DNA from: Metaphire vulgaris
Taxonomy: Eukaryota; Annelida; Clitellata; Crassiclitellata; Megascolecidae
Reading direction: 5' to 3'
DNA: 64,000 bases
Assembly (NCBI GenBank): GCA_018105865.1
Contig: CM030848.1
Span: forward strand, 14,639,809-14,703,808
A program made the translations under genes and the position numbers. Position 1 is the stretch's first letter. Every line of letters starts with the position of its first letter. Below, piece after piece: positions 1-64,000 of this stretch. A model generated the notes under the pieces. That model did not search any database, was not told where the DNA came from, and saw only the letters and a list, made by a program, of their open reading frames with translations.

Positions 1-835
1 GTCTTCTTTATGTTTATTTTTAGTCCTTTTCTCTCACTTTCCTCTGATAGTTTGTCCACCAGTTCCTGTAGCCTTCTTTCCAGCACGCTAACAGTGTTGT
101 ATCATCCGCAAATCTTATGTTATTGATATTTTTTCCTCCTATCCTTATACCTTCCATCTCCTTGATCAGAATATCTCCTCCCCACACAAGTTGAAAAAAT
201 CTGGTGATAGTCCGCACCCTTGTCTCAATCCCTTTAAGATCTTTATCTTTTTCCCTATTTCCCCATTTAGTCTAATAGCTGCTTCTTGTTTCCAGTATAG
301 ATCCGCTATTAATCTTTTGTCTTTTAATCGATTCCTGCTTTATTCAGGCTTTCAAAAGGTCTTCATGTTTGATGTTGTTTAAAGCCTTCTCATAATCGAT
401 GAAGCATAAGTAAAGGTCTCTCTGCTTTTCGATACATCTTTCACTCAGCATCTTAGAACAAAGATTGCAACAACCACTATCTTCTTTTTGAAACCAAACT
501 GTTCTTCACTTATTTGATCTTTTATTTTTTGTCTTGCTCTCTGTAGGAGTACTCTTAGAATTATTTTGGTCACATGACTTATGAGGCTTATGGTTCTGTG
601 TTCTTTACATTCCCTTGTGCCTACTTTTTTCGGTATAGCTACAAAAGATTGAACTGCATAGTTCTTCTGGTAAAACTCCTTTTTCAGAGAAAGTGTTTGT
701 TATTTCCGTTAGTTTTTGAATTCCTATTTCTCCTGCAAATACTATCATCTCTGTTGTTATTTTGTCCATACCAGCTGCTTTGTTTCTCTTCATTTTCTTC
801 ATTTTCTCAATATTCGACAGATATGCATGCAACCT
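1..835 (-). mobile_element. Decayed non-LTR retrotransposon, reverse transcriptase part
   Basis: Read on the minus strand, three frame-shifted blocks cover a LINE reverse transcriptase. At 605-832 there is the RT-0/1 region (RNKAAGMDKITTEM, then LPEEL). At about 360-420 there is motif A (FIDYEKAL). At 180-350 there is the RQGCGLSP block, and at about 90-150 the catalytic box FADD. Frame breaks and stops lie between the blocks, so this is a pseudogenised copy. The pattern is that of the endonuclease-reverse transcriptase type common in invertebrates. It continues past the left edge of the window. Clade assignment (RTE/Jockey-like) is a guess. Confidence 0.85.
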
Positions 836-1552
836 ATTAAATCACATGAAAAAAACTGAACTAATGACCAAGTCTTCAAAAATAGTTTAAGGCTTTAGAA
901 AAACTGTGTAAAGTTCATCACAATTTTTGTGTAAATAAAAATGTAAGATACTGGATGACTGTAATCACTATTGCCAGGAAATGAATTAGATGATCCACAG
1001 CATAAAACCATGCCTCTAACATCGTGCACCATTGACACTCAGTCACTATAGCATTCCATAAAAGAGGCGCTACATAAATTGTCCATTAAACCACAGCCTT
1101 CAAACAGATCAAACACATTCAATCAGGTTAATTGAGAAGCAGCCACAGCTAATAGTGCAAGTGTGGTAGACAAATGGAATGAATTAGATGATAAGACAGT
1201 TTCAGCTAGTAATGTGAATGTTTTTACAAGTAACTTAAGGATACTAGATAGGATACTAGATAAGATACTAGATGATGCATTCATACATTAGTTTGATTTA
1301 TACATAGTGATTAGAGTATACAAAAAGATTATAAAATGAAATTTAATATGTGTGCTGTTGTGGCATTATATACCGCAAAAGGTGTTGGGTTTTTTCAGAA
1401 TCAATTATAAAAGCTGCAGTGGACAAAGAGAATTTGGAATAGAGTGCTGCACGAGCGACGGTGGTTTTGAACACAGGAGAAATCCTACCAAACCACTAAA
1501 ATCCAATTAATAATAATATTATTATTATTATTAATATTATTATTATTTATAC

Positions 1553-5273
<3,721 letters not shown>

Positions 5274-5457
5274 CGCAAATGATCCGCACAGGGCAAGTGC
5301 ATACACAGACAACAAAAACAGGAAAATCAAACGCGAATTTTGTTTAATATTCAAAATATCCTCAACGAAATTAAATTTCCTTCGTGTTCGTCGCAAATCA
5401 ATCGTTGACATCCAAACCTCCGTAAAGTTAGCAGTGAATTCGATATTCAGATATTCG
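5274..5457. promoter_or_regulatory. 5' flank / probable 5' UTR of PLEKHF2-like gene
   Basis: This 184-bp stretch separates the PLEKHF2-like start codon (minus strand) from the 9-bp duplication that bounds the giant element. It should contain the 5' UTR, and perhaps the core promoter unless a non-coding first exon lies further away. I see no clear TATA box. Confidence 0.35.
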
Positions 5458-5466
5458 CACATTCGC
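5458..5466. repeat. Left 9-bp target-site duplication
   Basis: CACATTCGC, identical in the same orientation to 28516-28524. The next base on the inside starts the terminal inverted repeat at both ends. Nine bases is the usual duplication length of Mutator-like and Foldback elements. Confidence 0.8.
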
Positions 5467-5592
5467 GGGTCCGTCTAATCGGCGGATGAGGGCGGGGCGG
5501 ATGAGCTGGCGGAAGAGCGGGCGGATGAACGCGGCGGATGAGAACCGTGGCGGATGAGAAGCCTGGCGGATGAGAAGCCTATATGGGGAGGG
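5467..5592 (+). repeat. Left terminal inverted repeat
   Basis: About 126 bp built from GGCGGATGAG and GGCGGATGA variants, ending CCTATATGGGGAGGG where the satellite begins. It matches the reverse complement of 28405-28515 except for three bases near the tip, a divergent block of about 8 bases after AGCTGG, and one extra copy of a ~16-bp GGCGGATGAGAAGCCT unit. Confidence 0.85.
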
Positions 5593-8500
5593 TATGTTTC
5601 GGTCCTAATCGGTACGTTTCGGCCCTATTCGGTACGTTTCGGTCCTATTCGGTCCTATTAGGTACGTTTCGGTCCTAATCGGTGCGGTTCGGTCCTATTC
5701 GGTCCTATTAGGTACGTTTCGGTCCTAATCGGTACGTTTCAGTCCTATTCGGTACGTTTCGGTCCGATTCGGTCCTATTAGGTACGTTTTGGTCCTAATC
5801 GGTACGTTTCGGCACTTTTCGGTACGTTTCGGTCCTATTCGGTCCTATTGAGTACGTTTCGGTCCTAATCGGTACGTTTCGGTCCTAATCGGTACGTTTC
5901 GGTCCTATTCAGTACGTTTCGGTCCTATTCGATCCTATTCGGTCCTATTAGGTAAATTTCGGTGCTAATCGGTACGTTTCGGCCCTATTCGGTACGTTTC
6001 GGTCCTATTCGGTCCTATTAGGACGTTTCTGTCCTAATCGGTGCCTTTCGGTCCTATTCGGTCCTATTAGGTACGTTTCGGTCCTAATCGGTACGTTTCA
6101 GTCCTATTCGGTACCTTTCGGTCCTATTCGGTCCTATTAGGTACGTTTTGGTCCGGAACTATTCGGGAACTAAGTACCGTACCGCACCGTTACGCACCGT
6201 ACAGTACCGTACCGCACCGTACCGTACCCCACCGGTACTATTCGGTACGTTTCGGTACGTTTCGATCCTAATCGGTACGTTTCGGCCTTTTTCGGTACGT
6301 TTCGGTCCTATTCGGTCCTATTAGGTACGTTTCGGTCCTAATCGGTACGTTTCGGCCCTATTCGGTACTTTTCGGTCCTATTCGGTCCTATTAGGTACGT
6401 TTCGGTCCTAATCGGTACGTTTCGGCCCTATTCGGTACGTTTCGGTCCTATTCGGTCCTATTAGGTACGTTTCGGTCCTATTCGAACGGAACTAAGTACC
6501 GCACCGTACCGCAACCTTACGCACCGTACAGTACCGTACCGCACCGTACCGTATCGCACCGGTCCGTACCGCACCGCACCGTTTCGGTCCTATTCGGTCC
6601 TATTAGGTACGTTTCGGTCCTATTCGGTACGTTTCGGTCCTATTAGGTACGTTTCGGTCCTAATCGGTGCGTTTCGGTCCTATTCGGTCCTATTAGGTAC
6701 GTTTCGGTCCTAATCGGTACGTTTCAGTCCTATTCGGTACGTTTCGGTCCTATTCGGTCCTATTAGGTACGTTTCGGTCCTAATCGGTACGTTTCGGTCC
6801 TATTCGGTACGTTTCGGTCCTAATCGCACCGTTACGCACCGTACCGTGCCGCACCGTACCGTACCGCACCGCACCGTACGTTTCGGTACGTTTCGATCCT
6901 AATCGGTACGTTTCGGCCCTTTTCGGTACGTTTCGGTCCTATTAGGTACGTTTCGGTCCTAATCGGTCCTATTAGGTACGTTTCGGTCCTATTAGGTTCG
7001 TTTCGGTCCTAATCGGTACGTTTCAGTCCTATTCGGTCCTAATCGGTACGTTTCGGTCCTAATCGGTACGTTTCGGTCCTATTCGGTACGTTTCGGTCCT
7101 AATCGGTACGTTTCGGCCCTATTCGGTACGTTTCGGTCCTACTCGGTCCTATTAGGTACGTTTCGGTCCTAATCGGTACGTTTCGGTCCTATTCGGTACG
7201 TTTCGGTCCTAATCGGTGCGTTTCGGTCCTATTCGGTCCTATTAGGTACGTTACGGTCCTATTCGGTACGTTTCGGTCCTAATCGGTGCGTTGTGGTCCT
7301 ATTCGGTCCTATTAGGTACGTTTCGGTCCTAATCGGTACGTTTCGGTCCTATTCGGTACGTTTCGGTCCTAATCGGTGCGTTTCGGTCCTATTCGGTCCT
7401 ATTAGGTACGTTTCGGTCCTATTCGGTCCTATTCGGTACGTTTCGGTCCTAATCGGTACGTTTCGGTCCTATTCGGTAAGTTTCGGTCCTATTCGGTCCT
7501 ATTAGGTACGTTTCGGTCCTAATCGGTACGTATCGGTCCTATTCGGTACGTTTCGGCCCTATTCGGTACGTTTCGGTCCTATTCGGTCCTATTAGGTACG
7601 TTTCGGTCCTATTCGGTACGTTTCGGTCCTATTCGGTCCTATTCGGTACGTTTCGGTCCTATTCGGTCCTATTAGGTACGTTTCGGTCCTAATCGGTGCG
7701 TTTCGGTCCTATTCGGTCCTATTAGGTATGTTTCGGTCCTATTCGGTACGTTTCGGTCCTATTCGGTACGTTTCGGTACGTTTCGGTCCTAATCGGTACG
7801 TTTCGGCCCTATTCGGTACGTTTCGGTCCTATTCGGTCCTATTAGGTACGTTTCGGTCCTAATCGGTGCGTTTCGGTCCTATTCGGTCCTATTAGGTACG
7901 TTTCGGTCCTAATCGGTACGTTTCGGTCCTATTCGGTACGTTTCGGTCCTAATCGGTGCGTTTCGGTCCTATTCGGTCCTATTAGGTACGTTACGGTCCT
8001 ATTCAGTACGTTTCAGTCCTATTCGGTACGTTTCGGTCCTATTCGGTCCTATTAGGTACGTTTCGGTCCTAATCGGTGCGTTTCGGTCCTATTCGGTCCT
8101 ATTAGGTACGTTTCGGTCCTATTCGGTACGTTTCGGTCCTATTCGGTACGTTTCGGTACGTTTCGGCCCTATTCGGTACGTTTCGGTACGTTTCGGTCCT
8201 CTTAGGTACGTTTCGGTCCTAATCGGTGCGTTTCGGTCCTATTCGGTCCTATTAGGTATGTTTCGGTCCTATTCGGTACGTTTCGGTCCTATTCGGTACG
8301 TTTCGGTCCTATTCGGTCCTATTCGGTACGTTTCGGTCCTAATCGGTACGTTTCGGCCCTATTCGGTACGTTTCGGTCCTATTCGGTCCTATTAGGTACG
8401 TTTCGGTCCTAATCGGTGCGTTTCGGTCCTATTCGGTCCTATTAGGTACGTTTCGGTCCTAATCGGTACGTTTCGGTCCTAGTCGGTGCGTTTCGGTCCT

Positions 8501-11079
8501 ATTCGGTCCTATTAGGTACGTTTCGGTCCTATTAGGTACGTTTCGGTCCTAATCGGTACGTTTCGGTCCTATTCGGTACGTTTCAGCCCTATTCGGTACG
8601 TTTCGGTCCTATTCGGTCCTATTAGGTACGTTTCGGTCCTAATCGGTACGTATCGGTCCTATTCGGTTCGTTTCGGCCCTATTCGGTACGTTTCGGTCCT
8701 ATTAGGTACGTTTCGGTCCTAATCGGTCCTATTCGGTCCTATTCGGTACGTTTCGGTCCTATTAGGTACGTTTCGGTCCTATTAGGTACGTTTCGGTCCT
8801 ATTCGGTACGTTTCGGTCCTATTCGGTCCTATTCGGTACGTTTCGGTCCTATTCGGTCCTATTAGGTACGTTTCGGTCCTAATCGGTGCGTTTCGGTCCT
8901 ATTCGGTCCTATTAGGTATGTTTCGGTCCTATTCGGTACGTTTCGGTCCTATTCGGTACGTTTCGGTACGTTTTCGGTCCTAATCGGTACGTTTCGGCCC
9001 TATTCGGTACGTTTCGGTCCTATTCGGTCCTATTAGGTACGTTTCGGTCCTATTCGGTCCTATTAGGTACGTTTCGGTCCTAATCGGTACGTTTCGGTCC
9101 TATTCGGTACGTTTCGGTCCTAATCGGTGCGTTTCGGTCCTATTCGGTCCTATTAGGTACGTTACGGTCCTATTCAGTACGTTTCAGTCCTATTCGGTAC
9201 GTTTCGGTCCTATTCGGTCCTATTAGGTACGTTTCGGTCCTAATCGGTGCGTTTCGGTCCTATTCGGTCCTATTAGGTACGTTTCGGTCCTATTCGGTAC
9301 GTTTCGGTCCTATTCGGTACGTTTCGGTACGTTTCGGCCCTATTCGGTACGTTTCGGTACGTTTCGGTCCTCTTAGGTACGTTTCGGTCCTAATCGGTGC
9401 GTTTCGGTCCTATTCGGTCCTATTAGGTATGTTTCGGTCCTATTCGGTACGTTTCGGTCCTATTCGGTACGTTTCGGTACGTTTCGGTACGTTTCGGTTA
9501 TAATCGGTACGTTTCGGCCCTATTCGGTACGTTTCGGTCCTATTCGGTCCTATTAGGTACGTTTCGGTCCTAATCGGTGCGTTTCGGTCCTATTCGGTCC
9601 TATTAGGTACGTTTCGGTCCTAATCGGTACGTTTCGGTCCTAGTCGGTGCGTTTCGGTCCTATTCGGTCCTATTAGGTACGTTTCGGTCCTATTAGGTAC
9701 GTTTCGGTCCTAATCGGTACGTTTCGGTCCTATTCGGTACGTTTCGGCCCTATTCGGTACGTTTCGGTCCTATTCGGTCCTATTAGGTACGTTTCGGTCC
9801 TAATCGGTACGTATCGGTCCTATTCGGTTCGTTTCGGCCCTATTCGGTACGTTTCGGTCCCTATTAGGTACGTTTCGGTCCTAATCGGTCCTATTCGGTC
9901 CTATTCGGTACGTTTCGGTCCTATTAGGTACGTTTCGGTCCTAATCGGTCCTATTCGGTCCTATTCGGTACGTTTCGGTCCTAATCGGTGCGTTTCGGTC
10001 CCTATTCGGTCCTATTTAGGTACGTTTCGGTCCTATTCGGTTCGTTTCGGTCCTATTCGGTACGTTTCGGTCCTATTCGGTCCTATTAGGTACGTTTCGG
10101 TCCTATTCGGTCCTATTAGGTACGTTTCGGTCCTAATCGGTGCGTTTCGGTCCTATTCGGTCCTATTAGGTACGTTTCGGTCCTATTCGGTACGTTTCGG
10201 TCCTATTCGGTACGTTTCGGTACGTTTCGGTACGTTTCGGTCCTAATCGGTACGTTTCGGCCCTATTCGGTACGTTTCGGTCCTATTCGGTCCTATTAGG
10301 TACGTTTCGGTCCTAATCGGTGCGTTTCGGTCCTATTCGGTCCTATTAGGTACGTTTCGGTCCTAATCGCTACGTTTCGGTCCTATTCGGTACGTTTCGG
10401 TCCTAATCGGTGCGTTTCGGTCCTATTCGGTCCTATTAGGTACGTTACGGTCCTATTCGGTACATTTCGGTCCTATTCGGTACGTTTCGGTCCTATTCGG
10501 TCCTATTAGGTACGTTTCGGTCCTAATCGGTGCGTTTCGGTCCTATTCGGTACGTTTCGGTACGTTTCGGTCCTAATCGGTACGTTTCGGCCCTATTCGG
10601 TACGTTTCGGTCCTATTCGGTCCTATTAGGTACGTTTTCGGTCCTATTCGGTCCTATTAGGTACGTTTCGGTCCTAATCGGTACGTTTCGGTCCTATTCG
10701 GTACGTTTCGGTCCTAATCGGTGCGTTTCGGTCCTATTCGGTCCTATTAGGTACGTTACGGTCCTATTCAGTACGTTTCAGTCCTATTCGGTACGTTTCG
10801 GTCCTATTCGGTCCTATTAGGTACGTTTCGGTCCTAATCGGTGCGTTTCGGTCCTATTCGGTCCTATTAGGTACGTTTCGGTCCTATTCGGTACGTTTCG
10901 GTCCTATTCGGTACGTTTCGGTACGTTTCGGCCCTATTCGGTACGTTTCGGTACGTTTCGGTCCTCTTAGGTACGTTTCGGTCCTAATCGGTGCGTTTCG
11001 GTCCTATTCGGTCCTATTAGGTATGTTTCGGTCCTATTCGGTACGTTTCGGTCCTATTCGGTACGTTTCGGTACGTTTC
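5590..11079 (+). repeat. Satellite super-repeat, copy A
   Basis: Rare markers recur at a constant offset of about 5489 bp: GGTGCGGTTC at 5681 and 11170, GTCCGGAACT at 6151 and 11641, TTGTGG at 7291 and 12777. Past about 12,900 the offset becomes about 5808 because of an extra ~320-bp local duplication in copy B (second TTGTGG at 13097). Later markers (AGTCGGTGCG at 8481 and 14289, and at 9642 and 15451) keep that spacing. Confidence 0.85.
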
Positions 11080-14000
11080 GGTACGTTTCGGTCCTAATCG
11101 GTACGTTTCGGCCCTATTCGGTACGTTTCGGTCCTATTCGGTCCTATTAGGTACGTTTCGGTCCTAATCGGTGCGGTTCGGTCCTATTCGGTCCTATTAG
11201 GTACGTTTCGGTCCTAATCGGTACGTTTCAGTCCTATTCGGTACGTTTCGGTCCGATTCGGTCCTATTAGGTACGTTTTGGTCCTAATCGGTACGTTTCG
11301 GCACTTTTCGGTACGTTTCGGTCCTATTCGGTCCTATTGAGTACGTTTCGGTCCTAATCGGTACGTTTCGGTCCTAATCGGTACGTTTCGGTCCTATTCA
11401 GTACGTTTCGGTCCTATTCGATCCTATTCGGTCCTATTAGGTAAATTTCGGTGCTAATCGGTACGTTTCGGCCCTATTCGGTACGTTTCGGTCCTATTCG
11501 GTCCTATTAGGGACGTTTCTGTCCTAATCGGTGCCTTTCGGTCCTATTCGGTCCTATTAGGTACGTTTCGGTCCTAATCGGTACGTTTCAGTCCTATTCG
11601 GTACCTTTCGGTCCTATTCGGTCCTATTAGGTACGTTTTGGTCCGGAACTATTCGGGAACTAAGTACCGTACCGCACCGTTACGCACCGTACAGTACCGT
11701 ACCGCACCGTACCGTACCCCACCGGTACTATTCGGTACGTTTCGGTACGTTTCGATCCTAATCGGTACGTTTCGGCCTTTTCGGTACGTTTCGGTCCTAT
11801 TCGGTCCTATTAGGTACGTTTCGGTCCTAATCGGTACGTTTCGGCCCTATTCGGTACTTTTCGGTCCTATTCGGTCCTATTAGGTACGTTTCGGTCCTAA
11901 TCGGTACGTTTCGGCCCTATTCGGTACGTTTCGGTCCTATTCGGTCCTATTAGGTACGTTTCGGTCCTATTCGGGAACTAAGTACCGCACCGTACCGCAA
12001 CCTTACGCACCGTACAGTACCGTACCGCACCGTACCGTATCGCACCGGTCCGTACCGCACCGCACCGTTTCGGTCCTATTCGGTCCTATTAGGTACGTTT
12101 CGGTCCTATTCGGTACGTTTCGGTCCTATTAGGTACGTTTCGGTCCTAATCGGTGCGTTTCGGTCCTATTCGGTCCTATTAGGTACGTTTCGGTCCTAAT
12201 CGGTACGTTTCAGTCCTATTCGGTACGTTTCTGTCCTATTCGGTCCTATTAGGTACGTTTCGGTCCTAATCGGTGCGTTTCGGTCCTATTCGGTACGTTT
12301 CGGTCCTAATCGCACCGTTACGCACCGTACCGTGCCGCACCGTACCGTAGCGCACCGCACCGTACGTTTCGGTACGTTTCGATCCTAATCGGTACGTTTC
12401 GGCCCTTTTCGGTACGTTTCGGTCCTATTAGGTACGTTTCGGTCCTAATCGGTCCTATTAGGTACGTTTCGGTCCTATTAGGTTCGTTTCGGTCCTAATC
12501 GGTACGTTTCAGTCCTATTCGGTCCTAATCGGTACGTTTCGGTCCTAATCGGTACGTTTCGGTCCTATTCGGTACGTTTCGGTCCTAATCGGTACGTTTC
12601 GGCCCTATTCGGTACGTTTCGGTCCTACTCGGTCCTATTAGGTACGTTTCGGTCCTAATCGGTACGTTTCGGTCCTATTCGGTACGTTTCGGTCCTAATC
12701 GGTGCGTTTCGGTCCTATTCGCTCCTATTAGGTACGTTACGGTCCTATTCGGTACGTTTCGGTCCTAATCGGTGCGTTGTGGTCCTATTCGGTCCTATTA
12801 GGTACGTTTCGGTCCTAATCGGTACGTTTCGGTCCTATTCGGTACGTTTCGGTCCTAATCGGTGCGTTTCGGTCCTATTCGGTCCTATTAGGTACGTTTC
12901 GGTCCTATTCGGTCCTATTCGGCCCTATTCGGTACGTTTCGGTCCTACTCGGTCCTATTAGGTACGTTTCGGTCCTAATCGGTACGTTTCGGTCCTATTC
13001 GGTACGTTTCGGTCCTAATCGGTGCGTTTCGGTCCTATTCGGTCCTATTAGGTACGTTACGGTCCTATTCGGTACGTTTCGGTCCTAATCGGTGCGTTGT
13101 GGTCCTATTCGGTCCTATTAGGTACGTTTCGGTCCTAATCGGTACGTTTCGGTCCTATTCGGTACGTTTCGGTCCTAATCGGTGCGTTTCGGTCCTATTC
13201 GGTCCTATTAGGTACGTTTCGGTCCTATTCGGTCCTATTCGGTACGTTTCGGTCCTAATCGGTACGTTTCGGTCCTATTCGGTAAGTTTCGGTCCTATTC
13301 GGTCCTATTAGGTACGTTTCGGTCCTAATCGGTACGTATCGGTCCTATTCGGTACGTTTCGGCCCTATTCGGTACGTTTCGGTCCTATTCGGTCCTATTA
13401 GGTACGTTTCGGTCCTATTCGGTACGTTTCGGTCCTATTCGGTCCTATTCGGGACGTTTCGGTCCTATTCGGTCCTATTAGGTACGTTTCGGTCCTAATC
13501 GGTGCGTTTCGGTCCTATTCGGTCCTATTAGGTATGTTTCGGTCCTATTCGGTACGTTTCGGTCCTATTCGGTACGTTTCGGTACGTTTCGGTCCTAATC
13601 GGTACGTTTCGGCCCTATTCGGTACGTTTCGGTCCTATTCGGTCCTATTAGGTACGTTTCGGTCCTAATCGGTGCGTTTCGGTCCTATTCGGTCCTATTA
13701 GGTACGTTTCGGTCCTAATCGGTACGTTTCGGTCCTATTCGGTACGTTTCGGTCCTAATCGGTGCGTTTCGGTCCTATTCGGTCCTATTAGGTACGTTAC
13801 GGTCCTATTCAGTACGTTTCAGTCCTATTCGGTACGTTTCGGTCCTATTCGGTTCTATTAGGTACGTTTCGGTCCTAATCGGTGCGTTTCGGTCCTATTC
13901 GGTCCCTATTAGGTACGTTTCGGTCCTATTCGGTACGTTTCGGTCCTATTCGGTACGTTTCGGTACGTTTCGGCCCTATTCGGTACGTTTCGGTACGTTT

Positions 14001-17000
14001 CGGTCCTCTTAGGTACGTTTCGGTCCTAATCGGTGCGTTTCGGTCCTATTCGGTCCCTATTAGGTATGTTTCGGTCCTATTCGGTACGTTTCGGTCCTAT
14101 TCGGTACGTTTCGGTCCTATTCGGTCCTATTCGGTACGTTTCGGTCCTAATCGGTACGTTTCGGCCCTATTCGGTACGTTTCGGTCCTATTCGGTCCTAT
14201 TAGGTACGTTTCGGTCCTAATCGGTGCGTTTCGGTCCTATTCGGTCCTATTAGGTACGTTTCGGTCCTAATCGGTACGTTTCGGTCCTAGTCGGTGCGTT
14301 TCGGTCCTATTCGGTCCTATTAGGTACGTTTCGGTCCTATTAGGTACGTTTCGGTCCTAATCGGTACGTTTTCGGTCCTATTCGGTACGTTTCAGCCCTA
14401 TTCGGTACGTTTCGGTCCTATTCGGTCCTATTAGGTACGTTTCGGTCCTAATCGGTACGTATCGGTCCTATTCGGTTCGTTTCGGCCCTATTCGGTACGT
14501 TTCGGTCCTATTAGGTACGTTTCGGTCCTAATCGGTCCTATTCGGTCCTATTCGGTACGTTTCGGTCCTATTAGGTACGTTTCGGTCCTATTAGGTACGT
14601 TTCGGTCCTATTCGGTACGTTTCGGTCCTATTCGGTCCTATTCGGTACGTTTCGGTCCTATTCGGTCCTATTAGGTACGTTTCGGTCCTAATCGGTGCGT
14701 TTCGGTCCTATTCGGTCCTATTAGGTATGTTTCGGTCCTATTCGGTACGTTTCGGTCCTATTCGGTACGTTTCGGTACGTTTCGGTCCTAATCGGTACGT
14801 TTCGGCCCTATTCGGTACGTTTCGGTCCTATTCGGTCCTATTAGGTACGTTTCGGTCCTATTCGGTCCTATTAGGTACGTTTCGGTCCTAATCGGTACGT
14901 TTCGGTCCTATTCGGTACGTTTCGGTCCTAATCGGTGCGTTTCGGTCCTATTCGGTCCTATTAGGTACGTTACGGTCCTATTCAGTACGTTTCAGTCCTA
15001 TTCGGTACGTTTCGGTCCTATTCGGTCCTATTAGGTACGTTTCGGTCCTAATCGGTCTAATTTCGGTCCTATTCGGTCCTATTAGGTACGTTTCGGTCCT
15101 ATTCGGTACGTTTCGGTCCTATTCGGTACGTTTCGGTACGTTTCGGCCCTATTCGGTACGTTTCGGTACGTTTCGGTCCTCTTAGGTACGTTTCGGTCCT
15201 AATCGGTGCGTTTCGGTCCTATTCGGTCCTATTAGGTATGTTTCGGTCCTATTCGGTACGTTTCGGTCCTATTCGGTACGTTTCGGTACGTTTCGGTACG
15301 TTTCGGTCCTAATCGGTACGTTTCGGCCCTATTCGGTACGTTTCGGTCCTATTCGGTCCTATTAGGTACGTTTCGGTCCTAATCGGTGCGTTTCGGTCCT
15401 ATTCGGTCCTATTAGGTACGTTTCGGTCCTAATCGGTACGTTTCGGTCCTAGTCGGTGCGGTCCGTTTCGGTCCTATTCGGTCCGGTTAGGTACGTTTCG
15501 GTCCTATTAGGTACGTTTCGGTCCTAAATCGGTACGTTTCGGTCCTATTCGGTACGTTTCGGCCCTATTCGGTACGTTTCGGTCCTATTCGGTCCTATTA
15601 GGTACGTTTCGGTCCTAATCGGTACGTATCGGTCCTATTCGGTTCGTTTCGGCCCCTATTCGGTACGTTTCGGTCCTATTAGGTACGTTTCGGTCCTAAT
15701 CGGTCCTATTCGGTCCTATTCGGTACGTTTCGGTCCTATTAGGTACGTTTCGGTCCTAATCGGTCCTATTCGGTCCTATTCGGTACGTTTCGGTCCTAAT
15801 CGGTGCGTTTCGGTCCTATTCGGTCCTATTAGGTACGTTTCGGTCCTATTCGGTACGTTTCGGTCCTATTCGGTACGTTTCGGTCCTATTCGGTCCTATT
15901 AGGTACGTTTCGGTCCTATTCGGTCCTATTAGGTACGTTTCGGTCCTAATCGGTGCGTTTCGGTCCTATTCGGTCCTATTAGGTATGTTTCGGTCCTATT
16001 CGGTACGTTTCGGTCCTATTCGGTACGTTTCGGTACGTTTCGGTACGTTTCGGTCCTAATCGGTACGTTTCGGCCCTATTCGGTACGTTTCGGTCCTATT
16101 CGGTCCTATTAGGTACGTTTCGGTCCTAATCGGTGCGTTTCGGTCCTATTCGGTCCTATTAGGTACGTTTCGGTCCTAATCGCTACGTTTCGGTCCTATT
16201 CGGTACGTTTTCGGTCCTAATCGGTGCGTTTCGGTCCTATTCGGTCCTATTAGGTACGTTACGGTCCTATTCGGTACATTTCGGTCCTATTCGGTACGTT
16301 TCGGTCCTATTCGGTCCTATTAGGTACGTTTCGGTCCTAATCGGTGCGTTTCGGTCCTATTCGGTACGTTTCGGTACGTTTCGGTCCTAATCGGTACGTT
16401 TCGGCCCTATTCGGTACGTTTCGGTCCTATTCGGTCCTATTAGGTACGTTTCGGTCCTATTCGGTCCTATTAGGTACGTTTCGGTCCTAATCGGTACGTT
16501 TCGGTCCTATTCGGTACGTTTCGGTCCTAATCGGTGCGTTTCGGTCCTATTCGGTCCTATTAGGTACGTTACGGTCCTATTCAGTACGTTTCAGTCCTAT
16601 TCGGTACGTTTCGGTCCTAGTCGGTGCGTTTCGGTCCTATTCGGTCCTATTAGGTACGTTTCGGTCCTATTAGGTACGTTTCGGTCCTAATCGGTACGTT
16701 TCGGTCCTATTCGGTACGTTTCGGCCCTATTCGGTACGTTTCGGTCCTATTCGGTCCTATTAGGTACGTTTCGGTCCTAATCGGTACGTTTCGGTCCTAT
16801 TCGGTACGTTTCGGCCCTATTCGGTACGTTTCGGTCCTATTCGGTCCTATTAGGTACGTTTCGGTCCTAATCGGTACGTATCGGTCCTATTCGGTTCGTT
16901 TCGGCCCTATTCGGTACGTTTCGGTCCTATTAGGTACGTTTCGGTCCTAATCGGTCCTATTCGGTCCTATTCGGTACGTTTCGGTCCTATTAGGTACGTT

Positions 17001-20000
17001 TCGGTCCTAATCGGTCCTATTCGGTCCTATTCGGTACGTTTCGGTCCTAATCGGTGCGTTTCGGTCCTATTCGGTCCTATTAGGTACGTTTCGGTCCTAT
17101 TCGGTACGTTTCGGTCCTATTCGGTACGTTTCGGTCCTATTCGGTCCTATTAGGTACGTTTCGGTCCTATTCGGTCCTATTAGGTACGTTTCGGTCCTAA
17201 TCGGTGCGTTTCGGTCCTATTCGGTCCTATTAGGTATGTTTCGGTCCTATTCGGTACGTTTCGGTCCTATTCGGTACGTTTCGGTACGTTTCGGTACGTT
17301 TCGGTCCTAATCGGTACGTTTCGGCCCTATTCGGTACGTTTCGGTCCTATTCGGTCCTATTAGGTACGTTTCGGTCCTAATCGGTGCGTTTCGGTCCTAT
17401 TCGGTCCTATTAGGTACGTTTCGGTCCTAATCGCTACGTTTCGGTCCTATTCGGTACGTTTCGGTCCTAATCGGTGCGTTTCGGTCCTATTCGGTCCTAT
17501 TAGGTACGTTACGGTCCTATTCGGTACATTTCGGTCCTATTCGGTACGTTTCGGTCCTATTCGGTCCTATTAGGTACGTTTCGGTCCTAATCGGTGCGTT
17601 TCGGTCCTATTCGGTACGTTTCGGTACGTTTCGGTCCTAATCGGTACGTTTCGGCCCTATTCGGTACGTTTCGGTCCTATTCGGTCCTATTAGGTACGTT
17701 TCGGTCCTATTCGGTCCTATTAGGTACGTTTCGGTCCTAATCGGTACGTTTCGGTCCTATTCGGTACGTTTCGGTCCTAATCGGTGCGTTTCGGTCCCTA
17801 TTCGGTCCTATTAGGTACGTTACGGTCCTATTCAGTACGTTTCAGTCCTATTCGGTACGTTTCGGTCCTATTCGGTCCTATTAGGTACGTTTCGGTCCTA
17901 ATCGGTGCGTTTCGGTCCTATTCGGTCCTATTAGGTACGTTTCGGTCCTATTCGGTACGTTTCGGTCCTATTCGGTACGTTTCGGTACGTTTCGGCCCTA
18001 TTCGGTACGTTTCGGTACGTTTCGGTCCTCTTAGGTACGTTTCGGTCCTAATCGGTGCGTTTCGGTCCTATTCGGTCCTATTAGGTATGTTTCGGTCCTA
18101 TTCGGTACGTTTCGGTCCTATTCGGTACGTTTCGGTACGTTTCGGTACGTTTCGGTCCTAATCGGTACGTTTCGGCCCTATTCGGTACGTTTCGGTCCTA
18201 TTCGGTCCTATTAGGTACGTTTCGGTCCTAATCGGTGCGTTTCGGTCCTATTCGGTCCTATTAGGTACGTTTCGGTCCTAATCGGTACGTTTCGGTCCTA
18301 GTCGGTGCGTTTCGGTCCTATTCGGTCCTATTAGGTACGTTTCGGTCCTATTAGGTACGTTTCGGTCCTAATCGGTACGTTTCGGTCCTATTCGGTACGT
18401 TTCGGCCCTATTCGGTACGTTTCGGTCCTATTCGGTCCTATTAGGTACGTTTCGGTCCTAATCGGTACGTATCGGTCCTATTCGGTTCGTTTCGGCCCTA
18501 TTCGGTACGTTTCGGTCCTATTAGGTACGTTTCGGTCCTAATCGGTCCTATTCGGTCCTATTCGGTACGTTTCGGTCCTGTTAGGTACGTTTCGGTCCTA
18601 ATCGGTCCTATTCGGTCCTATTCGGTACGTTTCGGTCCTAATCGGTGCGTTTCGGTCCTATTCGGTCCTATTAGGTACGTTTCGGTCCTATTCGGTACGT
18701 TTCGGTCCTATTCGGTACGTTTCGGTCCTATTCGGTCCTATTAGGTACGTTTCGGTCCTATTCGGTCCTATTAGGTACGTTTCGGTCCTAATCGGTGCGT
18801 TTCGGTCCTATTCGGTCCTATTAGGTATGTTTCGGTCCTATTCGGTACGTTTCGGTCCTATTCGGTACGTTTCGGTACGTTTCGGTACGTTTCGGTCCTA
18901 ATCGGTACGTTTCGGCCCTATTCGGTACGTTTCGGTCCTATTCGGTCCTATTAGGTACGTTTCGGTCCTAATCGGTGCGTTTCGGTCCTATTCGGTCCTA
19001 TTAGGTACGTTTCGGTCCTAATCGCTACGTTTCGGTCCTATTCGGTACGTTTCGGTCCTAATCGGTGCGTTTCGGTCCTATTCGGTCCTATTAGGTACGT
19101 TACGGTCCTATTCGGTACATTTCGGTCCTATTCGGTACGTTTTTCGGTCCTATTCGGTCCTATTAGGTACGTTTCGGTCCTAATCGGTGCGTTTCGGTCC
19201 TATTCGGTACGTTTCGGTACGTTTCGGTCCTAATCGGTACGTTTCGGCCCTATTCGGTACGTTTCGGTCCTATTCGGTCCTATTAGGTACGTTTCGGTCC
19301 TAATCGGTACGTTTCGGTCCTATTCGGTACGTTTCGGTCCTAATCGGTGCGTTTCGGTCCTATTCGGTCCTATTAGGTACGTTACGGTCCTATTCAGTAC
19401 GTTTCAGTCCTATTCGGTACGTTTCGGTCCTATTCGGTCCTATTAGGTACGTTTCGGTCCTAATCGGTGCGTTTCGGTCCTATTCGGTCCTATTAGGTAC
19501 GTTTCGGTCCTATTCGGTACGTTTCGGTCCTATTCGGTACGTTTCGGTACGTTTCGGCCCTATTCGGTACGTTTCGGTACGTTTCGGTCCTCTTAGGTAC
19601 GTTTCGGTCCTAATCGGTGCGTTTCGGTCCTATTCGGTCCTATTAGGTATGTTTCGGTCCTATTCGGTACGTTTCAGTCCTATTCGGTACGTTTCGGTCC
19701 TATTCGGTCCTATTAGGTACGTTTCGGTCCTAATCGGTGCGTTTCGGTCCTATTCGGTCCTATTAGGTACGTTTCGGTCCTATTCGGTACGTTTCGGTCC
19801 TATTCGGTACGTTTCGGTACGTTTCGGCCCTATTCGGTACGTTTCGGTACGTTTCGGTCCTCTTAGGTACGTTTCGGTCCTAATCGGTGCGTTTCGGTCC
19901 TATTCGGTCCTATTAGGTATGTTTCGGTCCTATTCGGTACGTTTCGGTCCTATTCGGTACGTTTCGGTACGTTTCGGTACGTTTCGGTCCTAATCGGTAC

Positions 20001-23000
20001 GTTTCGGCCCTATTCGGTACGTTTCGGTCCTATTCGGTCCTATTAGGTACGTTTCGGTCCTAATCGGTGCGTTTCGGTCCTATTCGGTCCTATTAGGTAC
20101 GTTTCGGTCCTAATCGGTACGTTTCGGTCCTAGTCGGTGCGTTTCGGTCCTATTCGGTCCTATTAGGTACGTTTCGGTCCTATTAGGTACGTTTCGGTCC
20201 TAATCGGTACGTTTCGGTCCTATTCGGTACGTTTCGGCCCTATTCGGTACGTTTCGGTCCTATTCGGTCCTATTAGGTACGTTTCGGTCCTAATCGGTAC
20301 GTATCGGTCCTATTCGGTTCGTTTCGGCCCTATTCGGTACGTTTCGGTCCCTATTAGGTACGTTTCGGTCCTAATCGGTCCTATTCGGTCCTATTCGGTA
20401 CGTTTCGGTCCTATTAGGTACGTTTCGGTCCTAATCGGTCCTATTCGGTCCTATTCGGTACGTTTCGGTCCTAATCGGTGCGTTTCGGTCCTATTCGGTC
20501 CTATTAGGTACGTTTCGGTCCTATTCGGTACGTTTCGGTCCTATTCGGTACGTTTCGGTCCTATTCGGTCCTATTAGGTACGTTTCGGTCCTATTCGGTC
20601 CTATTAGGTACGTTTCGGTCCTAATCGGTGCGTTTCGGTCCTATTCGGTCCTATTAGGTATGTTTCGGTCCTATTCGGTACGTTTCGGTCCTATTCGGTA
20701 CGTTTCGGTACGTTTCGGTACGTTTCGGTCCTAATCGGTACGTTTCGGCCCTATTCGGTACGTTTCGGTCCTATTCGGTCCTATTAGGTACGTTTCGGTC
20801 CTAATCGGTGCGTTTCGGTCCTATTCGGTCCTATTAGGTACGTTTCGGTCCTAATCGCTACGTTTCGGTCCTATTCGGTACGTTTCGGTCCTAATCGGTG
20901 CGTTTCGGTCCTATTCGGTCCTATTAGGTACGTTACGGTCCTATTCGGTACATTTCGGTCCTATTCGGTACGTTTCGGTCCTATTCGGTCCTATTAGGTA
21001 CGTTTCGGTCCTAATCGGTGCGTTTCGGTCCTATTCGGTACGTTTCGGTACGTTTCGGTCCTAATCGGTACGTTTCGGCCCTATTCGGTACGTTTCGGTC
21101 CTATTCGGTCCTATTAGGTACGTTTCGGTCCTATTCGGTCCTATTAGGTACGTTTCGGTCCTAATCGGTACGTTTCGGTCCTATTCGGTACGTTTCGGTC
21201 CTAATCGGTGCGTTTCGGTCCTATTCGGTCCTATTAGGTACGTTACGGTCCTATTCAGTACGTTTCAGTCCTATTCGGTACGTTTCGGTCCTATTCGGTC
21301 CTATTAGGTACGTTTCGGTCCTAATCGGTGCGTTTCGGTCCTATTCGGTCCTATTAGGTACGTTTCGGTCCTATTCGGTACGTTTCGGTCCTATTCGGTA
21401 CGTTTCGGTACGTTTCGGCCCTATTCGGTACGTTTCGGTACGTTTCGGTCCTCTTAGGTACGTTTCGGTCCTAATCGGTGCGTTTCGGTCCTATTCGGTC
21501 CTATTAGGTATGTTTCGGTCCTATTCGGTACGTTTCGGTCCTATTCGGTACGTTTCGGTACGTTTCGGTACGTTTCGGTCCTAATCGGTACGTTTCGGCC
21601 CTATTCGGTACGTTTCGGTCCTATTCGGTCCTATTAGGTACGTTTCGGTCCTAATCGGTGCTTTTCGGTCCTATTCGGTCCTATTAGGTACGTTTCGGTC
21701 CTAATCGGTACGTTTCGGTCCTAGTCGGTGCGTTTCGGTCCTATTCGGTCCTATTAGGTACGTTTCGGTCCTATTAGGTACGTTTCGGTCCTAATCGGTA
21801 CGTTTCGGTCCTATTCGGTACGTTTCGGCCCTATTCGGTACGTTTCGGTCCTATTCGGTCCTATTAGGTACGTTTCGGTCCTAATCGGTACGTATCGGTC
21901 CTATTCGGTTCGTTTCGGCCCTATTCGGTACGTTTCGGTCCTATTAGGTACGTTTCGGTCCTAATCGGTCCTATTCGGTCCTATTCGGTACGTTTCGGTC
22001 CTATTAGGTACGTTTCGGTCCCTAATCGGTCCTATTCGGTCCTATTCGGTACGTTTCGGTCCTAATCGGTGCGTTTCGGTCCTATTCGGTCCTATTAGGT
22101 ACGTTTCGGTCCTATTCGGTACGTTTCGGTCCTATTCGGTACGTTTCGGTCCTATTCGGTCCTATTAGGTACGTTTCGGTCCTATTCGGTCCTATTAGGT
22201 ACGTTTCGGTCCTAATCGGTGCGTTTCGGTCCTATTCGGTCCTATTAGGTATGTTTCGGTCCTATTCGGTACGTTTCGGTCCTATTCGGTACGTTTCGGT
22301 CCTATTCGGTCCTATTCGGTACGTTTCGGTCCTAATCGGTACGTTCGGCCCTATTCGGTACGTTTCGGTCCTATTCGGTCCTATTAGGTACGTTTCGGTC
22401 CTAATCGGTGCGTTTCGGTCCTATTCGGTCCTATTAGGTACGTTTCGGTCCTAATCGGTACGTTTCGGTCCTAGTCGGTGCGTTTCGGTCCTATTCGGTC
22501 CTATTAGGTACGTTTCGGTCCTATTAGGTACGTTTCGGTCCTAATCGGTACGTTTCGGTCCTATTCGGTACGTTTCAGCCCTATTCGGTACGTTTCGGTC
22601 CTATTCGGTCCTATTAGGTACGTTTCGGTCCTAATCGGTACGTATCGGTCCTATTCGGTTCGTTTCGGCCCTATTCGGTACGTTTCGGTCCTATTAGGTA
22701 CGTTTCGGTCCTAATCGGTCCCTATTCGGTCCTATTCGGTACGTTTCGGTCCCTATTAGGTACGTTTCGGTCCTATTAGGTACGTTTCGGTCCTATTCGG
22801 TACGTTTCGGTCCTATTCGGTCCTATTCGGTACGTTTCGGTCCTATTCGGTCCTATTAGGTACGTTTCGGTCCTAATCGGTGCGTTTCGGTCCCTATTCG
22901 GTCCTATTAGGTATGTTTCGGTCCTATTCGGTACGTTTCGGTCCTATTCGGTACGTTTCGGTACGTTTCGGTCCTAATCGGTACGTTTCGGCCCTATTCG

Positions 23001-26000
23001 GTACGTTTCGGTCCTATTCGGTCCTATTAGGTACGTTTCGGTCCTATTCGGTCCTATTAGGTACGTTTCGGTCCTAATCGGTACGTTTCGGTCCTATTCG
23101 GTACGTTTCGGTCCTAATCGGTGCGTTTCGGTCCTATTCGGTCCTATTAGGTACGTTACGGTCCTATTCAGTACGTTTCAGTCCTATTCGGTACGTTTCG
23201 GTCCTATTCGGTCCTATTAGGTACGTTTCGGTCCTAATCGGTGCGTTTCGGTCCTATTCGGTCCTATTAGGTACGTTTCGGTCCTATTCGGTACGTTTCG
23301 GTCCTATTCGGTACGTTTCGGTACGTTTCGGCCCTATTCGGTACGTTTCGGTACGTTTCGGTCCTCTTAGGTACGTTTCGGTCCTAATCGGTGCGTTTCG
23401 GTCCTATTCGGTCCTATTAGGTATGTTTCGGTCCTATTCGGTACGTTTCGGTCCTATTCGGTACGTTTCGGTACGTTTCGGTACGTTTCGGTCCTAATCG
23501 GTACGTTTCGGCCCTATTCGGTACGTTTCGGTCCTATTCGGTCCTATTAGGTACGTTTCGGTCCTAATCGGTGCGTTTCGGTCCTATTCGGTCCTATTAG
23601 GTACGTTTCGGTCCTAATCGGTACGTTTCGGTCCTAGTCGGTGCGTTTCGGTCCTATTCGGTCCTATTAGGTACGTTTCGGTCCTATTAGGTACGTTTCG
23701 GTCCTAATCGGTACGTTTCGGTCCTATTCGGTACGTTTCGGCCCTATTCGGTACGTTTCGGTCCTATTCGGTCCTATTAGGTACGTTTCGGTCCTAATCG
23801 GTACGTATCGGTCCCTATTCGGTTCGTTTCGGCCCTATTCGGTACGTTTCGGTCCTATTAGGTACGTTTCGGTCCTAATCGGTCCTATTCGGTCCTATTC
23901 GGTACGTTTCGGTCCTATTAGGTACGTTTCGGTCCTAATCGGTCCTATTCGGTCCTATTCGGTACGTTTCGGTCCTAATCGGTGCGTTTCGGTCCTATTC
24001 GGTCCTATTAGGTACGTTTCGGTCCTATTCGGTACGTTTCGGTCCTATTCGGTACGTTTCGGTCCTATTCGGTCCTATTAGGTACGTTTCGGTCCTATTC
24101 GGTCCTATTAGGTACGTTTCGGTCCTAATCGGTGCGTTTCGGTCCTATTCGGTCCTATTAGGTATGTTTCGGTCCTATTCGGTACGTTTCGGTCCTATTC
24201 GGTACGTTTCGGTACGTTTCGGTACGTTTCGGTCCTAATCGGTACGTTTCGGCCCTATTCGGTACGTTTCGGTCCTATTCGGTCCTATTAGGTACGTTTC
24301 GGTCCTAATCGGTGCGTTTCGGTCCTATTCGGTCCTATTAGGTACGTTTCGGTCCTAATCGCTACGTTTCGGTCCTATTCGGTACGTTTCGGTCCTAATC
24401 GGTGCGTTTCGGTCCTATTCGGTCCTATTAGGTACGTTACGGTCCTATTCGGTACATTTCGGTCCTATTCGGTACGTTTCGGTCCTATTCGGTCCTATTA
24501 GGTACGTTTCGGTCCTAATCGGTGCGTTTCGGTCCTATTCGGTCCTAATCGGTACGTTTCGGTCCTAATCGGTACGTTTCGGCCCTATTCGGTACGTTTC
24601 GGTCCTATTCGGTCCTATTAGGTACGTTTCGGTCCTATTCGGTCCTATTAGGTACGTTTCGGTCCTAATCGGTACGTTTCGGTCCTATTCGGTACGTTTC
24701 GGTCCTAATCGGTGCGTTTCGGTCCTATTCGGTCCTATTAGGTACGTTACGGTCCTATTCAGTACGTTTCAGTCCTATTCGGTACGTTTCGGTCCTATTC
24801 GGTCCTATTAGGTACGTTTCGGTCCTAATCGGTGCGTTTCGGTCCTATTCGGTCCTATTAGGTACGTTTCGGTCCTATTCGGTACGTTTCGGTCCTATTC
24901 GGTACGTTTCGGTACGTTTCGGCCCTATTCGGTACGTTTCGGTACGTTTTCGGTCCTCTTAGGTACGTTTCGGTCCTAATCGGTGCGTTTCGGTCCTATT
25001 CGGTCCTATTAGGTATGTTTCGGTCCTATTCGGTACGTTTCGGTCCTATTCGGTACGTTTCGGTACGTTTCGGTACGTTTCGGTCCTAATCGGTACGTTT
25101 CGGCCCTATTCGGTACGTTTCGGTCCTATTCGGTCCTATTAGGTACGTTTCGGTCCTAATCGGTGCGTTTCAGTCCTATTCGGTCCTATTAGGTACGTTT
25201 CGGTCCTATTCGGTCCTATTCGGTCCTATTCGGTACGTTTCGGTCCTAATCGGTGCGTTTCAGTCCTATTCGGTCCTATTAGGTACGTTTCGGTCCTATT
25301 CGGTACGTTTCGGTCCTATTCGGTACGTTTCGGTCCTATTCGGTCCTATTAGGTACGTTTCGGTCCTATTCGGTCCTATTAGGTACGTTTCGGTCCTAAT
25401 CGGTGCGTTTCGGTCCTATTCGGTCCTATTAGGTATGTTTCGGTCCTATTCGGTACGTTTCGGTCCTATTCGGTACGTTTCGGTACGTTTCGGTACGTTT
25501 CGGTCCTAATCGGTACGTTTCGGCCCTATTCGGTACGTTTCGGTCCTATTCGGTCTTATTAGGTACGTTTCGGTCCTAATCGGTGCGTTTCGGTCCTATT
25601 CGGTCCTATTAGGTACGTTTCGGTCCTAATCGCTACGTTTCGGTCCTATTCGGTACGTTTCGGTCCTAATCGGTGCGTTTCGGTCCTATTCGGTCCTATT
25701 AGGTACGTTACGGTCCTATTCGGTACATTTCGGTCCTATTCGGTACGTTTCGGTCCTATTCGGTCCTATTAGGTACGTTTCGGTCCTAATCGGTGCGTTT
25801 CGGTCCTATTCGGTACGTTTCGGTACGTTTCGGTCCTAATCGGTACGTTTCGGCCTATTCGGTACGTTTCGGTCGTTTCGGTCCTATTCGGTCCCTATTA
25901 GGTACGTTTCGGTCCTAATCGGTACGTTTCGGTCCTATTCGGTACGTTTCGGTCCTAATCGGTGCGTTTCGGTCCTATTCGGTCCTATTAGGTACGTTAC

Positions 26001-28190
26001 GGTCCTATTCAGTACGTTTCAGTCCTATTCGGTACGTTTCGGTCCTATTCGGTCCTATTAGGTACGTTTCGGTCCTAATCGGTGCGTTTCGGTCCTATTC
26101 GGTCCTATTAGGTACGTTTCGGTCCTATTCGGTACGTTTCGGTCCTATTCGGTACGTTTCGGTACGTTTCGGCCCTATTCGGTACGTTTCGGTCCTCTTA
26201 GGTACGTTTCGGTCCTAATCGGTGCGTTTCGGTCCTATTCGGTCCTATTAGGTATGTTTCGGTCCTATTCGGTACGTTTCGGTCCTATTCGGTACGTTTC
26301 GGTACGTTTCGGTACGTTTCGGTCCTAATCGGTACGTTTCGGCCCTATTCGGTACGTTTCGGTCCTATTCGGTCCTATTAGGTACGTTTCGGTCCTAATC
26401 GGTGCGTTTCGGTCCTATTCGGTCCTATTAGGTACGTTTCGGTCCTAATCGGTACGTTTCGGTCCTAGTCGGTGCGTTTCGGTCCTATTCGGTCCTATTA
26501 GGTACGTTTCGGTCCTATTAGGTACGTTTCGGTCCTAATCGGTACGTTTCGGTCCTATTCGGTACGTTTCGGCCTATTCGGTACGTTTCGGTCCTATTCG
26601 GTCCTATTAGGTACGTTTCGGTCCTAATCGGTACGTATCGGTCCTATTCGGTTCGTTGCGGCCCTATTCGGTACGTTTCGGTCCTATTAGGTACGTTTCG
26701 GTCCTAATCGGTCCTATTCGGTACGTTTCGGTCCTATTAGGTACGTTTCGGTCCTAATCGGTCCTATTCGGTCCTATTCGGTACGTTTCGGTCCTAATCG
26801 GTGCGTTTCGGTCCTATTCGGTCCTATTAGGTACGTTTCGGTCCTATTCGGTACGTTTCGGTCCTATTCGGTACGTTTCGGTCCTATTCGGTCCTATTAG
26901 GTACGTTTCGGTCCTATTCGGTCCTATTAGGTACGTTTCGGTCCTAATCGGTGCGTTTCGGTCCTATTCGGTCCTATTAGGTATGTTTCGGTCCTATTCG
27001 GTACGTTTCGGTCCTATTCGGTACGTTTCGGTACGTTTCGGTCCTAATCGGTACGTTTCGGCTCTATTCGGTACGTTTCGGTCCTATTCGGTCCTATTAG
27101 GTACGTTTCGGTCCTAATCGGTGCGTTTCGGTCCTATTCGGTCCTATTAGGTACGTTTCGGTCCTAATCGCTACGTTTCGGTCCTATTCGGTACGTTTCG
27201 GTCCTAATCGGTGCGTTTCGGTCCTATTCGGTCCTATTAGGTACGTTTCGGTCCTAATCGGTACGTTTCGGTCCTAGTCGGTGCGTTTCGGTCCTATTCG
27301 GTCCTATTAGGTACGTTTCGGTCCTATTAGGTACGTTTCGGTCCTAATCGGTACGTTTCGGTCCTATTCGGTACGTTTCGGCCCTATTCGGTACGTTTCG
27401 GTCCTATTCGGTCCTATTAGGTACGTTTCGGTCCTAATCGGTGCGTTTCGGTCCTATTCGGTCCTATTAGGTACGTTTCGGTCCTAATCGGTGCGTTTCG
27501 GTCCTATTCGGTACGTTTCGGTACGTTTCGGTCCTAATCGGTACGTTTCGGCCCTATTCGGTACGTTTCGGTCCTATTCGGTCCTATTAGGTACGTTTCG
27601 GTCCTAATCGGTGCGTTTCGGTCCTATTCGGTCCTATTAGGTACGTTTCGGTCCTAATCGGTACGTTTCGGTCCTATTCGGTACGTTTCGGTCCTAGTCG
27701 GTGCGTTTCGGTCCTATTCGGTCCTATTAGGTACGTTTCGGTCCTATTCGGTACGTTTCGGTCCTATTAGGTACGTTTCGGTCCTAATCGGTGCGTTTCG
27801 GTCCTATTCGGTCCTAATAGGACCGTCCTATTAGGTACGTTTCGGTCCTAATCGGTACGTTTCAGTCCTATTCGGTACGTTTCGGTCCTATTGGTCCTAT
27901 TAGGTACGTTTCGGTCCTAATCGGTACGTTTCGGTCCTATTCGGTCCTATTAGGTACGTTTCGTTCCTAATCGGTGCGTTTCGGTCCTATTCGGTCCTAT
28001 TAGGTACGTTTCGGTCCTAATCGGTACGTTTCGGTCCTATTCGGTACGTTTCGGTCCTAATCGGGAACTAAGTACCGTACCGCACCGTACCCTACCGCAC
28101 CGTACCGTACAGTACCGCACCGTACCGTACCTACTACTGTTCGGTACGTTTTGGTACGTTTCGGTCCTATTCGGTACGTTTCGGTCCTGT
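5593..28190 (+). repeat. 22.6-kb decamer satellite with higher-order repeats
   Basis: The array is almost wholly a string of 10-bp words that start with GGT: GGTCCTATTC, GGTACGTTTC, GGTCCTATTA, GGTCCTAATC, GGTGCGTTTC and rarer variants (GGCCCTATTC, GGTATGTTTC, GGTACGTTAC). Word order is not random. A block of about 5.49 kb (5590-11079) recurs at 11080-16615. Further right, units of about 1.17-1.9 kb recur, with 1591 bp seen repeatedly (for example 17432 to 19023, and about 23157 to 24748). All words keep one orientation, apart from short reverse-type islands rich in ACCGTACCGC (about 6170-6235, 6490-6580, 6826-6880 and copies, 28063-28135). There is no gene; frames such as RYVSVLFGP are translations of the repeat. 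Confidence 0.97.
11080..16615 (+). repeat. Satellite super-repeat, copy B
   Basis: Second copy of the 5590-11079 block. It keeps the same rare word variants in the same order and carries an added ~320-bp internal duplication near 12,780-13,100. It diverges from copy A after about 16,615, where the array becomes a run of shorter units. Confidence 0.8.
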
Positions 28191-28404
28191 TCGTTGCGCC
28201 CTCATTGCTGTATGTGACATATAGCGCCCCCCGCCGTCGCCCCTTCCCATATAGGCTTCTCATCCGCCAGGACCGCCACGGTTCTCATCCGCCACGGTTC
28301 TCATCCGCCGAATCAAACAGATCGCCCTCATTGCTGTATATGACATATAGCGCCCCCCGCCGTCGCCCCCTCCCCATATAGGCTTGTCATCAGCCAGGCT
28401 GTCG
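28191..28404 (-). repeat. Right subterminal duplicated block of the element
   Basis: Two similar units follow one another. Each holds GCCCTCATTGCTGTAT, GACATATAGCGCCCCCC and CCATATAGGCTT, with CATCCGCC repeats between them. The left terminus has only the short CCTATATGGGGAGGG part. The right end has therefore grown by duplicating subterminal sequence, or the left has lost it. Confidence 0.7.
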
Positions 28405-28515
28405 CCCCTCCCCATATAGGCTTCTCATCCGCCACGGTTCTCATCCGCCGCGTTCATCCGCCCTCTCACCTACCAGCTCATCCGCCCCGCCCTCATCCGC
28501 CGATTAGAATCACCC
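28405..28515 (-). repeat. Right terminal inverted repeat
   Basis: Reverse complement of the left terminus at 5467-5592: CTCATCCGCC subrepeats ending CCGATTAGAATCACCC. The outermost four bases and the TCTAATCGGCGGATGAGGG segment match the left end exactly. Confidence 0.85.
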
Positions 28516-28524
28516 CACATTCGC
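28516..28524. repeat. Right 9-bp target-site duplication
   Basis: CACATTCGC, same orientation and sequence as 5458-5466. Confidence 0.8.
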
Positions 28525-29919
28525 TCCATAGAGATATCCAATTTCCTAAATTTAACTTTGTCATAAAACTAATTATTTTTAATAAATTTTAATTTTTGCC
28601 TATTGAGATGTGAATGTTAACCCTCTGGGCTATACCATGGCTATACGGTAGTATGCCCCTCCAATATTGAGTCAATATCTCTTGCAGGTCAAAGTGTTGG
28701 GCCATTCAGACATTATCCAATGCTAATTAATAGCCTAAAACAGTCACCCTAGTTAAATTAAATTTTTTATGTAACTTTTTAAATTTCTGAGTATTTCTAC
28801 CCCGAGTGTTAGCCCCCTTGGCTATGCCCCTCGAATATTAATAAGAGGGTTCTTCGAATAGCTAGTTTCTTGTATCACCGGTTTTACAAACCACAAAAAT
28901 ATTTTAAAAAGATACCATGTTTGACATTGGCCTGCAGAAGGACTATTGCTACAGTTAGCTATAGATATGAAAAATTCAGAGTGATGAAACCAATTATATC
29001 CACATTTTCCTGTATCTCCATCTACATTGCATTTAGAAAATCCCCCCAATATAAGGATATGAGCATATGTAGGCCCTATTCAGAAGAGCTCAGAAAACCA
29101 TTTAGAGAAGATAGAAGGATAAGGAAGGAGGAAAATAACAGTGGTTCTCACACAGGGCAGTCCCTACTGAAACACTTTAAACCTTGTTATGTTATGTAAG
29201 GATAAGGATGTGACCTTTTTTGCTCGTCAAGGTTTTTGGGCAGATGAACCTTCTCCCCCCAGACATTTCAAACTCCCCCAGTGTCAAGGTGGCTAGAATA
29301 AACACTGATTTTAGCCTTTTAGGTATTAAAGTAACCAATCCTCTTTCGCCGCAACGCGCTCGAGACGGGTTTCGCAAGATTCGCTGCCTAATTACATGAA
29401 AATAAAGTTCTTGATGGAAGGACACAAAGCTGCTTGCCACTGGGATCAAATTTGATAAACTTTTTTTAAAAATGCCATTAATTCAGATAGCTAAACCTTC
29501 TTTGATTTTACTAGTTAGCAGAACATGACCCCTACTGTTCCTGGCTAACTCCCCAAAAGAGATCAAAAATTTCGGTTTTAGCTGTCCCACCCCCTATTGT
29601 ATAGGTCATAAAGTTTTGTAAATTTAAAATCAAACCAGCTGACAACAAGTTTGGTTCATATAATTATTCTTCAGTGAGTTTTTCACTCAGAAGATTTCAG
29701 TTCTAGATCCTCTGTGCTTTTAATTAAAGAAATAATTCATCTGTGGGCAACAACGTGAAACCTTCTATCCACAAACCTCTTTAAACATTTTTATTTTCTT
29801 GATACACAACTGAAGACACCAGAGACTATTACAATTGTCCAAAGATAGATCAATATATATATACCTTGATCAAAATAAGTCATTTAACATTAACATTTTA
29901 AGTCATTTGTCATAATCCC
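28525..29919. other. Intergenic, no gene seen
   Basis: AT-rich single-copy-looking sequence between the satellite element and the SPC25 stop codon. The open frames are short and lack recognisable domains, and I found no convincing exon pair. It may hold the 3' UTR of SPC25. Confidence 0.5.
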
Positions 29920-30395
29920 TCACGGTCGATCACAGTTGACAACACTTTCAATGAACTTTTGATGCAAAATAACAAAGAATGAATGGAAGTCTTTAGTAGC
30001 GCTCAGATGAGCAACCAGCTGTTTTATGTTTTCCACACGTGGCTCACAGTGGGTCACTAGAAACAAAAAAAACTCAATCTATTACCTTAATTTTAAAGAC
30101 AAAGAAAATTCTAAACTAAAGAAACCCAAATTGCGACGCATGCAATGCTGATGCACAGCTAGGCTTTTTCTACCACAACTAGTGCGTACAGTGCGCCGGT
30201 GGCGACTGAGGCAAAACATTAGGTTTTATACGGATGCTATCGCCCGAATCAGTCGGAACTAATAACATAAGAGCTCAAGGTCCAGATATGGCTCAAGAAA
30301 TGGATGAGTCCGATAGGCGGGCCTTTGCAATGTTAAATCTAATGGTACAATCTTAGAACGGGTGATAAGTAACATAAATTTTTAAAAAATTTCTC

Positions 30396-30449
<54 letters not shown>

Positions 30450-32344
30450 TACAGCAGCTACAACATTTGTATAAAACTATAAATTGTTCAAATCAGCACT
30501 AAACATCATCTGTAGACTTTAAAGAAGAGACAATTGCTGCAAGATTTACCGGAAATTCTTCCATCATCCTCGTTCCATTTCAGTGAAATGGAAAAAGCCT
30601 TTGCTGGGTCTCTCTTGTCTATGTTTGTGAATATAAATTGATTATGGTATTCTACAAGCAAACAGCAGAGAACTCTAAAACATTCCAGAAACCAATTTCA
30701 GAAACTAAATTAGGAAATTTCTGCAAAACAACCACACACAAACTTATCATATTTCTGACTGACTCAAATGATTCTTCAAATCCAATAACCACAGCCTCAT
30801 AGAGACAATGAAAGAAAAGCATCTTAAAAACCGAAATCAAAGGGTAGTTATGCATCAAAACAAAAGCCAGGGCTTAAGAACAATCACGACTTCTGGAGAA
30901 AATGATCAAATATGAAGATGAACTTTATGTATCCAAGAACTGGTCATTAAAGAGTAAAGAATAAAGAGAAACTATGAAGATCATAAAATTGGTTCTGGGA
31001 TAAAGATTAAACTACTGTATGCTTCAACTTAGGAAAAATGTAAATGTGAAAGACAACAACAAAATTGGCATAATGTGAAAGAAGAGATTAACCTTTTCAC
31101 TGCCAACCATATGAAAAATGACTGTGCCAGCAATCATCGTTAAAAATTGACAATTTTTGAAAATGTCAATATAGTAATTATTCAGTCACATATAGTTACT
31201 AGCACACCTACAAAGTGTTATTATGTGATTATAATGCACTGCTACTTGCATAAAATGTCTGATAATACTGGAAAAATTGTAAAACACAAGAAGAAAAGCA
31301 AGTCAATTTTTAGTCATTGTGGAACTAATGAGTCATTTGCAGTATGCTTATGCTCATCTACTTCCATATCGTCACCACTTTTAAGTTTATTATCTAAATC
31401 TACACCTGAATCGTAAGAATCACTGTCAGATTCTTGAAATATATTGACAACTTGCTTCAGTGAAAATGTCTGCCTTTTACGATCAGCTGCCATGTTTGCA
31501 CTTGACCAGACAAGAATAGGTCAACCCCATAAAAAACTGACCTAAAAAACTAGGTCAGACCATAACCCAATATTTCATATAAAGACAGCGTGCCAGTAGC
31601 AATGTTATTTACAGTGCCTGATATTGCTGGGTCTCTATAGCTTTATGCCCAAAGCGTCGGTAAATGCCGATAAACGACAGTGAAACCACGGCATGCACAT
31701 TGCGTGCTGGCGGCCATGATAGGCGCCAAGCATAGAATCCATCCATATGACCATTAGCATCCAGCAAAACACCAAAAAGTTAATAAATATCATCATCATA
31801 TGCAGCAACAACCAAAGGAAATGCAAAATCAAACTAACTGGCAGCACTTGGAAGCTTTTTAACTTCAAAGCCCATATACTTTCTACTGAAATCAATCATC
31901 TCCTGGCTTTTCAGATATTTTGATTCGACTACCGACGTTTTCTGATCCTCTGACAACTCTGAAATTTCAAAAGAAATGAAATCCAAGATTCAATTGTAAT
32001 GTCTATAATTAATCAACAAAACAACGATAACAAATAAAGCAGATTGGAAAAATTAGCAACATCTCGAGAGAGTAGAAATAAGATTGTTCATGAAATGAAA
32101 TATAAAGCATAATAAATTATAAAAATCAAAATTTAAGATCAATATTGTGGAAAAAGATTGAAAATAAGTAAAATGCATAATGAGAATGACAGCTCACTTT
32201 GCTCGAGATCCCGGACCTCCGCTTTCAAAGCATTCAACTCCTTTCCTTTCTCTCTAAGGCAATGATGACTGGCATCCAGCTGCAACAGGAGATCTTCGTA
32301 TTTCTTCTTGCTTTCAGTCAGAATGCTCTCCTGCCCCAACACTT
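29920..32344 (-). CDS. SPC25: Kinetochore protein SPC25, 3' exons
   Basis: Four minus-strand exons with matching phases: 32198-32344, 31839-31958, 30550-30651 and 29920-30056 (stop at 29920-29922). The first two encode coiled coil (LLLQLDASHHCLREKGKEL; later DFSRKYMGFEVKKLPSAAK). The third begins the globular RWD-type head with QFIFTNIDKRDPAKAFS, which aligns with the conserved FTNID stretch of SPC25. The last ends FFVILHQKFIESVVNCDRP. SPC25 pairs with SPC24 in the NDC80 complex, anchoring it to the inner kinetochore (family knowledge). The roughly 70 N-terminal residues of the usual ~225 were not located upstream to 33,500; they may be in short divergent exons or lost. The two coiled-coil exons have an inverted duplicate at 41014-41523. 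Confidence 0.85.
30399..30449. repeat. (AT)n(AC)n microsatellite
   Basis: A run of AT followed by AC dinucleotides inside the last SPC25 intron. Confidence 0.95.
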
Positions 32345-32424
32345 CTACACATTAACAATAATAATCATTCTAACCTATGCATATTATTACAAGGTTGCTT
32401 ACACATGTAAGGTCAATCACAGAG
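31709..32424. repeat. Source locus of a rearranged segmental duplication
   Basis: 31709-32341 is present in inverted orientation at about 41022-41652, covering two SPC25 exons and their introns. The neighbouring 62 bp at 32363-32424 (CATTCTAACCTATGCATA and onward) is present at 40955-41016 in direct orientation. The two parts therefore have opposite orientation relations in the two places. Confidence 0.85.
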
Positions 32425-32993
32425 TGAAGAATCATAAGTGTGGATCAAGTCAGGGGTTAACAAATTGCCAAAGGCTGCTAAACATTGGCAATGGTCAGAT
32501 TAAAACCCATTACTCTCCCGATTCCATGCCCAGAATACTGCCACTGCTTCACCACACATGGTGAAACTCATCAATAAAAGTTTCTTCACATTTACATGCA
32601 AAACACTAATACAATTTTAAGCATATTCAGACAAATAAAACAGAACATCAGAGTCATGTCAACATCAACAGTCAGCTCAGAGCAATCATTTTAGAGAAGA
32701 AATACAAAACAGCCAAAACACAGAGTGCAAAAGAATAAACTTTTAAACGGAGTTCAACTAGAACTTCACCAGTGATTTCTGTAGAATTACTCTCTGTGAG
32801 AGTTTGTAATAACAATTATGGAATTCACGCATAGTTATTACTATTAGGGTTGCCATAACTGTCAGATGGAAAAGAGGACATGAAAATGTTCATCAAATAT
32901 GACCAATAATATTTTAAGTGTTGTACAGCTAAAATTAAAGTTAAACTACATAAAATATTGTTTTATTAATGTTATTATTAATATTATTAAAAT

Positions 32994-32997
<4 letters not shown>

Positions 32998-33031
<34 letters not shown>

Positions 33032-33032
33032 C

Positions 33033-33070
<38 letters not shown>
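32998..33070. repeat. (AGT)n microsatellite
   Basis: About 24 AGT units with one interruption. Poly-Ser frames through it are artefacts. Confidence 0.95.
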
Positions 33071-33545
33071 TGAATCAGCTTGCCCTATTTAGTTATAAAC
33101 TTGTTCAGTACAGCACACTGACTGAAAACAGAAAGACAGTACCGGTAGTTTAGTAACTAAATTACTCAAATTTACACAACGATAGTGAAAGTATCTCATT
33201 CTGAGTCATTATTATCAAAACCGTCCACATGGACACATGTCAAACATTCAGTTTCTCAGTCATACCAGCCTGCATGAAAACCTGGATACTTGGTCTTCAG
33301 TGCGTCTGTAAATAAATACTTGTTTGGGCATTTTTTGAATCTTATTTCTGATGAACGTGGGTCGTATAATTTCTTCTCCTAATGCTCAATTTGATGCTCA
33401 ATATGTCCAATATGAAGGTTGACAAGTTTTGAGAATGTGGTCAACTCCCGATTATGCTTAGTTCTGGCAGTTTAAGGGTTAATTCTGCAATTTGTAAAAT
33501 TTCAGACTCAGCGCAGGGCCACATACAATCTTTCCAGGGATTAAG

Positions 33546-36500
33546 ATGCAGTTCAGTGCTATAGAACCGTACGTGGAGAGAGTGAGTATTATGCAGACTT
33601 TTGTGTGCTGATATATTGTCAAAACTGTCAATTGGAAAAATAGTTTAGTGAATTGGGAAGTGCTGTAAAATTAAAAATTGCCATCGAGCTGCTAAGATGG
33701 TGACTTCCTGCTCTGTAGTCTTCTAGAGTATATTTGATGTCTGACAACTATATATGTCACCATGCCACAGACTGAAAGCCAATGCTAGCAGTCTAAGTCT
33801 CAGTAGAATCTAGAGACATTCAATAGTATTTTCATCAGTACTTGATGTTATTTTCTGTTAATCGTTATTTTGTCAAATATATTCAATAAATAATCAAACG
33901 AATTAGGGTTTTAATAATAGCATCAGCATTGTCTTCGTGGTATAATTGGTCATTAAGTATATTGCTAGTTACAATTTAATATAAAGTACGCTGTTGTATT
34001 TTTGCCAATAAATGCTCTGAAATTCAACAGTGAGCTTTAGAAGTGATTTACTAAGTTGATCGAGTTGAACTTTTATCACAATTCATTCTTGGAACATTTG
34101 AAACATGATAAGCTATGTCTTTTACAGTGATAATGTATTGATTTACTATGTGAGCATTTGCAAGAACAGCTGTTGTTTCTTTGACATTCAGTTCTTCAAA
34201 AATAAACTGATGAGAGGGACGTCTGAAAGTGACTTTTCTGAGAATTTGCTTGATCTCGTACTGGAGTTGAATGACATTCCACCGTCCATCATGATTGGAA
34301 CTCTGCCACAGTTGGAGTTGACACTGAAAGTATGACTTGTGACTTTAATGCTTTTATCCGATTTCACTGCTGTTTTACAATGATACAATCTTAGGTTTCT
34401 ACTAGAATAAAATGTTTGACATTTTCTAGTGCTATAGCCTACTATCTGTGGTGTTTAGTTGGTATTAGGTGAATGTTATACACATGCAAAGTTTGACTGG
34501 CTTTTCTTGTGGAAATAGTTTTTTGTTAAGCATTCATTGATTTTTGCCATTTCCTCTTCTTCATTGGCCTAATCAAAGTGTTTTTTAAAAATTATTATTA
34601 TTATTATTATTAAGTGAAATTCAGAAACTTTTTCAAATACTTTTTAAAAATGAATTATAAGTGTAGCATTTATATGCTCAAATTTGCTGTAACATAGTAT
34701 TGCGGTATTAATAACAATATTTAGTGTTATGTGACGTCACATTTCTGGAAACCTCCCCCGTTGTACGTCACAAATGTTTGAGCCCTCCCATTAAGTGCGT
34801 GGCATCATTTTTGGACGGTCCCTAAATGGAGTTTTATCAAGATTAATTGTTAATTTATTTATTTATTAAGAACTAATTCTGGACCCTGCTATGCAGAACT
34901 GAAGTAAAGTCCATCATTTATGGGTTTAAAAAGACTGCTAGGCTGTCTTAAGTTGGTCTTGAGACAAATTGTAATTTTTGTGTGAATTAATGATAAAACT
35001 GGGATTCTGTTTATGTAGTATTTTATCAAGTTAATATGCGATTTGCATTTGGCAGGGTATGGAGTGCAGTTCGAGTTCAAGTGCTGATAGCAGCATATGG
35101 TGAGTAGAATGTTACAGTGTTCAAACTAATTAACCCCACAAACACACGCCAGAGTTCTTCCTCTGCCAAGGATGAGGCAAGGACGAGGTCAACCAGCAAA
35201 GAGCGAGCTCTTATGCCTGCTTAGCTTAAATTTCCCAAGTGTTATTGCGCTATGAATATATTTCTTATGTGGTGGCAGTTGACAAATCAGAGCTATTCTT
35301 TATTTAATTTAAGTTCGTGATTGATGTATCTTTGGCTCCGATTTGTTCAGCGGCTGTTCCTTTAAAACTGTTTCATTTTTTTTCCTTGCCTGCAAGTATT
35401 TGTCAAACACAAAGAAAAATTTTGTTTCGATTATAGGTCTCATGCATTACTTGCCACCAGTCAAAGTAACAAATTTTGTTTGCAGCAGAGCGGGAACGTG
35501 CAGCAGAGCATGAATGTGCGGCAGAGCGGGGACGTGTGGCAGAGCATGAACGTGCGGCAGAGCGGGAACGTGTGGCAGAGCATGAACGTGCAGCAGAGCG
35601 GGAACGTGCAGCAGAGCATGAACGTGCAGCAGAGCGGGAACGTGCAGCAGAGCAGGAACGTGTAGCAGAGCGGGAACGTGCGGCAGAGACGCACGCCAGA
35701 CAGCAGCCGGTCACTCATGCCGTTCAGGATGATGATGAGGGGTTAGCATTACCCAGCCAGTTGTTTTAACGATTATCAGGTGTTTCTGTCAGTGGTGCAA
35801 GAATGAAATGGATGCAACATGCATTTGTGAAATCTGCCTAAGGGCTCATCCAAATGGTACATATGCAGTATTACGCACGCTAAAAAGGCATATTTTCAAC
35901 ACTCCCTTCCCTCAGTTCCACACAGCGTACATGGGCAAAATCTCCCATATCAGCCCCTGCCCTTCATTGCATGTGTACTATATCGATGGGCCCTTCTTCG
36001 TAGTATTCTGCCCTTAGGCAGGTTTTGTATTCCAATTTTGCCATTCATTTGCTGTTCATTGCTTTCTCCTTTAGGTCTTTATAATCCTTTTCCATCATCC
36101 AATCAATTAACATCTCTCGTGGTCTTCGTTTGGTCCTTTTCCCCTCCAGTTGTCCTTCTATTATTTCCCTTAGGAGTGAGTCTCCTCTCACTATGTGTCC
36201 CATTCAGGTCTTTTTTGTTTTTCTTATTGTGTTGATCATCTCTTTCTTTTCCTCCATCTGTTTCATCACTTCCTCATTTGTCTTATGTTCTGCCCAGCTG
36301 ATCTTCTCCATTTTTCTCCATATCTACATTTCAAAGGCCTCTAGTCTTTTTATTTCCTCTTTTCTTAGAGTCCCTGTTTCCGATCCATAGAGTGTCACGC
36401 TCCATATATTTTTCAATGTTATGAATTTTGTCATACTATTCATTATGCTATGGTTTGACTGTACCTTGGTTATAATTTCTTTGCAGCAAGATTTTTTGGT

Positions 36501-36595
36501 GTACCCAGTGCCCAACTGGCTTTGATTCAGTGAGAGGGCTCTGTGGACACTACAGGACCCATCAGAGAAAGAACCCGCTAATGCGGCCATGCTGA
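33546..36595 (+). CDS. Small C2H2 zinc-finger protein, 108 residues, four exons
   Basis: Exons 33546-33581, 34192-34329, 35056-35099 and 36487-36595 join with consistent phases into 109 codons, start to stop. Splice sites are good (GTGAGT donors after exons 1 and 3; pyrimidine-rich acceptors before exons 2 and 4). The N-terminal half reads MQFSAIEPYVERFF, then SESDFSENLLDLVLELND, and looks helical. The last exon holds a perfect C-x2-C-x12-H-x3-H finger (C78, C81, H94, H98; CTQCPTGFDSVRGLCGHYR). I do not recognise the family; a nucleic-acid or protein-binding role is only an inference from the finger. It lies head to head with SPC25, so a shared promoter near 32.4-33.5 kb is possible. A LINE piece sits in intron 3. 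Confidence 0.6.
34727..34830. mobile_element. Possible DNA-transposon terminal fragment
   Basis: Contains the palindrome GTGACGTCAC and the phrases AACCTCCCCCGTTGTACGTC and GAGCCCTCCCATTAAG, GC-rich against AT-rich surroundings. It resembles the ends of widespread invertebrate mariner-like repeats, from memory only. Confidence 0.3.
35474..35692 (+). repeat. 18-bp coding-like minisatellite
   Basis: About twelve copies of an 18-bp unit like CAGAGCGGGAACGTGCAG alternate with CAGAGCATGAACGTGCAG, right after a good splice acceptor (TTTTGTTTGCAG ending at 35485). The frame giving AAERER/AEHER repeats stays open for 97 codons to 35769 and would form a charged helix. Joining it to the preceding zinc-finger exon 3 (phase 2) puts it in a frame that stops at once. 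It may be a cassette or alternative terminal exon, or just intronic minisatellite. Confidence 0.7.
36035..36455 (-). mobile_element. 5'-truncated LINE fragment, C-terminal end of the RT ORF
   Basis: The minus strand encodes WSVTLYGSETGTLRKEEIKR then LEAFEM and further frame-shifted pieces. This is the conserved tail downstream of the RT domain of the same LINE type as at 1-835. It lies in intron 3 of the zinc-finger gene, just upstream of exon 36487. Confidence 0.75.
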
Positions 36596-36739
36596 GACTT
36601 TTCACATTTGATTGCATTGTATCAGTGTCAGATCTACTTGTTAACTGAACAGCATGTTCCCACTAAAATAACTGGATTCCTGGAATTTATATTAACTGGT
36701 TAGTTATATCAATAGTTAACTCAATTTACTGGATCTATT

Positions 36740-37222
36740 TTGCCTTCAGTCATGTTATGTGGGGCAGAAACGTGGACTATCTCTAAAGTCATGAAGAAAA
36801 AGCTTCAAGCTGCAGAGATGTGGTTCTTAAGAAAAATGTTGAAAATATCTTGGACTGAAAAGAAGCCAAATGAATTAGTACTTTTCGAAATGGCAGGTAC
36901 ACAAAGAAAATTGCTATCTACAATACGTAAAAGACAACTTCAATTTTTTGGACATATAATGAGGAAGAAAGGCATGGAAAACCTGGTAACTACTGGAAAA
37001 GTCGAAGGCAAAAGATCAAGAGGAAGACAAAGAATGACGTATATCAGCAGCTTACTGACTGATGTAAAGGGGGTGACTACAGAATTGGAATTAATACAAG
37101 CAACAGACAACAGAGAGAAATGGAAGTCCATAGTCGTCAACGTAGAAATACATGACACCTGGAGAAGAAGAAGAAGATTTTGCCTTAATGAGATTTTCTG
37201 CTCTGTTTTAGGAGAAAAATAA
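36740..37222 (+). mobile_element. 5'-truncated LINE fragment, plus-strand C-terminal end
   Basis: A 160-codon open frame carries the LINE tail pattern: LCGAETWTISKVMKKKLQ, MWFLRKMLKISWTEK, then GHIMRKKGMENLV, TTGKVEGKRSRGRQR and DNREKWKS. The length and open frame suggest a younger copy than the one at 36035-36455, which points the other way. Confidence 0.8.
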
Positions 37223-38154
37223 ATACAAAAAAGAGAAAAATATTGGAGAAGGTCGAGCAACCAGGAACAGTAGTGATCTGCATCTTTTCAGATATTTGAA
37301 GTAAAAAAAATAGAAATAAGGTGTTTTTTTAGGAGAAAAGATTTGGATAATTGGAATCACGTTATGTGACTGCTGTATTTGTGATGTTAATTTTTGTACG
37401 AAACTACAACCAGACTGATAAGTTGAAATACCGGTTTTGCCAACTTCAGAGTCTGTGATTATTTTGGGAATGTTTAGTTCTGTTATGTCTGTGATTTTCC
37501 GTAAGATTTCATCACAATGGCAATTGAGTTCAGTGACGTTGATTTCTTTGAATTTTGGTCAGTTTGTATCTTATGTTAAAGCAGCTCTTCAAATATGCAT
37601 TGGCTTAAAGCTAAGTCAAAGTCCTTTAGATTAATTAGCTGTTGCCAGTGTTTTTTTCTTTGAAAAAAGGTTTAGGAGCTCATTCCACATCTGTTTTGTT
37701 GTAAGAATCATACCATAGATATTAGTAGAATAGCAGCACATGGAATTTTTTATATTCAATGTAGCTCGTTGTTTTTAAGCTGTAATTTGCACTGTCTCCA
37801 CGTGCTCCACAGAAAATAATTGATTGTAAGTAAAATACGCGCATATAATATTGATATAAACAAATCTGGCAAAAAAGGTGTTGGGATTCCGTTACCATGC
37901 ATTCACGCCGAAAAAGCACTGGCTTTTCCCAGCATAAACATTGGCCTTATTTGTGCTATGCAAGAGGAAACGCATATGTGTGGTGAGACTCGGCACAGGC
38001 ATAAACATGGCTCGAGTCCCCCTCACTTTTGACAGGTTGTCATAGAGAATGGGGATGTTGTTTTTCATTTTGTGATTTTTTTTTAAAAAATGAGACAGTG
38101 ACTGGTTTGATAGGTTGAAATACATCAGCTTGTTGGAATCTTGTGCTATTACAG

Positions 38155-41100
38155 AAGACATTATGCTGCATTTCTACTTAACTCAAATTCGAGCCATTGG
38201 ATGTCTTGTGATGACACTACAGTGACGGATGTAAGATTATATTGATGCCACTGTGAATTCGTTATTTCTAATAAGCATCTTTATTTCTAATAAGCACCTT
38301 TATAGTTTAAAATATTGTTATTTTGTAAAGGACTGGAGATCTTATGTTCTGTAGATGGGACCGAGTTGGCAGAGTGTTGCTGACAAATGTTGCAAGAGAA
38401 GATACCAGCCACTCCTTCTGCTCTACCAGAATCCATTGTTTAAATGCATTTCAACTGAGTCTGCACTAACAAGAACAACGATGTTGACAGAGGGTTTGTT
38501 TTCTGCTTAATGTTTTTACTGAATTGCTTAACAGTAATGGTGGTGGTGGTCGTGGTGGAATTGCCTATTCATTTGTCGCTGAAAAGCTAATGCCGGTGGC
38601 TTCTGGCAAAAGAACAAAATGTTTAGTGTAGTTAGGAAGCAGTTAGAATCTGTTGTGATAGTTGGAAAATGTATGATTATACTATAATTATTGATATTTG
38701 AGATAATTATCTAATTTTGTCATGGCAGATTTTATTCCCACTGGAAAGAGACCAATGACAAATGCACCCTCTTCTTCTTCTGTGGACATTGACGAAACTT
38801 CATTGGACAGTGACAACCCAAGTGGGACAATGGCCAAGACCAGTGGCAGTAAACAAGTTGATAGAGAAACTGGTCTCAACAGTTATCAGGTATTTACTAA
38901 CAGCAGTGAGCTCTTCTGTCTTAGACAGAAGAACCAGTTGCTGATGTGCTACGTCCCTATGGCAATGCCAAATTACTATCAGCCACAGTAAGTGAGTAGA
39001 TACACAATTTCTATAGTGCTGCCCGAAAACTTGGTGCAGTGCACTAGCCTATTCACGAGCGCTCAATATGGGTGAAATCCATAGTTCATAATTCAGTGGT
39101 TTTCAGCCTTTTTCGGTCGGCGTACCCCTTCAGACATTTATCAAAAATCTGTGCGCCACTAAATTTTCAAAATAAATTTAAGGAAGCAGACTCCAACTTC
39201 GAAAGCATAAGAATAACAATGTCTTAATCATAAAATAGGCACAGTAGGATATCCACGCAGGGTGATTGTTGAATTGGCCATGCTGACCCAGGAAGAGTCC
39301 AGTACCACAAGGTGATAGTTAAAGCAAGGGGTGACAGGTTAGAAGAGTCCAAAAGTTTGGAAATACTGTATCTTGTCATTGCAGTTAGATGTTTTGAAAA
39401 CTAGCTATGTGTGTTGCATGCATGCAATCGCTTCCTGGTGTATTGTACCTGTATTTGGAGTAATATGCTAGACAATACACAGTGCCCTGTTTGCCGTGAA
39501 TTCTCTGTGAAATTATAAGGGTTTGGCCGCAAAAATTCACAGCCCTACTTCTAAATGGTAGCTGACAGCCTGCATCATTCGTTCATGCAATTAGTTTAGT
39601 TATAAGTGCAGTATGTCTACTTCCTATTCCTAGATCCAAGTGGAGAGAACTCGTCATGCAGTGGTTGGGCTTTCCTCCGATGTGGAACTTCAATACTTGA
39701 AGAGCATAAAGAAGAATATGGAACAGTTTAATGCTTTGTTTGGGTCTGAGTCTAAAGTAGTCATGGGTGGGTACCTCATCCATTCTTTCCATTAGGAGAA
39801 AAATAATGCTGTGCTTAGTGTGTAGGTGTCTATATCGCATTATTCAGAGTCGAAGCACACAGGACAGAGTCAGTTCAAATGTACAAATGTCCATTAATAT
39901 GTTTGAAACCAAGGAATTCTAAGTATAGATCTCTTCAGATTCATTCCTTTAGATCGTTAGCTCGTCAAATGCAAAGTTGACATTACCACCATGTCAGTGT
40001 CATTTTCTTTTGATGATGCTAGATCTATCCCTGACAACAGCTGACAAAACCAAGGGAGTTAAAAACCCCAAGGATAGAATATCTGTGATGCTGTGCGCCA
40101 ACGCTGACGGAACCGACAAACTTCGACCACTTGTCATAGCGAAAGTGCAAAATCCGCGTTGCTTCAAACAGTTCAACCCGTCACTGTACTGTGACTATTA
40201 TTCAAATAAAAAAGCATCGATGGTGAATGGAATACTGGACGAGTTCTTGAAGTCATTTAATCGACGGATGGTGCGTGAAAATCGACACGTTTTGCTGCTG
40301 ATGGACAATGCTCCAAGTCACATTATCCCGAATAATTTAACAAAAGAGGTTTTACTGTAAATGCAAGCATCACATTTCTTTTTATTGACATATCAATTCT
40401 TCCAGATATTATTACATGCAAGTCAAGTGAATAACTCATTTAGTATGTTTGGTGTGTAAGCTATTGCAGTGCTTTGATAAAAGTGATGTGGATAACAGAT
40501 CAACATTTATTCAACTGACTTCAAAACAACATTCATTCAGATAAAGTATATAATTAATTTGTCTTTGAAAAGTCATTGTGGCACCACAAGTTTTAGCCTT
40601 GAATTATTGCATTTTGTAATTATTTATTTCATGTAACTAAGTATTAAAATGTTTCAACTAAGCCTATGGCCATAATTTTTATGGGTAAACCGATGCAATA
40701 TATTATGCCATGCAGGCTTTGTTATATTTTCAATATCAATTGCTTTATATTTGTGGCAAGATATATCTCTCTATGTAATTATTGTGCATTATGTAGTCAT
40801 AACGCCTATAGTAGAGAACTTTACTTTTACAGAAAAACTATAGCCAATTGACAAATTTCATTGTTATATTTGAACTCAGAATGTGAAATTCATTAAGAAA
40901 TGGAACCCTTTATTTTCAAAACTGACAAAAAATTAAAATTTGTTGCACAGTGTAATCATTCTAACCTATGCATATTATTACAAGGTTGCTTACACATGTA
41001 AGGTCAATCACAGAGACCTTACATTTGTTGGGGCAGGAGAGCATTCTGACTGAAACCAAGAAGAAATGTGAAGATCTCCTGTTGCAGCTGGATGCCAGTC

Positions 41101-41967
41101 AGCATTACCTTAAAGAGAAAGGAAAGGAATTGAATACTTTGAAAGCGGAGGTCCGGGATCTCGAGCAAAGTGAGCTGTCATTCTCATTATGCATTTTACT
41201 TATTTTCAATCTTTTTCCACAATATTGATCTTAAATTTTGATTTTTATAATTTATTATGCTTTATATTTCATGAGCAATCTTATTTCTACTCTCTCGAGA
41301 TGTTGCTAATTTTTCCAATCTGCTTTATTTGTTATCATCGTTTTGTTGATTAATTATAGACATTACAATTGAATCTTGGATTTCATTTCTTTTGAGATTT
41401 CAGAGTTGTCAGAGGAGCAGAAAACGTTGATAGTTGAAGCAAAAAATTGGAAAAGCCAAGAGATGATTGATTTCAGCAGAAAATATATGGGATTTGAAGC
41501 AATAAAGCTTCCAAGTGCTGCCAGTTAGTTTCATTTTGCATTTCTTTGGTTGTTGCTGCATATGATGATGATATTTATTAACTTTTTGGTGTTTTGCTGG
41601 ATGCCAATGGTCATATGGATGGATTCTATGCTTGGTGCCTATCATGGCGCCAAGTGTGATTGTGGCACCACAAATTTTAGCCTTGAATTATTGCATTTTG
41701 TAATTATTTATTTCATGTAATAGAACGCAGAAAGCTGGTAGATGCTTATGACACAACCTTGGTTGATCTTGAGAATAAGGAAAAAAGCTCTCAGCAGGAG
41801 ATTTCAGATAATTGGAGCAAAGTTGCTGAGTTGGAGAAGCTTGTAGAGGGATCACAGAACGCAGTAAAACTGGTGAATCAACAACTTATTGAAAACAGAA
41901 GACGAAAAGAGTCACTTATAATTTCCAAGAACACTGAATATGCAGAAAAACTTGTGTTGGCCAAATG
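38155..41967 (+). CDS. USP53/54-like domain end fused to coiled-coil exons (chimeric)
   Basis: Exons 38155-38230, 38355-38493, 38729-38889, 39634-39766, 41014-41169, 41404-41523 and 41724-41967 join with consistent phases. The first two match the C-terminal end of the USP53/54 peptidase-like domain: HYAAFLLNSNSSHWMSCDD (catalytic-His region), SWQSVADKCCKRRYQPLLL, LYQNP, then CISTESAL. Exon 3 is Ser/Asp-rich. Exon 4 is helical (LKSIKKNMEQFNALFG). Exons 5 and 6 duplicate SPC25 coiled-coil exons. Exon 7 is coiled coil (LENKEKSSQQEISDNWSKVA). Exons 5 and 6 are both phase 1-1, so skipping them keeps the frame (exon 4 joins exon 7 as VVMERRK). Exon 7 ends at a phase-2 GT donor, or reads to a stop at 41970. 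Catalytic-Cys exons were not found upstream. That all exons belong to one transcript is inference. Confidence 0.6.
38354..38493 (+). other. Key exon: USP53/54 signature
   Basis: This exon alone carries the strongest family evidence: GPSWQSVADKCCKRRYQPLL followed by LLYQNP and STESAL, in the order W..V..KC...QPLLL.Y.NP...STE.AL of USP53/54. The donor is G|GTTTGT at 38494 and the acceptor is TTCTGTAG at 38354. Confidence 0.75.
39977..40360 (+). mobile_element. Tigger/pogo DDE transposase fragment
   Basis: A 128-codon open frame carries the DDE domain: DRISVMLCANADGTDKLRPL, NPRCFKQF, then HVLLLMDNAPSH with the second catalytic Asp. This is the pogo/Tigger (CENP-B-related) pattern. The upstream helix-turn-helix part and the third acidic residue are absent. 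It lies in an intron of the USP-like gene. Confidence 0.85.
40574..40637 (+). repeat. Direct repeat, left copy
   Basis: ATTGTGGCACCACAAGTTTT and onward through TATTTATTTCATGTAA. A near-identical copy lies at 41656-41722, where it runs into the acceptor of exon 41724. The pair brackets the SPC25-derived block. Confidence 0.8.
40955..41652 (+). repeat. Duplicated SPC25 block inserted in neighbouring gene
   Basis: Inverted copy of 31709-32341 (two exons plus introns) preceded by a direct copy of 32363-32424. Exon identity is high but not complete: LSEEQKTLIVEAKNWKSQE here against LSEDQKTSVVESKYLKSQE in SPC25. Both frames stay open. Confidence 0.85.
41656..41722 (+). repeat. Direct repeat, right copy
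   Basis: Second copy of the 40574-40637 sequence. It ends ATGTAATAG, which serves as the acceptor of exon 41724-41967; the left copy ends ATGTAACTAAG and has no such exon after it. Confidence 0.8.
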
Positions 41968-42083
41968 GTAAAAAATAATTATAGATGATTCTGACCTATT
42001 CACAAACCACAGAATGAAATAATAGCATTTTTAATGGTAGCATATTTTTGCTCTATTTTCACTCGAATTTCGCATCTGCAGGC

Positions 42084-42300
42084 CTCGAATGCTATAGACA
42101 CACTAATGCGTTTCTTCGAACATAATGATATGGCGACTGTGGATGATATCAATTCCCTGTCGATTATCAAGCATCGCGTTGATTTTATGCGTCTGTATTC
42201 TGTGAAACAGACACATATTGCAGATTTTTTTCGAAGCGGCTCTTAACTTCACACTTACATGTAAATATGGATTATACGGACATGCAGACTGTCTTTGATA
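42084..42300 (+). mobile_element. Tigger/pogo transposase C-terminus with PIP box
   Basis: The open frame ends at 42244-42246. It reads NAIDTLMRFFEHNDM, VDDINSLSIIKHRVDF and then KQTHIADFFRSGS. QTHIADFF fits the PCNA-interacting PIP box (Q-x-x-I-x-x-F-F) that pogo-family transposases carry at their end (established). Probably the other end of the element whose DDE part is at 39977-40360; the middle is missing or displaced. Confidence 0.7.
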
Positions 42301-43888
42301 ATAAAGTTAACTTAGATTGGATTAATTTACTGTGACAGAAGGTATGTGCCTTGCATATCTGTTTTGCTGTTTGCCATGTCCTCCTCCCATCTGACCCAGA
42401 CCGACTAAAGGTCTGCCTCCAATAGGCCCTACCCTTAGCCTTGACCAACTTCCTATACCGACCCAAAGCCTCCCTCCATTGAGCCCGGGCCTCCGGCTCC
42501 ACATTAGAGCTCACGGCCCTCCGAAACGACCTCTCTGCTCGCCGCGCATCCCGCCGAGCCCGCCGACACTCCTCATCGTAAAACGGGCAGAAAGGCCTAT
42601 CACGCGTCCTGATCTCAGTCATAGGAGCAAGTTCGTCAAGAATCCCAGTGATCACCGAGTTATAGCTCTCAGCGAGCTCAGACGCTGATCTTCCGAGCGT
42701 CATAGGCAAACACAGCTCAGAAGCACGAAGTCTCTGTGCAAACACATTGGGATCGAAGACCTTCCAGTTCCTCCGCTTGACAGTTCTATACACCGGAAGT
42801 GGAGACGACAAATGAGCAGTCCAAAGGACCATCTTGTGGTCAGACAAACATGTCTCATCAACCCTGACATTGGAGAGCAGCCAATCAGATGGCTCGATAA
42901 CCACATCGAGGTCGCCTAGATCATGCGTCGGCTCTCTTACCCACTGTCTCAGATCAAATATGTTAAGGGTCAACCCTAGACTCCGACAAGCCGCATTAGC
43001 AGGCTCCTCCAAGTGAATATTAATGTCGCCAGCAATGCAGAACTTGCAGTTGTAGGTCGCCATGGCCTCGAGCAGTGTCGCAAATTCCCGAAAGAATAGC
43101 TCACTGATGGCCTGGTTCTCAGGCCGATAAACAGCCACCAGCATCATTAGACCGTTCGAACCATGCTCACCACCCACCCGACAGCACAGATGCTCAAAAG
43201 TGGTCGGTCTGAGCTTGGTGTCAACCTTCCGAATGTTAGTTCCCCGGCTAGCTACAATCACCAGACCACCATGGTTAACGAAATTAAGTCCAGCTTGAGC
43301 TAAGTCAGGGGCCGAGCGAGCGGCATCCACGACAGATAAACCATAGCCACTCAACCTCTTTATCGCGACCGCTTCAGAGTCAAGATGCCAGGACTCCGTC
43401 AGCACAAGTAACTGCAGGTTATAATCCTCCACGAGACCCACTACATTCTCGATTTTACTCCCAATAGACCTAATATTCTGTAATCCCATCCTGAGTTCCG
43501 TGGACCATTGGTTGAGGTGACGTTGAAGCCGTGGGCGCACCAGCCCAAGCCGATCCTTCATGCCGGTCCAGACCCTGCCCGGTTTGCCCGGATCTGGGGA
43601 ACGGGATGTCACCACCGTGATTGGTCTCCGAAGACCAACTCCGCCCCGACTCCCCCTCCCGCCCGCCCTCCAGTGAGACGGCCTAGAGAAAATGTGAGCC
43701 AGTCGCTGACGCAGAGTAGCCGAGGAGTGCACCTGAGTACACCTCCGTAACTGTAATAACTCTGCCCTCGTGTACCGAAACATCAACACAAGACAGGTGC
43801 GCTGATGTGCCCAAAATAGCGCAATACGGTGACCAAACCCAGCCGCCAAGCGAGCCGAAGAGAAATCACAATAACTTGTAAAGATCAA
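42272..43888 (-). CDS. LINE (CR1/L2-like) endonuclease ORF, RT missing
   Basis: A 538-codon intact minus-strand frame. Residues from about 135 form an apurinic-type endonuclease (EEP) domain: LQNIRSIGSKIEN, LLVLTESWH, VAVYRPEN, AGDINIHLE and CLSDHKM. These are the N, E, D-x-N and S-D-H catalytic motifs. A basic linker follows (DEECRRARRDARRAERSFRR), which in CR1/L2 elements leads into reverse transcriptase. Here the frame ends soon after AKQICKAHTF and unrelated AT-rich sequence takes over. GC content is clearly above its neighbours. Loss of the 3' part is odd, because LINE copies usually lose the 5' end. Confidence 0.85.
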   Translation of the reverse strand: MIFTSYCDFSSARLAAGFGHRIALFWAHQRTCLVLMFRYTRAELLQLRRCTQVHSSATLRQRLAHIFSRPSHWRAGGRGSRGGVGLRRPITVVTSRSPDPGKPGRVWTGMKDRLGLVRPRLQRHLNQWSTELRMGLQNIRSIGSKIENVVGLVEDYNLQLLVLTESWHLDSEAVAIKRLSGYGLSVVDAARSAPDLAQAGLNFVNHGGLVIVASRGTNIRKVDTKLRPTTFEHLCCRVGGEHGSNGLMMLVAVYRPENQAISELFFREFATLLEAMATYNCKFCIAGDINIHLEEPANAACRSLGLTLNIFDLRQWVREPTHDLGDLDVVIEPSDWLLSNVRVDETCLSDHKMVLWTAHLSSPLPVYRTVKRRNWKVFDPNVFAQRLRASELCLPMTLGRSASELAESYNSVITGILDELAPMTEIRTRDRPFCPFYDEECRRARRDARRAERSFRRAVSSNVEPEARAQWREALGRYRKLVKAKGRAYWRQTFSRSGSDGRRTWQTAKQICKAHTFCHSKLIQSKLTLLSKTVCMSV

Positions 43889-44160
43889 ACCTCAGAACCT
43901 CACAAATCCGCACCACAACTCTAAACACCTAAAAAAAACGTACAGCCGAAGCTCCGACCGCAGAAACACCACATCAATCGAAATTTGGTTGACGCTAACG
44001 CACTAGTCCCGAAAAAGATGATAATATAGTCAGCGGGCACACAACCCGCAAGCAGCTCTATGAAGCGCCCCCTATACACTATATAGTTGTCTATCTTGCT
44101 GGTAAAATATTTTTTTCTTAACATAGCGATATTTAAAAGAACACCCACTATCATACAGCG
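43889..44160 (-). mobile_element. Likely 5' end of the same LINE copy
   Basis: GC-richer sequence upstream of the endonuclease frame, with an open minus-strand frame (921-style short ORF at 43921-44154) of no recognised domain. The boundary with host sequence is judged only from base composition. Confidence 0.4.
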
Positions 44161-44404
44161 GTGATGGTCTATAACTTGGAGTAATGAGTATGTTGTTTTT
44201 GTCCACAGCTGAAAGCTGATGGACCTAGGAATTACTGGAGTTGTTGGGGTGATAGTTAGTGTGATGTAAGTACTTGGGTCTACTGAAACTGCATGGTCTT
44301 ATATTATTTGCATGGGTTGTATCTATTGTGAAGTGTGATTTCCTTTTTATTAATTTACATGGCCTGATTTGAATATTATATTTGTGATGTAGCAACTGAG
44401 ATAG

Positions 44405-45500
44405 AAGCTCGTTGCGAAAGCAACAGCAGCAGAAGATACATCAAATGTCGAAGAAACATCAGGCACGCGCAAGCGCAAAAGGTTAGCCATCACTTTCCAC
44501 GTGTAATGAGGTGGTAAATGACAAAAAAGGAACTAAAGACCAAGTCACCAAGGCTTCTATTAATGTTCTTTTAAGAATCCAATTAGCTTGTCTAACATAG
44601 CTTTTGTAATAATTGCCTAATTTGTCCATGTCAGGCATGGCTCAAGTTATGCTTGTGCTTTATGGTTTATACATAGTGCAGTATCCGATATTAGTCACCG
44701 GTTATGGCAGATTGGATTGCATGGTAACAGTTTCGCCCGTCTACATAAGCAGCTGCCACCTGTAATGGTGAATAATGGAGTTTTTTACAGTTAGACATTT
44801 GCTGTTGGTTTGATATTCAGACCTACAAAGTATGAAGATGCCAATTCCCGTGGAAGTTTGGTCAGTGATGATGATCACGGTGACAGTGATAATGCACCAG
44901 TAGTCAAGAAGCACATAAAGAAGTAAGTAATTCTACTGTAGTTAATATACAACTAATATATAGCTTTTCAAATTAAATTTTTAGATATAGTTTGTGTAAA
45001 TGCATTGTAGGCTTCTGTTATTGGAGTTTGATATCGTGTTAATGGAGGTACAATTTCCCGCTTTCATTAGTCATTTGCTAACAGGTTATTGCATGTATAT
45101 GTCATGTATGGCTTGAATAGCAGTGTCCACTACCAGAAAATCACACAAATTCGTTTTAACGGAAGTGTCTGTGGCCCTTCTCAAACTTGAAGAACTTTTG
45201 CTTTCCCAGAAGCCCACTTTCCGCCGGACCCATACAAAACTTTGCTCAGTCCAACTGAAGCCAGTCCATTTGTTCCCAGTACACTGTGGCCCAGTCAGTG
45301 TTGGATTTGTCAAACATCAAGTGGAGTTGGACCATTGATATAATTTTGTTCTTTTTTCCATTGAAGCCGCAGTCAAGTTGAATTCGTCAACCAAAGAGAC
45401 CAGTAAGAAAGTACTGGAGCAAGAATTGGCCAACTGGTTCAGCAATTCTAGAGACAGGGGAGAAGGTGGTAGAAAAGCAACTACAAACAACCGAGAGTAG
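44405..45500 (+). CDS. Exons of an unrecognised charged, nuclear-looking protein end
   Basis: Exons 44405-44481 and 44821-44922 join perfectly (AG|A), giving KATAAEDTSNVEETSG, RKRKRPTKYEDANSRG and SDDDHGDSDNAPVV. This is an acidic, disordered stretch with a KRKR nuclear-signal-like patch. A terminal coding frame at 45367-45500 gives TSKKVLEQELANWFSNSRDR and a stop at 45498-45500. The phase from the second exon does not fit it directly; a weak intermediate exon near 45123-45165 (donor GTGTCT) would solve this. These may be the last exons of the USP-like/coiled-coil gene, but exon 41967 (phase 2) does not join 44405 (phase 0). I do not recognise the protein. Confidence 0.45.
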
Positions 45501-45789
45501 TTGCCTGCAATTTCTGACGTGACTTTACATAAACACTAGTTTCTATCGGCTAATGCATGTTATCTGATCATTGAAGCTCAATGTTTAAACACACAGCACA
45601 GTATACTACTTTATATATGTATATACACTAATTGAAAATAAATTATCTTTATTTTCAGATTGTTACATTGGTAACCAATATAATTTGTTGACCTTTAGCT
45701 TTCAGGTGAGAAGGCACCACAATTCTTGTAAACTATAGTTATAACTATAGTTTACTAGAATTCTGCCAAGCTGACTACCTGATTTTGGG

Positions 45790-45985
45790 GCAGAAGTGAG
45801 ATAGGGCAATGTTCACCATACGGTACCCATTTGGAAAATCCCGCCGGGCATGCCCAGACGGTTCCCGTTTGGTTCCCACGGACAAAAACCACCGGTATAC
45901 CGCCGGGAAGCCCATATGGTTCCCGCGTGTTGTCCCGGATGGGTCCCACATCTTCCCCTTCTGGGTGTGCCGGCTGGGTATGCAT
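45790..45985. repeat. GC-rich degenerate repeat patch
   Basis: Repeated GGTTCCC/GGGTCCCA and CCGCCGGG motifs (for example CGGTTCCCGTTTGGTTCCC) in AT-rich surroundings. It looks like a dispersed repeat; I cannot name it. Confidence 0.4.
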
Positions 45986-46172
45986 TAGACCAAGATTAAC
46001 AGACCAAGAACCACATGAGATCAAGGGATGTATCCTTTATCATTTATTTAATTTCTTATTGTTGTGATTATTTTCATAGTTTTTTGCCTTATGACAATTA
46101 GTATTTAATGCATTTACATTCAGTATAATGTGAACCCCAGATTTCAGAATTGACATAAAATATAAATTTCAT

Positions 46173-46208
46173 TTAGGGTTAGGGTTAATAAATAACCCTA
46201 ACCCTACT
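46173..46208. repeat. Head-to-head telomere-like motif
   Basis: TTAGGGTTAGGGTTA, then a short AATAA spacer, then AACCCTAACCCTA. Two TTAGGG units face two CCCTAA units, forming an inverted repeat. Confidence 0.7.
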
Positions 46209-46480
46209 AATGCGCTACCACATTAGCGTCCACTCTGCACCGGTTGACATTTGAACACACATTATTTAGACTTGGATGAGCTAAGAAAACAATTTAAAAG
46301 GAAACGGCCAAAACAAAAAAAACTAGGCTAAATTAAGTGTGATAAATCTCAAGCTATTTAGATAAAGGTAGAAATAAAAAATTCAAATAAAAGAAAAAAG
46401 TTAGAAACTTAGCTTCCATCCCGCCGCCGGAACCGGAACAAGTTGCCGAATAGACTCCGCAGACTTGGACACCTTCAAAC

Positions 46481-47203
46481 ATGGAGTTATTATTCTTATC
46501 TTTATCTTTATCTTCTTGACGACTTCTATAGCGCCGTACGCACGATGAAGGTCGAAGTCAAAGGCGTTTTGAGATACTTTGGCATGCCGATGGCGAACAT
46601 CGGATAACAGAGACAGCGTAAAGTCAGCCCTGATGGAAACGACGGAAATCGCCGCGCAAACGCCCACGGTAGCGAATCCCGTAGAAAGGATCCTCCCGCC
46701 GTAGAACCGTCCGCACCAGGCACGTCAAAGGAACAAAAACACGGGATGAGATGTTGGAAATTCCGCAGATGTTGTAAGAACTGTCCGCGAGGCGAGCCAC
46801 ACGGAGACTTTCTGAGATGCGGACTCCCGTGAGTACCGTCGCCGAACTAGGTGAATCCGACTTTGGGTGGAATTCCAGGTTACAATTAGAACGGATGTCG
46901 CAGCATTCCCGCACGGGTATCTAGTCTGCAGTTTCGCCAAGCCGCGTTGATAGAAAAATCGCAAAACAAGATGGCGGACCAGACAGGCGACGAATCAGCG
47001 ACTAAAACCGTCCTAATCCACCCGAGAAAAGCGCAGAGGACCTCCCGAAAATGACGGGAAGGTCACTACTCGCACATTTTGCGCTAAAACGAGCGCAAAA
47101 TATCGTCGAACCGCCCAGAACGACGCTTTTCCGAGGCATGCACAGGAGCATGCTTGGCCGCCGGAAACGGCGCCACCGAATATATTACTAATAATAACTC
47201 CAT
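46481..47203. mobile_element. Candidate 723-bp TIR element
   Basis: Begins ATGGAGTTATTATT and ends AATAATAACTCCAT, a perfect 14-bp inverted repeat (15 with the outer C/G). The interior is GC-richer than its flanks, with several short frames but no domain. No clear target-site duplication was seen. Confidence 0.4.
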
Positions 47204-47967
47204 GCTTGACTCCTACGTGTTGTAACTGTTGTTTAACCCCTTGAATGTAAATCATTGAATAATTCTTTTAAGTCCCAACGCTGGAGTGACAAGATTATAA
47301 AATTAAGATTATGGTTTAATTAGAAGACCAGAGGCATATACTTGAATTAACTTTCTGTACGTACCTCGGACAACTATAGCACTTGATTGGCCAGAATGGA
47401 TGGGTCAGGACAGGCTAGGCCAAGACCAAGGGGGGCATGGCCCAAATGACCCAATGGTAAATAGTAAATACGCCACTGTATATAGCGCTTTTGTGGCAGC
47501 ACAACAGTAGCTGCTTATTCTTAGGCGCTCAGCCTCCCTTAAAATAGCTATGGGAAAGGTAAAAGATCAGCCATGGCAGGCAATAGGCCCCAGTCAAAAT
47601 TTAATATCCGAAGGGCAGTGAGGCTAGCCGCTAGGTTGTTAACTTGTTACAGCTATGGAGGAAATAATTTCAGAAAAAGGAAGGATTTAAGTTTAGACCT
47701 GAAGACTTGAGGAGTTAAGGCAGCGCACCCCCTGGAAGACGAGACTGGGGGTGCAAATCTGCACCCCTTGGAATTTTTGACTCAAAATTATATATAGGAA
47801 ATTACCTTTTTCGACTCAAAAAATATATAGGAAATGATCTTTCCTTGTCGGCTCAAAAATATATAGGAAATTACCTTTTCTTCGTTTGTCGGCTCAAAAA
47901 TATAAAGATTATTAATTATGACAATCAATGGTTGGTGCGATGCATCTATGTTTATGTTCGTAGCAAG

Positions 47968-49017
47968 ATGGCGACGTTCAAGTCTGAAAAGAAGAGAATC
48001 GATCGGTTTTCTTTCCTCGATTCTTCACACGGAGGCGACTCGAGTGCATCAAGCGATGACGAAGCAGCGACGTCGACGAACGAGAAGTCAAAACCCGTCG
48101 ACATCTCGTTTATAACGGCCCCGGAAGACAGCGCCGCTCGCTACAACGAGACACTACCCTCGCCCGGTGATCTCTTTAAGACCGCCGCCGACAGAATACC
48201 GGACTTCTTGCGGGACCGAACGAAGGGACACATCGAGTGGAGCAAGTATTTAAAAAATACCACGATCCCTGAGGAAGAGGCTCAGCCAAGTTCCAGCACG
48301 CATACTGTTCCGCCTCCTGTTTCGTACGATGCAAAATCGGGTCCCATCCTTCCCACCCTCGGTTTCAAGGCGCAGGAAACAACGACGAAGAGGAAACCAG
48401 ACGACGAAACAGGTATAATATTCTACAAAATTTACTGATTTTGACGTGCAGTATTTTATTTATGGGGCGCCAAATAAGACATTGTATTAATATAACAAGG
48501 TTTAAAGTGGTTCAGTAGGGACTGCCCTATGTGAGAACCACTGTTGTTCACGTCCAATCTAATATCATAAACTACTGAGGTTTATTTTGAACTCGTTCAC
48601 AGTTGTGGCCGTTACTATCCTCGTCCAGTTCATTCCATCTGTCACACCACTCTTGCACTAAAAAAAGTGTTGTTTGTTTGCCCATGTTTACCCTAGATTG
48701 CCTAGAACAGCATATCAAATAGTTCCAGTAATTTAAAACTTGTAGTGCGGTGTAAATAAAAGTGCAGTGCATCTAAACAATCAAGTTAGTTTATTTCTCA
48801 AAACATCATGTTGTTTACAAAACAAGAAAAAAAACTTATCTACTATAGTTAATGATGCTATGTAGTCTGGTTGGTATAGGTTAGCTAGGCTTACATTTGA
48901 TCAATACTGATAAATTTAAATAACATGGTTTCTGTTTTAGGTAATCATAACGAAGAAGAAGAGGACGAGGAACTACAAGTGAAGAGACAGACAGTTCCAG
49001 GAATGAAAAGAAAATGA
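47968..49017 (+). CDS. C1orf52-like (UPF0690) protein, two exons
   Basis: Exons 47968-48412 and 48941-49017 join through a split Gly codon (G|GT). ATG lies in a good context (AAGATGGCG). The 173-residue protein starts MATFKSEKKRIDRFSF with a Ser/Asp patch. Its core holds LPSPGDLFKTAADRIPDFL and HIEWSKYLKN, then VPPPVSYD. It ends in an acidic-then-basic tail (EEEEDEELQVKRQ, GMKRK). The order LPGPDELF, then a W-containing block, then VPPPETY matches human C1orf52 as I remember it. Function is unknown in the family. A polyadenylation-type AATAAA lies near 49486. The intron is 528 bp. Confidence 0.75.
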
Positions 49018-49922
49018 AATATTTTTAGACGCTTGCTTTTGTTGTGTGTTTTCATTCTAATTGAGCAATGCTTGCAGCAGAGAATGAACTATGTCCTATT
49101 TATTTCCAATTTACTCAGCACATTCATGTCGATTAAATACACTGAAGGGCTATTTAATAAGTTACTATACCAGTTTAAGGTTAACCATATCTAAAAGTTT
49201 GCACCATTGAGATTATTTTTAGAAGGGCCTCCAATATTTTGGCATTGTTTGGATTCTAATCTTGGATCTTTTGGCTCCTATTTTGCAAAAAAACTCCAAT
49301 TTTACAAGTCAGTGTTCCAAAACATTGGAGCACTGATTTAAATTTGATCAGTTTATTTGCCTAATAATATGCATAGGTGATTCTGCTGTGTGCAAATTTT
49401 CAGTCCTATAAAGTTCAATTCTTTCTTGCTAAGAACAATGACTTGTGAAGAATTTAATTTAAGGCAATTAAAGTTTTTCTTCAATTAATAAAAGTGATAA
49501 TTTTGAACTGTCGGGTTTACCATCTGGATGTACTAGATAGATATCAGTTGTTTAGACCAATGTCCAGATAAGGCACTATAGGCTCTTTACTGTGTAACTA
49601 AATGGGGGGGAATTCTTGGTTGCTGCTTACTGGCATTTCCGCACTGGTCCACTCTATACATAGCATTAAAGGAAGAATTTGCATGATGTAATAAACTTAA
49701 TGAACTTATTTGGATAAATCCAACTCTTCAGATTCTCAGATATCACTCTGGCTAAAAGTAAATCTATAAGGCTACAAGGTCATTTAGTATGACTGAAGCA
49801 GTCTGTTGGAACTAAATGCATGGACAGTCTGAAGAAAAGACCTGACCAACTGTTCACACTCACCACTTCACACCATTGATCACCTCTTAGCTATAGCCAT
49901 TTCAATGGGCACCGACCACGAT

Positions 49923-49926
49923 GTGC

Positions 49927-49993
<67 letters not shown>
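49923..49993. repeat. (AC)n(AT)n microsatellite
   Basis: AC run followed by an AT run, about 210 bp upstream of the RNA ligase start codon. Confidence 0.95.
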
Positions 49994-49996
<3 letters not shown>

Positions 49997-50058
49997 GTTT
50001 ACTTACTCACTTAAACAAAATAATTTACTTATCTGTAAATGCGAATTCTATGGTGTAA

Positions 50059-50078
50059 ACCACCGAGATCTCGGTGGT
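50059..50078. promoter_or_regulatory. Perfect 20-bp palindrome upstream of RNA ligase gene
   Basis: ACCACCGAGATCTCGGTGGT is its own reverse complement. It overlaps a direct repeat TGGTGTAAAC on both sides and lies 131 bp before the RNA ligase ATG. A protein-binding or cruciform role is possible but unproved. Confidence 0.4.
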
Positions 50079-50208
50079 GTAAACACACAGTTGTTATGCA
50101 ATATTTTAGCGATTTATTGGATTTATTTTCTTTAAAAAATACATTCCTCGTCCACTCTGGGAATTTTTCGTCGTTAGTATTCATCCGTTTGCGTTGGAGG
50201 GCTGTGTC

Positions 50209-57346
<7,138 letters not shown>

Positions 57347-58285
57347 GATTTTGCATAGAACACTGTGGGTCACATGACTGAATATTGTTGAATTTGTGAA
57401 AGGAAATGTTGAAGTTGAACTTAGTCTTGTGTGTCAAATTAGAATATTTTAACTGTACAAAACACTGATGACATTATTGTTTGTAAGAGATAATGTTTAT
57501 GATCGTGTGGTAACGCCAACAGATTTATTCCTAATGTTATATATTGACTTTTGTTGAAAATTTCTTGTGTTTTCAAGTTCTTCTAATGCACGCTTGTCAG
57601 AATCATTAGTGCAGGAAAAATTGGCCAGGCATTTACAAAGTAAGGGCTCAAAGGTTATTTAAAATACTTAGTGTGTAAACTATGATATTTTGCAAGTTAT
57701 CATTTGCAGTTTATTGCATTCAAATGGTTTCATTAATCTGTTTTTCTTAACACCCAGTGCATGATGCATCAACTTTACGGGTAGCTACTCGAAACTAAGT
57801 ACTTGTGCAAATTATAACTTACTTCCATTCCTGTGATGGCTTTACATTTAGTTTGGGCAGGGGAGCCCATCCCATCTGCCTGCTGAAAGCAGCTTCCCCC
57901 CACCCCTAACGTGAAACCAAAACTCGGGGGATTTCCTCCCCATAGCTTTTAGGAAGCATTTTCTTCCTTCTCCCCTCTGTGTGCACCCCTGATTATTTGG
58001 GAGCTGCAAAGGGAAAACTTTTAACTACTTTTAAATAACACACAGGCTTACTTAGCCTCCTAAACCACTTAAAATCACATTATTATTATTATTATTATTA
58101 TTTAATATGGTGGATTTGAGCGGTTGTCACGCTGTCTCCGCAAGAGATTGCTGAGATTGAAAGCCATTAATTAGGATGGTTCTCTTACTTGTCCACTTTC
58201 GTTTTTGCATATTTGCCATAAATTGGAATTTCCTATAAGCCAAGCTTGAGGGTGTGTTTGAGCTATAAGAGCATCTCCGCCCACG
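57347..58285. other. Intergenic between RNA ligase and synaptobrevin
   Basis: 3' UTR of the ligase gene and the upstream region of the synaptobrevin gene; an (ATT)n patch lies at 58081-58102. No further exon was seen. Confidence 0.5.
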
Positions 58286-58473
58286 ATGGTAGCCAGACCC
58301 AGTTACCGGTTAATCCGACCTAGAAACGTCTTTCGACTGAATGCTAATGAGAACACGGCGGCGGCCATCTTGGACGGCTACTGTCTCTTCGCTGGAGTGA
58401 TTGAAAACTCGCCGATTTTTGCGAGATTTCCCATTTATTTGCCGCAATTTCTCCAGATCGTCGCGATCCAGAT
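58286..58473 (+). promoter_or_regulatory. Synaptobrevin 5' UTR exon with YY1-like site
   Basis: GCGGCCATCTTGG at 58362-58374 fits an inverted YY1 element, common near start sites of TATA-less promoters. The exon ends CCAGAT at 58473 before a strong GTAAGT donor; the last two bases supply AT of the start codon. An upstream in-frame ATG at 58286 would add 62 residues if transcription starts before it. Confidence 0.5.
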
Positions 58474-60418
58474 GTAAGTTTGCGTGGGATTCGGAGAGTT
58501 TAACAACGGCAATTGCCGACGATTTGTACACAGGCTGCATTGTCTACTGCGCCGTCCGTTGCCCCCGCACGAAGTCCTCGTCAATTGTTTAACATTTTCT
58601 TCGCATTTGCGTTTTTCAGACGATTATTTTATCTAAAGTTGCGATTATTTTATCTAAAGATGAACTCTTTTCAAGCATATCTGTCTATTTTATACCGAAA
58701 GCTTCGATATTCCACGTTCTAAGACGATCGTGACCAAATATTAAGTGATAATGAATGACATTTATGTAGCGCCGTCATGATCGAGGTAAAAATGTCAGAC
58801 AGAAAAATTTATTCATGACATACACGTTGGCCGTATTAAAAATCTGCAGTTTTTCTTTTGGTTCAATTATTTTTTGCCAATGTTGACTCTGCGTCTGTGT
58901 AGTTTTGCGATCAGTCAATTTATATGACGCCACTATCTTAATGAATAAGGCATCATCCGATGGTGCCTCAGATCCAAACCTGATTAGGGCCAGGTCAGGC
59001 CAGAAGGGGCAGTCCAGATGATGCTGTACTATTGATTTCTAATATTAAATGGCTTTCATTGTCAGCAGGTCAGTAACTCAGTGTCATGGATAAGATTACA
59101 AAATGAATAGGTAATCTTAAGCAGATGCATGCTAATCAATTACTCACCTAACTCGCATTAGAAGGTTGCCATCATAGAAATCAAATGACGGTTTCAGTAT
59201 CTACCCTTTTGTATACTTACCTACTGCGGTTGAAGATGGTGGATTTATTAGGCATTACGTATGCTTTTGTGAATCTTTTTGGCATGTGATTATGTGATTT
59301 ATTGTGGATGTTTAGGTCTCAACCAACTCCAGCGAAGCCAGCCGCTGGCCCCGGTGGGCCCCCAGTGTAAGCTATTATGAATTTCTTGTTATTGCCAAAT
59401 TAACTGTGTCAAGTTTTGGTGTTTGATATTTTATTCTAATAAATGTGCATTTCCTTTGTCTTCTTGAAGCTTGCATGGCGCTTCTTGAATATGCTGATTA
59501 TAAAAATTGTGTCAAGTCTTAATGTCTTATTTGTTGCTTATTGCTATTATCCATTATGGTTTATGATGCGTTAGCACATCGTGAGCCTTTAGTGTGCTGT
59601 CTGCTATCCTGTAATGTAATAATAGACTTATACAGCACCTTTTTTATGTATTATTGGAAGTGCTCCCTGCTTTAGAGTTGCTTTATAAGAAAATGAGACT
59701 TTAGTCTTGTCTTTGCAATGGACCGAGTGTGGGAATAAGAAGTGTGGTTGAGTAGACGAAAACATCCTCTTCCAGAGAAAGGGTCCACTTGCTTTGGATG
59801 ACTGCTGCTGCTGCTGTTTACATGTCAACACATGGTGGTTGATGTGGGCACAGGGGAAGGGGGGGGGTTAAAGCATGTCGTGCATGTCAAGGCAGAGAAA
59901 GGGTTAAACGTCTAAAAGGGTTAAACTTCGATTCTTGTGTTAAGCATTAGAGGGAAGAAAGACTGTGTGCTTTGCTGCATCTGGCTATGTTATTCTACTG
60001 TTATTCTGCAGAGTTGTTAAATAGTAGGGAGTTGGGGATCAGTAGTATGTTGTGTACGGCGTCGCGATGGTTTTTCCATTTTATGTTTCTGTTAGCCCAG
60101 GTGCTGGGCCCAGTCCTGGTGGGCCACCACAGCCTGCACAGCAGAGCAAGAGATTACAGCAGACGCAGGCTCAAGTCGACGAGGTACTTCCGATCTACAC
60201 AGTCCGTCAATATTAGTGCTTATCTTCCTAGCCTGTTATTGCACAGCGACACATGATACTTTGCGTTGACGATATTAATTTCTATTACTGTTGGTGCATT
60301 TGTTGCACTGTTTTAGGTTGTTGATATTATGAGAGTAAATGTTGACAAAGTTTTGGAGAGAGATCAGAAATTAGCCGAGTTAGACGATCGGGCAGGTGAG
60401 TTTGCAGACTCATTATTG

Positions 60419-60465
<47 letters not shown>

Positions 60466-61049
60466 AAGGCAATTTTTATAGTGCAAGGCAGAGGTCAAGC
60501 TCTTTAATGATCCCTGTTATGTGATTCTTTATGGGAATAGTTCAAAATTGTTGTCTCATTGGTGTTGACTTGATGGCTAAATGTTAATTAGGTCTAATTT
60601 TGAATAACACCTCGTAAATATTTGTTGATGGAACTGTACCACTGACTTTTGGTGAATTTTACTGTTACTAAAATTTTATGCCTTTGACTTAAACGTGGAG
60701 GCTTCTTTGCCAGCTGAAGAATGTTCCTTTTATATCTATTGTCAAACCCGTATACTATCTTACACAAGATTTGCGATCTTTCGCCATTCTTCATAGTACA
60801 CGTAAGACTTTTGTTGCTGTTTAACCCTTTACAGTTACAGAGTTTGAACATTTTTGAGACTGTGACATTGACCCTTTGTTCTGGGGAATATTTCCCACCT
60901 TCCTTACTGCAAAAATTCACGGATTGAATTTCCTGTACAGTTGTTGGCACTACAAGGCTGGTTTTAGGTGATGTACTTGCTTGTTTGCCTTATATATTTC
61001 ATAATGTAAACCTTCTAAGACTAATAGGGTGTGTGTGTGTGTATATGTA

Positions 61050-61119
<70 letters not shown>

Positions 61120-62004
61120 TATGTATATATTGGTGTTTTATGTATAGATGCACTGCAGGCAGGGGCGTCACAGTTTGAGGCAAGTGCTGGAAAGTTGAAA
61201 AGGAAGTTTTGGTGGAAGAACATGAAGGTTAGTGGTTACACCTGGTTTATCCTTTGACCAGCAAGTTTTTGCTCATGTATTTTAGATTCAACATATGACC
61301 AAAACATCGTTATAAAGGCTATCACAGCATTATCCTATTCCATCAACAAATTCTCCCATACCGCCTTTTCTTTGTCAAGTGAAGGATGTGTTCACTTGTT
61401 ATGGTGCTTGTTTAGCCGGTGTATTGTTCAAAATATTTATATTATTTCAGAATATATATGAGTGTTCCAATTCTATAAGCAGGTGGTTCAATAAGGATTC
61501 TGTTGTGATGTTAATGAGAATATGTTTTGAAGTTTTTGTCCACATGATGCCTGAGACTTTTGGCGTTTGATTTGACTGACACATTTGTCGGAAAATTCAT
61601 TTCCTTGTTTTTGTTGCTGTGAAGAAAACGTTATAGTTCAGGCACATGATGACAGTTTTTAGGTGTTAAGGAAATGTACAGTAGTGCGTGAAATAATGTT
61701 ACCTGTTATTATGAATCTGATGACAGATGATGCTGATAATGGGAGCAGTAGTGGCTGTATTAGTCATCATTGTTGGAGGTAATGCATGCAGTTTGTCAGG
61801 CTGTGCTTGGCATTGTCGTGCCATACGCTAGTGCTTATGCGCTATACGTTGTTTCTTTTCTTTTTCTGTGTGTTCGTACTATTGGTTTTGTATTGTATGC
61901 TTGTGACGTCATTTTACTACTTTTTGTGTTTCTTATAAAAAAGAAGCGCGTCATTTATGTTGCACTGTTGGTTTAAGCCATTTTGCTCTTTCCTCGGGTG
62001 GCCA

Positions 62005-62059
<55 letters not shown>

Positions 62060-62439
62060 TATGGATGGATGGATCAGTTCTTCTGCAGTGTTCAGTCCAC
62101 ACTGGCCGATGTTGACCGGAGTCATACATAGATGGCGCCCCGGTGGGATTTTGTGGCTTCTTTGGCATGGATTAACAGATCTTACTTACCATGAGACAAC
62201 TGCATATTTAATGAGCGGGGAAATGCACTTTGGAAACTGGTGGGAAAATTCTGGCGCTCTTAAGCCAAGCAAAGTCGCGTTTTGGTCTCGTGCTATGCAC
62301 TGACATCTTGTTCCACTTCATCTCTGATTTGTCAGTCGTTGTTTTTTTAGCACATTTTTCTAGTCATTCCAGATGTTTTTTGTTTGATTTTAGTTTCAAA
62401 TAATTATTTGTTTGTATTTGTCTTGCATGTTCACTGTTA

Positions 62440-62503
<64 letters not shown>

Positions 62504-63944
62504 TGAATTTTAAAAGTATTTTCATGTTATGAGTTTATGTATTTCAGAACAGATGATATCATTTTGATTCACTTGGTTATCAGAAATGTGGATACCATTT
62601 GGTATCTAAGTACTTGATTGCTATGAGACCAGTGTGGGGATTTGCTTTCAGGTATATTTTCTTAAGCTGAATGTAATTTTTGGAATAAATCATAGAATTA
62701 TTTAACACTAAGAGGCCATCCATATATTATGTATGCAAAAGTCACATTTTCAGACCCATTAATGCATACGTAATATATGGATGGCCCCTAACTGCATGAT
62801 TTTATTGTAGATGCTGAGACACTGAATTGCTAAATAAGTAAATATCTTTAATAGTATAATAGAATAGCAATATTTATATTTATCTGAGTGTCTAGTTGTA
62901 ATTAGAATGTTTACCTCTGTTCATTGTTTTTCTCTTTTAATTTGATTTGATCTTTATCTTATTATGTATTTGACTTATTTAGTTTTGTTATTTTTTTATC
63001 GTTTGACCCACAATCTTTATTCTGCATTTATGATGCTCCACAAATGGTTTTGAAATGGGTTTAGCATGACAGCTGTAGGAGTGAAATATGACAAAACATC
63101 ACAGAACCCATTTTATCTACATGAAAGTGTGCCAGATTATATATAGGATATCTGAATATATCTGAATATATCTGTGCATAATATATACAGGCAACATATA
63201 TTTAACAGTTCTGGTCATCTTGGCTCCAGTTTTTATTTATTTTAAAGAATGGATTAGTTATTGAAGTTGTAATAATTGTGCACTCTTTGAAAGAGGAAGA
63301 GGTCTCATAAAATAGGCTTTTAATAAGTAGGGTTAAGTTTTTACAGCCAACATTTCATATAATAAGCACTTCTGTCTCAGTTTGCATTTTATAAGACACA
63401 TTACAGTATATGATATTTTTGTTATTTGTAGCATGGCTATATAACAAGTAAGTTTTGCATTTTTGTCTTGTATAATGATCATAAATGAATTATATTTTAA
63501 ATTTTTGCATTTAACTTCATAATTTTTCAGTTTGCAGTACCTGTTCTCTAAAATGCATTCATACAAATATTAATTAAGCTTTTCAATGCTGCTACACATG
63601 CTTACTTATCCTCCTAAACCACTTTAAATCATATATTATTATTATTATTATTATTATTTTGTAATATTGTTCATTTTGTGTTGACGTGCACTAGCTTGTT
63701 GGACTTGTGTGGCATTGTACAGTAATGTAAATTTGTAAAACTCTTGGCTTGTAAGAAATTGTCGTGTTTAATTTTGTCTGCATGATTTTCCCGTAGGTTC
63801 TCTGGTAGTGAGGTGGTAGCACAACAGCCACCCCCTGTGGCTCCGGCCCCAGCTCCAGCTCCAAGTGATTCTGACCCTTCAAGGCCCCATCAAAGCGGAG
63901 GTGGTGGTGGTGGTGGAGCTGCCGGCAACAAAGGCTCGAAATGA
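58472..63944 (+). CDS. Synaptobrevin / VAMP (neuronal R-SNARE) with Pro-rich tail
   Basis: Coding pieces 58472-58473, 59316-59366, 60096-60183, 60317-60395, 61148-61227, 61727-61778, 63432-63447 and 63797-63944 sum to 516 bp, 171 residues. [16 protein letters not shown] opens a Pro/Gly-rich head. The R-SNARE motif spans about 36-93 ([19 protein letters not shown]; 0-layer R62 in [18 protein letters not shown]). It is followed by [10 protein letters not shown], a transmembrane helix about 101-121, and a lumenal tail rich in Pro, Ala and Gly (124-171). VAMP pairs with syntaxin and SNAP-25 to fuse synaptic vesicles (family knowledge). Vertebrate VAMP2 stops after the membrane anchor; Drosophila n-Syb has a comparable Pro-rich tail. 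Skipping the microexon would instead give the short end GSLVVRW. Confidence 0.93.
60421..60464. repeat. (ATT)n microsatellite
   Basis: ATT run in a synaptobrevin intron. Confidence 0.95.
61028..61128. repeat. (GT)n/(AT)n/(ATGT)n microsatellite
   Basis: Mixed GT, AT and TATG repeats about 20 bp upstream of the acceptor of exon 61148-61227. Confidence 0.95.
62007..62056. repeat. (AT)n microsatellite
   Basis: About 25 AT units in the synaptobrevin intron before the microexon. Confidence 0.95.
62442..62502. repeat. (ATT)n microsatellite
   Basis: About 20 ATT units in the same synaptobrevin intron. Confidence 0.95.
63432..63447 (+). other. 16-bp coding microexon of synaptobrevin
   Basis: CATGGCTATATAACAA lies between a TTGTTATTTGTAG acceptor and a GTAAGT donor. 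Its phase (enters 1, leaves 2) exactly bridges 61778 and 63797, giving AWLYNK at the lumenal edge of the membrane helix. Confidence 0.75.
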
Positions 63945-64000
63945 GTTTTCTTCCTGCTACCGGGCCGTCGAATCTGATGCACACTTGGCCCGACTTGCGT

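Follow-up and report, generated by a model that had tools for sequence, protein, structure and literature searches.

According to the available portion of the source (PMC6446971), Rehavkus elements make 9-bp target-site duplications, have terminal inverted repeats (TIRs) 26-400 bp long, carry a minisatellite that precedes the 3' TIR and encode a PHD finger. Tetris of Drosophila virilis was described from three structurally complete copies in which no transposase was found, and its authors suggested that arrays of larger size may have interfered with transposition, as far as the accessible text of that report goes (PMC4079207). On the same partial account (PMC4079207), Tetris/TIR-220 resembles the family described here in its tandem-repeat foldback ends, the 8-9 bp duplications of its complete copies and its kb-size satellite arrays. 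It differs in the repeat unit, which is ~220 bp there and 10-20 bp here, and in that our family has long arrays between intact ends and duplications, together with an element that shares these tips and bears a transposase. The Tm1 Mutator/Foldback elements of root-knot nematodes, in the sections of PMC3169594 that were available, likewise exhibit composite TIRs (with ~14-bp tandem units in Tm1), mostly 9-bp (8-10) duplications, short asymmetric tip motifs, and both MITE-like and transposase-bearing members, whereas the Tm1 repeats are confined to the TIRs and those sections mention no satellite core. In Tribolium, the inverted termini of Rehavkus-1_TC contain short arrays of the satellite TCsat23, as stated in the available part of PMC10218199. 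A literature search that ran mostly outside subscription papers and covered accessible parts of the sources, including PMC6446971, PMC10218199, PMC4079207, PMC13359780, PMC12628747 and PMC3169594, retrieved no description of a wholly satellite MULE of the size found here. What sets the present family apart from these systems is scale and content: satellite fills the whole interior, over as much as 23 kb, between intact ends.

The locus lies in a 64,000-nt stretch of DNA that was analysed as a whole (the window) and is itself part of the 728-Mb assembly of 246 contigs that was searched (C17:14639809-14703808; C1, C17 and the like denote contigs). On its plus strand, the window contains CACATTCGC at 5458-5466 and again at 28516-28524; on the minus strand there is one copy, at 50237. 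The two plus-strand copies exactly flank an element of 23,049 bp tip to tip (5467-28515), and just inside them an inverted repeat runs ungapped from the tip, with 90 of the first 98 positions matched and a 3-base difference after GGGT (CCG vs GAT). The sequence-only reading of this DNA had proposed a perfect 9-bp duplication around inverted repeats that start at the very tip; both are present, and so is the GGGT-NNN mismatch that it had pointed out. Terminal inverted repeats and target-site duplications of 8-11 bp are traits of Mutator (MULE) transposons. The features of the window copy are as follows.

5416-5457, plus strand: left part of the dispersed target repeat (positions 60-101 of the empty-site query)
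5458-5466, plus strand: left target-site duplication, CACATTCGC, found as a single copy at three empty sites
5467-5592, plus strand: left terminal inverted repeat, 126 bp, with tip GGGTCCGTCTAATCGG and GGCGGATGAG subrepeats
5591-28196, plus strand: decamer satellite array, period 10/20/50/70 (TRF limits 5591-28064; related units up to 28196)
6174-6228, 6496-6582, 6835-6879, 11664-11718, 11982-12068 and 12321-12365: stretches similar to the GTACC-type interlude
28072-28131, plus strand: GTACC-type interlude near the right end (TRF)
28197-28515, minus strand: right terminal block, 319 bp, with tip GGGTGATTCTAATCGG (inward reading)
28516-28524, plus strand: right target-site duplication, CACATTCGC
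28525-28634, plus strand: right part of the dispersed target repeat (positions 111-220 of the empty-site query)

Both tips are followed by GGCGGATGAG units, and the terminal blocks are unequal, ~319 bp at the right vs 126 bp at the left, with words recurring at 126-bp spacing in the right block, which is 97-100% identical to 13 more right ends among the matches listed. Because the arms are 23 kb apart, an inverted-repeat search close to the element ends yielded only one chance-like pair within the array. TRF resolved the interior into one tandem array of period 20 (1,170 copies, 76% matches); periods of 10, 50 and 70, related to it, were reported as well. Its base composition is strongly one-sided (AT skew about -0.5) and rich in CpG (observed/expected 2.07 vs 0.62-0.64 in the flanks), and the frames of at least 110 aa inside it are repeat frames only. 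Rfam returned no match in the window at the gathering threshold, and exact patterns of the tip and of the array found none in the viral contigs scanned. Diagnostic words of the array were counted 1,552 times in forward and once in reverse orientation; the window copy is thus one-armed and lacks the long inverted arms of short tandem repeats that characterize Foldback elements, so that the Foldback architecture initially ascribed to it does not hold for this copy, while five of its relatives are foldbacks. Collectively, we regard 5467-28515 as very probably a non-autonomous Mutator (MULE) transposon of Foldback/Rehavkus-like build whose interior is wholly decamer satellite. The window also contains a DUF4660 (C1orf52-family) frame, and this gene content suggests an animal host; a LINE-like frame used as query matched four unnamed homologous proteins, which gave no hint as to the host.

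Joining both flanks around one CACATTCGC produced a query with at least 40 genome matches (40 of 125 candidates scored), two of which are the window halves themselves, the other 38 crossing the junction uninterrupted at 79-88% identity. All three of the 38 sites whose sequence was followed through read GCACATTCGCTCC, with the single CACATTCGC anticipated for an empty site; they are paralogous copies of a dispersed repeat, not alleles. These uninterrupted paralogues indicate that the element entered a copy of the dispersed repeat, creating the duplication.

Searches of the assembly further uncovered a family. The left end (126 bp) had at least 102 genome matches (40 of 144 candidates scored) and the right block (319 bp) at least 124 (40 of 116 candidates scored). 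A 27-base tip pattern, with one mismatch at most, occurred 91 times as compared with 0 for the backward control, and a subrepeat pair pattern 613 times vs 2 in the control. Both tips could be paired in 23 elements, the window copy included, and exact duplications flank 16 of these, eight with 9 bp and eight with 8 bp, all different between copies (e.g. GTTCATTTG, CTATTAATA, CGTTGTTAT, TCTAAACTC, GTCGCGATG, CGTAAAATA). Three further pairs (C31c, C32, C33) have duplications with one mismatch, and the remaining four (C8 and the composites C11b, C18, C38) have none. Mispairing of left and right ends as a control yielded no duplication in 506 combinations, not even one of 6 bp. A simple satellite with chance flanking repeats was rejected on these comparisons (16/23 vs 0/506 duplications, 91 vs 0 tips). 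The sequence-only reading had called for further copies that share the tips but differ in their duplications, and such copies exist; its 9-bp duplication stands at the window, but as a rule for the family it has to give way to 8 or 9 bp.

Three kinds of element carry these tips. One-armed satellite elements include C11a (12,706 bp), C19 (13,601 bp), C4 (12,307 bp) and C33 (12,827 bp), and the smaller C31a (6,601 bp), C31b (6,082 bp), C30 (3,944 bp) and C32 (3,015 bp); full sequence was used for the window copy and C32, and the other members were assigned from their ends. Foldbacks of 4.6-9.3 kb (C17b, C36a, C31c, C26 and C12), all covered in full, have the inverted arms of short tandem repeats, and in them the decamer array reverses at one sharp centre with at most one word out of place. 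A transposase was sought inside these five and just inverted satellite frames were found, with no frame of at least 100 aa besides those of the satellite and the terminal repeat. The third kind comprises short elements of 0.5-0.9 kb, which are largely terminal-type repeat judging from end and subrepeat matches.

The transposase expected between matching tips is present in a partner element of 18.9 kb, C1:2655222-2674089, whose tips read GGGTCCG and GGGTATG and which is flanked by an 8-bp duplication, AATTACCG. Its transposase pieces map to 2662577-2665383 and include a cysteine/histidine-rich stretch, which we presume to be SWIM-like and which has no Pfam match. Their spread over three frames means that either the copy is broken or its gene is split. 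The joined pieces identified 29 homologous proteins; four of the eight tested (P0024, P0025, P0029, P0035) passed the Pfam MULE cut-off and P0041 fell just short of it. The nearest homologues, P0018 and P0020, and the joined C1 piece itself are without Pfam match, and one piece taken alone scored below the MULE cut-off (E 0.055). A ten-sequence alignment revealed conservation of YDTTF, DGE and a later E. Membership of Mutator/MULE is thereby well supported via this partner, which has the same ends and whose transposase would act on the window copy.

The partner also encodes a PHD/Ulp1-like protein (P0005; 318-aa frame, 2669427-2670380), in which a PHD finger passes the cut-off (PF00628, E 1.4e-7) and a match to Ulp1 is weak, falling short of its own cut-off (E 0.026). 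One of four scanned homologues of this frame (P0015) passed the Ulp1 cut-off, and precomputed Pfam assignments place Ulp1 in two more, P0013 and P0016. A minisatellite of ~100-121 bp units, with 46 GGCGGATGAG units in ~2.5 kb, precedes the 3' tip. The terminal repeats, the PHD finger and the minisatellite next to the 3' TIR are likenesses to Rehavkus, as far as the available portion of its description extends (PMC6446971). Against that same portion (PMC6446971), the differences are that the duplications here are 8 or 9 bp (8 in C1), that the PHD finger of C1 shares one frame with an Ulp1-like stretch, and that the window copy, in which no coding sequence was seen and no PHD finger is encoded, is filled wholly with another, decamer satellite. 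Resting on traits and not on a tree, assignment to Rehavkus is likely.

The PHD/Ulp1-like protein has nine genome loci at 50% identity or more, six of them (C1, C25, two on C19, two on C40) within ~17 kb of terminal-repeat matches, and the transposase has nine at 59% or more, four of them (C1, C24, two on C40) within ~14 kb; both identity cuts were chosen by us, and loci were paired with repeats by eye among the matches listed. The layout of genes and repeats is not constant, as the long repeat block follows the genes downstream in C1 and C25 but lies upstream of them in C24 and on C40. Uninterrupted frames of both the transposase and the PHD/Ulp1-like gene occur in C21, for which there is no tip among the matches listed.

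How the window copy reached 23 kb can be approached from duplications inside its array.

5596-6900, plus strand: segment of the array that recurs at 11085-12386, plus strand, with mismatches at 3 of 1,301 aligned positions
12918-15206, plus strand: recurrence of 7112-9400, with mismatches at 5 of 2,285 aligned positions
20350-21824, plus strand: recurrence of 16926-18400, with a mismatch at 1 of 1,474 aligned positions

In addition, segment 6865-7236 differs from its own copy at 1 of 372 aligned positions and the segments from 16886 and 23814 differ at 4 of 1,314; gaps are left uncounted in all these comparisons. Identity is thus 99.70-99.93% in five of six comparisons, the sixth being a tandem 1,591-bp pair with 97.3%, which is probably older than the others. 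A strict scan caught just four duplicated runs of at least 900 bp, because indels break the register. Among seven sisters, the left 1.6 kb of the window copy is 98.4% identical to C32, 98.2% to C11a, 96.6% to C30, 95.3% to C31b, 89.5% to C19, 87.1% to C33 and 66.5% to C31a; left-arm divergence of this sort may stem from array turnover. The right 1.2 kb is 92-97% identical between the window copy and its sisters, and the right 385 bp 99.2-100%. The left 124 bp of C11a, C30, C31b and C32 match the window copy without mismatch, yet these elements are 12.7, 3.9, 6.1 and 3.0 kb long, compared with 23.0 kb. Sisters with near-identical ends thus span 3-23 kb, which argues that array length changes fast, and a move of 23 kb in one piece is for that reason not demonstrated.

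An alternative is that the 23-kb array arrived at this site whole and has barely altered since then, long satellites being true cargo; we find it rather doubtful. Sisters with exact duplications are also long (12.7, 13.6 and 12.3 kb), and the near-identity of the right 385 bp implies little time since the copies split. Against this, two sisters with identical 124-bp left ends measure only 3.0 and 3.9 kb, and the internal duplications (99.7-99.9% in five of six) exceed the left-arm identity to any of the seven sisters. Such near-identical duplications are the reason to favour growth of the window copy over shrinkage of all its sisters, and the sequence comparison suggests that this growth was recent. 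Gene conversion could mimic a young age of the internal duplications, and the order of ages is not clean, as the right 385 bp of the sisters are as alike as the duplications and one internal pair is at 97.3%.

Thirty-five array loci were counted by eye among the listed rows of at least 486 and at least 415 array matches (39 candidates scored each). Tips or terminal-repeat matches are present at 21 of these listed loci, and neither a 27-base tip (one mismatch at most) nor a listed terminal-repeat match lies near the other 14, namely C39, C7, C3, C13, C14, C8, C15:15.77M, C36:0.54M, C22, C29:13.02M, C30:9.25M, C28, C6 and C15:1.17M. Probing of the C7 array toward its end returned only more array. 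The 14 may be free, seeded satellites or copies with decayed ends. The idea that transposition scatters the satellite is borne out by the 21 listed loci with tips or terminal-repeat matches and stops short at the 14 without a recognisable tip. Those 14 speak for a satellite that is mainly free-standing and was captured by a transposon adding little to its spread, an explanation that we deem unlikely given the 21 loci with tips or terminal-repeat matches and a tip scan that tolerated no more than one mismatch.

Tandem arrays are hard to assemble, and part of the array length might accordingly be an artefact; this is very unlikely, since no exact internal repeat exceeds 872 bp and near-identical blocks still differ, which long accurate reads would resolve, and elsewhere in the genome copies attain 12-13 kb. 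A free satellite flanked by two independent short inverted-repeat elements (MITEs), with no transposition of the whole, has a negligible chance of being correct: short 0.5-0.9 kb elements with the same tips do exist, but a single 9-bp duplication spans the entire block and the target repeat is uninterrupted at other loci, so that these empty sites in effect refute the idea.

The three composites, C11b, C18 and C38, share outer flanks of ~480 bp beyond one tip and ~179 bp beyond the other, the latter also found in C29 and C36b. Each of the two flanks is one part of a second transposon, which ends in CATAGA tips and has its own 8-bp duplications (GACAAAAC, AAGAAGAC, GTTTGGAC). Hence, the view of the composites as failed duplications was rejected, the three satellite elements sitting within this second transposon. 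Its joined flank parts (328 bases) had at least 81 matches (40 of 743 candidates scored); among those listed, 41 cross the junction uninterrupted and 40 are short and partial. One empty copy inspected contains at the junction 8 bp that are missing from the composite, the satellite element having replaced these 8 bp instead of duplicating them. Uninterrupted copies and shared flanks together indicate that one satellite element entered an abundant MITE-like transposon and that the composite now occupies at least three sites. Left outer flanks of the three are 97.7-100% identical, with 2.3, 2.9 and 13.2 kb between the tips; C18 and C38 are identical over all 481 bp of this flank and measure 2,915 vs 13,180 bp between tips. 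The composites thus provide a natural experiment on the pace of array length change.

A working model would run as follows. A transposase of the C1 type would recognise the shared tips and GGCGGATGAG subrepeats and move satellite elements in trans. The window element inserted into a dispersed-repeat copy, duplicating CACATTCGC. Its array would grow and shrink as its repeats undergo unequal exchange or copy-choice repair. Transposition would scatter seeds and local amplification would make some of them into long arrays. As their structure shows, three copies took a secondary route, riding in a different DNA transposon with its own 8-bp duplications. Two other loci bear on a wider role: C76:50295-78510 is a 28.2-kb element with a perfect duplication, CAATTTTAA, a 12-16 bp GGGTGCC-type array and TTAGGG-like stretches, and in C20 a GGAA array lies beside the terminal repeat. 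It is conceivable, and we put it forward only tentatively, that one MULE/Rehavkus-type system acts as a general satellite shuttle that moves several unrelated arrays, the decamer among them, between the same tips, transposition plus amplification being the main source of the dispersed satellites of this genome.

How satellites spread between chromosomes is a standing question, and this element family, which has taken one and the same satellite to many chromosomes, shows a direct route. With a recent family, empty sites and a likely transposase all in one assembly, seeding, growth and hitchhiking can be traced copy by copy.

Tips identical to those of the satellite family were also found to delimit a 28.2-kb stretch at G000:C76:50295-78510 (L077 and L078), which is flanked by a perfect 9-bp duplication, CAATTTTAA. 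Sequence reading of its end regions, on either side of a ~20-kb middle part, revealed tandem arrays other than the decamer, of 12-16 bp AGCACGGGTGCC type, GGGT type and TTAGGG-like type. At C15:1273581-1283580 (L067), ~7.5 kb of a GAAG-type repeat passes straight into a decamer array and a right terminal block, and no left end was found.

In the three composites in which the satellite element sits within the second, MITE-like transposon (C11b, C18 and C38), the junctions are identical, and comparison with the stretch L090 evidenced that 8 bp of the outer-transposon target were replaced by the satellite element rather than duplicated. Furthermore, two element tips abut without any spacer at C7:7750703/7750704, C20:14201781/14201782 and C4:1175523/1175524, an arrangement that resembles an end-to-end junction; the sequence past the abutting tips is common to the C7 and C20 sites.

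The window additionally contains the following repeats and coding frames:

31708-32424 and 40953-41720, inverted-repeat element separate from the satellite element, two copies in opposite orientation
35481-35688, 18/36-bp minisatellite
39953-40357, plus strand, piece of a DDE_1 transposase
42275-43891, minus strand, LINE-like frame with an endonuclease/exonuclease/phosphatase match slightly under the cut-off
47719-48435, reading frame with a DUF4660 domain

The inverted-repeat copies share 94% identity across 634 bp, and the minisatellite period is a multiple of three. The DUF4660 frame, which we take to belong to the C1orf52/UPF0690 family, is likely an exon of a host gene.
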